Assembly: GCF_018143015.1 (NCBI RefSeq)
Contig: NC_054743.1
Location: 34,931,934-34,995,933, forward strand
Length of the DNA: 64,000 bases
Reading direction: 5' to 3'
Source of the DNA: Lytechinus variegatus
Lineage: Eukaryota; Echinodermata; Echinoidea; Temnopleuroida; Toxopneustidae
The notes under the pieces were generated by a model. It had not been told where the DNA came from and did not search any database. It saw only the letters and a program-made list of their open reading frames with translations. The position numbers and the translations under genes are program-made. Shown here in pieces: positions 1 to 64,000 of the stretch (within the stretch, counting starts at the first letter, position 1; each line of letters starts with the position of its first letter).

Positions 1-1180
1 TTATCATAATATTCTCCCTTCCTTTCTTCTTCCTTTTCTTCTTTTTCGATCTTCTTATTATTATCAAAATTATTATTCTCATTTCTTTTCTTCTCATATT
101 CTTCTTTTTCGATATTCTTCTTATCTTATCATCCTCATTTCCTTTCTTCTTTTGTTCGATCTCTGTCTCATCTTTTTGTTCTTATACTTCCTATTTATAG
201 ACCCCCCCCCCCCCTTCTCCCTTGATATAGTCTTGCTCTGTTTCCTCTTGCAAATGAAATCCTCCTTGTTTTTTTCTTCCTTTTTTATAATGCTCCCTTT
301 TCATTTTCTCCTCCTTCTTCTTCTTCACTGATAATTGTGTAATCCTACACCTCCATCTCCTAAGTTTTCTCTTTCTATTTCCCTTCTATTTAATCTTGTT
401 ATGAATTTGCTTGTGCTTCTTTTTTTCGCCTTTTTTCTTCGTCGTCTTATCTTCTCTTTATACCTATTCTCATTCTTTTACTCCCGTCGTGTCCTATTTT
501 GCTTAATTTTGTTCTCTCTGTTTTTCTCTTCATGCAAAATGAAAAAAAATGAAGAATATGATATTTCCTTTTAAAAGTATGCCCCCCAAAACATGAATCT
601 TCAAAATATCGTTATATGCATACAAGTAATACTTTCTGAACAAGAAATCATAATCTTCTCGATTAAAATTTGCAAGGTGGTATACGACAATTATTATGAA
701 GATTATTTATCATTTATCATCCAATTACTTAAGTTAGCCCACCCCATCCCCCATGATCACCATTATCTTCTCCCTTCATCTTTTTTTTCTGTTTTGTCTG
801 CTTTTTTATTTTATCTTTTTCTTTGTCTTATCATTATTATATTCATAATCTTAACCATTGTTGTTATTATTATCAATGTTATTATTATTTTTTTTATTAT
901 CCGATTGTTATATTTTCTTTTATTATTTGTTATTATCATTGTTAGTGTTGATAGTAATGTTTATAATTGTTATCATTGATATTATGTAAACATTTGAATA
1001 TTTTACATGTAAAGAATAAAAAAATTAGTTTAATTCGATTGAAAAATATTATTGTTATTGTCATGAATGCCATCCCCTCTACTCTCTCTAATCCCCTTAC
1101 CTCTAGTCAACCTCTACTTATATTCTCTCTCTCCTCTATTTTCCCTTTACTTTTTTCCCTTCTATTCAATCAGTAGCTTA
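1..1180. repeat. Pyrimidine-rich low-complexity stretch
   Basis: The + strand is dominated by T and C with many TTCTTCTT-, TTATTATT- and CTTTTT-type words and a C homopolymer near 201-214. Open frames here translate to Leu/Ile/Phe/Ser-rich strings typical of low-complexity DNA, with no domain. I see no gene. Confidence 0.7.
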
Positions 1181-3650
1181 CGCAGGGGGGAGAGGGTTCA
1201 ATTTCATACGAGGCGCTTTTAATCGAAAAAAAATGTACTACAACACTGCGCAGACAAGTGGGTTATGCTCTCTCTCTCTTCTTCATCTCCCGTTCCGTGC
1301 CCCCGGCCCTCTCTCTATTTTTTCCCTTCTGAGTATATTCTCGTCATCACAGAAATATGTCCAAACCCGGCCCTCCAAGCCCAACCCATACTAAAAAATA
1401 GAACCTACATTAGGATAGGTGCCCGGCATATTCGGCCCATAATCAATTTCAAATGATTTCTAGATTTTATACGTCGTCGAGAAATGTTCAACAAAAACCT
1501 CCAAATTATTTCCTTAATTCAAAATCCAACGGAGACGTTGCCATGTATTTGTGTAAAAAAATGAATATTATGTATCAAATGATTCTAGTAATTAAAATTG
1601 TATTAAAAACAAGACATTCTGCCTTTCTTTCATTATCCAAAAATATACAATAAGTCCCTGCAAACCGTTTTATTTATTGTGAACTTACTCAATTCTCAGT
1701 TTATTTCACTAGTTTAGAACGTGTGTGGTTATTTTCTTGACATTTATGTGCAAAGGATTTAATGATCAACAAATGATTAGTAATTCATGGAAAATGCAAG
1801 AAAAAATAACTTAAGTATATGTTGGTCAATTTAAAATGGAAAAAAATGAGTGTGACCAGAAAGACATTTTCGGTTTTGCTGGTAATCTAGTTGTCAGAGA
1901 TCGGCGGTGAACCAAGGAATTCTTGGTGGAGGGGACTATAAATGCGCTACTTTTTCTTTACTTTTTTCTGACAAGCAAAGGAGGGGGGGGAAATAGAGGT
2001 CAGCAATGAAATCGCAACCCAAGTTACACCATTACTATTTTATACCCTTTTTTTATTCTAGTGCATATAAATTATATTCCATCATTTAACCCCCCCATTT
2101 GTTTCGCCACACTCACTGTCAAATTTTCGGACAATATATGATTTGATTAACATTTTAGGAACTTTCCGTTCGGAATTATTATTTCCTGCGTTCAGTTTGT
2201 TTTAATATCCAATTTCGTCAAGATGAAAAAGGACTCTGAAAATAATAACCTGCATTGCCAAAGTATAATTCTAAAATGTCGTAAGTGTATATAATTTCTC
2301 ACCCGGTACATTCACCTTTACAGAATTTCGATGTATTAAAATAATTCTTATGTTTTATTTCTCCACTTCCTTTTTCCTTGTAGCCAACAATCCATAAGAG
2401 CTCCGATGAAAATACAAATATAACGAGTTAATTAGAGAACTGTAAGAGGAAGAGCGTGCTTCAAAAGAGATACATAGAAAGGCCATTCTCGCCTGCCTAA
2501 ATATCATATTCCAGCTCATATTAAGTGATATATAAATTATCTCTAATTAATTAATTAATTGTCTTTATTAATCAATTCATGTACTGATTGCTTTATCTCA
2601 TATTTATCTTTATCAAAGTTGAACGTCTGTTATATTCTATGGAGTACGGCCAAAAATGAAACAAATAACTGAATGGACGTATATGGAATCACAATATGCT
2701 TTATGCCGTTTTTCTTGCACCCTTCTAACAAGCAATTAAAAAAAATTAAACGAGCCGCATGATGATGATTAATAATTCATATAATATCCACTAAACATTA
2801 TGATCAAGGCGCTCTACTTATTCATTACCCGGCTTACATCATTTGTTCCGTGAAAAGCATTATAGGCCTGTTTGCAGACATAAACATAAATATTTTATTT
2901 TAATATATTCTGCTTTTCATTCCCTCTATCTTCTCGAATAATATATCCATGGAATGCATATTTACTCCATGCTCTGGATTCCTATCGCATCACATTTTTT
3001 TTATATGCAGGTCAAACCAAACCACGATAACATACTCAATCAGAATAAAATCAATTGGGGAAACCTTAGATTTTTTTTCGAAAATTCATATGAGATTACT
3101 GATATGGATAAAACATGCTTCATATACTTTGTACATCGTAAATAACACATATTAGTCTTCATTAGCATGATTATGCCTCTGTCACGGCGTTTATCACTCT
3201 TTGGTGTTAAACCAAACTGACAAAGTGTGAATTCATCCGTACATCCTTCCCTTTCAAGTCACTCTTTTACATTGTTAGTAAGTGGCAACTTTATTGACCT
3301 TCGCTGGATGCCCTTTTGTGATTTTCAAAGGAAAGGGGGCCATGCCTCCATCAATTACCACATCCGTATCGTTAGAACAAAATAGAGTGTACGTACGATC
3401 CGAGGTATTCTCAATAGCCAGCTGTATACACTTTTTGTTTAGGATTATAGAAATCGATATCAACTTAAAGTCGTGTACTCTCTTCTAGTTTGATCTAGCT
3501 TGATCAGTTCATGAAGTTGAATATTATGACAGCCATTTTCAAGAGGCAAAATAATGCACCTAAATGAAAGAAGAAAACAAAAATCGATGTGTTATAAACT
3601 GAAACCATGATTTTTCTTCTTCCTATATTTTATCAACGGCGCCATTTTTT
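1181..3650. other. AT-rich stretch with no supported gene
   Basis: No frame shows a recognisable domain, and no set of GT/AG-bounded exons joins into a credible protein. Short open frames (60-70 codons) are at the level expected by chance. A tandem TTAATTAA-type run sits near 2547-2562. Nothing else can be supported. Confidence 0.5.
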
Positions 3651-3721
3651 TAAAAAGAAGTGCACACCTAGTTAGCAGTAATGCATATAGCATTTTCATT
3701 TATTTGAAAAGAGCATTGTAG

Positions 3722-3805
3722 ATTAAATGCCTTGCTCACGGGCATAGGTGCCGCGGCCGGGATCGAACCCGGACTTTTTGAAACCTCACAAGCAATCTTA
3801 TAAAG
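3722..3805 (-). repeat. tRNA-like SINE fragment
   Basis: Read on the - strand this contains GGGTTCGATCCCGGC, which fits an RNA polymerase III B box. It is followed by a CGGCACC...GAGCAAGGCATTT segment of the kind seen 3' of the tRNA head in marine invertebrate SINEs. No full tRNA cloverleaf or acceptor stem can be made, so I call a SINE piece rather than a tRNA gene. Confidence 0.5.
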
Positions 3806-3899
3806 TATCGATCGTTTTCGATCTATCGTTGATCATATCAGCGCACGCACGCAGCTCTGCGTGCGTTTTGGGTTGCATTTCGCTGCTCCCATTGTTTTC

Positions 3900-5060
3900 C
3901 CTCACTTTTATTGATTACGGTATATACGTGGTTCTGCGAAACTGAAAATCGTTGAAATCAAGCTTCCATCGCGGCAATGCCCACTGTACGCCAATATTGG
4001 ACTCTCTTCGAAGCATAACTCGTTTTATAATGCTTTATAAACTATAGAAACAAAAGGTAAAAACGTATGACTTTCTGGAATGTGTAGTTTAATTAATGGA
4101 CATTGTAATTATAACACAGAAAAGGCAGAAACATAGTATGAAATTGTATATTTAAAGCCTGCAAATGGATGCGAGTAATAGCCTTTGGGGAACCGACTAT
4201 ATACGGCTCCCGTACATGAATAAGTTTTAGGGAACCGTATATATCCGGCTCCCGTTGGCAACGGGTTAAAAAATTTTTTCATTGGTTGGAGTGGACGTCC
4301 AATTTAAGGCACGACTTAAACTGATTAGTCTCGATTACTCGAACCCTTGAAAACCCAATGAATTTTCAAAGCATTTTTTTTTACAAATTTGTTGATGGTA
4401 TGCTAAATCACAATGATCCTGCATTACTGCAAATATCAGACCTACAAATGTATTTGAAATAGTTAGTAGGGCTAGTTTCAAGTACATGAGGTAGCTTATT
4501 AACAATAGAAGTATACATCGTATTCCATGTATGAAATAGAGAATGGTAATATTTAATAGCTGGCCAATCTTTGGTTTTTGTACATGGTTTTGGGAAAAAG
4601 TGGGGGCTGAAGCCCCCCCCCCCCCTCCCCGCTTCCGGGGCCCCTGCTTGACCAGTGAACATTTGCACCAGTGCCTTCGTCTGGCAATTAATGTACACCT
4701 TTTGTGCCAAGGTTCAAGTAACTTGTTGCTGACAGTGTCACATTTCCCATTAAAAAGAGATTCATAGGAAACTGACACCCTTATAGTCTACAACAGACAT
4801 TTTCTATTTAATATTCAATCTACTTTGACTACAAAAAATGTTGATTTCAAGACATTATCTGTCTCCCCAACACCAGGTATGTATAGGTACAATCTAGATT
4901 CCTTTTAGCAAAGTACAATTTTGGTATTAATATTGGCTCTCTATTTTGAATTCTTTTATAATTTTGCCTGCTTGGGCCAGATTGGACAAGATAGCTCATG
5001 GACCCCTATAAAAAACAGTATTTGCTGATAGGGTGTTCCATCCCACGATTGGTAAATAAA
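3900..5060. other. No supported gene; open frame of unknown meaning at 4335-4778
   Basis: A 147-codon open frame on the - strand (4335-4778), overlapped by a 100-codon frame, is the longest non-repetitive frame in this part. It is interrupted by a poly-G/C tract (about 4612-4627) that yields a glycine run. I recognise no domain. It lies next to a hAT-like terminus on the same strand, so it could be transposon residue, but no transposase motif supports that. A short imperfect repeat of the word GGGAACCG...GGCTCCCG occurs at 4188-4256. Confidence 0.3.
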
Positions 5061-5061
5061 T

Positions 5062-5242
5062 TTAGAAAATGATGATCCCAAAATAAGGGCCAGATTGTAA
5101 GAGAGCTTCTAGGACCCTGATCACAAGGGTCTTTGCGGTTCGCGCACATTTTTTCACCCATAGTATCTTCACCCTGGCCCTTTCAGGTTTACTTGGAGTC
5201 TCATCTGGCCCTTCAGAGAAAAAGTTTGAGAACCCCTGCCAT
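5062..5242 (-). mobile_element. hAT-like transposon terminus (fragment)
   Basis: On the - strand the segment begins GGCAGGGGTTCTCAAACTTT and continues with a GGGCCAG-rich stretch. CAGGGGTTCTCAAACTT is a common form of hAT-family terminal inverted repeat in animals. The matching second terminus and 8-bp target duplication were not found nearby, so this is probably a solo or truncated end. Identification is from the terminal motif only. Confidence 0.45.
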
Positions 5243-5449
5243 AGGCCTTTCAAAAATGGGAGTTATTTATTCATCAAGGCATTGTATGCTGGTTTATGAT
5301 GTTAGAATATTAAATTAAACAGTTGAACTATAAACTTTAAAAAGGTATTTATTGTTTTCATGTTACTGTAACTGTGTTATTCACTTTAATTAATACATGT
5401 AAATGGGTATGATATTTTAAACAGGCAACAAACAAGTGACAGCGACTAC

Positions 5450-5455
5450 TACATG

Positions 5456-5521
<66 letters not shown>

Positions 5522-5523
5522 AT

Positions 5524-5566
<43 letters not shown>

Positions 5567-5568
5567 AT

Positions 5569-5611
<43 letters not shown>

Positions 5612-5614
5612 ATG

Positions 5615-5677
<63 letters not shown>

Positions 5678-5680
5678 ATG

Positions 5681-5743
<63 letters not shown>

Positions 5744-5746
5744 ATG

Positions 5747-5794
<48 letters not shown>

Positions 5795-5797
5795 ATG

Positions 5798-5893
<96 letters not shown>

Positions 5894-5901
5894 ATGTACT
5901 C

Positions 5902-5934
<33 letters not shown>

Positions 5935-5975
5935 TTACTACTACTACTACATGTACTACTACTCCTACTCCTTGT
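5450..5975. repeat. (CTA)n microsatellite with periodic CATGTA/CATCTA interruptions
   Basis: More than 150 triplets of CTA/TAC run almost without break. They are preceded by a short (CTG)n run at about 5458-5488 and interrupted by ACATGT or ACATCT steps near 5450, 5520, 5566, 5610, 5676, 5742, 5793, 5892 and 5949. The interruptions keep the triplet register. The long Ser, Val, Thr and Tyr runs in six frames are products of the repeat, not genes. Confidence 0.95.
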
Positions 5976-6544
5976 ACTACATTGTACTCTTGGTATAAAT
6001 GCAAACAAATGAGCCAGAATATCAGCTGGCCAGGTCATAAGCAATTATTGGTCCTAAATTAGACTGTAAATGTACATGTATACATGTAATTTCTCAAAGC
6101 CCCCCCCCCCTTGGTTTTGCATATTAGATCTTTGTGTCGTATCTGTACTAGTTGCAAAAACACCCTTTTTTAATAGTGCCAGAATTTCGAAAAAATTATT
6201 GCTATAGATACATTTTTACCTTTTCCCCTTAAAAAAACTAGCTAAAAAACAAAACAAAACAAAACAAAAACATCCTTTACAAATAAAGACATTAGACATT
6301 CTTCATTAAACTTCAGAATAAAATCACACTGAAAATCAACTTCAATGAATGTGTTAAACTTCATAACATAACTTTTGCAAATGGATTTGTCTCTGACCAG
6401 TGACTTGCATACCTGAAAAGGGCCTTCCTATACTTGTGGGTTGTAAGTGAAGCCTCAATTGGGGGGGGGTTAATTAGCTCGCCTCCCCTCAACATTTCTC
6501 TGAAGGATAATTGAATTGAATGAATTCAATAACTTTATTGTCCA

Positions 6545-6766
6545 TAAAAAATAAGGAGTGGATGACATCATCAGTCTCCTCATTTGCATACCAACCAGAA
6601 TTTGCAATAGTGTGCAAATAACTGTTTTGTGAAATTAACTTTAAAATGTATAAACTTTCTAATTTTACATCCGATTTTGATGAAATTTTCAGTGTTATGC
6701 TTGATGGATTTTTCTCTTTTTATTCAAATCAACTGTTTGTTGGTATGGCCTTGTCCTTTGAAAAGC
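6545..6766. mobile_element. Fragment of an AAGGACAAGTCCACC-family MITE
   Basis: Words such as GATGACATCATCAGTCTCC, ACATCCGATTTTGATG and a degraded GGTATGGCCTTGTCCTTT end match the right half of the better copies at 13273-13879 and 40242-40846. The left terminus is missing. Confidence 0.6.
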
Positions 6767-6769
6767 TCA

Positions 6770-8454
6770 CATCCCAACTCCATTGTTCCACCACTTGCAA
6801 GTTGCACAACTGTTGAGAATTAATTTGCACCTCAAAATTATGCAAGATTTTGAAAGTGCACATCAGACCAAAACTACCTAAATTCTTTTCTATTAAAGCC
6901 AAACATAATAAAATTGTGATTTTCCATACATACTTTTTAACAATTTGAATTTTTAATCAAACTCAATTAATATTATCTTGTTTTATTACCAGAATAGGGC
7001 TGTTGATGATCTAAATTCTCAACAAGAAAAGTTAACAAACAATAACAACAGAGCTGCCAACATTGGATAGTTGAGAGTTCTGTTTTTTAGACAGGAATAC
7101 CAGTCGTTTCTGGGTACTATTTATTTAACAATTTCTGACATTTTACTATCATATGATACATGAATGTATTGGTGAGTGCAGCCAACGTAGTTCAGCGGAA
7201 CAACTAAATACAGAGACTGAACTGCAGCTCTTTTGGTCTACTCAGTCATACTAATGATGCTACAAGGGGAAGATCGGACATTTCGACGATTTTTTGAAAT
7301 GCTCAATAAATGCTCATGGGGTAGGGCGCCCACTAGCGTTGAGTAAGTAAACTGTGTAAGAAACATCTGGGGAAAATGAAAGGGGATTTCGGAGAGGGCT
7401 CAAGGGTAGCGCGTTGGAATAATTCGACATTTTATTACCCAAAAACCTCTGAAATATATTCATCTTTGATTTAAGAAAAAAAAATATGAATAAAAGAAAA
7501 ATTTAATGTAAAAATTGTCTACAGCTGTACTCTTTAACCTCTTCACCATTTCTCTCATGTTTTGTACACAACCATATCGCGATACGCAAAAGGTACAAAA
7601 AGGTTGTTACTTACTCAACTCTTCCAAAGCGTTTCATTACGCGATCTATGTACTGTCCGATCTTCCCCAGTTGTAGTATCTTTGGGCATACTCCATAGGC
7701 CAATGATTTAGGGGTCAAAATGAGTGAGATCAATAGAAATGCATGCAAATGTAAACAAAATTTTCGAGTGAGAAAGGACCAGAAAGAGTGAGTCTCACTC
7801 TTGATGAGAGTTGGTAGCCTTTGAGAATAACAGTTTTTCCCATGATGGTGTGGTGTTGTTGTAGTGAAAGAATTTACCAAGAAAAATAGGATTAGGAAAA
7901 TCATATCGAATAAAAAGAACCTCCAGAAAGGTCATGCAGGTTGAGATGTATTTCACTTTGTTCAAAAGGTGACTCATCTCTCCTTACCAGTACCTAAACG
8001 GATAGTGAACAAAGACACAAGAGATCCCATGTTTTACGATTTCCCCAAAACACTAAAACCCTCAGTCATATCCACAGGAATTTGGTACCGTACTTGTCTC
8101 GACTGATTAAATCGGCCGTGTGTTCAGCGAGAGAAAATGACTTGTGTACATCAGAACGTACGCACATCGGAGCTAAACTCCTGAAATTCAACTAGGCGAT
8201 TTCCACGTCCATACAATAATTGCAAGAGAAAGTATAATGACAGTCGATGTAAAGGTTAATTACTTACCAAGTTCCAATTCAGTAGGTGATATACCAAGTA
8301 ATAGAGCCTCTGGTGTGTTAAAATCGTAACTTATTCCCAAATAAGTATCCAGATTCCAGTCTCAGTTACAGACGTGAACGGCTTGCAATCTATTCGATAC
8401 ATACACTGCGAGTACACGTACATCATATCAATAGCTGCATCGCATCTTCTGCTG
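6770..8454. other. Stretch with no supported gene, left flank of the large transposon
   Basis: No domain-bearing frame or coherent exon set was found. Open frames on the - strand near 7611-7977 are short and featureless. Confidence 0.5.
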
Positions 8455-8459
8455 TACTA
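8455..8459. repeat. Left target-site duplication TACTA
   Basis: TACTA directly precedes the left terminus GTCCAGATTGG and is repeated directly after the right terminus. The flanking ACT triplets on the right make the exact boundary ambiguous: a 3-bp ACT duplication with longer ends fits equally well. Confidence 0.6.
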
Positions 8460-9298
8460 GTCCAGATTGGACCTTGTTGTTTGGAAGTGCCCTTTCCCAA
8501 AAGCTAACATAGAGGGCACATGTCTCCCAATCTCTAATCAGCGCCAATCCACTCATCTTCGCTCCCCACCAAGGTCCAGTACAAAACTTTGCTGCGTCAG
8601 AAAAGCTACGCATCAATCAAACAAGTTACACGGTAGGGGGTCAGGTGCCCTAGTCTCACACACCAAACAAGACACATTTTTACCCAAACAACTTCACCTC
8701 AAACAGGGTTGAAATTGCAAAGTTGTGCTTTTTTTATACACTATAAACATAAGGCTCTGTGTTCATGCACTTAAAAAATATCTATTCAGCGCCTTGCTCC
8801 CTCGCCAGATGATTCCACCCATGAATCAAGTATCAAAGTTTGAATAAGTAGACTACACCAGTCACAAGGAGGAAACAGCTGGTAAACATCTCTGGCTCTG
8901 GCAGCATCAAGAGATGCTGACCCCCTCCCCCCATCGTGGTCAATGGGCAGTGGAGGGTCAGGGGAAACCAGACCAGAGGCCCACAGGTACGACTAGTCTC
9001 TCTTACCAAACTTTTTTCTCCACCAAAATACATTTTCACCCCAAGGACGACGGAAATACACAGATGTGACCGATGTTCTACTAAATAGACATATACCGCC
9101 ATGACAATTCAATATCCACATCTCGTGCTAGCCAAAAAAAATCTTCTTACCCATTAATTTCATCCGTGGAATAAGTATTACAGTGTAAATGACTAGACTA
9201 GGCAAGTCAGGACGGGGCAGCTTCCATGAAATGACCTCCTGACCTCCGTGATAAGCCAGCTCCCCAGGGGCCACATGGCCTCAAATTGGTTGTTTGCA
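8460..9298 (+). repeat. Left terminal inverted repeat (about 840 bp)
   Basis: The segment is matched in reverse complement by 29256-30194. Identity is almost perfect over most of the length: the 89-codon open frames on opposite strands in the two copies (8833-9102 and 29456-29725) translate identically. Divergence is confined mainly to the inner 120 bases, including about 12 extra bases here near 9214-9225. The repeat ends about 260 bases before the start codon of the transposase gene, so it may carry that gene's promoter, although I see no clear core promoter. Confidence 0.92.
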
Positions 9299-9556
9299 TG
9301 ACTGGGTTGATTTCATTGGACTTAGTTGATCGAGGTCTACAGTACATGATATTATAATTAATACAAATAGGTCCTAGAAAGGCTAGATCTATCTAAATCA
9401 TTATGTGATGTAGTTTATCGCCCAGTTTTTAGATCTAAAGATCTAAAATCTCATTGCCACCTGGCATTGGCTCTGCTGTGACTGTGACTGAGAAAACTTC
9501 CATCCTATTTCCATAATGAAGTCATTAGAAGTCTAATCTAGCTAGATGTATTGAAA

Positions 9557-12500
9557 ATGGCATCAGCAGCAGGAGGCAGATGGTGTGTTATATGTGGCTT
9601 AAATATATTGATAACTGGAAAGAACTACTATTTGCTACAGTCCAGAATCGCCTTGTTTGAGCTCCTGAAAGATGTTGTGACAGATGAAACTCTAAATGTC
9701 AGTGTCGATTCGCCGCCGGTCTACATTTGTAAAATGTGCTGCAGAAAATTGAACAATGTTCAGAAGTTGCTTAATTTGAAGGAAGAACTAACAAGAGACT
9801 ACTGGAAAACAAAAGACCAACATGAAAATTCAGTTGCAAACATCACAATGAAAATAACTTCTGTCTCAATAACACCAAAGGAAAAAGGAACACAACCCAA
9901 AAGGACTGCATCATTCTCTCCAGGGACTCCGAAATCGAAGGTAAGTAGGCTGATGCAGTTTTCAAAGCTTGATGATGAGCATTAATTGATTATAACCTCG
10001 ATCTCTAAGACTCAAGTCAAGACATGTAAGCCTAGCTTACAATTTTTAATGATTCTTCGTATTAAAAATTAAGGTTTGACAATTAAGCTTTTAACTTGGG
10101 TACATAACTGTAACGTTTATAGTCCTGGTGGATAAATGGGCTTGGTCTAGTGCCAGTGGTGACATATTTATCAAAGTAGACTAGGCCTAGTATAAAAAGA
10201 GGTAAGGGTAGAGTGGTCATCATTCATCAGCAAAAATCTTTTTAAAATGCTTTTTATTGTTCCTTCACTAGACTGTTTATAATATATGACAACAGACATC
10301 ATTTCACACCAGCTCCTGAAAGAAAACAATTTTTTAGTCATTATGACCCATTGAAATTCATGTAGGGCCTAGACTATTATTGTACTTACAAACCTCTGCT
10401 GGCAGCTGTTTGTACTCGACATCACATAGTGAAAAAAAACACAATGACCTTCTTAATATTTGATAAATTTTCCTTTAAACTTTCCCCAATATTTTGTTAT
10501 TACATTTTCCTGTATAAACTATTTTGTTTTTACTAATTATCTTGAATTAAAAGAACATAAACAGAAAATTACATGATATGTTTTAGACCTTACTTCAGAT
10601 GGTATTTAGCTGGAATAACACCAAGATTTTGTACTTCTTTTTTGTAATCCAAACTGAGCCTCTAAGTGATTATCTTAACACTTTCCATTAAGGATTTCAA
10701 TATTGAACTACTTTCTTAATTGATGTTTAACTTTTTTAGTTCTAAGTGGATTTATCACCAGAGAGCATTGTTATTTTTATGCTTTTTAATTTTATAAAAT
10801 TTTACTTTACAGCCACAGGTAAAGAGACGTCAAGTAACTGAAGCGGAGAGGACCTCCTCTTCCAATATTCAAGGAATATCCAGAATTCCGGTACCCTCTC
10901 CACAGTCATGTAATCAGGTACATAATCAACTTTTCTTTACAAGTTTTGTTTATTCAGTGTAAGTACATAAATCAAGGTTTTACTGATTTGATTAATGTCT
11001 TTTAAAGCATTGAAGACTGAAAAAAAGACAAGGTATTTTAAAAATATTCACTTATTTATCCAATACATTATAGGCCTACCCTTTTAACCAAAATGTGCTG
11101 CAGAATCATATTCCTGTCTTCATGAAAAACAAAGAAATAAAAAGTCGACCCCCCCCCCTTCACAATTTCTCAGTGACATTTCATGAATTCAATCTGAATT
11201 TATTTTGAATTCCACAACAATTCATGCATCATATATGAGAGTAATTTTATTTTCGAGCATTTGTCCAAAGATGCCGATAGCTACCTGTTTTCTTCTGAAG
11301 AATCCTCTACAATATGTTTCTTGATAATTATATGAACTCGGTCCCACCATTCAACCCCCCTCCCAGAAAAAAAGACACACATACTTCTATACAGCTTTAC
11401 TGTGACGTTGCATTAATCAAATTATGAACTCACATAAATGTAAATGTTTTGCTCCAAATTTGCATTTTTAAAAGAAAACATCAAATGTTTAAAGGCCATG
11501 CATTTTAAATCAGCTTGATAAATAGGTGTTGTGATATCTGCTCGACAATTTTGGGTATATTCCTTTAATTATTTCTGCTGATATATTGACAAGAAAAGAT
11601 GTTTTTGACCAAAATAAAGCTTATGATATCATGAAAGCAATACAGGCGTACCAAAAATATTTAAAGAGTAATGTTACTTTAATTGGAATGACAGAAACTT
11701 ATTGGAATGTTTGTTTACTAAATTTCTTGTCTTATTGATCAACATGAAAAATTATAATAAAAGTATTTAGATTTATAAATTTTTAGATGCATTTGTTAAT
11801 TTTGGCTTCTTATTTTGTTTAAATTTGATTTAGCCAAAAGAAAAGAGATCGCAAGTAACTGAAGCGGAGAGGACCTCCTCTTCCAATATTCAAGGAATAT
11901 CCAGAATTCCGGTACCCTCTCCACAGTCATGTAATCAGGTACAAAATCAACTTTTCTTTACAAGTTTTGTTTGTTCAGTGTATGTACATAAATCAGGGTT
12001 TTACTAATTTGATTAATGTCTTTTAAAAGCATTGAAGACTTTGAAAAAGAGACAAGGTATTTTCAAAATATTCACACATTTATCCAATGCATTATAGGCC
12101 AACCCTTTTTATAACCAAAATGTGCTGCAGAATTATATTCCTGTCTTCAGGAAAAATAAAGAAATAAAAAGGTTCTTAATCAAGTCAACCCCCCCCCCCC
12201 CTCCACAATTTCTCAGTGATATTTCATGAATTCAATCTGAATTTATTATGAATTCCACAACAATTCATGCATCATAATTATATGAGAGTAATTTTATTTT
12301 CGAGCATTTGGCCAAAGATGCTGATAGTGTAACATATCCACATTGCCAACTAAGGATGTCTTCGCTGAAGGAGGTGTAATGAGAATATTTTTTTGAATTT
12401 CACAACATTCACAAAATTCACCAAAAAATGCTGTCAACTTGATTGGTTTTGCAGAATTCTGCACTATTTGAATTTGTATGATGAAAACCAAGTTAGAGAA

Positions 12501-15500
12501 TTAAAAAGAAACAAGATTCCTCTCTTAGAAAAGAAAACAGATTGTTTTTTATGCTATTTCTCTTTACAATACCGGTAATTATTTTTCTCATGGATATTCG
12601 GTAATTTCATATATTTGTATCAGACTTTACCCTTAACAAGAGTTGTAATATACTTCTTCTATTGAAGGGATGCTCCAGGCTGAGAATACTCATACAATTG
12701 TATATAATTAAAATTCATTAAGGAAAATACTTAAAATTTCATCAAAATCAGATATAACAAATAGCAAGTTACAGAATGAAAAAAAAAATAGGCAAATATA
12801 GTGTAAACAGTTATATCGTGGACTTTACTTTGTAGTTGGGTACATTGTTATATATGAATATTTATCAGATGGTCTGATGATGTCACATCCCCACTTTCCA
12901 TTTTCTTTTTTGATATCCTACTACATAAAATCAGACTTAATTTTTTCATACTGTTATGAATGATGTGTCTCCTTAAAATGAAATAAGTTGCAACAGTGAA
13001 TATGTAATGCCTTTGATCAGTTGTTATTCCGATATTTTTTTGTTCTTGAAGGAAAATATTTGAATAAAGTTTATTTTAGTGAATATGAGACATCAGTTTT
13101 CTCATTGAATGTTCATGAACACATGCCTGGAACTGCTTCACCAGAATAATGCAACTCTTTAAATACCTTAAATTTGTTCATTCCATGTCCAATTTTTATC
13201 AGATTTTCAGCATTTTGCTCAGTGAATTAATACTCTATTTCAATGTGACTATTTCCAGCCTGGAGCACTCCTTTAAAGGACAAGTCCACCCCAACAAAAA
13301 CTTGATTTGAATAAAACGAGAAAAATTCAACCAGCATGTACTGCTGAAAAATTCATCAAAATCGGATGTAAAATAAAGTTATGACATTTTAAAGTTTCGC
13401 TTCATTTCCCAAAACAGTTATACGCACATCTCGGTCAGTATGCAAATGAGGAAACTGATGACATCACTCACTCACTTTCTTTTGTATTTTATTATATGAA
13501 ATATGAAATATTTTGATTTTCTCTTCATTGTCATGTGAAATGAAGTTTCATTCCTCCCTGAACATGTGGAATTCTATTATTTTAACATTTTGTGGTTCAG
13601 GCAAGGAGGTCCTAATCATCAAATTCGTAAAAATTACAATATTTTTAAATTCAAACAATAAAGAGCAAAAGAAATAGTGAGTGAGTGACATCATCGACTC
13701 TCTCATTTGGATGTAACTGGCTTGTTCATAAACTATTTCGTTAAAAATAAGCAAAACTTTGAAATGTCATAACTTTCTTATTTTACATCCAATTTTGATG
13801 AAATTTTAAGCATTGTGCTTGTTTGATTTTTCTCTATTGATTCAAATCAACATTTTTCTGAGGTGGACTTAACCTTTAATACGAATAAAACAATTTTATT
13901 GTTTAAAAATGTTTTAAATCGTTTTGAACCCCTTTTTTGACCAATGTTGTAATTTTCTGTAAATCAATTAAACCGATTTACTTGTTAAGCTCTTGATATT
14001 CGAAATACTTCTGGTAGTAAGTGATGACTACAAATTTCTATACTGAATTTCCAACAGTAAAGGTCATATTCCCCCAAATAATGAATCATGGAAATTGAAT
14101 GCTTATAAACAAAATAAGTATACTAAAGTAAGTTGACATTTTATACATGTAAGTTTATCCTCATTCATTGTACATGTATGCACATCTAGTCTCAGGTTAT
14201 TTTTAGTCTGTCTATGTAGGTGGACCGATTTTAATTTCATTATGAGTATGAAATACTTTTATTTTTCAATCAATTATGCCAATTTTAATGCACAAAATAC
14301 AAATTTGGTTTCAAATCTATAAACAAAGCCCTTGAACTTTTTACCTTTATATTGAGGAATTCTAATTGATGTGCTTTCCGATTTTCTTTCTAGGGAATTC
14401 AAAGCAACTGGCAAGCAAAGAAATCGAGAACCAAGTTAGTCTATCCGCATGATTCGATTGACCATTCAAAACAAACCAAGGTATTTATTCATCAATGTTC
14501 CGCATGTGCACTAGCAATCGTTGTTTAAACTATAAAAGACCCGTTTCTGCTGAGTCTGTGTGAATGTTCAGTCTGTGTACATGTACCATATTTAAAATTG
14601 CATGCTTATAAAAAGGATTGTTTGCAAGAAATCTTAGATAATGAGATCCCTTTTTAAACTTCAACATAATTCTTGATCTTGCTAATCTATCTGTAAAACT
14701 TGATCTGCATGTACTTGTACATGAATCCATTTTAAGTGCACTAATAGCTTGATGATTTTTACAAACGTTTTGGAAACTTTGGATCTCGGGACAGTGATAT
14801 CAAGATACAGAGGCAGTCTTGAAAGAAAGAAAATCATGGATTTCTTCTTTGGTTACTGCACAGCTGCCATCTTCATTGTTCTGAAACTGAGTTTCATTAT
14901 AGTACTAAAATCGAGAAGAATACTGCTACAAGTTACTGATTTATAAAGTTTCTGTTAAAAAATACGGTATGTCTTTTCCATGACATTATTTCTTTGAAAG
15001 TACTGATCGCCCACCAAATTACTTATTTTCAGCTTTAAAATTCTTGAATGTTCTTGAACAGTTTGGTTAGCAGTTCTGGTGCAGACAGTGCACAAAATAT
15101 GAAGGGGAATTCACACAATGTAGTTGTGCATCTCTTTGCTCCAAAAGCCTTCAATTTTCATCTCCTTTTCTGTACCACAGGCCATTCAAAGTGATTTCCT
15201 TAAAGAACTGCAGAATGAAGCAGTTGCTCTGTGCCTGCCCAATTCACAGTCAGCATTTCGGCAGCATGATGCCAAATCGTTGGTGAGTTTCCAGTTCCAA
15301 CAGCAAGAAGAGGAACTTACAAAGCATGCTCCAGGTATATTAGCATCAGTGAAAGCCATAAGCGAAAGTGACACCCTTGTCTCAAACACACAAAAGACTC
15401 AACTTTCCATTCTCCCCAAGCAAATGACTGCAGTGTCTATTCTTCTTAATGCCAGGAACCAACAGATGAACTCTCACCAAGTAATCAACAGTTTAATCTT

Positions 15501-18500
15501 AAAGGAGAGTGCCAGCAAAAAGGATGCATATGCACGACTAAATTCCCGGGGTGTGACATCTTCATATGGAACTGTTCAGAAAGTGCAAACAGATCTGGGA
15601 AAAGGATTTGATGAGAAGGTTAGAGAATGGGCAAAGGAAATTGAGGTGGAAAGTGAGAAGGAACTGAAGCTGAAAGAAGAGCAAGATTTTGTGGGTTTAG
15701 AGATTCTGAACAAAACTCGTAATGATAAAGGATTTCAAGTGGTGGCCGATAATGTTGACCTATTTATACAGGCTCGCCATCCTACAAGGAGCAACTACGG
15801 CAGTGATCTTCATATGGTGAACATATTGGCCATTGAAAATCGCATCACTGGGCACCATCTGCCAAGTGAGAACAAGGATGATTTCAATCCTGATGACATT
15901 AAATCCGAGATGTTTTTACCCAATGTTGGAGACAATGAGTCCCTCAGAAATGAGTGGAAAGTGCTGTGTGGCAAAATCATTTCTCAGTACATGCCCAAAC
16001 TGAAGGAAGAACTAAAGGAGCTACAATCATCAATACCTCATAAGCATATGGAGGAAACAAGAGCTAAGTCAAATGTGGTAAGCACAGTTCAGATATTTAC
16101 ATGAATTCTTGATCACTGTCTTGTAGAGTGCCTTAACCATTCTAGGCTATTTTGTGAGCTTAATGTCCCGGGGATCTCGAGTCAATTGTAACAAAAATTT
16201 GCACGGAGGTAGAGAATAAACAGGCAAAATATGCTGTTGGACAGGTATATTGCGTAAATTCATTAAATTTTTTTACATAAATTAATTATGTTACTTAATA
16301 TATGCAATCACATAAAGTAGCCCCCGCCCCCACCCTTTCATGTATTTAAGTTTTTGCCACCACGTGCCCGGGCATCACAAATTTAGTCTCACTATTTCTT
16401 TGATTCTTGGAAGTGGGCGGCACAGTCATAACATTTTTGCAGGGGATATACACCCCACGATGGACAAGGTTAACCTTTCGTTTCACCAAAGGTGAAAAAT
16501 GTTAATTTGAATAAATAGAGAAAAACAAAATGGCAAAATACTGGAAATTTCATCCAAATAAAAGGAAAGTTATAACATTGTAAAGTTTTACATATTTTTA
16601 ACAAAACAGTGATATGCACAACTCAGTGACATGTGAATAAGACAGACGATGATGTCGCTCACTCATCTCATTTTTTGTTCCACATGTTCAGGGAGGAATT
16701 AATTGTTTGTTTTGCTCCACAATGAGGTGAAAATTAGAATATTTCACGTATAACATAAATTTGAATACCGATGAGAAAGTGCATTTGATTGTTTTGTTAA
16801 ATTAGGCAAAACTTAAAAATGTAATACCTCTATTTTACATCAGATTTTGATAAAATTTTCAGTGTTATACATAGTGGATTTTTCTCTTTTTAAAAGGAAA
16901 AATATTCTTTGTTGGGATGGACTTGTCCTTTAACCAAGTAATATCTCTATGTAATTCCAGTGAACCCCTATTTCGCAATAAATGTGTTACAATACACAAA
17001 TTATCTGATCATGCCACTTGCTGACTTCTGAATTTGATGTTTCTTTCAACTTTTGACACTAAATTTTTGACATCTTTATGAAAAGAAATAATGAAACTTG
17101 AATTTAGGATAATTGACCTAGATACAACCATGTAGATTACATGTACATTATTCTCCAATCTCTACCATCCTGCAAATTATTGTGATATTGACTTTCACGA
17201 ACCCCTCAGGCAGGACGAAGAGAGTAATTTTTTTTTTCCATTTTCAGCCTTGTTTATCTTGAGCAATTGTACAAATTAACGATTTATATAGCGCACTGTC
17301 CTGAAAACTGACAGTTCCATAGTAAAATAAATGTACACATGTATATACAGACCTCAATACCATTATTTACTCAAAAACAGTTTAAAACAAATGAAATGCT
17401 AGATTCATATTCGTAATTTATCAGGTTATAGTCACTCAATTTAACTGCCATTTGTAAAATAAATTTTGTACAATTTTAAGCAGCAGTTGGCATGCATTTT
17501 CATAGAAAATGTAAATGTCTTTTTTTTTAAAATCACATTCATTTGAGCACATATCTATCATTGAAGATATATTATGAGAATATGTACACTTAAAAAAAAG
17601 CCAGTGCCGTTTGTTAACAAAGCATGCTCTTAGTTTTTTAATTTGTGTCTTAATTTATTGTTATCTAGGTTGATTTGGGTGTTCTCATGCACGATGAAAA
17701 CACTGCAGATGGGATATACCATATCATGCATCACCTTCATGGCTATGTTCCAGGACATGGGACATCAAATCCACATAAAGTCATCAGTGCTGGAGATTTG
17801 CTCACATGTGAACGTGAAAGTAGTTGTATAGAAGAGCAGAGAAATTCCTCAACTGCAAGTCAGAGATTAGAAGGACTTGTTCCTGTCATATCAGACTTCC
17901 ATACACTTGCAAACTTTTACCAAGTAGGTTTGATTCCTTATAAGTCAACATTCTGTAATTGAATTTGTTATGACTTGATATTTTGTGTGCATATTTTTAG
18001 ATAACTTGGAACCATAGGCCTACATGTAAATATGAGACCTTAAAATGTGACATCTTTAACTGCTTCTTACAACGAAACATCCACTACAATTGCAGATTTT
18101 TCTCTATTTGGGGGTGGGGTTGGGGTTGGTGATATCTATTTTTACCCCATATTGGTTAAAGAGGTTAATCCTTTATTATTTGTACAAGTTTTTAAAATCG
18201 AAAATCTTCAGTTTTTCCTCTCTCATGGCTAAATCTTATCCTGATAGTTCACATAACCTATTTTGATTTGATCAATTATTGCTATCTGACATCAAGCCTT
18301 TGAACTTTTGAAAAAATATTAGATTTCTTCATGAATAATATAAATACATACCTTTAAAAAATGTTATAATTATTTCTTGCAGGTAGTGTGGAAGGTGCTG
18401 TATGACCCTGCTTCTGCTGGAGACAAGGGGACCTTGTACCAGGCACGAAATTTTCTCAAAACACACAATGTCACGCAGGATCCAATAAAGAATATTAATG

Positions 18501-19483
18501 CGGCAGAGCATTTGATTGAGCAATACACAATCGCTTTGGTCCTGGCTGCTGCTCTCCATTTCTTTGGTATGAAGGATTGTGAAGATACACCTACAAAGAA
18601 CCTGTTTCAATTGAATGTCCATGGTGACTACAACAATTATGCCAATGTGATCATGGGGTCATTTGTTGACAATTACGCTATCTGTCACAATGTTAACTTC
18701 AAAGAGAAGGACTTCTGTTGCCAAAAATGCAACAAAACATATGCTTCCAGGAAGAATCTGCAAAAACACATCAAGGATAAACATCCACACCAAGAACCAA
18801 TCCAACTGCCATCTCCCACTTCAGAAGATGGTGTCTACAACTATTCCAGAGTGGCACTGGGCATGGGCTTGCTCGCCATGGATTTCCGAGATGCACGGCA
18901 GAATGGAGATGGGGAACGTATAATCCGGCTCCACAAGTTCCTACTTCTCCACTGTAAGGCGGCAAAGAAGCCAAAATACAGTTTCCACATTCTGCGCTTG
19001 TTGGCTCAGGTGCATGTATTCCTGTCACCTCGCCTGTCATATGAGTTGGTGTGGAATCGGTTTGCCAATCCTAGTGGCAGACAGTATGGTAATATGGAAG
19101 TAGATCGTCTCATGGAACACCACAATAGGGTATTCAAGGAAAGTTGTAGGGGTCTTCGTGGAAAGATTTCAAAGAAGAATATAGAGAGAATAAGTCGATC
19201 TTCACAGAGGGTTAATGAACTGCTGGAGGACATTGACAAAGAAGTCCCTGGAAGGAAACGCCGACCTTCATCAAGGCACAAGGTGGACAGGAAAGATGCA
19301 GTGGCACTTGCAGTAGACCTCCATTCACAGCTAATCTTTGAATGTCAATCAGGAAGAATGCATCACAGGTTCCCTGGCTTTCCTTCATCCCATTTCAGTG
19401 GCATTGACCCTGCTAGTCTCCATGAATGGATAAGGAACACAATTAGAAAACTGTCTCGGCAGAATCAATTTGCAAAGCACTAA
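9557..19483 (+). CDS. DUF6589-type transposase candidate, 7 exons, 977 aa
   Basis: Exons: 9557-9940, 10813-10917, 11834-11938, 14394-14480, 15181-16077, 17669-17923, 18383-19483. All introns are GT-AG and phase 0, and the total is 2,934 bases with stop. The start is the first ATG, in GAAAATGG context. Residues 1-75 hold paired CxxC motifs (WCVICG, ICKMCC), a probable zinc knuckle. The DUF6589-type core spans exons 5-7: VADNVDLF (exon 5), GDLLTCERES and ISDFHTLANFYQ (exon 6), and AAEHLIEQYT (exon 7). The conserved Asp residues are candidates for an RNase H-fold catalytic triad, which is an inference. Exon 7 adds a C2H2 finger (CCQKC...HIKDKH, near residue 725), a MEHHNRVFK motif and a basic C-terminus. 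Exons 2 and 3 are duplicates. It converges on the helicase gene within one TIR pair, which suggests it mobilises the element in the nucleus. Family recognition is firm; transposase activity is inferred. Confidence 0.82.
10795..11285 (+). repeat. First copy of a tandemly duplicated exon-intron unit in the transposase gene
   Basis: Exon 2 (10813-10917) and about 370 bases of following intron recur about 1,020-1,045 bases downstream. Exon 2 encodes PQVKRRQVTEAERTS... and shares its last 29 of 35 codons with exon 3. The intron words TCAACTTTTCTTTACAAG and TTTCATGAATTCAATCTG are shared too. Confidence 0.9.
11822..12326 (+). repeat. Second copy of the duplicated exon-intron unit (exon 3)
   Basis: This copy holds exon 3 (11834-11938), which starts PKEKRSQVTEAERTS. 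Both copies have working-looking acceptor (TAG/CAG) and donor (CAG|GTAC) sites and are exactly 105 bases, so inclusion of one, both or neither keeps the frame. Intron divergence between copies is higher than exon divergence. Confidence 0.88.
12660..13277. mobile_element. MITE with GGGATGCTCCAGGCTGAGA-type terminal inverted repeats
   Basis: The left end AAGGGATGCTCCAGGCTGAGA is matched in reverse by CAGCCTGGAGCACTCCTTT at the right end (13256-13274). There is no coding capacity. It lies in intron 3 of the transposase gene and abuts the next MITE head to tail. Confidence 0.75.
13273..13879. mobile_element. MITE of the AAAGGACAAGTCCACC family
   Basis: The ends TTAAAGGACAAGTCCACC and GGTGGACTTAACCTTTAA are inverted repeats. 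Inner sequence is partly palindromic too (GTCATAACTTT..., TTTTGATGAA...). Further copies are at 26371-26954 and 40242-40846, with damaged ones at 6545-6766 and 16466-16933. It is non-coding and inserted in transposase intron 3. Confidence 0.8.
16466..16933. mobile_element. Degraded MITE of the AAAGGACAAGTCCACC family
   Basis: The right end TGGGATGGACTTGTCCTTTAA is well kept and the left end is eroded. Inner words match the other copies. It lies in intron 5 of the transposase gene, so it inserted after the host element formed. Confidence 0.65.
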
Positions 19484-20689
19484 ATTTACCTATTCTTGGG
19501 CAGGACACCCCAGACATTATTTGCAAATATGTTGATAGAATGATAAAGATTGCAATATGACAAAGTATACAGACCTTAACAATATCCAGCCACTGAACCC
19601 CAGAATTGAATGAGACTTAGTTTAAATTATTCTTGAGAGAATTACTAAGAATATTTTAGTTGTCCTTAGTAATTAAGTTTATATTCAAATTTAGATTTTA
19701 ATCAGTCGATTGGACATGTGTATACCAAATTGTTTCCTCACAAAAAGAAACAAAAATGCATGCAAGGTGGATCTAATATATATATTTTCCATCACAGTAC
19801 CTAATGTGTAGTAATTTTGGCGTTTATTGGCTTACTCCATAAGTAAAAGTGAGTCCAGTCTTGTTTTCATTTTTAAGTTTTAAGGATACCTATTAATGTA
19901 TGTAGTATCAAACTTATCATGAATTAATCCAATTTGAAATGTACTGTGGCTGTTAGATGTAAAAAAGGAAAGGAGAGAAATATTTTTGGGCTAAATTACA
20001 CATTCAATAAAGTTTAGAAATGCTGCAAAAGTTAAAGTTTAAAACAAAAAAAAAGCAGAGTAATTGTTATTTGTTAGGTATGACCTCATGCTTTCAAGTT
20101 TGACAGTGTAGATTCTGACACTGGTGAATTTGATTTGTCTGAATCTTCAAATTCATTCTGGTAAAATAAGTAAGCACACCTCTTAAATAATTTTGATTGC
20201 TGAATACTTGTTAGTAGCAATAAAGCCTTCATCTGATGCCATTAATATTTTTCTCCTTTATGTTAAATCATGTGTGCAGATGACACATCACAAAGTGGCG
20301 ACACTTATCATGCTGGCACAAAGGGATTTAGAGAAGATTTCATTATATATATTCACATTTTTTCCTATATTAAACCTGCTGACTTTCAGTTGTCACCATT
20401 TGGTCTATTTGTCTTTGAAGCCAAGATATATGACAAATCCCATGATATGAGTCTGATGAAATCATTTTATTCATAATGTAATAACCATAATAGATATAAT
20501 AGATTTCAGTTCCTCAATTTCCTTTCAGAATATTATCAGTATATGATGTCAAACATAAGAAATATGTTCAAATTGATGAAATGGTGCAATTTTAGGGGGA
20601 AATATAGTTGTAACAGAAATGGGCCCAACTCTTAACACATGGCTATCTCAAAAAATAAATAAATGGCCATTCTTTTTATGATTTTTGTC

Positions 20690-21300
20690 TCCCCTGCATA
20701 GCAAATCGAGACTGTAGGCACTGCTTTTTTGACGTTGGTGGCGGCATTGTCCTCATAATTGAATTCTTAACCAGGGTTAAGTTTTTGAAATGACATCATA
20801 TCTCAGGAAGTAAATGAAAATAGTTAATGAAACTTTGACATAAAAATATAGGGTAATCAAGTATTACTGAACATTCTGCTTGAGGTTCAGGTCACATGAC
20901 CAAGGTCAAAGGTAATTTAGAGTTGAACTTCGACCATGTTGAGCATTGAAGCAATATCGAAATCTTAACCACAGTTAAGTTTTTGATTGCCGTCTTAAGT
21001 CTTAACTTAAAAAGTATTTAGACCTAGTTCATGAAACAAAGACATAAGGGTTATGGTGTATCACTTGAGATCCTGCCCGAGTTTCAGGTCACATGTCCAA
21101 GGTCAAAGGACACTTAGAGTCAACAATCTTCTTTGGCCATGTTTTCGGATCTAGTTTATGAAACTTGGACAGAGCAGTCAATTATCCCTGAACATCCTGT
21201 GCCAGATTCAGGTCACATGACCAAGGGTCAAAGGTCATTTAGGGTCAATGAACTTTAGTAATATTGAAGGTATTTTTTTAGAATTGTCATAACTTTGAGA
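20690..21300 (+). repeat. Imperfect tandem repeat block with GGTCACATGACCAAGGTCA core
   Basis: The core CAGGTCACATGACCAAGGTC (or CATGTCCAAGGTC) recurs near 20888, 21087 and 21211, each within a longer related unit containing TTAACCA(C/G)(A/G)GTTAAG and GAAACTTTGACA-like words. The block begins after TTTTTGTCTCCCCTGC. It is a nested repeat of a type frequent in marine invertebrates. Confidence 0.65.
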
Positions 21301-23221
21301 AAAATTTATTGATCTAGTTCAGGAAAATGTGTGCTTTTATTTAAGAGATTGGATATGTGCATGTATGTTTGTAAGAGAATTCAGCATGAATCATCTAATT
21401 TTGTTGTGTCTAGAGTGTGTTTATCTCAATGATTAATGTAAATAAAATTGTTTCCATATCTTTGGTAATTGTTCTCCCCTGGGTTGTGATATTTGTCACC
21501 CATCACAATCATGAAGTTCAAGGGATCCTTGTCTATGAATGCGTAGTTTGAATTGATACCAAGCAAACAGTGAACACATTTGGATTCAACTGAGTGATTT
21601 GTTCCCTATTTGGCAATAATCATACTATTCCATTATAATTCTGGTGGAGAAAACATAGAAAGTGAGACAGTGATCGGTTTTCAGAAAAAGGGATATGATA
21701 CAATCCTACTCGATGTGTAATAATTGTAAACTCCAGGAGGTTTTGAATTTACCAATGAAGTAATGACTTGTTTATTTTTTTTACAAATTCTAAGTAGCCT
21801 GTAGGCCTACCTGTTAACCTTTTTATTTGCAGTTGGGATGCCTGGAACATGTGTGAACAGATTTAGCCAACAATTGTCCCTTTCATTTGTGTACATACAT
21901 GTAAAGGCCTGTAAGTTGAAAGAGGTACAAAACATGTTCATCGCCATGGACTGCATTTTTGGATGATTATTACATGTATTTCATCACATGCATGTATACT
22001 AAAAAAAATCAAAGTGCATACATGCTTGTGGCAAAGTGGTGCAATTCAGGGAATGCGATATTGCAATAAATCTGCATAATCTAAGGTTCTGTAACCATGA
22101 TACGATTAAAAGCTCTTTCAAGAATACCAGCCTTAAAATTAATCTTTTGAAATTTTCAGTACATGTATATTATGCCTACATGTACATGTAGGTATGAATG
22201 TATATTTGCTTATTACCAATAGTCATGTACAGTGTACATTTTTTTATTGCAAATAAATCATACAGTAGCCATTTATTTCTAGTTTATTCCTTATTTTCAG
22301 TTACTGCTTTTATTAAAAAAAAACTACTAGTATCACTCAGAAGTGTCTCACTTAGCAGGGCTGCATATTCAGACCACAACTGTAACACTTGTGAGTGAAG
22401 GGTTGCATAGCAGCTACACTTTTATACTAAGTATTATCACACTCTCTTTCAAATATATTGCTGTACACATGCATGACAAAAAACACGTTAAAATGGTTGT
22501 TGTTTTTCTGTTTTGAACAAGGATGCCCTTGCACTTTCATGTATTAGGTAGATAGAAAACACCAATTAAGACAGAAAATGACTTTGGTTTTGAAAGGCAG
22601 ACTGGTCAAACATATTTTGGGTATGTTTTTTAAGACTACCCAAACATGTTTAGGGTATGCTTTTTCCTCCTTGTTTCGTAAAAGTGTTCTGGTTATTTCC
22701 AATTGGGGTATTTTAACCCTAACTGCACTTGAGGGCATGCAATGAATATATTTTGACTGTTTAGGTTTATTGTTAGAACATTGCCAAACTTCTTAGGAGT
22801 CATATCCTGGCGATTTAGAGGCAAAAATGTGTAAATGAAGCCTGCTAGAAAACTACATGTAGTTTAGGGGGTTATTTTGCCCACAGAAAAACTTGCTTAG
22901 GGGGTGTTTGGAAATTATGTGGTCACACATGTGTACAGTAATACATTTGACTGCCCCCTCCCCCTTCTCATTCAAGTTATTTTCTCCCTGTCTCTCGCAA
23001 CTTATTTTTTCTCTGTTCGTATTTTGGTCTTTCATCATTTCAAAATAGCAACTTTCATTTGTATATTTCTTATTTGAAAATAATTATATAAATCATTGTA
23101 TTCATCACCTTGCTGCACCAATCAATCAAGCACTCAAATCAATCTACCAAACTTTCATGATACATGCATAATGAATCATTCAAATCAACCAAGAAATCAA
23201 AAATAAAAATCAATCAAATAT

Positions 23222-24310
23222 CAATGACCGTAATAAATCAATCGAGACACATATCTAGTTCAGCTATACATAGAAGTATATTTATGTACCATGAATTTAC
23301 ATACTCTTTATATGCAAATTGAAAACAAAATAAGACATGACAACAGGTAAAAATACAATTAGAGATGTGTTCAATAGAATGATCCAAGTTTTGTGTTGAA
23401 ATACAGTGTATGCACAGAAATTATCAAGAAAATTGAAACAAATTATTGACATGTCTGTATATGCAAAACAATATCTCCAGCAGGTAATACATGTACAATA
23501 AAGATAAATGAAAGTAGTCGCAGTAAATACTGATTTCACAAGAAAGTCTGCAAAACCAGGCTTGTCATTAAATCATCAAGGATCTAGAGCTGGTGCAGTT
23601 ACATGTACATAAACTGAACTTTATGAAATCTTGAAATATTAATAGCAGTAAATAAATCAATCAAGACACAGCTACTTCAGCTAGTACAGTATATTTATGT
23701 ACCATGAATAAATTTACATACTCTTTATATGCAAATTGAAAACAAAACAAAATAAGACATGACAATTAGTAAAAATTCAATTAGAGATATGTGTTCAATA
23801 GAAAGATCCAAGCTTTGTGTTGAAGTATGCACATAAATTATCAAAACAAAACATTTACATGTATATGCAAAACAATATCTCCAGCAGATAATACATGTAC
23901 AGCAAAGATAAATGAAAGTAGTTGCAGTGAATACTGATTTCACAAGAATGTCTGTAAAACCAGGCTTAATTGTCATTATATCATCGAGGATCTAGATCTG
24001 GTACAGTAACATAAACTAAACTTTGTGAAATCTTGAAATATACACTGCAAAATGTTCACACTGAAGATCACCAACACAGATCTGCACACGTGGGACAGTG
24101 AATTATTACTGCTATGAATGCCGGCACGGCGCTTGACCTGAATCCCGTGCTTATTTGCTAATTTCTTAGCAATTACTCAATTTCTTCCAGAACCTTTTGG
24201 CACATATTTTTTTATTTATACAAACAGACACTTTGATGGATATTTCATTAGAATCTGTCATTTTGACATCGTTACCACAACTGGCATTTATCTTTAACAA
24301 TAGTCAATAA
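23222..24310. repeat. Dispersed repeat, left half tandemly duplicated, copy inside the transposon
   Basis: Segment 23222-23620 (from AATAAATCAATCGAGACAC) recurs at 23645-24010 with scattered changes. The right portion, 23925-24310, is closely matched by 37965-38365 in an IBTK intron, including AAAACCAGGCTTAATTGTCA and TTCACACTGAAGATCACCAA. No coding frame or clear terminal repeats were found, so its class is unknown. Confidence 0.75.
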
Positions 24311-25035
24311 GATCTGCCAGAAGAATAGTCAATAATGTACATGTAGCTTGTGTTTAAACCTGATACATGTAGTTCAAATATAAAAGTATATGTGAGCCTA
24401 CATATACATGTACATGAAATTAATGTAACTACAATTAAAATTAAAAAAGAAGGGTAGTTAAAGAACATGTTTTATCAAAAATCTAACAACAGGACTTGAT
24501 ACAAATTAATATACAATTACTAATTTGATCTCAAATTTTGAAAAAAAGTCTTCATCTTCATGTACATGAGTGTCAAAAATTACATGTACAGCCCATCTCA
24601 AGTTGTGTCTGCTCTTTAATCAACTTTTATACTGTATGTTAAAGATATGAACATGTACAAACACTATTTCATACATGTAGATTGCCCACTGACGATCAAA
24701 ACTTAAATATAAGTATAGGCAAGCCTTCACACATTTCTCCTTTTGAAAGAACAAAATATTTCTCATTATCAACCTTGCTGTATTCAGTGGAAAGCGATGA
24801 AAATGTCAGGGTAGCTTTCTAGTGTACATCCGATCCTGAAATTTGTAAGATAAACTTTCGTAGGACTTTTCAAACAAAAAAGAAGATAACATGCTGGGTA
24901 TCTTCAAATAAATCATTCAAATGATCACAAATCACATTACATGTAGAATGATGGTACAGTTCTAGAAACACTCAAATATCATTACAATACAGCAAAATGT
25001 ACATTGTATCCCCATTGCAATGCTTCGGACTGACA

Positions 25036-28000
25036 TCAATTGTCACTGTCACTGTCGATGTGATAGTCGTCTAAAATAATCTCATCATATTCATCCCCAG
25101 ACCATTCATCAGAATCATACATGTTTGTGCAAGTGGCTGGAACATCATTTTCATCACCTGCAATTGAACCGCGATGTAAAGAACCTGAGTAAATCCTCCA
25201 ACATTCCTCTCCTATTTCTTTATTCCCAAACCTGTATCTTCTCAGGAACTCTACTTTAGGGATAACAACATTGATATCGAGCAAAATCATGTCAATAACT
25301 GATGAAGGAAGGCCACAAGCTATATCTGGTCCACTGTACAGGGATTCAGGACTTCCCAGTAGAGAATCTCTGTATTGCTTTAATGAACGCTCCAACTTAG
25401 CATGCTCCTCCTCTGATGGGACAGACACATCAAATTCACTCAGTTTTTTCTCCCTGCAGATTGACTCGTATGCCAGATGTTCCAATCGATAGCATGGTGT
25501 GTCACATGTACTCCCAGCACACATGCACTTCAAAGCACAAATGTCGCAACACTCATGTAATACATGTACAACATCAGAAGTTTGAGCTTCTCCGAAACAG
25601 TCTACAATCGCTGCTCGTCGGCAGGAATCACCATTGATGTATCTCTTGATTTCATCTGAGGTACCATGCTTTGTGTCTCCTGGATACTTCATGCAAATAC
25701 TCAAGCTCTTCTTCCCATCTCTCCCGACTCTCCCAGACATCTGTACATAATCATCGATATGACTTGGCACTCCATACATGATGACGTTGTGACAGCCTTG
25801 TACGTCCACACCCATGCCAAAAGCAATCGTTGCCACAAGCACCCTAATCATTCCCTTGCTGTCTCCGAAGTCCTTCACGATATGTTGCTGGACGTCATCC
25901 TCGCTGTTGGTGTGATACATCTGTACATAAGCCTTGTGTGTGGGGGGCAGCTGATACATGAACATGGAATAAACTTCCGAAACAATCTTCCTTGACTGGC
26001 AGTAGACAAGAAAACGGTCACAGTCTCTTCCTCTATCTTGTAGCTCTTTGACGAGAAAAGCCAGATTGGTATCTGGTGAATTGGATGAAGATTTCATAAA
26101 TGAATGTTTGATGTTACTCCGGTCTGGCGATGCACTGATTGTGGTGTAGTTTTTCAAACTTAAGGATTGGACGATACTCCTCCTAACCTCTTTGGTTGCG
26201 GTAGCTGTCAAAGCAACGACTGGAACTGGTGGAAGAATTGAGCGTAGCTCACCAATCTTGTTGTAGCTCTCTCTGAAGACCTTGGTTGTCCCAGTTGACT
26301 GACCCCTATATGAATGAAGAGATAAAAAGGGGAAAAGAAAGAAGGTTACACTATGTGATGAAATGTACATTTAAAGGACAAGTCCACCCCAACAAAAACC
26401 TGATTGGAATAAAAAGAGAAAAATTCAACAAGCACAACACTGAAAATTTCATCAAAATCGAATGTAAAATTATGGCATTTTCAAGTTTTACTTCATTTCC
26501 CAGAACAGTTGTATGCACATCTCGGTCGGCATGCAAATGAGGAACTGATGACATCACTATTTCTTTTGTATTGTATTATATGAAATATGATTTTTTGTCA
26601 TCATTGTCGCGTGAAATGAAGTTTCATTCCTCCCTGAACACGTGGAATTCCATTATTTTAACATTTTGTGCTTCAGGCAAGGAGGCCCTAATCATCAAAT
26701 TCGTAAAAATTGAAATATTGTATAATTAAAACAATAAAAAGCAAAAGAAATAGTGAGTGAGTGACATCATTGAGTCTCTCGTTTGGATGTTACTGGCTCA
26801 TTCATAAAACTAGTTTGTTAAAAATAAGGGAAACTTTGAAATATCATAACTTTATTTTACATCCGATTTTGATGAAATTCTCAGCATTGTGCTTCTCTTA
26901 TTTTCCTCTATTGATTCAAATCAACATTGCTCTGTGGTGGACTTGACCTTTAAAGAAAGACTAACTTCCCCCCTGTAAATTTCAGCTTAAATCATGTTGT
27001 AGGCCTATATAAAGAGTTGATCGATAAGATTTGTTGGTACATGTGGGCTCTGCCTCTGTGAATGAATAATCAATTTTGTACAAAATTTTATCTAGGAGGC
27101 ATGTTCTTTTACTCAAAGAACTTTTTTTACTGAAATGCAAAATATCGAAAATAATGAGAAATTTAATATGCTTGCCGGATCTAGCCTACATGTACATCTA
27201 CATGTATCTATTCAATTTTGGGCCAGGCAGGAATTCATATGTATAAACCGATTCACATTGATTGACCAGTGCAGTGACCACTGCAATATTTTTTACCTGT
27301 ACATCTGCATGTATACATAACCATAACCATAGTTGTTGTGTGTCTGGACGATCAATTTTAGAAAGTCAGTTGGAAAAAATACAAGCAGTTTCATCAATTT
27401 TTAGTCCAAAATGTTAAAAAATATCATGGAGAACAAAATAGATGATTGCAACTATTGAATTCATATTTTTAGTGTAATCCAAATTTTAAAAAGGCTTCAA
27501 AATTATAAAGTGTCCGGACACCCGACCCCCCCCCCCCCATCCTACATGTACTGTTATAACTCATTATCATATGAAAAGGGTGACAATTTCAATCCTACAC
27601 TACTTTTAATATAAATTTATCAAATTCAGAAAAATAATCAAAAAAAAAAATCAATACTGTAACAATGAAAGCATCTTACCATTTCTTCACACAGTGGCTT
27701 TCATCCACAAAGAGTCCACATAGCCGACCCCTCACAGTGCTTATTGTGATTAGGTCCCTTCCAGAGTCTCCTGTCAAAACTTCAGGGCTTGAGAGTATCA
27801 AGGAATGGCAACCATTAGCTAGCTCTTCCCTGATTTTGTCGGTGATTCCTCCACTCAAATCAACAGCTGAAATACCACTTTTCCTCGCAATATCAAGTTG
27901 GTCTCGGATAAGTGATTTTAGAGGCATAACCACTATGGCAAGTGAATTAAATCCGACATCTTGACCACGAAGAAAGTCCATGCATAGAGGAGCACCACGG

Positions 28001-28158
28001 AAAACTACACTCTTTCCAAAGCCTGTTGGCAAGCTAACGAACAGATCGTGTCCTAACAAAAATGAAGATAATGCCTCTTCCTGTTGCTTCCTGAATTTGA
28101 TGGAAAGTTTTCCTGAGGCATGAAGTAAAGCGTCCTGTAAACTGGGTCTGGTACCCAT
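25036..28158 (-). CDS. RecQ-like SF2 DNA helicase of the transposon, 2 exons, 582 aa
   Basis: Exons 28158-27680 and 26305-25036 join across a GT-AG phase-2 intron to give ...DESHCVKKW|GQSTG..., 1,749 bases with stop. An ATP-dependent helicase is predicted from the ordered RecQ motifs: FRKQQEEA (motif 0), LPTGFGKS (Walker A), FVDESH (DEAH box), ALTATAT (III), FLVYCQSRK (IV), VLVATIAFGMGVD (V) and QMSGRVGRDG (VI). A Cys cluster follows (HECCDICALKCMCAG...C), like the RecQ zinc-binding module. The C-terminus is short and acidic, and no HRDC domain is seen. The usual HDFRP segment after the DESHCVKKWG motif is replaced by QSTGTTKVFRES. A MITE sits in the single intron. Inside a TIR-bounded element and convergent with the transposase, it probably assists transposition or repair; a co-opted cellular gene is the alternative. 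Confidence 0.88.
26371..26954. mobile_element. MITE of the AAAGGACAAGTCCACC family in the helicase intron
   Basis: The ends TTAAAGGACAAGTCCACC and GTGGTGGACTTGACCTTTAA are inverted repeats. It is closely similar along its length to 13273-13879. It lies wholly inside the intron and does not disturb the coding sequence. Confidence 0.8.
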
Positions 28159-29255
28159 TCCTCTAAAAATCGTCTCAAAAACTGGCTTTAAGTTTCAACA
28201 AAAATACATGTAGATGAACTCTAGTTTGACACTTTGTTTGTCAAACGCGAACTTTAGTTTGAACCAAACTTCGAAGCAAAAGTTCCAAAATATCTCGTTA
28301 TAAAACAGATGTATACTAGTTGTGCTTCGTCTGGTAATTTAATCGGTAAAAATGTGAGTGGAAGAACAGTACTAATATACAGCCTGGCAAAAATCAAAGG
28401 GTAGATCTACTCGCGGAATCGAAGATACATGTAATACTATAGTGCATGTGGAAAAATCAGCTTGTATTAAACACACCATAGCTAGGGCATGAACACACAG
28501 CCAGCTAATCCAGCCAAACAAAAGAGTTATCCAACCATGCACCTGGCAGACAATGCAACACCAACAAGCTAAGTTTGGTGTGTAGTCTGATCATTCAAAC
28601 TGTAATATTTTATTCTCGGATGAAAAGATTTTGTAAGATAGAAAACACTCAATAAAACAGCATATCATTGAAAAGCATTCCAATATTATGGCCATATGTA
28701 CATTCAAAATGGATTTAAATTGATTTTACTTTGGTGTTTTAATGTTAATGCAATTTAAAACATTTTTCTTCGTATTATCTTGGTTTTATTATGATCATTG
28801 TATGTTATCGGTCTATTATCTGCCCTAGTTTATGCCGGGATTTTAAGCTTTTGGTTACTTTTTGATGAATATATATTAATAAGACTTGAAATTGAATTTG
28901 TTTTGACCAATCGATTTTAATAGTTATAATGTACTCAATCAGTCATTGTTGACATCAAGCAAAAACAGTTACAGTGTATATGCACTAAAAATGGGGGTAA
29001 TCTTATTGTTATAATTTGACGAATTAAGCAACTTAATGATTATGAACAGCATTCCCTTTAGAAATATTTGATATGACTACTTTTACAGGGGGCAAGGGTT
29101 TGCATGCCTCCCCCAAGATTTACCACCGAAAGGTCAACAAATCATGAAAAGAATAGGATTCAAATTTTCCAAAGTATTGAGAAACAATGTACATATCCAC
29201 ATGTAGGCATAACCATGGAGGTATGGCATACTCATCGGGATACACTGGAAACAAG
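28159..29255. other. 5' flank of the helicase gene inside the transposon
   Basis: About 1.1 kb between the helicase start codon and the inner end of the right inverted repeat. No gene is seen. The word GCAAAAGTTCCAAAATATC and short inverted segments near 28228-28275 (TTTGTTTGTCAAACG..., TTTGAACCAAAC) are present but unassigned. Confidence 0.5.
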
Positions 29256-30194
29256 TGGCAAACAACCAATTAATGTTACAAACGCTGAATGCCCTGTGGC
29301 CCCTGGGGAGCCGGCTTATCACGGAGGTCTGGAGGTCATTTCATGTCCTGATTTGCCTAGTCTAGTCATTTACACTGTAATACTTATTCCACGGATGAAA
29401 TTAATGGGTAAGAAGATTTTTTTTGGCTAGCACGAGATGTGGATATTGAATTGTCATGGCGGTATATGTCTATTTAGTAGAACATCGGTCACATCTGTGT
29501 ATTTCCGTCGTCCTTGGGGTGAAAATGTATTTTGGTGGAGAAAAAAGTTTGGTAAGAGAGACTAGTCGTACCTGTGGGCCTCTGGTCTGGTTTCCCCTGA
29601 CCCTCCACTGCCCATTGACCACGATGGGGGGAGGGGGTCAGCATCTCTTGATGCTGCCAGAGCCAGAGATGTTTACCAGCTGTTTCCTCCTTGTGACTGG
29701 TGTAGTCTACTTATTCAAACTTTGATACTTGATTCATGGGTGGAATCATCTGGCGAGGGAGCAAGGCGCTGAATAGATATTTTTTAAGTGCATGAACACA
29801 GAGCCTTATGTTTATAGTGTATAAAAAAAGCACAACTTTGCAATTTCAACCCTGTTTGAGGTGAAGTTGTTTGGGTAAAAATGTGTCTTGTTTGGTGTGT
29901 GAGACTAGGGCACCTGACCCCCTACCGTGTAACTTGTTTGATTGATGCGTAGCTTTTCTGACGCAGCAAAGTTTTGTACTGGACCTTGGTGGGGAGCGAA
30001 GATGAGTGGATTGGCGCTGATTAGAGATTGGGAGACATGTGCCCTCTATGTTAGCTTTTGGGAAAGGGCACTTCCAAACAACAAGGTCCAATCTAAGATG
30101 AGTGGATTGGTGCTGATTAGAGATTGGGAGACATGTGCCCTCTATGTTAGCTTTTGGGAAAGGGCACTTCCAAACAACAAGGTCCAATCTGGAC
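29256..30194 (-). repeat. Right terminal inverted repeat
   Basis: This is the reverse-complement partner of 8460-9298. It is about 100 bases longer because of a 96-bp internal tandem duplication next to the terminus. The inner boundary is at the shared AACAACCAATT word, where homology stops. Confidence 0.92.
29999..30190. repeat. 96-bp tandem duplication within the right TIR
   Basis: Copy 1 (29999-30094) and copy 2 (30095-30190) differ at a single base (GGCGCTGA versus GGTGCTGA). The left TIR has one copy only. The duplicated unit covers the subterminal region, where transposase binding would be expected. Confidence 0.93.
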
Positions 30195-30199
30195 TACTA
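30195..30199. repeat. Right target-site duplication TACTA
   Basis: TACTA follows the right terminus CCAATCTGGAC and matches the five bases before the left terminus. Confidence 0.6.
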
Positions 30200-33100
30200 C
30201 TGTACCTGCTCTTGGGGTACGCACGTTGAGTGGATGTTGAAGACTGATTCATTGTAACATAGGGGTAGGAAGGACTCTTGGAGGGACTCGGGTAATCTCT
30301 TTGTCCTAATTTAAAGTAATTTGTCACACTTTTTTTCGGAAGAAATTAAAGAAACCACACATTAAGTCCTACTGAAATTGCATATACAATATTTATTTTG
30401 TCATATTCTCATAGCATTCATTGAATCTCGGTATCCCACAATATTTTTTTTTCTTTTTTCTTTCAGAAATGACTTTATTTTACCTGTATCAATTATTTAT
30501 GTATTCGACTTGTATTATCGGAACACATCAAAAGATGCCGAGAAATTCACGGAGAACATAAACGTGAGAGAGCGACTCCATGGAGAGAGCATCAAAATGT
30601 AAATCAAAGTGTTTTGTTCAAAAGGTAATTTTTCCTCTGCGAAAATTATATGTATTTCAAGCAGGGAATTTATGATTCCTTTGTTCAATTTAAAATTTAA
30701 CCCACGATACATTGACGAAAAGGATCACTTTTTTATGTTCGCATCCTTTGCATCGCGATCCTGAACCAGTTTGAATTCATCATAAATTATGATAGATATA
30801 CTAGTATAGACTTTACATTACAATCCAACAGTTACAAATCATTTACCGATCGCATGTCATGCATTGCTTGATTATTTTGTATTGATTGATTCCCAACTTC
30901 TTCGGGTTTATTTTTCTTCAGTGTTATAACTTTCTATCCCATCTTCTTGCATCAAATCATTCGCGTCCTCGAATCAAGCGATTACACATTTGGGCCGGGG
31001 ATTTGGGATTTTCTGAAAGGGTTTATGGCTTTTTGTTTCCATCAATACATTTTCACCTTGCTATGGTTAGGTCTGCATGCCAATGTCTATTTTTATACTA
31101 TAATCAATTTTCACCAATAACCCGATTTCGATTCGTTTACAGGGACCATCATTGTATTGGTTATAGACTGCTTTCAAATTATTATATTTTCTGCAGTCTT
31201 CCCCCTGATGGTTCGCTGGGCTGCAATTCCCTATTAGACACGCCCATTTCATAACAATTCAAACCCACTCGTTATCCGGCTTTTCGATACCGGCGTCAGT
31301 CATGTTGGTGTCGGGATATTGATTTTATTTGCGATAATGAAAAGGGGGACTGGCTTGGCCTAACGATTTTTTGAGGAATGAAAGGGAGTTGGAAGGTTAT
31401 CGATTGTTTAATTCAAGAGTTTTGCAACTCGGCTTTCTAGCAGCTAAGTTTGTTTAGACATGTGGGCTTTACTTGTAGCGAGTTTCCATGGGGGAGATTG
31501 GATGAAGCGAGGTCGAAGTTTGTTGTAACTACCCCCCACCCTTTCATCAATTTTCCTTTTCTACTGATTTTCATTGCCTCCCTTGTTTGCGCCTGTCTCT
31601 CTTATTCTTTCTTTCCTTCGTTTTTCACTCTTCTCCTTCTTTTCACTTTGTCAAATAATTACTTTTGGATGCTTTGTCATATTTTGTTTCAGGGATAATT
31701 CATCTTATAGTGATGATGATGATGATAATAATAATAATGATGATGATGATAATAATGAAAAAAAAACAATAATAAACCGGTGGTTATAAAGCGCATAGAT
31801 TAGATCAAGTGAATATAAGACTAAATAGTTGTAGCCCAATTGAAATCAAACAAACAGATAAATTGGCTCAACGACAGTTAAATAAAATGGTTGACAGATG
31901 AACCTTTAGTAGAACTAGTTTTACAGTTGTTTCACTTACTTAGTTTAAAACCTTAAGAATTCAATAGATATTATTTCAAATCTAATTTAAATGAATTTAA
32001 AGTACAGCAATTATTTGTTTAAGTTATCTCTGTTAAAATCATATCTGAGACTGCAGCCTGATTTATGGATGATTGCAAAGTCAACGAGATACAAACTGCA
32101 TAGAAATCAAGAGTCACACAAAAGAATTCACCTTTTAAAGGAAAGAAATAAATTCATTTTTATTTCATTCAAAAATATATGTACATGAATAAACAATCTG
32201 TATTTACAGGCAAATCACATCAAAGACACGCAAAAGTTTATGTATTTTAAAAATAAATACTGATAAACAATACTTAATGTATTAATTTCTTTGATAGCTT
32301 TAAGCACAATGTTTCATTTTTGCATTTATTGTCCTTTTCTCATTTCTGAGTAAAAAATGCAAAATACATACATTAACGTATCATAAACAATATGTTCATG
32401 AAGCAATTTAATTTTCGTACATTGACAAATGTGATTCTGATTTGATTTGTGGTAGAAAAACATCACTTTGTGGGGGGGGGGGGGGGGTCGAGAGAGAAGA
32501 TGAGAGGGAGAGAGGAAAGTAGGAATAAAGAAGAGATTTATGTTGTTACAGTGGAGAATAAACAATTCAAAAAAAGAAAACAAGAATATGTCATTTATTC
32601 TTATTTCATTCCATGTGTTCACATACAAACTACTCACTTGGAATGTCTAGACGCCATGCAAATACGATGATCTAAGAGAAGTTGATAACAACATCAATTG
32701 TGAGTGGAAAAAACAAACTTCATCAAAACAATAATGAAGCATATCGTTAATTTTCATAAGAAACTTAACATCATAAATCAAATAAAAATCATGCAAACCA
32801 GTTTGAATTGTCATTGCAATTATTCATACATAATTTCAATTATATTTAATACTGTTACGTACATTCATAAGAAAAGAAAAAAATCCAAATTGTCCTTCTA
32901 GCAGAAGATGGCAAAACACATCAAGTTATCGTTACTTAAATACAGTTAAAAAAATAAGATACACGAGTATATGCCTCAGAGTAAAATAATATCAGGAACA
33001 TCCCTGCTTTCAATTATATGTTTCAATATAATAATCCAAAGACACAAATAAATTAAACTTCTTCACAGCATACAATCCATTATGTAACAAAGGTTTCAAA

Positions 33101-34980
33101 ATATATTTGGGTAATCATGTAGATTTCTATATTGCAAACTTGCAATACACATTCTGCCGAATACATCATTTATCATTTTGAAAACTAGAACTTCACACTA
33201 AACATATACATCTCCATAAATTTGTTCAGAATATGCATGTTTTACATGCCTGATAACATACTGTACATAAATGTATCATTCAATGATACAAAATAATCAA
33301 ATATAGGAGAAAAAAAATGAAATACACAAAATTCGATAAAAAGTAAACAGTAGCAGATTTTATGATCTCGATATTTTCAAACAATACCAATATTTGATAG
33401 GAGTATTTATGCAAAATTTAATCAATAATCGGTTGCCGCATAGTTTTATTGATTATTTTTCATTTATAGACCATCCTTACAATACAAGAAATAGAGAAAA
33501 GCAAAATTTTAAATCTTGACAAAAATAATACCAATTTGGGAAAACAATCAATTTCATTTTCTGGTCCTACTTTATGGAATAATCTGCCAAGTAATATTAG
33601 AAACACCCCCAGTCGTAAGATATTTTAATAGCAAATCGTTAAAATCAATGCTACTGGAAGATTATAATTAATTTGGTATGGTAAAATACTGCCTGAAAAC
33701 AAATAATTCTATATAAAGATTTTGTGAATAATTACGATATTTTTTTTTCTTGTAAATAGTGTAAATATGTTCACTGAAAATGATCAAAATTTTCTGCAAC
33801 AGTAATAAGAAGAATTAGTATTGAATTTGATGTACAATATTGAGATTTAGTTAAATTTATTGTTTAAACTATGATAATGACAACATTTGCACAGTGAATT
33901 TTCAAGAAAACAATGAATGCATGAATATACATCATAGTTAGAAAATATTTTGAACAAACATGCATTACAGATGTTGACGTTGCTGGCTTTCCATAGTTGC
34001 GATTGATTGGATCATTGCAACTCTTTATAAGACAGGGCCCTAGTTTCAGTCAAACTCTAGTCTAAAATGTGGTTTGACTGTGGATAACCAATTGTGAATC
34101 AAAAATCTTAACAGTACTTTCATTTTTAAACAGTTTGAGTACTTGACACACCAATCATTCCTATCCATCTGGGAAAAAAAGTAATGTATTTTGTCTACAA
34201 TGATAGTATAATGATAAACCAAAGTATTATGATACATTCGATGTGAACAAAATGTGAACATTTTCAGCTTCATATAATTCAAGTACAGGGTAAAAATGGC
34301 CTATCAGGTTAAACAAGACTTTATAATACAGGCTAGTATCATTGGAAATAATTGGCTTCCAAAAGAATGAGTAAACAAAATGAAATAATTTTCTAATTGT
34401 TATTACATGTCAGTAAGCTATCCTTGAAGCCACCTACATGAGAATAAATATGAACCGGACTAAATTTAGCAAAGATTTCATTTAGACTTAATTTGTGTAT
34501 TAGCTAAGAAAAAAGGAAGAAGTTTTCAGTTGACAATAACTCAAATCATGATATTTTTATGAGTTAAAACATATTGTACATGTATCACTGACCCTGTGTG
34601 ACTGTCCACTTTTAGCATGGTATGGCAATGAGTTGATAACATTTAATAAAGAATGACATTTTTTGTGCAAAAAAGTTGAATGCTTACAACATCAAGGGGC
34701 ACTCATAGTGTACGCCTACCAACAGAAACAACAACAGTTCCATCATTATAATGATGTTAGATGACATTCAGCATATTTTGTACCTAGTGCAGTACAGTAG
34801 GCAAGAGGAATGGACATCTTATTACGACTTATGTATAGGGCTGGATGATATGACAATAATGATAATAAAATATCGTGACATTAAAGCTTCAATGAATAGA
34901 CAATATGGGTCCACAATCAGTTGTCTTATATAATATTGTAGACAATTGTGTTTAACACAAGATAAACGTTAAGAACCCAC
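30200..34980. other. Gene-poor AT-rich stretch
   Basis: No coding sequence is supported. Frames of 60-120 codons (for example 30886-31254 on +) lack recognisable domains and plausible splice partners. Notable contents are a SINE tail at 31689-31800, a G homopolymer at about 32461-32477 and a repeat piece at 33973-34055 (GGCTTTCCATAGTTGCGATT...AGACAGGGCCC) related to 43597-43868. Confidence 0.5.
31689..31800 (-). repeat. SINE 3' tail with (GAT/AAT)n microsatellite
   Basis: On the - strand ATGCGCTTTATAACCACCGG is followed by TTATTATTG and an (ATC/ATT)n run. A GCGCTATA(A/T)-type tail followed by simple triplets is typical of tRNA-derived SINE 3' ends in these genomes. Confidence 0.45.
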
Positions 34981-34984
34981 TGCA

Positions 34985-35190
34985 CTATTCGAATAAGAGT
35001 AGGGGGAACCCTGGTGTAGTGGTCCACCTGCATTCCCCAACCAGTTATCGGGAGGAGAGACCTGCAGGTCACTGTTCTGTATGCGCGCCCTTCCAGGTGA
35101 CCCAGATTGGCTGGCTCCTCCAATGCGCCTTTGAATGTCTTTGAAAGATATATGGCGCTATACAAATGCTGTACATCATCATCATCTTCC
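34985..35190 (+). repeat. SINE-like element with GGCGCTATACAAATGC tail
   Basis: The unit starts with a CCTGGTGTAGTGGTCCAC block resembling a polymerase III A box. It ends ATATGGCGCTATACAAATGC followed by (CAT)n. The B box is not obvious, so the head is degraded or of another class. Confidence 0.55.
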
Positions 35191-35579
35191 CTGATCCAAC
35201 TCACCAGGTTCTAATGGAAAAAGGTCATAAAAAGAATGTCATCCCTATCTGATAATTACATTCCCCATCTGCTGCTTTAATAAGTGCTATTTCAACATTA
35301 CCATGACAATGTTTGAAAATTATTCATTGGGGATGATACACTATCATATCATGATTTTTTTTTCAGCTGACGATAATTCAATACTCAAATATGCTATACT
35401 GAGTAGCCCTACTTAAGTAAATAACTGAAGAAAATACCGGTACCATCTTTTTACACCTACAGTACACTTATGAAACATTTTACGAGGCAAAATAGGAGCA
35501 CATGTCAAAAATTACTGTTTGTTGAAAATACATGTAGGATTTCAGTGGTCACACTGGCAGTCATTGTCGGTGAGTTGTA

Positions 35580-36254
35580 TCATCTGTCGTCAGATTTTTT
35601 CTTCCAGAGGGGTGTAGCTACAGCACTCTGAACTCTTGCCACGGTGATATAATGACCTGGGTTTCCTGCTTCACCATGGTATAGGGTGTAAAGCTCCTCT
35701 ATGGCACGCTCTTCAATCTGGGGAGAGGGGCAGAGAAAATAAAGAAACAGATGAAGAAAGAAAGAGATACAAGAGGATATGCAAGGTGGTTCGAAAAACG
35801 AGTTTCGCCTGATTTTGCAATCAATGAAATATGCAATATGATCTTTTGACCCCTAGATGACCTTTAGATGAAAACGAAAGGCACTGAAAACACAAAAAAA
35901 ACTTCATTCAGCACCGTAGGATAAATTTCTTGCTGAAGGTTGATTCAGAGTTAAAATCACAAGATCACCCAGTGGATTAGTCTTCAAACTTTGAAAAGGA
36001 GGGTAATGGGTTCGAATCACAGCCAGGGCGTAATTTCGTTCAGCAGGAAATTGACCCATATTGTGCTGCACTCAACCCAGGTGAGGGAAATGGGTACCTG
36101 GCAAGATTTTATAGTTTGAAATGCATGTGCACTGCCAAAGACTTAGGAGCTTAAGCCAACTGAATAATATCTGAGTACTTTTGGAAAGGCCGAGAGATAT
36201 ATAGGGTAAGCAATATGCACTACACAAGAACAAGTTATTATCATCATCATCACC

Positions 36255-36286
<32 letters not shown>

Positions 36287-36295
36287 TATTATAAT

Positions 36296-36328
<33 letters not shown>

Positions 36329-39300
36329 TAGTAGTAGTGTTATTATATAAGACTAGGTTCTTCACCATACCTGAATCTGTGCCAGCGTCTTGTTCTTTGC
36401 TTTATCAAGATTAGTCTCTTGTTCTGACTCAGCTCTGATGATATCAGAGAACTTGATAGACGGTGTAGGAGGAGACACGGCACCACTTCTCTGCCAAGGA
36501 CTGCAACAAAATAATGTTTCATCATAATTAACATTAAAATACAACTCATAGATTCAGATATCTGTTAACAATCTAATGCTTTGTACACCCAGAAGAAAAC
36601 ACCAATGGTGGATGAGAGGGGGGGGGGGGGTTTCAGTTATCGGACCAAAGGTATGAAATCAAATACCAATTCAATTACAAAAACTTTCAACAGACAAATT
36701 ATACAAGTCCCAACTAAATACTTGTTTGTTCCTCTCTCTCTCATTAACAATTTAATGGTGTATTGTTTTTTAGGGATATTTTCATTTCTACTTCTCATGC
36801 AATTCAATTATTGTTCATAAGGGAATTTACTTTCTTGAAGCACCATGAGAACTGAAGACTGGACCTGTAAGCGATATAAATAGTCAGTATTATCGTTATC
36901 ATTTTCAGATGATCAGTTCAGTGGTGTATTACTGCATAGGGACAATTTTCTTTCAAGACTAAAACAAGAAAAGAAAACAAAATTCAATTATATTGCTAAA
37001 AATAGTGCTACAAATGAATCAAACTTTCATATCATGCATTTTGGCTGTGATATTGTATCAAAATTCCTGTTCAATTGCCTATCCATTTAACTTAATGGCA
37101 GATTATTTCCCTACCACTTTTTACTTCCCTTTTTTGCTTCATGAGCCTCCATTTGGATCAAGGGTCACAACATTTATAATCTCAGTAAAATATGGAAAGA
37201 TGAAATGAGTATTTCTTCTTACTTGGTTACTTCTTTAGGGCTCTCAGGGGAAGCCGGGCCACTGGTACATACTGGTGTGATCTCAGGCTCCTGAACTCGT
37301 GATGACGATGGGGTAGCTAATCCAAAACTATAAGACCCAGAAATAAAGACAAAAAAAGAGATTAACAGCGGTGCTCAAAAGATAGTGAACCTCATCAGAA
37401 AATGAAGATAGTGAAAGTGTTTAAGTTGTGCCATGTTATAGATATTTAATTGTGAGGTAAGGTTGTAAAATAAAACTTTCAATAAAGTTTGTTGCTCTGG
37501 GCTTGCCGAACAATGTAATGTTGTTGTCTACACTCAACACTCAGCATGAAGGAGTGCATTTTGTGGAGGGATTCACTAACTTTTCAACAAAACTGTATCT
37601 GACATTCTGAGTTTGTAATAAACTTATCAAGTTCCATTTAGATCGATCCTACCCAAAAAATGAAAGTGCTTTATGAGACTGAAATACAGCAATCAAACCC
37701 AGGAACTTTATAATGTAGGATCAAATTTTCTAGTGTTGGATCAAACTTTGACCTCTGGACAGAAGACAAACAGCTGCAGGAGTATAGGATCAAATCTTCA
37801 ATGAGTATCCTATAGGATCTAACTTTCTCTTATTATAGGATCTAACTTTCTAGAAGCATAGGATCAAACTTTCTATACGTGTAGGATCAAGCTTGATAAC
37901 CTATGATTGAACTTTACATAAATACAGGATCAAAACTTTCGATAAATTGTACAGGATTAAAGAGAAATGCCAGTAGTTGCATTAAACACTGATTTCATGA
38001 GAAAGTCTGTAAAACCAGGCTTAATTGTCAGTATATCATTGAGGATCTAGACCTGGTACAGTTACATAAACTGAACTTTGTGAAATTTTGAAATATACAC
38101 TGAAAAATGTTCACACTGAAGATCACCAACACAGATAAGCGCATGTGGGACAGTGTATTATTATTGCTGTAATAAAGACCCGACTTGAAGTGACCGAATC
38201 CGCGCTTATTTTGCTTATTCCTCAGCAATTACACAATTTCTTACAGAATCATTTGGCACATATTTTTTATTCATACAGACACTTGGGTGGTCATTATATT
38301 ACATTCTATAAAGAGTCACTTTGAGATTGTTACCACAACTGGAATTTATCTTTAAACTTTAATACCAGGGTGCCGTTGCATAAATGTTACCATTATGGTA
38401 ACTTTGCCCCCCCATGGTAACTACCATGGTAACGATGATCAACAACCAATCAGAATCCAGGATTCCATGCAAGTTACCATTGCATGGCAAAGTTACCATA
38501 ATAATGGTAACTTTTGTGCCACAGGGCACTGAAGTGTAAGAACAAACTTTCTACAGACTTTGTAAGTTGTACCTCTTGAAAGAATTCATGCACCTGATTT
38601 CTGAGCATACACTGTATATTTCTTATTAAAGGTGATATTTAGTTTAATGCACAGAGCAAAATATTGCCACAAGATAACCTTTGATTGGTACCGTACATTG
38701 ACTACATTCTTCTCTGAAAATTATTTACGATAATTTTCCCCCTTTTGATGCATTTCACAGGATTTTGAGGGCTCCACATCAACATTTATTGGACAAACCC
38801 CAAAATATGTCTCTTTAGATATGGAGAAAAAAACTAAATCAAAGCATCAATTCCTAACAAACAATATACGAGTATTGATCAATGATCTAAAATCAGAGAA
38901 GTCAACCATTTCAAATTATTTGCAGAATTTTGAGGGATGAAATAAAGTATTCTGCTAGAAAACAATATTTTCAATTTTCTGCAATGAAATTGTGAATACA
39001 TTTTTTTTGGGGGGAAGTATGTATTTTCATCAAACCTGCAGTACTTTCATTAAAGGAGAATGAAACCTTTGGAACAAGATAGCTTGTGGGAAAACAGAAA
39101 AATCAAAGAAACTGATTAACGAAAGTTTGAGAAAAATCGGACAAATAATGAGAAAGTTATGAGCATTTGAAAATTGTGATCACTAATGCTTGAAGATCCT
39201 CAAATTGGCAATGCGATGTCACTTGAGAACAACTCTCCCCATTACTTTAGTATATATTTCGGTTAAAATGCCCCTTTTATCACATCTATCAGGAAATCGT

Positions 39301-42300
39301 GTGTTCTTTCTATAGGAGGGCATGTAATACAGACTTTTGAATACATCATGGATAAAGTGTTTGTATCACCATAAGAAAAAGTTATAAGACATTTTTGGGG
39401 TATTTTATAGTCTATCAAAGGGAAGGTTGTTCACATGTGACATCACACATCCTTGTTGCATTGCCAAAGGGAGGATCTCCATAGCATTAGTTATTGCAAT
39501 ATTCAAATGCTCATAACTTTCTCATTATTTGTCCAATTTTTCTCAAACTTTCTTTGTTCTTATTCTTTGATTTTTCTGTTTCGACATAAGCCTACTTGTT
39601 CCAAAGGTTTCATTCCCCTTTAAAAACTAAAAAATAATGCAAAAAGGAACAATTAGCATGATCTCTGTAAAGGACACAATCACCATACTAATCAGTAGAA
39701 GTGTTCACTAATTGGAGAGTGGGAGGGCAATTAACTAGTGCATGATGCAGAAATTGTGCCGCTGGGGTTGCTAGATCAGGTGTTAAAACTATTAACCTCT
39801 ACACTGTATCTAATGGGTGTTTTGATCTGTGAGAGATTGCCTCGATGCTTTGAAGTTTGAACATTGCTTGAAATAAACACAGTAATTGTTTATATGAATG
39901 AAGTTTTCAATATCAGTCTATTCAAAAGCTGGTGATATCTTTGTGTGAATGCAAAAAAAAAATGTTTCTGAATGTCAATCTGTTACCTTGGAACTGCCCA
40001 CTTAACTGTTACTTCATACTGTCCAGTAAACCTCAATTTTTTACCTTCTTTTGAATCTTGTCCACACCTCTTTAAATTAAGAATATGATATGGATATTGG
40101 AGAATCACATTTTTACGTATATCATTATGATATTGTTATGGGTATTAAAGTAATGGCAGGAAGTTATTAATGATTCATGTCGTTTGATTACATGTAGGTA
40201 CAATATACTGTATTTTTCATCTTTGTGCATCATGCTTATTGTTAAAGGCCAAGTCATCCCAGAAAAATTTTAATTTGAATAAATAGGGGAAAATAAAAAA
40301 CTAGCATATTGCTGAAAATTTTATCAAAATCGGATGTAAATTAAGAAAGTTATGGCATTTTAAAGTTTCGCTATTTTACACAAAACAGTGATATGCACAA
40401 TTCAGTGTTATGCAAATGAGTCAGTCAATGATGTCCATCACTCACTATGTCTAGTGTTTTTTATTGTTTTAATCATATGATATCTTATTTTTTTACAGAT
40501 TTGACAATAAGGACCAAGTTGACTGAACCATATAGTATTAAACAATGCTTATTCCACAGGTTCAGGGAGGAATTAATCATTGTTTCACTTGACAATGAGG
40601 AGAAAATAAGAATATTTCATATAATAAAATACAAAAGAAATAGTGAGTGGATGACATCATCAGTCTCCTCATTTGCATGCCGACCAGGAGGTGCATATAA
40701 CTGTTTTGTGACATTTAGCGAAATTCTAAAACATTATTACTTTCTTATTTTACATCCGATTTTGATAAAACTTTCAGTGTCATGCTTGTTGGATTTTTCT
40801 CTTTTTATTCAAATCATCTTTTTGTTGGGGTGGACTTGTTCTTTTAAGCAATTGGAAACCAAATTTCTTTGTAGGCACACATTGACCAATACACGAATCT
40901 TGAATCTTAAAGAATTTCATCAAGATAAACCCCATGATTTCCAATGTATCCATGTGCATCCAGGCCTAGGCTAGTAGTAGGTTACTCCAAGTTAACGGCG
41001 AGTTGATTAAGTATGTCGATTGTAGGTTGATGATAAAACCAGATGTATAATAATAGCCTTTAACCTTTGCAACTCTCATTGAAAGTGAGTGTAGATTGGG
41101 AGGTTGTAATAACTGTCTGATTATATGAGCTTCGAGCAGATTATAATATACATGTAGATGTAACACCAGCACGATTTTGTGTGTACATGTATAGTGAAGA
41201 GGTGTTATCATTTTAGTGTATATTTAGTGTATCAAACTTGTGTGCAAATTTGTTTTCATCCAAAACAGGCCTTATCTACTGATATTTTTTTTTAAGTAAA
41301 GTGAGATAATTGTATAATAATTATGTATGAGCAGCGAGTAGTATGTTTTTTTTTTAATAAAAGCACCATTATATAAAACTAAACCAAATAACAATGGCAA
41401 CACTCCACTAGCCAAGTTTGCATGTACATGTAGCGGGGGGGGGGGGGGGGCAAAATCTCCTCCTGGTTTATTGAAACACACTTTGCAAGATCTATCCTGT
41501 CCTACTATGACAAAAGGATGCAAGTGAAAAAATTGTTATATCCTGTAAAAGAGTTCAATGTGTGTAATTTACATCTAGGTTTCAAGTTGGATTTTCCAGT
41601 TTTTAAAAAACAAAATATTCATAAAAATGCAATATAAACACATAAAAGATTTGGATCCCTAGGAAGTGATGCTTGTAAATTGAAGCCCAAAATATATGTT
41701 GAAACATTTCAAGTAATTTACATTACAATTGATGCAGTAGCACTATGCCACATCTCCATGTACAATCAATAGTTTTTGACAAATTTTGCCTGGAACAATT
41801 TATAGGCCCCAAAATTAAAACAAATAAAAATTCACCTTTGGTTCTATATCACTCCTTCCTCTTGGAGTACCGTATATATGTTGATTAATTTAAATTCTAA
41901 TTACTGTTAGGTTGTATCCTATCATGTCTCTTCAGACCAGTGGTATTAACCAACAATGTTCACTTTGTCAATCCCAAGGTATTTTCTGTGATCGTGCAGG
42001 TATGAAGGCCCCTCATAGCTGTTACTATGTCACTTAAGACCTTATGCCAGAATGAATTTGATTGAAAACTGAGAAATAATAGATATGACAGTGTATGATG
42101 AAATATGCATAAATACATTTGCAATCAAACAGATCTTCAGAATTAAAAGCCATAACTCTTTCAAGAGAGAGATGTTGATGACAATTATTCCTCTAGGGGG
42201 GGGGGGGTTCATGAAACACCTTGTCACTGACTAGTTTGCTCTGAGCCAATCAAATGCAAGGATTTCAGTAGCTTATAACAACTTTCAGTGAACAACTACT

Positions 42301-45300
42301 GACTATTTGTTTCATGAAATGCTCCCCCTGCTTACTCTCCTGGGGAGTGTTTCATGAAACACTTTGTGGGTGACTATCACCGACTAGTTTGCTCTGAGCC
42401 AATTAAATGCAAGGATTTCAGTAGCTTGTAACAGTCGTCAGTGTAAAACAGGATTGCATCACTCATCTCCTCTCCATTAGTCATGCATTTCATCTCTCAT
42501 GAATGATGGTACTCTATGCTGCCAATTAGTTTGTGATATGCTTCAATGAAGTTTAATTCACAGCCTAATACAAGCCAGGATGCATGAGTGAAGGGGGGGG
42601 GGGGGGAGTTGAGGGTAAAATTGCCAATTCATCTATTGGCAACTCGTCCACTCATCACATGGTCTACCTTCATTTAGTCTAATGCCATTCCGTCCATCAA
42701 CATTTCTCCTATCAACCATTTGATCAATCATTTGGTCCAATCATCACTTCGTCTAATCCAGGCCTGGTCTAATCACCAGTTTTGTCCCTGACCATTTCGA
42801 CTCATAAATAGTAGGTCTAATATCCATGTTATTTTCACTCATTTCGCCCAATTAACACTTAGTCGGTTAGTCCAATTAGATCAAATGGTTTATGGACTAA
42901 ATGACTATTGGACCAACTGGTTATGAGACAAAATGGTGAGTGGACGAAATGATATTTAGACCATGTGGATTGTGGACGAACTGATGGTAGACCGAATGAT
43001 AGTGGACGAGTTGGTAATTGGACGAAATGGCATTAGACCAATTGAAAAATAAACCAGGAAGGGGACTGGGGTGGAGGAGGAGGGTGGATACACTCATTAT
43101 CCATTGAGGATTCATTCAATAAAGTTTGTCAAATTCAAGTCAGGAAAGAAAGGAAATTCTAAATAAAAACCTGATGTTTTTATTACAACTAATAGCAATT
43201 AAAATTGCTTAATTTCAAATTTCCCCCAAACCCCACTATTGTTTGTATTATTAACAGCAATTAAAATCATTGCATTTTTTACATTTAAAACATTTTTTTT
43301 TTCATTCATTTTCCAAGACTGTATTTCAAATTATGAGGCTTTATAGGGCAAGTCCTTCTCAACAAACAGTTGATTGGAATAAATAGAAATAAATAAATCA
43401 TCAAAGCATATTTAATACTGAAAATTCCATCAAAATCTGATGCAAAACAAGAAATGACTTTAAACATGTAGCTTAATTATTAAAAAAAAGTTATTTGCAC
43501 ATCATAGTCTGCAAGCTATCAGACAATATTCATGTATCAGACAATATTAAAATTTTGTGAAATCTACATTACATGATCTCCCATGAAAAAAACACCTGAG
43601 GCCTGTCATACAAAGATTTGCTATTGACCCAATCAATCGCAACTATGGAAAGCCAGTAATGTCAACATATAAAATGCATGTTTGCTCAAAAAAATTTCTA
43701 GATATGAATTTAAATCCATAAATTCATTGATTTCTTAAAAATTTGGTGTGTTCCCCTTTGTTAACAAAGCCATTTGCAAATTTCCTGTTGAAAAGAAATA
43801 TGACACTGATGGATTTCCATAGAGTTAAGATTGATTGGATCAATCGTAACTCTTTGTAAGACAGGGCCCTGATCTATGGATAGACCTAATAAAAGTCCAT
43901 ATGAGTAAAATAGTAATGGGGGAGTTGTACTAGAGTAACATCATACATGTTGGTCACATTGCAATTGGAGGATGTCCACAATTCTATTCAAATTCTTATA
44001 ACATTCCAACTATTTACTGTATTCAAATTTTTTTCAAACTTTCACTAATTTCTATTGTTTGTTTTTCTGTTTTATTACTGTCAACTGGTATTTCCTTCTC
44101 CTTTAGAATTATGAAATAAAAGCTTTGCAAACAATTCCACTTATCCATGAAACGGACTAGTGCTTAGTTTGGTTGATAGAAAGGCAATTTTTCAATTGAC
44201 AAGATATGAAAAATACAAAATAAAAAAAAGGATTAAAATTTCAAATAAGAAATTGCAACCCATATTTCACAAAATAGAAAACCAGATTAAATGCACTTCA
44301 ACTAAACTCAAAACTGATCTTTTCTGACGATAAACACTTTCAACTTTAAGGAAACAAACCCATCAAACAAGCAAACATCTCATCCACACACTTCAACTCC
44401 AATTTTGCATTATATGTTTAAGTGTTTACAAGAATCGTTTCTGCAATCTTCCATTTTTCTTTAGAATTTGACCAAAAGTCAATCCTTATCAGTCAGTCTG
44501 TACATACACATTGAAAGAATCTGAGTATGTGTAGATACAGTAAATCTTGTCTTTTTAGCCACCTACCTGTAGTGAAAAACCTGTTTTTAGTGGCCACCAA
44601 AATTGTCTTGAAATTGAAATGAATATATATCAAAGAACCTGTCATATTAAGGAGCATTGTGGCCAAGTGGATTAGTCTCCAGACTTTGAAACAGAGGGTC
44701 ATGAAATAAATCCCAGCCACGGTATAATTTCCTTCAGCAAGAAATTGATCCACAATATGCTGCTCTCAACCCAGGTGAGGTAAATGGGTACATGTACCTG
44801 GCAAGAATGTATTCCTTGATATGCAGTGTCTGTAACAGCTGCTCTGCTAAAGCCAGGGTAATTATGCTTATTACTGTAGAGCAAGAGACTTCTGATAAAG
44901 TGTTATGTGCTATATAAAGAAGTATAATAATGATTAGGTTGTATCATTATTAAAGGCAACTTGTCTACAGTGGTCACTTTTTCTGTTTCAATTGGGTGGC
45001 CTTGATAGATAGGTTGGACTGCATCTACAGAGTACAGACCATTTGAGCTAAAATCCAAAACTAACTGACTAACTACAAACTGGGGCCCGTATCACAACGC
45101 TATGGAATCATTGTAGAATATCTTTAGGAATGATTGCATTGACCACAATCTAGAGCCAATCTTGAAAATCAAACATACAATCAATCACTAAACTTTGAGG
45201 TACTGAACACTGGTCTGTTCCCAGAAATTCCACTTCTCAATGTAGGACAAGAAATAATTGAGAACACCTCACCTTATTTTTCTTGATGCGGAGGTTCTCT

Positions 45301-48300
45301 TGTCCGGGGAAGATGGGATCGTATCCCAGATGGATTCGACTGCTCTGTCTTCAGCTTGAAGGTCACGGAATGAAACCTGTGATGGCTGGACTGGGGATGT
45401 CACCTTGGCCCTGTTTACACAATTATCAAGTATGTCATTAGGGGAGTGTTTCATGGTACATCCTGTCAGGGATTCTCACTGACAAATTTGCTCTAAGCCA
45501 ATCAGATGCAAGGATTTCAGCACCTTGGTCCCGTTTACACAAGAATTATAAAGAATGTCATTATGGCTGTGTTTCATGAAGTATTTTGTCAGCGATTCTC
45601 ACTCATAACTTGGCTCTGAGCCAATCAGATGCAAGGATTTAAATAGCCAATAAGTAGTCAATAAAAGTCACTATCTATTTCATGAAATATTATTGGACAA
45701 AATCCAGAATACAGAATATGGTCATGAACAATAATTGAACCCAGTTCTTGCTGTCGAACATATATTGTAAATGCAATTGATATCGTCACTAATTGATTAT
45801 TGGAAATAATACAGTCAGAATTTGCAAAGACATTGCTGAAACCTTTGGTCATCCCACATGACACCGCACATTCCTTTCTTTTGTAGAGAAGTTTTATGAA
45901 CATAAACAGCTTCATTAAATATCATCTAGGATGGTACTGGTTGCATGGATTTATAGGTCATATAAAAGGAAAATCCATACAGATGTTTATGTCCACACCC
46001 CAAAATATGCAGGACCTTTCTAAAATTATCTTTCTGTAATCTAGTTCTCATGTAATTTGGAAATGCTCTCAACCGTTCATGAGAAGTTTACAAAATACTG
46101 TAAAAATGGAGGAAAATGGGGGTCAAACAAAATGGTTGGATCATTAAATGGAATTGCCCTAAATCATTTGGCCATGTGAGAGAGTTCATAGACTCTGAAC
46201 TATGAGGTTGTAAATACTGCGTGAGGATGAACTCACCAAGGACACGCCACAGGCTTGTGATATCCTGCCACCGGTCCATCTCTTCGTTCCCCGCCCCCAT
46301 GCTTCTTCTCGTCCGTCCCGCCCCCAATCAGGGCAGCCTCCTTCTTCCTCTGCTTCTGCGACTTCTTCCCCATGGGGGTGTGGTGGCCCCTGCTGGAGGG
46401 CTGCGGTCTCTGGGTGGGGGAGAGAGTGGGGGACAGCGGGAGTGGTGATGTGGTGGACACTGAGGGCGCTTTGGCTGCCTGCCCTGTAGCATTGGTTTGT
46501 GCAGTGTAGGTGCTGGCCTGAGGGCTGGTGAGGGACCTGTTATCTGACTGGGACTGCATGATATCCCGTAGACCAGTCACTGGGCTCTTGGGGCTGGGGA
46601 ACAAGAATACTTACAATTATTATTCGTCTTTGACCGAATTCATAATAATATGAAGCGATCCTACAAATGAAACCTTTGAGATGCTCGTCATGTCGTCTAA
46701 TGATCTTTAATCAACCATTCTTTCAATTTGTATTCTTAACAATGGTTTTGCTGTGATTTCGAGGCAATTAATCTAGGCCATATGGGTTAGTGCGTCAAGA
46801 TTAATTTAATTTGGAAATACACGGCAAGTGTTTTTCTTTGGAATGGAAAAAAAGCCAAGACGTGTATGAAATGTCTTTGATCGTTTTTTTTTTACAAAGA
46901 ATGGAAATTCCTACCTTGCCCAACTCCAAGTCTTGGTGCTGCCAGATGAATGTTCATTCTTTTCTCCCTGTGTATAAAAGACAGAGAAAAGGTAAAAACA
47001 TCCATAGTGCATGATTTTGATATTTGGAAAGTAGCAAATTATCAATTAATGCAGGAGAAAAAAATGTAAGGTAATACAAGGTGTCCAGTAGATGTATGTT
47101 CCAAGATACTCATCTGTGGAATTTTTAATCTGGTGGAATCTACTTGTTTGGTTTACTAGCAGACAGCCTTATTCTCAGATTTTTTAACATTACCATGGTC
47201 AAAACCTCTAGGTCTATATAAACTGGGTATAATTACTATTTGGTCCAACCAACTCTAGATCAAATACTCAATTAATAAACTGTCACCATTTTAGCGTAAA
47301 ACCAAGTTGGTTTTGGTTTTACGCTAAATTTCCAATTTACCTACTCATTAGTTGCCCTTTCATCAAATGAAAGTTTGGCCTAACAGTTTGTGTTAGACTC
47401 TATGGTCTAGACCAAATCAATATTAGATGGGAAGGGTATACAGACCAAATGGATGTGAGAAAAAATGGTAGATGGGCTTAAAGGCAATTAGTCCAAATGG
47501 TTAGTGGATGAACTGGTAAAAGACAAACTAGGATAGACCATGTGAGATGAGAGTATGAGACCGACCAGAGAATAGACCAAGTGGGTGTAGACCTGGCGAG
47601 CGTTTCATGAAGGGACTTTGTCCGACAAGTTCTGTTTCATCCAACAATTACCATAGTAATAGTACCTCTCAGCCAATCAGAATCAAGGAAAGATGTCAGA
47701 TCTGACAACTTGTCGGACAAAAATGTTAATGGAACGCTCCCCAGGTAGCAATTTACTATGGAATCAAATCAAAACAGGAAATAGAAGTGAGATCATACCA
47801 AATAGTAATTCAAATGTATTCTTACCTTAATCTCTTGATCCCCCTTGTGGACAGCAACTTTGACAGGATCTTTCTTCCTCTCTTTTCTATTGGCCATATT
47901 ACCCTCACTTTTGTGTTTCCTCTCCAGTGCATACATCCCATCCACGCTTCCAGGGGGCATTACTTTATCAGGAGACATCAATGCTTCTGTGTTCACTTGA
48001 TCAACAGGAGTAGGTGATACTGTTCTTTGAGCCTCTGGGTTTGAAGACACCTCTGCAGGACTTGAGATGGACATGTCCTGCAAGGCCTCACTGCAGGAGT
48101 CAGACCGGGCTGCCGCATCCGTCTTGTTTCCTTGGGAAATGCTTGCATCATCGCAGCTCTCGCTAATGGACATGCTCGATTGCTTGCCGGTGCTGCTGGT
48201 GCGTCGGCGTCCCTTCCGCTTTGCCTTGGCCTTGCGAGCAAGTGCCTCAAAGTCGTTTAAAGTAGGGTTCCAGGCTTTAGGTTGTGCAGGAGCGCTTGTG

Positions 48301-48398
48301 GAATCCTGATGGGAGGCATTATCTTCAGGTGGGTTAGGGTCAATGTGGCTGATGTCTGGTGCATTCATTGATGGCTTGATGAATCTGGTGTATGGTAG
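35580..48398 (-). CDS. IBTK: IBTK exons 14-20: linker and conserved C-terminus
   Basis: Exon 14 48398-47826, exon 15 46967-46915, exon 16 46593-46237, exon 17 45410-45273, exon 18 37327-37223, exon 19 36500-36371, exon 20 35717-35580. The linker is Ser/Pro/Lys-rich and probably disordered, with small conserved islands: SPVTGLRDIMQ, KKSQKQRKKEAAL, and PVACPWAKVTSPVQPSQVSF followed by RDLQAEDRAVES, which align with the human SFRDFLLEE region. The tail reads LAQIQIEERAIEELYTLYHG, ending in a basic SDDR. It parallels human LIQIEEHAIQDLLVFYEAFG. The 3' end is therefore fixed with confidence. Exons 15 and 18 are short and rest mainly on phase and position. Confidence 0.9.
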
Positions 48399-51300
48399 CT
48401 GTGAAAATTATCAAACAAATTACTTTAAATGATGTCTGAGATATAAAGATTTCATTGCACTGATGGTTTTTACACACTATAAATACGTTTTATAAAGCTG
48501 TTTGCATGTTGTCTAGGACTTTACACAAGGCTGGTGACCTGTTAATGAATTCTCAGTTTTCCAGTTCATTTGGAAAGTTGTTGTAATGCTACTTAATTTT
48601 CATGAAGAAACATGGAGGTCATATGTACAAAAAAGTTTAATTTATGGATCTGCCTAGCTGCTAAAATGCTTTATAAGGACTTTCATTATCATACTTGTGC
48701 AAGTTGAAAGCCTGAGAAAAAAAAACCTGTTGTGGAAGCGGAAAAGAGAAGGGCTTTGAGATGGATGGGCAGTGTTAAGGGAGAGAGGACCTGGAAGTGG
48801 ATTGACATATCATGGAGAAATTGAATCAATACAAAATTTGCAAAAGGCCAATTGACTTGCATAATATGAACCCGTCGGACTAATGCGACAAAAGTTCGGA
48901 CAGCACATGTTTGACCGAACTCGCGATTGTTACTTCTTAGCAGGTCTCTTGATTGCTAAACCAAAATAGATATCCTCTGTGAAGTTGCATGTTTCAAAGT
49001 GAAAACACACAGCTTACTTCTGGTTGGTTAGACTACTAACTATTGTTCTCCTATTCTAGTCGACCTCCCGTCTATTACATAACACCCCCAGGCATGCACC
49101 CGGGTGAAAGGTTTGAATTCCTTCTCTGCTCTGAGATTAGCCTTGATTTCCCATGATTTTTCAATTGAAGGTCTCTTTAACCCTATCTAGGCCGGGGTAT
49201 TTTGGGAGTTCCTATGGCCGGGGGGGGGGGGGCCTCCCAGGCCCCCCCTAAGATCTCGGCCGTCGACCGCGTGATCGCGCCGAAAATTGGCACGCGGGTT
49301 GCCTGGGGCATAATCTACAAGATTGTATAGTAATTTATTTCATGCGAATCGCGATTAAGTGATTATGCTAATTTATGCGTAATTAGTATGCGAAATCATA
49401 CTTTTCCCTCTAACTCCCTAAATAAAGCTCTAAATGTACTAATTTTTGGTATAGAAACTCTTTGTGGTGTCCTTAGCAAGCGTACATGAAAAAAATTGTG
49501 ATATCGAATCATTTTCTTATGTATTATATTGCTTTTTGCAATTTCTTATGTATTTCTTTGTTTTTTGGACCTTTTGTTTTTCATTGTTTTTTCAATGAAA
49601 TTTGTTGGGGACTCTTCTGTGATCATAAAAAGCATAAAATGAATACATTTAGACTAGAAAAACAATAAATAATCATACATTTATGAATTTTGGTTGAAAA
49701 CACAATTTGCATTGACTTTGTACACGAAATCACGTTTTTGAGCAATTTTCGGTCTGACATGCACTTACATAATGTTGCGTAATTTCGGAACCACGTACCC
49801 GGGTGATGCAAAATTGGTCTCAAAAGTTGCGCAAGACTTGAAAGTAAAAAGTCAGCGAGCGGCGCGGTCAAAAAATTTCGCACGGCGAAAATATCGCGCG
49901 ATTCGTTGAGGGGGGGCCTCCGAGGCCCCCCCCCCCCGGCCTAGATAGGGTTAAAGGGAATGATATGGTGAAGAAGGAAAGAAACGAGGTTGGTCTGAAC
50001 AAGGAGGATGCACAAGACCGAAAGAAGTCCCAGGATCGGGATTGTCATCATGACGAATGTCAGTAACCCTCTATAAGAGGCAAATGCTGACTAAAAAAAT
50101 TGGTGATTATCAATCAACTTACAGTTTGCTTGTACGATGTTGAGAGATCCTCCAGAACGTGTTGATCAAGCGGTTCTAGACTCCCAGACTCAACCAAGGA
50201 TGCAAGGTTAAGGCATATGAACTGATGACAGCTTGCTTTGAGCTGCTTGGCTTGGTACATGCTGGCAAACTCTAGCAATTCGGCCACATTCCTCAGTGTT
50301 ACTGTGGATATTGAAAATGAAAGTGATTAGGGTATTTAATACAGATATGTCCTTTGTTTCATATATAAAACTCATCACAAACATAAATTTCCAGCAATGG
50401 TTCAAAGCTGCCAAAATCATTAAATGTGATTGGCTGAAAGTAAAATTATTATAGAAGTTTTGCATTTATTATAACAATAAATCTTTATGAACTTATGAAT
50501 GATATGGGTATCTTTCTGAATTGAGTTGATTTAAGTCTATAATAACAGGGCCCTGTTGCATAAAAGTTACCATTATGGTAACTTTGCCATCCAGTGGTAT
50601 CTTTCATGGAATCCTTGATTTTGATTGGCTGATCATGAGCATTGCTACCATGGTAGTTTTATGCAACGGGTCCCTGGGCTTTTTTTAAGCCAAAGTATGT
50701 GTTATTCTACAGTCACTGTAGGAATTGTGCTTCTCAGTCAATCAAAATCCAGGAAAGTTGTCAGATCCGACAACTTGTCAGACAACAAATGTTGATGAAA
50801 CACTCACCAGGGCCTCCAAACACAAAAGATTAGCAATTAATTGCTAATATGAAAGAACAATTCTGATCAGTTCCTAGTCTACTGAACAAAATTCGCAGCA
50901 CAATTATGTTGATAGGCAATTTCATTTAGTGATTAGTCGCTATTAAGCCTTTGTGTTACGGGGCCCTGACCTGCTAAGAGGTCTTGTACATTACAAAATA
51001 TTTGTCTTTTAATTTTCAATGCAGGGATTTATAAAATTTACAGAAAAAGGAAAGTCTCTTACCGAGGTCGACCAACGCTATCTCACACATATCCTTGAGT
51101 CTGGTCACAAAGAGCTGGTCCGCAATGACGATGGTGTTACACAGTAACTCTAGGTCCTGGCATCCATCAAGCTTTGGGACCTGGTCCATGTACAGGTAGT
51201 CCAATAGTAGGTCCAGGATCGAAGCTGGCATGGACATTTTAAGAGGTTCATTAGTGGAAGCCTGAGTGAGAGAGAAAGACAAAGAGGCACTCTTCGTGAA

Positions 51301-54300
51301 AAAGAGAACAGTACAAAATAAATTATACACATTCTATAGTTTTGAATCTGTAGTTTATGTGGATTTTATTTTTAAAATCAGCCTGTATATAGAGAAAGTG
51401 TCTAATGATGAATACATGCTTTATCACAGCACAACACTGTTAATTTGACGCTTGTTGCTTGAGGTTACAACAAAAAAGAGCCCACACGTTTACGGAGTGC
51501 CATTTCTCAACACATTCACAGCGAACGAAATGTAATTCGGTGGCAAAAAATTATCAAAAATAAACTATCGTGTCATAAAATGATAAGAACTACAAAAGAA
51601 AATATATATATAATGAATTTTAATAAATTAATTGATTCATATCTCTTCCATGGATAGAAAAGAAGTATCATGAAGCCCAGCATTCAATAGAAGTGTGGTT
51701 TGAAATTCTAGTTTAGACTAGGGTTAAACCTAAGTTTGATTCTCAGAATACCTCCTTAAGGGATGAAGCAAACTTTCCCACTACTACTACTACCGCTATT
51801 TAATTTCATCAACTCACCTCCATCCATCCGCTTCCCAGCATGCTTTGGAAGTAATCCAGCCGAGCCGAGAGGACACACTTATGGCATGGGAACTGGGTTC
51901 CTTCCTCCGACATCAGGATGACATCACTGAGATGATTGGTGCGATGGAAGCTCAGCGCAGACAGGGCTGGACCAAAGTTACTCAGTCTGCCATCTATCAC
52001 CTTGACATTGTCCAATCTAAGAATCAAAACAATAATTATAATATTGAAAATCTGAAGAACTACTACTGCTACTGAAAGACATGAATTCCATTTTATATGA
52101 AAGCAACACTTTGGACATATTTTGATAATAATAATGATAATAATAGCTGAAAATATAGTGCTTCTTTTTCCAGAGGATTCAGAGAGCAAGTGCAGGTAAC
52201 TCTGCCAAAAGTCCACCTTCCATAAGTCAAATGATCACCTAGGTCGAGGCATTTTCTAGACCAGATTATTCAAAACATGTGATATATATACTCTTCTAAG
52301 TCAAACAGATTATTGTGGTCCCAATGGATTCAACATATGCAGAGTTAACTGTCTTATTACATTATCTTTATCTTGAAGCTAAATCAGAAATGAGACATTT
52401 CACACAATCATAATCTTTATTTCACATCTGTTAACAATACATGTACTAGAATGTTTATACTGCACAATTTGACATAAGGGATACTTTGTTTTTGCTGTTA
52501 GGAATTCAATTACCTTTTGGCAAGAGACTTGATTCCAAATTTCTTAGCTTCTTCCACAACCTGTCTGACAGCTGACAAAGGTCCATGTTTCTCAGCTTTG
52601 AGGTGATCTGACTTTACTCCCTTTTCCTTTTTCTGCCCTTTCTTGCCTTTCTTCTTCCCCTCTCCGACCGTTCTATGTTCCCTATACACAGAATAAGCAG
52701 ACTGGTGTCGGTTTCTCTCATTAATTGTCAGTTCTTCCCTGTTATACACATCCCCCGAACCGGGGTCACAGTCTATGCTTCTTGGGCTGGAAGAACAATG
52801 CTGTTTTGAGTGGCTAATGCGTAGCTGGAAATCGGGGCGGAGCGCATCGCAGGTACCGGTGTACATATACTGCATTAGGACGTGGAAGACGTCGTGGTCG
52901 ATGATATCGGTGAGGTCAATGATTGTGGTTCCTTCGTCATCGACGACCACCTCTGGTTTGTTGGTTATCTTTCCATTGTTCTCAGATGAGGATTCATCGG
53001 GATCGGTAAAGATCTTGTTGAAATACTCACTGCCCTGAGCGAGGATGTACTTATGAGCTGCAATCCGATTATTAGCATTCTATGGAGGGGTAGTAGAAAC
53101 ATGGAAAAGCGCATGAGCATGAATTAACCTCTATGAAATTTTTCGTTCTCCCTATTAGAAATGTCACCAGGTGTTAACTGATATTACCCGTAAAACGAGA
53201 GGTAAAAGAGGTTGAACCTTAACAAGCTAAACATGTGTTTTTATACTAACTCTGTTCAACCTGCTGATTTTAACATATTTGACATCAATAAGGATCAATC
53301 CTAATAATAATACTTTGCTCTTACATAGAATTTAATGAAATTGGACAACATTTCTAAGCCAATACAGATATATCATGTCCCAGTTTGGATTGTGGCTTGC
53401 CTGCACAAGACAATACACTTTCTCCACCAGATCCATTAGCCAATAGGTTAACCTGTTTAATACTGAATTCCCATAGGCTTTGTACATGGATCATCAAGTT
53501 CTGGAAGGCAACAGGATAAGTATGAATTCTTTCAAAAATTCTCCAATGCTTCTTGAATCAAAATACTTTTATGCCAGTTTTTTGCTTCCCATTCTGAAGT
53601 CCACTCACCTTGATAAGTACATCATGGATCAAGTCCATGGAGTCAGCTTCCACCATCAGCTGTTTGAAATCATTCTCAATCTCCGATCCACTCAGTTCAG
53701 GAAGCTCTGTTAGACTGCAGTGCAAGAATGGATAACAATGGTTACAAATGAAACTAGAAATATCACCGAAGGTGAGTAATAATGTAATGTCATGATGGGC
53801 TTTACTCTGATGTCTGCAGCAAGGTTCAAGAGCATTGGATGAAAACTAAGCAAGAACTGAATACGCTAACTAATTTGGCTAAAAATTTGGTTTAAAGATT
53901 GAGCTAATCTATAGTTTGGTTAAAGATTTGGTTTAAAGATTAAACTGTGGTTTGGTTCAAGATTCAGTTTGAAGACTTGACTGTAATTTGGTTATAAAAG
54001 ATTCAGTTCAAAGATTGAACTAAGCTATAGCTTGGTTAAAGACTCAGTTTGAAGATCGAATTGTAGTTTGATTATAAAAGATTCTGTTCAAAGATTGAAC
54101 TAAGCTACAGTTTGGTTTAAGGCTTCAGTTTAAAGACTGAACTGTAGTTTGGTCAAAGATTCAATTTAAATTTTGAACTGTTATTTGGTTGAGGACTCGG
54201 TTTAAAGACTGAAATTAAGGTTTGGTTAAATATTCATTTCAAAAATTGAAATGTAGTTTAATGAAAAACCCAGGTTAAAGATTTAACTGAGGTTTGGTTA

Positions 54301-57300
54301 AGGGTTGAAGTTAAAGATTGAAACATGGATCTCACCTTGTTCTAGGATCCGACTGTAGGACGACAAAGTTGGCTCCTTGAGGGTCACAGGAAACGCCAGT
54401 AGCTCTGTGAATGACTGGTAGACGTTCTATGCTCACAGGCTGCTCCCCTTTGACATCCTTAGATCCCTTCTCTGTGCTAGGTTTACTGGATATGTCAGCT
54501 TCAGAGAAAGATATAAAAAAAATTATTGTAGTTACTATAGTACGTGGGTTTTCTTTTTTTACATTGGTGTGGAAAAATATTGATAATCATACACCATTTA
54601 TCAAAGAATTAATTCCATGGAAAAAAATTGGTCTTTTTTTCAATGTGTCATTTCTTCCCCTTGTAATGAATTTACAAAACGAGAAGTTATCACGGTGAGG
54701 CATATTAAAAGTCAAAGAACATAGAAATCTTCACTAATACATAAACGTACATTTTCCTTTTATATTATTATAGTTTATAATCAAGTTATTTCATAAAACT
54801 AGAAACTTCATAAATTACTGTGCATCAATCAACAGAAAGTTAAAACTAAATTTCACATGACTACTTTGCCCTCATTTAACAAAATAAATCAAAATTCAAA
54901 CAGGAATGTAATGAAATTATAATGTCTCATCTCATCAATTTTAAGTCCACTTAAGTTCTCAGTACAGAGTCATTTAAACACATGCATGCTTTCTTAGATA
55001 TCATATAAAACAACAATACAAAGGAGTACAAGCATGATACCTGAATTTTTCTTGGCACTGATAAATTTGGCACGGAATCCTTCGCCCTCTGATGTCACGA
55101 AGACCATGTTCTGTTCATTAAAGGCGAATCGAGTTACTGATAGCTGTCGACGATGGGTCCATACGCAACGTCTCCATGAATTGTCACTCTTGCGCCAGCT
55201 GGTAACCTATGCATAAACAAAGACCATGTTCCGTTATAAGATCAAATTCAATCTCCTTTTTTTGGACCTCAAATTGGCAATGTTTATACCCTTTTCTACT
55301 CATTTTCTTACTTTGACAAAATTAAATAAATCAAATATAACATGAGTCATAATTTTAATTACAAAATTTGAACAGAAAGTTGCAGACTTTTTATTTGCTA
55401 ACAGTGATTTTATTGTTTTCATAATGTTGCTAAATCTTAGCGGCCAGATGTCCACAATGATAAACCTGTCTTTAAACCTTTTATGTTTCCCTGGGATGGC
55501 CCACAATGATTTTCCAGAAAGATCAATAGGAAAAAAGAGTAGAAAAAAACAGCACAAATCACAATCTGAGCATTAATGTTGTTTCGTTGTATTACCTTGC
55601 CGTTAGAATGAAGAGCAAGAAGATGAAGTTCTTCTCCTCCCTGCTTCTTTAAAACATTTTCAGCCAGCTCGGCATTGAGATGACCACCAATCACTGCAAG
55701 CTGCTTCAAAGACAGGTGACTGAAAAGAAAAGAAGAGAAAACCATATGGCATGGTGACCTATGTTGTGCAGTGCCCCTTGTGCATATCACAATTCTATAT
55801 CAAAAGTACAAGCGCAACAACCATAATCATTACATCTGCAATACAAAGACAGATATTCATTAAAGAATCCAAGTTAAAATGGGGAAGAAATACTAAATTT
55901 CAGGCATTTAATTTCATGGCCTCAAAATTCCGTAATCATCTGTAAAATTAATGGGTGCAGACAAGGGGTACCATTGATTTCCCCCAAACTAAAAATGACA
56001 GTTCATGGGTTTACATTGGCAATTCATATATTTTGCTTAAACTTTGATGAGATTTTTGGTGCTCTTACTCTTGAGAATATAAATAATAATATCAACTGAA
56101 ACTTTTGTAAAATTCAAGAGAAATTTAATGTTTATATTCAATTTGTAGGTCTGCACACATGTGGATCCCCTTTTATACATGTACATCACATAACAGCTTG
56201 GCATCGGCATTTAGGTTGGAGCATAATAATAAAATAGTGTTGGGTTATGCACGACCCACTGATTTTTTTATAACTAAAGTAGTTCTGCTGGGAAAACAAA
56301 ACTTTTTTTAAATGGGCTTCAATTAGGTTGAAATGCATTACTTACTTTGATGCGACCTTCCTGCACTGGTATTCATGAAGGACGTAGATATCGCCATCCT
56401 TGGTCAAGCAGACCGTAGCAGCATCACTGGTCACTACATCCTTAATGATGATATTAGGATGAGAGAGGGAGGTGACTTGATGGAAGCTACTAATGTACTT
56501 CTCTCCTTTGTAGTGACCTGCAAAGAATGATATGAATAAGAACAATATGAATGATTGAGATTATCAAAACCTACGTATTAGAAAATCAACCAAAAGGGTG
56601 AAACAGCATCAGTGATCATCCTACATCCTTAATGCAGGATGAGAGAATGAGAAAGAGAGAGGGGACTTGATGGAAGCTACTAATGTACTTCTCTCCTTTG
56701 TAGTGACCTGCAAAAATGATTAAAATGAACAGTAATTTCATAAAACCCTAATTACGAGAGAAACGCTGAAAGAGGATTAGCCCAGTCTTTGTCTTTAGTA
56801 TGAAACATTTCTAATGGATTCACGAAAGCTGCTCCGGTGACAATTGCTCCGCTATGAATTCCACACTAACTTCAACCCATGACATTGACTCCAGCAATAA
56901 TTGCTCTGAAGGAAAATCAGCATGTTATGCTAAACATAAAACCTAACTTCCAAAACTAAACCAACCCCAATCCAAATCTATACATTATTTTGAACTAAAG
57001 ACTCTATCAAAATCTTAACTCTATGCCCTCTGAGAAATCACGACTGGAGCAAATGTTGCAGGAGCATATGTCATGTCACCAATTAAACACTACACCTTAC
57101 CCTAAGCCTAACATAAAACCCTATTGCAACCCTAGCCCTACATATCAGACAAAATCAAGCCCTGAGCAATTGTCGCAGGAGTTGTGTCACCTCTCTAAAT
57201 AGACATTGACACAAACCTAGCTGTCCTGCATTCAGTCCTAACGTGAACACAGCTTCTCTGGTATAGATGACTGTATGGAAGCGACCTGCTGCTATTCCTC

Positions 57301-59563
57301 TAATCTCCTTGTTCTTCAAGCTCTTGGTGCCTATTGTCTTTGGTATCAAACATTTCTGACCAATGGTGGAGTGACCAAGCTGGAGGTAGGTGTTTTCACC
57401 ACAGGACATCACATTTCCACTGATGAAGAAAAAAAAAGACATAATATTGATCAAACAATACTATTTTGTTGCAAGCCATTTCATCAATTATTGATACCAG
57501 GAGATTTAGTATATTTCAACTTACATTATACAAACTGCTTAACCCAAATCCTCCTGACATTGTTTTGTCAAACATGATAACATAAAAATGTCTTAGAAAA
57601 AAGACATAGCCATACAGAGGCCATATTGCAGAGCATATGAAAAAGTCTATAAATATAAACAAGCAACAATGAAAATTCTAGCTATGCTCAGAGTGCATGC
57701 TGTGAATGCGGAAGCTTGAAGCTGAACTCCACTTTTGGTGGAGTTCAGCTTATTTCTAAATTTAATCAGCGTCTGATCAACTTTCCTCTTGTTCTCTCTT
57801 GTGGTAAAAGGATCTGTAAGCTCACAAGACAAACACTAACCTGTCCATGAGGAAGACAGAATGATCCCGCGCTGCTGCTACCTTCTTACACCGGGCTCCA
57901 AGAGATTTGAGAAGCTGTGGTCTCAGACAGGTTGCTTCATCACCAAGACCAAGTCTGCCACCCTGGCCATGACCGCACACCAACACTCTACCTTGGTGTG
58001 TTAGAAAGAGGGTGTGGAACTTGCACATTACAACCTGGTGGGATAGAAAGGAAAGTTATAACATACTCTTGACGTTTGAGAGTCCAAGGGAAATGAAATG
58101 AATCAGGTAAATCCAACTGTATCTAGAAAAAAAAAGGAAATAAAAATTCCAGAATTGCAATTGTGATTGTTGTGCGGATTATGGCATCCCTTACCTGAAA
58201 ATGACTTTGTAAATTACCAATTACAAGCAAGAGGTGTTAAAAAAGATATTGGGCAAGTTCACGTTGCTTTTGACCATAAAAACATAGCCTTCACATTCTT
58301 ATTCTAGAAAGTTTTGTAATTACTGCAATAAAGCCCTTCTTTAATTATATTGAATGCCTACAGCTAGAGAATCCACCAACTCAGGTAAATCTCTACTGCA
58401 CTGCCTACCATAAGCCAGGATTTAACAAAGCCCTTACCTGTTTAATACTGTGATTGTCTGCGGCTAGAGAATCCACCAGCTCAGGTTGATCTCTGCTCCG
58501 CTGCCTGCCATGCCCGAGGTTAAAATTCGAGTTGGTTCCCCATGAATAAGCCTGGGTAGGATCCACAGGGTCAAAGGTCACATAAGCTGGTTTGTCTTTC
58601 ATTACCAACTCCAACGGGGTCAGCTCATCCTTGTCGTATCGCTTCAACGATGCTCCATGCTAAGAATAGAGAGATTGTGGTGTAATAAATAATGTCTTGG
58701 AAATGAGTTCATAAAAATAAACACAAACATATGACCAAGTACAGACTCTTGTGGTACAAGCCATAATAAGTGTGGGTTACTTGTTCAACAATGCTTTTTG
58801 AACCAGATACTTGAGTATTCTTTTCTATTCTTATATCAAGTTTGATGGCCTAGAAAATATAAAGAACAGTAAGTGATTACTGCAAGAATTAAAAGAATCT
58901 CATTCGTTGTTTATTTCATTTTTATACTAATCTTGAGAGCACAAGGATGGTCATTTTTTTCAATTAAAGATGTATTTCAGAGACTTCATAAAAAAAAACA
59001 CTGGCAAATCTTTAAAATGAAACCAATTACAATAAGAATGTCTTCAAAATATGCACTTATGTGCATAGTTTTTCCTCTGGGTGTTTCAAAAAAAGTAGAG
59101 ACTTAATGTTCATGTGTGTCCATAGAAACAATCAGATCATAAGAAAACATTCGCTCCTGGTACTCATCAACAAGATTGAAAAATACCATACGTCTTTGGC
59201 ACTTTACATTCAAATCAAACTTAGATTAAACTAACTCACCCGTATTAGACTGATAGCACATGAGATCTGTCCAAAGAACAGACTCCTATGCAGCGGGGTC
59301 CAGCCAGACTCCTTGTCCCTTACACGACAATCTGCTCCTTTGGCCAGAAGCCATTCCACAACCTCTAACTTTCCACAGGAAGCTGCAACATGAAGAAGAT
59401 TCCTTCCGCTGAAGTCAGAGACAAAGAATGGATTGAGGCAGTGGGAGAGGATGAAGGTCTTGATCTGATGAGTGGTTCCACAGGTGATGACCGCAGTCAT
59501 GTCCTGGCCATGCTCCTGGGAACGACATCGAGGAGTGCACTCCCATTCAAGGAGATGCTCCAT
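35580..59563 (-). CDS. IBTK: IBTK orthologue, complete 20-exon gene, 1,436 aa
   Basis: All 20 exons join in frame across GT-AG introns (4,311 coding bases with stop), and domain order and local sequence match vertebrate IBTK (about 1,350 aa in human). Order: ankyrin region (about residues 45-130), RCC1-type repeats (about 140-470), BTB1 (about 545-670), BTB2 (about 770-885), a Ser/Pro/Lys-rich linker, and the C-terminal tail. The start ATG at 59561-59563 begins MEHLLEWECTPRCRS, close to the human N-terminus, and TGA is at 35580-35582. IBTK proteins act as CUL3 ubiquitin-ligase adaptors in vertebrates and bind BTK through the PH domain; the BTB pair supports the adaptor role here, while BTK binding in this organism is unknown. 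No frameshift or missing domain was seen. Introns are loaded with repeats. Exons are given in the three block entries. Confidence 0.96.
35966..36345 (+). repeat. tRNA-derived SINE with (ATC)n/(TAG)n tail in IBTK intron
   Basis: The head has AGTGGATTAGTCTTC (A-box-like) and GGGTTCGAATCAC (B-box-like). The body AACCCAGGTGAGGGAAATGG is shared with copies at 44649-44940 and 63311-63528. The tail is simple triplet repeats (36238-36345). It lies in intron 19. Confidence 0.8.
37700..37955. repeat. Degenerate minisatellite with ATAGGATCAAACTTTCT unit
   Basis: TAGGATCAAACTTTC or TAGGATCTAACTTTC recurs at least eight times with irregular spacers of about 20-35 bases in IBTK intron 17. Confidence 0.75.
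37965..38365. repeat. Dispersed repeat, second copy (IBTK intron 17)
   Basis: Collinear with 23925-24310 in the large transposon, including AAAACCAGGCTTAATTGTCA, TTCACACTGAAGATCACC and the end ACCACAACTGGAATTTATCT. The copies differ at scattered sites. No coding potential. Confidence 0.8.
38388..38525. mobile_element. Foldback MITE built on GTTACCATNATGGTAAC
   Basis: The left arm TGCCGTTGCATAAATGTTAC and the right arm GTAACTTTTGTGCCACAGGGCA are inverted repeats, and the interior is itself rich in GGTAAC/GTTACC palindromes with CCAATCAGAATCCAGGA. A relative lies at 50546-50676. Confidence 0.7.
39050..39623. mobile_element. MITE with TTAAAGGAGAATGAAACCTTTGG ends
   Basis: The left end AAAGGAGAATGAAACCTTTG and the right end CCAAAGGTTTCATTCCCCTT are near-perfect inverted repeats. 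Inner halves also fold (AATGAGAAAGTTATGAGCAT and its complement ATGCTCATAACTTTCTCATT). No open frame. It is in IBTK intron 17. Confidence 0.85.
40242..40846. mobile_element. MITE of the AAAGGACAAGTCCACC family in IBTK intron 17
   Basis: The ends GTTAAAGGCCAAGTCATCCC and GGGGTGGACTTGTTCTTTTAA are inverted repeats. The interior is shared with 13273-13879. The 175-codon frame at 40447-40974 crosses it and is not a gene. Confidence 0.78.
42190..42445. mobile_element. Two tandem foldback MITE copies with TTCATGAAAC ends
   Basis: Copy 1 runs from a G-run and TTCATGAAACACCTTG (42196) to TTTCATGAAATGCTCCCC (about 42328). A second partial copy starts CTGGGGAGTGTTTCATG (42339). Both share TGCTCTGAGCCAAT(C/T)AAATG. 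Relatives are at 45444-45690 and 47596-47745. Confidence 0.7.
42590..43050. repeat. Large imperfect palindrome of TGGACGAAATGG-type units
   Basis: The left half carries ATCATCACTTCGTCTAAT-like words and the right half the complementary GGACGAAATGG, GGACGAACTG and AGACCGAATG words, each about 20 bases apart. The outer arms (CAATTCATC...GGCAACTCGTCCACT and AGTGGACGAGTTGGTAATTG) pair. It is a non-autonomous TIR element whose arms are made of short repeats. A related series lies at 47440-47600. Confidence 0.7.
43345..44107. mobile_element. Composite MITE with nested repeat
   Basis: The left end (TTATAGGGCAAGTCCTTCTC) and right end (CTGGTATTTCCTTCTCCTTTA) come from decayed MITEs similar to the families at 40242 and 39050. 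A nested unit at 43597-43868 has inverted arms around GATTGATTGGATCAATCG and ends AGACAGGGCCCTGA, and is shared with 33973-34055. Confidence 0.5.
44649..44940 (+). repeat. tRNA-derived SINE in IBTK intron 17
   Basis: The head is TGTGGCCAAGTGGATTAGTC (A box). The B-box region is damaged. The body CTCTCAACCCAGGTGAGG and the tail TGTGCTATATAAAGAAGTAT match the family seen at 35966 and 63311. Confidence 0.75.
45402..45690. repeat. Local duplication copying the IBTK exon 17 acceptor plus foldback MITE pair
   Basis: The block CACCTTGGCCCTGTTTACAC (45401-45420, exon 17 start and its acceptor) recurs as CACCTTGGTCCCGTTTACAC at 45522-45541. About 100 bases of flanking sequence follow in each copy, including GTTTCATG and GAGCCAATCAGATGCAAGGA. 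The second copy lacks the downstream exon body. Confidence 0.75.
47440..47745. repeat. TGGACNAAATGG-type repeats followed by foldback MITE
   Basis: At 47440-47590 the words ATGGTAGATGG, AAATGGTTAGTGGATG and GACCAAGTGGGTG resemble the palindrome at 42590. At 47596-47745 inverted arms GCGAGCGTTTCATGAAGG and GGAACGCTCCCCAGG surround TGTCCGACAAGTT...AACTTGTCGGACA. Confidence 0.6.
49177..49954. mobile_element. piggyBac-type MITE with TTAA target sites
   Basis: TTAA at 49177-49180 and 49951-49954 flank perfect inverted ends CCCTATCTAGGCCGG...CCGGCCTAGATAGGG. The subterminal zones carry long G and C homopolymers and CGCG-rich sequence, and the centre (about 49,330-49,780) is AT-rich and non-coding. 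TTAA duplication with CCC-starting ends is the hallmark of piggyBac. No transposase is encoded. It lies in IBTK intron 13. Confidence 0.85.
50123..54498 (-). CDS. IBTK: IBTK exons 8-13: tandem BTB domains
   Basis: Exon 8 54498-54336, exon 9 53714-53609, exon 10 53079-52514, exon 11 52016-51818, exon 12 51261-51063, exon 13 50301-50123. BTB1 begins SMDLIHDVLIK and continues in exon 10 with NRIAAHKYILAQGSEYFNKIF, has an acidic insertion, then HDVFHVLMQYMYTGTCD and a lysine-rich tail (KKKGKKGQKKEKG). BTB2 (exons 11-12) reads HLSDVILMSEEGTQFPCHKC, then VLSARLDYFQSMLGSGW, then ILDLLLDYLYMDQVP and IADQLFVTRLKDMCEIAL. Exon 13 continues a BACK-like helical segment, ELLEFASMYQAKQLKASC. Paired BTB domains of this kind recruit CUL3 in characterised family members. 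Confidence 0.94.
50546..50676. mobile_element. Short foldback MITE with CAGGGCCCTGTTGCATAAAA ends
   Basis: The arms CAGGGCCCTGTTGCATAAAA and TTTTATGCAACGGGTCCCTG are inverted over about 20 bases around GTTACCATTATGGTAAC and CTACCATGGTAG palindromes. Related to 38388-38525. Confidence 0.82.
53880..54325. repeat. Minisatellite of GGTTTAAAGATTGAACTGTAGTTT-like units in IBTK intron 8
   Basis: About fifteen degenerate units of 25-40 bases alternate TTTGGTTAAAGATT(C/T) and (G/C)AAGATTGAACT(G/A)(T/A)AG words. The block ends just before the exon 8 donor. Confidence 0.8.
55041..59563 (-). CDS. IBTK: IBTK exons 1-7: ankyrin and RCC1 region
   Basis: Exon 1 59563-59240, exon 2 58659-58438, exon 3 58034-57841, exon 4 57419-57217, exon 5 56517-56346, exon 6 55719-55596, exon 7 55206-55041. 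Exon 1 carries GRNLLHVAASCGKLEVVEWL and the DKESGWTPLHRSLFFGQ ankyrin signature. Exon 2 gives LELVMKDKPAYVTF and the first RCC1-like AYSWGTNSNFNLGHG. Exon 3 gives VCGHGQGGRLGLGDE, a textbook RCC1 blade strand. Exon 4 gives GIAAGRFHTVIYTREAV, exon 5 VCLTKDGDIYVL and exon 6 LHLLALHSNGKV. Exon 7 gives WRRCVWTHRRQLSVTRFAFNEQ. Each junction keeps the phase of its neighbour, which is strong evidence for the model. Confidence 0.94.
56608..56722 (-). repeat. IBTK: Partial duplicate of IBTK exon 5 and its acceptor
   Basis: Sequence 56423-56530 (5' half of exon 5 plus acceptor) is repeated here, upstream in transcript order. The copy keeps a usable-looking acceptor (TTTTTGCAG before GTCACTACAAAGG) but has small indels and no donor, so it is not a full exon. 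Confidence 0.82.
58347..58425 (-). repeat. IBTK: Decayed duplicate of the 3' part of IBTK exon 2
   Basis: CTAGAGAATCCACCAACTCA and the following CTACTGCACTGCCTACCAT copy the exon 2 sequence at 58461-58512 with several changes. It lies in intron 2, directly downstream of exon 2 in transcript order. Confidence 0.78.
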
Positions 59564-59839
59564 TGGTGATTATGTTCTGGAAAATAGCAATGTCCAGAGT
59601 CTAGTTGGTGAAACTTTAAGCAGGAAGATAGGTTGTTACCTTATAAGATCCCTCACACTTCTCAAATAGCTATACCTCTCTTGTCTAAATCAGTAAACAA
59701 AGATGTTATCAATGGTTGCTAAATCACAGAGGAATGCTTTTACGGATCCACCTGAACCAATGTTAATGATCAGACTTGATGATTACTTTCCAGTTAATAT
59801 GGTGAAGAGTGAAACTTGGTGTGTAAACTTTAATCCAAT

Positions 59840-60165
59840 CTTGAAGATATTTAGACACGCTAGTTATCACTCGGGCCTTGGATATTCTCAAGATTCTCTA
59901 GCTATTCAGATACTCCGGCCAAACCAAAAGGCTTGATGATGCTCAGATTCTACAGCCAATCCTTGGGGCTTGAAGCTACTTGAGACTTTCTAATCAACCC
60001 TCAGTGCTTGGTGATTCACAGATACTCTTGTTGACCCTCAAAGCTTGGAGATATATACTAAAATACTCTGGCCAACCCTCAAGGCTCGACAATACTCCGA
60101 TTCTTTGGTCAATCCTCAGAGCTTGAAGACTCTTGGATACTCTAGTCAACCCTCAGGGCTGCTAC
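59840..60165. repeat. Degenerate minisatellite upstream of IBTK
   Basis: The unit GATACTCTNGNCAACCCTCA(G/A)GGCTTGA recurs about seven times with a period near 40-50 bases. It lies 0.3-0.6 kb upstream of the IBTK start codon, within the likely promoter or 5' UTR region. No core promoter motif could be assigned. Confidence 0.78.
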
Positions 60166-60402
60166 TCACAGCCCCACAGCCACAAGGGCCATGGTGACTA
60201 GAGCTCAGTTAAGCACACATAATGGTCAATCGGTCAGCCTGCATGTAATAGGGGAAAAAAGTACCACACAAAAACTAGACTTTTAAAGAGTTCTTAATAC
60301 CAATGCCTACACTAGAGTGTCAGATTAATGATTTTCCAAGTCAAGAAATACAGCATGTAGATGAGCATCCATGATTCTATTTAATCAACAAGGCAAAAGC
60401 GA

Positions 60403-61343
60403 TTTTGTGTCTCGCCCACGTATGAAAATAACCAGAAATATCGTGATTCGCGAGGGCATGCAACAGAAATGTATTGAAACTTCATTGTAATATGACTGGG
60501 ATGGAATAACACTTGCCTTAAGAGCCTTGCACGTAAATTTTAATGTTGACCTGAAAATGACCTTTGACCTTATCATGTGACCTCCGACTGCAGCATAACA
60601 TGCAGGTCCCCCAAGTCAATCTACCATCCAAGTTTGGTTGAAAAGCACCTTACGGTTGCGGAGTTAGGTAAGGTTGACCTGAAAATGACCTTTGACCTTA
60701 TTGTGTGACCTCCGACTGCAGCATAACATGCAGGTCCCCCAAGTCCATCCACCATCCAAGTTTGGTTGAAAAGTGACTTACGGTTGCAGAGTTAGGAGTC
60801 ATAAGAGAGTCTTGCATGTAAACTTTAACGTTGACCTGAAAATGACCTTTGACCTTACCACGTGACCTCTGACTGCAGCCTAACATGCAGGTCCCCCAAG
60901 TCCATCTACCATCCAAGTTTGGTTGAAAAGCGACTTACGGTTGCGGAGTTAGGTGTCATAAGAGAGTCTTGCATGTAAACTTTAACGTTGACCTGAAAAT
61001 GACCTTTGACCTTACGATGTGACCTCCGACTGCAGCATATTATGCAGGTCCCCCAAGTCCATCTACCATCCAAGTTTGGTTGAAAAGCGACCTACGGTTG
61101 CGGAGTTAGGTGTCATAAGAGAGTCTTGCATGTAAACTTTAACGTTGACCTGAAAATGATCTTTGACCGTACCATGTGACCTCCAACTGCAGCATAACAT
61201 GCAGGTCCCCCAAGTCCATCTACCATCCAAGTTTGGTTGAAAAGCGACTTACGGTTGTGGAGTTATGTGTCATTAGATTTGTGACAGACGGACGACATTT
61301 GGATCCCTAAGTCTCGCCTTCTACTCTGGTGGGCGAGACAAAA
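60403..61343. mobile_element. TIR-bounded element containing five 157-bp tandem repeats
   Basis: The ends TTTTGTGTCTCGCCCAC and GTGGGCGAGACAAAA are inverted. Inside, GTTGACCTGAAAATGA starts units at 60544, 60673, 60830, 60987 and 61144. Spacing is 157 bases except the first unit, which is 28 bases short. Each unit has CTGCAGC(A/C)TAACATGCAGG and CATCCAAGTTTGGTTGAAAA. No coding potential. The GTGACAGACGGACGAC word near the right end is common in such marine-invertebrate repeats. Confidence 0.85.
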
Positions 61344-63310
61344 ATGTATTAAACTGTATTTTAATGCCAATATTGAGTATTATAAAGTTATAAACCATTG
61401 TATTTTTCACAAGATGTCCATCTGCAATAACATCAACGGAAATTTCCAGAAATTTATCCTTCAGATCCAAAGAAATGTTTCATTCAAAATTACATTTATA
61501 AGCATTTTATTGGTAGTTTTACAACAAAATCAAAATTGCTTTACTGTAAAAGTGGAAATTTTCAGGGTGTGGAAATTTTTCGCGTATTTCGCAGCAAGAT
61601 CGGTGAGCGCGAATTTATGAGCATCTATTTCAATGCAAGTTTTGAACCTTGGTTCAATTGCATGTATCGTTTTGGCAAAGAGATTGCATAATTTGATCTA
61701 AAGAGGGCGGCATTTACCCAAACAAGCTTGAGCCGCAATTTCATATGCATCTCGAGAATTTGTTCCAAAGCACTGCGATCATTTTTTTTAAGTCGCAGAT
61801 CGGTATTCAAATTATGATTTTTTGTTGAAATATAAATTGCTTTTGCTGTTTGATTGGTGAGTGTTTAGATCTGTTTAGTTTTTGAAAAGACGTTGGGTCA
61901 ATCGCCCATGTTTGTTGATTGATCCCATGCACTTTGAATAGCCGTAATCCCCCCGGTCCTTATCCGGTGCTCGGCCCTCGCTGCCATTGAGTACGTAATT
62001 CAATTTTGGAGATTTAGCGCCACGCGTAAATCATTCCATCGATGAAGCGCCACGCCGAAAAAAATAGCGCCACGCCAATTTCCGCGAACGCCAAGCCTGA
62101 ATTGCTCGAAGCATTTTCTACCTCCTTGGTCGAAGCAAGCGCCTGGCTGACCGCTACCATGCATGCCAGACCCGGGGATGCCAGCGCTAGCGCGCTCACC
62201 ACGGCACTGATTGACTCCAGCACATCACATATTCACCGCCCTGACAGTGTAGGCATGGCGGTTGAAGTGAGCTTGTTTACGTTATTTGCCTACATGGCGA
62301 GCTGGTATAGTGAGAGAGCTACACATTTTCTCTCAATATATGATGTATATCCAGGGATGTACACACACAATCAATGACTGAGAAAGAATGTATTGCTCTG
62401 AATTCAGTATTCTCGAAGTCTGTGCATGATCGAGTATTTCAAAATTAATTTTTGATGATTGTTTTGAGTGACTTGATAAAGAATTAACTCCATCAAATGT
62501 TATATGTATAATTTTGTTTACCCTTACTTTCCGACCTACCTTTTTATCTGTCAAGTTTCACAACTACAGGATGTTTGTGTTTTTTTTTTTTCTTAATCAT
62601 ATTATGGGCCAATAGATTGGCGCGGTTCCAAAATTTGGAGGGGGTGGTTGTGTCTCCTAAATTAGACGACCTCTCTCCACTATAAAAATAATAAAAAATG
62701 CCATCATTCATAAAGGAATTTTGTCCCCCCCTGAAAAATGACAAGCAAACTAGTAAAAAAAGTCATCAATTCCAAACTTATTTTGGGTACATGTATGCAC
62801 ACACCCCACCCCTGGATATTGTTATGTCGCTAATCTACAATTTCTCTTTCTTTGATGGTACCCGTGACGGTAATGAAATATCTGAAGTTCTGAACACTCA
62901 CAAAATAGAAAACGCCAACTTAATTTAAACATGCAGTTGGCCTTTACAAGGTAGTACACAGGTCACTTATATCATTTCTTCCTATTTTTGTGTAATACAA
63001 AGAAAGTCGAAGTTGTAATTTTTAGTGGTAGTGGTGAATGGTATTCCATGGTTGAATGTTATTTTAACTGATTTATGAATGTGTAATATTTGGGTTGAGG
63101 TGAGGTTTTGGTATTTTTTTTACCTGCACGAATTGTCAAATCAATCTTGAAACTGAGATATGCCTTTGTTTACAATTGTTGGAGTGCAAAGTTTCGAGTG
63201 TTGGATAATTGTGATTTTTTTCAAGCAAAGATAAAAGTTATACAACTTTTTTTATAAGTAATAACAAAAATACCTAGGGTAGCCACTTCAGTTTCGAAAA
63301 CTGTTCTACC
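61344..63310. other. Stretch without a supported gene, CGCG-rich motif cluster
   Basis: At 61560-61620 there is a TTTCGCG...GCGCGAATTTATG block, and at 62009-62075 the word GCGCCACGC occurs three times. A 111-codon frame (62042-62377) covers the latter, has no recognised domain, and its start lies in the repeat. No exon structure could be supported. Confidence 0.5.
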
Positions 63311-63528
63311 AGCGGGCCCTGCTATTATTATTACCCCGGCTGTAGCTGAGCTGCCTATAGGCGCTCAAGCAGTCAATGAATTTCTTCCTGCCGGGTACCC
63401 ATTCACCTGCCTGGGTTGAGTGCAGCACCATGTGGATGAGTTTCTTGCTGAAGGAAATTACGCCATGGCTGGGATTCGAACCCACGACCCTCTGTTTCAA
63501 AGTCAGAAGACTAATCCACGTGTTTGAC
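63311..63528 (-). repeat. Well-preserved tRNA-derived SINE
   Basis: On the - strand the head is GTGGATTAGTCTTCTGAC...GGGTTCGAATCCCAG, the best A and B boxes in the window. It is followed by ATGGCGTAATTTCCTTCAGC and a body ending in (TAA)n and GCAGGGCCC. This copy is the best reference for the family also at 35966 and 44649. Confidence 0.82.
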
Positions 63529-64000
63529 AGAAAATAAGTTGAAAAAGTTTTTACCAAAGTTAGGCAATAGAAGTAATAGATCATGAATGCCAATATTTTC
63601 TATGTTCTTACCATTATATTTCATGTCTCACAGTTATGCTAAAACTGGCCAAAACGGTACATCATCATGAATGCTCAAGAAACCTCGATATCCCTTCAAA
63701 GTCAAATAAGCTTTGTCTCGCATTTTGATCTGACGGTATTTTCCACCCTCCCCCAAACACACCTCCCAAATAGAATGAAAACCTTAGACAACACAAGTAT
63801 CAGATTTCTGATGACCATGTGCTTCTCGATCAAGATTGCGCAATTTGTACTTTTCCGTAAACAAAAGGGATGGGAGGAGGGTTCGTGAAAGGGGCTAGTC
63901 TACGTTTTCAGTCGGTTCTAAAATGTCAAACTGCCTTGCCAAAATGCATATTCTTCAGTAAACTATACATGTATTTAAAATAAAGAATAGTTGGATTAAA
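63529..64000. other. No gene seen
   Basis: AT-rich sequence. The 73-codon frame at 63667-63888 has no recognised domain. Confidence 0.5.

Follow-up and report, generated by a model that had tools for sequence, protein, structure and literature searches.

The 64,000-nucleotide stretch of Lytechinus variegatus DNA analysed here (hereafter the window) contains a 21,739-bp element, at positions 8458-30196, that we regard as an apparently autonomous AcademH-type DNA transposon, with a probability of about 0.87. The element starts TAGTCCAG and finishes CTGGACTA, is bounded by terminal inverted repeats (TIRs) of about 820 bp and flanked by a target site duplication (TSD), and carries two convergent genes, one encoding a DUF6589 protein and the other a RecQ-like helicase, both of which are predicted to be open and intact.

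Borders and gene content of the element

The TIRs are built around arms of 750 nt that are 100% complementary (8464-9213 with 29345-30094), with further matches of 106 nt at 98% (8454-8559 with 30095-30200) and 55 nt at 95% (9225-9279 with 29291-29345); taken in one alignment, the arms extend over 816 bp at 98.0%. At the right end, the outermost 96 bp are repeated in tandem. A preliminary description had proposed a DNA transposon with long, near-identical inverted repeats, and this was borne out by the 750 perfectly matching nucleotides and by ends that recur across the genome, a recurrence that argues against chance pairing of the arms. The identity of 750 bases between the arms suggests recent movement, or else homogenisation between them.

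The exact borders (Table 1) were fixed by aligning 15 other copies. The left-end TAGTCCAG is present in 13 of these, the first base being altered in two (c1b and c4c), and the right-end CTGGACTA is found in all 15. The tips of the window element read TAGTCCAGATTGGAC, and the TSD outside them is 9 bp long with 8 of 9 bases matching. The alignment rules out the borders first proposed, 8460-30194, together with the 5-bp TACTA duplication that they imply, since TA belongs to the element; direct repeats do flank it, as the preliminary description had it, but its borders fell 2 bp short at each end. In a genome search, the joined flanks of the window element matched only its own two flanks. An empty site was found for another copy, at C1:1.763 Mb, which sits in a tandem array: a neighbouring array unit equals the joined flanks exactly, and a second unit matches them with 2 substitutions (...CATATGGGATCCATATGGGCAATG...). 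The duplication at this locus is therefore GATCCATAT, and TA is part of the element.

Table 1. Positions of element features in the window.
Feature	Position	Strand	Remarks
Left TSD copy CTGCTGTAC	8449..8457		8/9 bases equal to right copy
Left TIR, opening with TAGTCCAGATTGGACC	8458..9279	+	Border fixed by 15 other copies
DUF6589 exon 1	9557..9940	+	P0001 residues 1-132; N-terminal Cys pairs
DUF6589 exon 2	10813..10917	+	P0001 residues 132-167
Duplicated copy of exon 2	11834..11938	+	In frame, splice sites present; no counterpart in L. pictus protein
DUF6589 exon 3	14394..14480	+	P0001 residues 168 on
DUF6589 exon 4	15181..16077	+	Invariant DN (Asp386 of P0001)
DUF6589 exon 5	17669..17923	+	Invariant GD.L (Asp538 of P0001)
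DUF6589 exon 6	18383..19483	+	Most of PF20231, C2H2 finger, invariant EH.N (Glu825 of P0001), stop
RecQ exon 2	25036..26305	-	Helicase_C, RecQ zinc-binding, stop
RecQ exon 1	27680..28158	-	Start ATG, DEAD domain with TGFGKS and DESH
Right TIR, inner long arm	29291..30094	-	Inverted-repeat comparison
Outer tandem copy of terminal ~96 bp and true right end CTGGACTA	30095..30196	-	
Right TSD copy CTACTGTAC	30197..30205		8/9 against left copy

The DUF6589 gene lies on the plus strand, and its six exons encode 942 aa with GT-AG introns throughout, all in phase 0, and a single terminal stop. Exons 5 and 6 exceed the Pfam cutoff for PF20231 (DUF6589), and P0001, the relative from L. pictus, matches this family at E 3.3e-42 over residues 437-873. 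A C2H2-like finger within the domain and a zf-AD-like match at the N-terminus (E 0.022) are both below the Pfam cutoff. A segment of about 0.5 kb occurs twice, about 1 kb apart (10811-11280 and 11832-12327), doubling exon 2. An earlier 948-aa model, which served as the query for the homologue search, had included the exon-2 duplicate and missed exon 3; the 942-aa model drops the former and adds the latter, as in the L. pictus protein. An extra exon at about 16164-16244 was also discarded: exons 4 and 5 meet in phase without it, in agreement with P0001. One fungal relative was added by a further protein search.

The RecQ gene, on the minus strand, has two exons encoding 582 aa, with a GT-AG intron and one stop. 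Its RecQ zinc-binding match is borderline (cutoff 25 bits; the window exon scores 25.6 and the homologue P0010 24.2), and no match to the RQC domain of Pfam was obtained with the window RecQ exons or P0010. The nearest solved sequences to P0010 are those of WRN, bacterial RecQ, and BLM. Both element proteins have counterparts in L. pictus at 95-98% identity. The claim that the repeats enclose exactly two convergent, intact genes holds for the recognised coding content, with frames and splice sites intact, but the interior also carries repeats: one of about 600 bp is present twice (about 13272-13879 and 26370-26954), and a tandem repeat occupies 23291-24041.

Gene-less copies and coding relatives

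Searches were made against the assembly of 869.6 Mb in 33 contigs, in which the window occupies C4:34931934-34995933. With window positions 8400-9000 as the query, at least 46 matches were found; as 40 of 369 candidates were scored, the TIR match counts are lower bounds. Fifteen paired loci of 6.4-19.6 kb, a subset of the pairs listed, were fetched. Their ends are 84-90% alike to those of the window element, and all 15 contain a relative, at about 70%, of its internal repeat of about 600 bp; c15a and c7 share two more pieces with it, of about 400 and 140 bp. Among themselves, these loci have 21-100% of their interiors in common, depending on the pair, and the two arms of each locus are 94.6-99.9% alike. 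Neither protein could be traced in any of the 15 at E 0.01 with queries that recover every window exon, and the longest stop-to-stop frame is 297 aa in c4c and at most 162 aa in the others. The TSDs match at 9/9 in 11 loci (one of them poly-C), at 8/9 in one, and at 7/9 in one, while c7 (C7:32141100-32148200) has a 15-bp flanking duplication and c1b no clear one. The genome search with the TIRs thus gave a divided answer to the expectation of full-length copies with the same two genes: ends recur, with 9-bp TSDs and one empty site, but every fetched locus is without both genes. This is not a refutation, because the loci share the same ends and 9-bp duplications, and judged by sequence they are non-autonomous relatives of the window element. 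A separate 1.2-kb copy (C8:31895438-31896645) has GGATGCCGG on both flanks, a perfect 9-bp TSD; its centre contains another pair of tips, separated by about 200 bp, a foldback-like arrangement with a nested mini-element whose inner pair has no duplication.

Coding relatives were sought with DUF6589 exon 6 (13 genome matches) and RecQ exon 2 (42 genome matches). The pair of genes recurs, convergent as in the window, at two more loci, C4:4.55 Mb and C4:1.49 Mb, which are 94% identical in DNA over their longest aligned stretches and whose proteins are 43-53% identical to those of the window. At C4:4.55 Mb, most exons of both genes were recovered by tblastn, with one in-frame stop per gene in the matched stretch. 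The scan for the ends of this locus assumed no end sequence: positions in 4544000-4548290 were paired with positions in 4562840-4567900, and pairs combining an inverted match over 20 bp with a 9-bp TSD were sought. The sole match with a TIR of at least 16/20 and a TSD of 9/9 delimits C4:4547523-4566568 (19,046 bp), which runs from TAGTCCACCTCCTGGAC... to ...GTCCAGGACGTGGACTA with CTGCTTCAT on both flanks, a perfect 9-bp TSD. Dinucleotide-shuffled controls with a TSD of 9/9 gave 0/60 matches at a TIR of at least 16/20 and 1/60 at at least 14/20. The TIR of this element is recognisable over about 17 bp only, and at their extreme tips its ends and those of the window element share the short palindromic pattern TA-GTCCA-N-TGGAC.

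With no more than one mismatch allowed, the terminal 17 bp of this second family are found 187 times in the genome, against 6 times for the reversed control, and among the matches listed the termini fall largely into plus/minus pairs, many about 200-260 bp apart. In 20 such short copies, the TSD matches at 9/9 in 13, 8/9 in 3, and 7/9 in 2, with no fit in 2 (6-bp match); once identical flanks are removed, 16 independent insertions remain (11, 3, 1, and 1, respectively). The C4:1.49 Mb locus was rejected as a full second-family element and is taken as a decayed copy, as its homology ends 211 bp short of one end; at the other end, 4 kb gave no match longer than 100 bp to the C4:4.55 Mb element. 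A second-family terminus at C4:1465467, about 20 kb from this decayed pair, may be a displaced end. Four diverged DUF6589-like frames (C2:21.04-21.10 and 28.21-28.27 Mb; L035-L038) have 28-34% identity and 430-444 aa open, and are arranged as two pairs that resemble each other, with about 7 Mb between them; by eye, the EH.N motif is missing in two of them (L037 and L038). They may represent either a different lineage or a domesticated gene.

Conserved host synteny of the two genes had been named as an outcome against the transposon. The pair is not bound to one host locus, since it recurs in another element that has a 9-bp duplication of its own. Two decayed relics were also seen: at C5:13705048 a window-type end adjoins RecQ exon sequence at 88.6% DNA identity, and at C10:26000446 a DUF6589 exon, 73% identical, is interrupted by six stops. 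Across the searches with the two exons and the 15 TIR loci, the window thus holds the one copy of its subfamily whose coding sequence reads as intact. These relatives also bear on the idea that the elements with long TIRs belong to a different superfamily and are normally devoid of genes, one copy having captured the two. Such a capture would account for the lack of both genes in 15/15 other fetched TIR-bounded copies, and for how little these share with the window beyond ends of about 800 bp and the repeat of about 600 bp. It is nonetheless very unlikely, given that the same convergent pair is found in the second element, between TAGTCCA-N-TGGAC ends with a perfect 9-bp TSD, and that the decayed C5 copy joins a window-type end to RecQ exon sequence.

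Placement among DNA transposons

AcademH elements have TIRs. They are reportedly a lineage of Academ DNA transposons, described by Kojima in 2020 (Mob DNA 11:15) and occurring in animals and fungi. The window element shares with them an internal helicase gene (RecQ-like, with DEAD and Helicase_C domains), a 9-bp TSD, and TIRs. A passage of the IS481EU paper characterises AcademH by a 9 or 10-bp TSD and a helicase, and AcademX, of the same superfamily, by a 3 or 4-bp TSD and a nuclease (PMC10045372), while an excerpt of a fungal survey has DEAD and Helicase_C among the domains from AcademH, KolobokH, or Helitron elements (PMC10799480). In contrast to AcademX, the window element combines a helicase with a 9-bp TSD, and no nuclease family reached the cutoff in homologues of either element protein. 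The preliminary description had noted a resemblance to Academ and had suggested that size, TIR length, and type of RecQ could define a distinct group. A new superfamily apart from Academ, defined by DUF6589 plus RecQ, could indeed point to the 816-bp TIRs and the length of 21.7 kb, but it is quite unlikely, as helicase and 9-10-bp TSD already make up the AcademH description in that passage (PMC10045372), and in the C4:4.55 Mb element, which shares the genes and the TAGTCCA ends, the TIR is recognisable over about 17 bp only. TIR length, ranging from about 820 to about 17 bp in families with the same genes and tips, is thus no group character, and the proposed distinct group was set aside. Because its helicase gene and TSD correspond to the published description, the element is filed as a further member of the AcademH lineage, with high but not full confidence; the likeness, judged against published descriptions of AcademH, lies in the helicase and the 9-10-bp TSD, and the element itself has TIRs of about 820 bp and is 21.7 kb long.

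Two further superfamilies share features with the element. Mutator-like elements (MULEs) have long TIRs and duplications of about 9 bp, as here, and the large gene-less relatives would also suit a MULE. This assignment is highly improbable, as Pfam searches of the four largest exons and of 10 aligned relatives revealed no Mutator transposase domain, and DUF6589 is the only transposase-sized match. Kolobok elements duplicate TTAA, whereas the duplications here are 9 bp long and variable in sequence. KolobokH, the RecQ-bearing Kolobok lineage, does likewise pair a transposase with RecQ, and in Kolobok-1_CCri the RecQ lies on the opposite strand, but according to an excerpt on these elements the helicase is downstream of the transposase domain (PMC9587614), whereas in the window it is a separate, convergent gene. 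A KolobokH origin is therefore scarcely credible, and AcademH is retained.

DUF6589, RecQ, and the doubled tips

That the DUF6589 protein is a DDE transposase is strongly implied by its association with the element and weakly by fold (Hermes and RAG1), short of proof; the preliminary description's placing of DUF6589 as the transposase core stands to that extent. A first AlphaFold model (P0001, 10 rows) had a mean pLDDT of 49.4, and its best Foldseek matches (E 0.27) were unrelated proteins. A second (P0002, 9 rows) reached a pLDDT of 58.7, with a best Foldseek E of 1.6 in the PDB, where RAG1 appeared twice at E 7-10, and of 0.98 in a viral library. The VIA comparison alone ranked a transposase first, by a weak resemblance to Hermes and RAG1 within residues 163-744 of the P0002 model. 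Likeness to hAT (Hermes) and RAG1 is one of weak fold resemblance, with no significant sequence or Foldseek match; hAT duplications are 8 bp and those of RAG transposons 5 bp. A profile search of PDB sequences with the DUF6589 protein gave 120 matches, of which the 60 listed cover the zinc-finger stretch only, and the term 'DUF6589' was not found in the literature searched.

As the putative DDE/D transposase, the DUF6589 protein would bind the long inverted repeats, with the N-terminal Cys pairs and the C2H2 finger as candidate binding parts, cleave the element at its TAGTCC/GGACTA termini, and attach the 3′ ends to the two target strands with a stagger of 9 bp. Filling of the gaps by host repair would then give the 9-bp duplication. 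The RecQ protein would assist by unwinding the ends or branched intermediates, and the same two proteins would mobilise gene-less copies in trans.

Doubling of the tip is not confined to the window element. In 3 of the 16 copies compared (window 29999-30196, C1:20509541, and C8:43235426), the terminal 96-105 bp are present twice in tandem. The copy at C8:43.24 Mb has its perfect 9-bp duplication outside the doubled tip, so doubled ends seem able to transpose. The junction CTTCGC|TAGTCC is common to C1:20.51 and C8:43.24 Mb; that of the window lacks 9 bp of it. Conceivably, RecQ unwinds the ends, which are partly recopied during excision or gap repair to yield doubled tips, and DUF6589 proteins serve as the DDE transposases of elements that are assisted by a helicase and can lengthen their ends by tip duplication. 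We consider this doubtful; if true, it would mean more than plain cut-and-paste, and would cover the DUF6589 proteins of animals and fungi.

The window offers, in a laboratory sea urchin, an element that looks intact and is a candidate for autonomy, from a lineage reportedly first described in 2020. It comes with identical long ends, relatives that lack the genes, an unoccupied target site, and a second family that has diverged from it, and the need for a RecQ partner in transposition is now testable. By this element, the Pfam family DUF6589 is tied to DNA transposition, and many 'DUF6589 proteins' of animals and fungi are therefore probably transposon proteins, not host genes.
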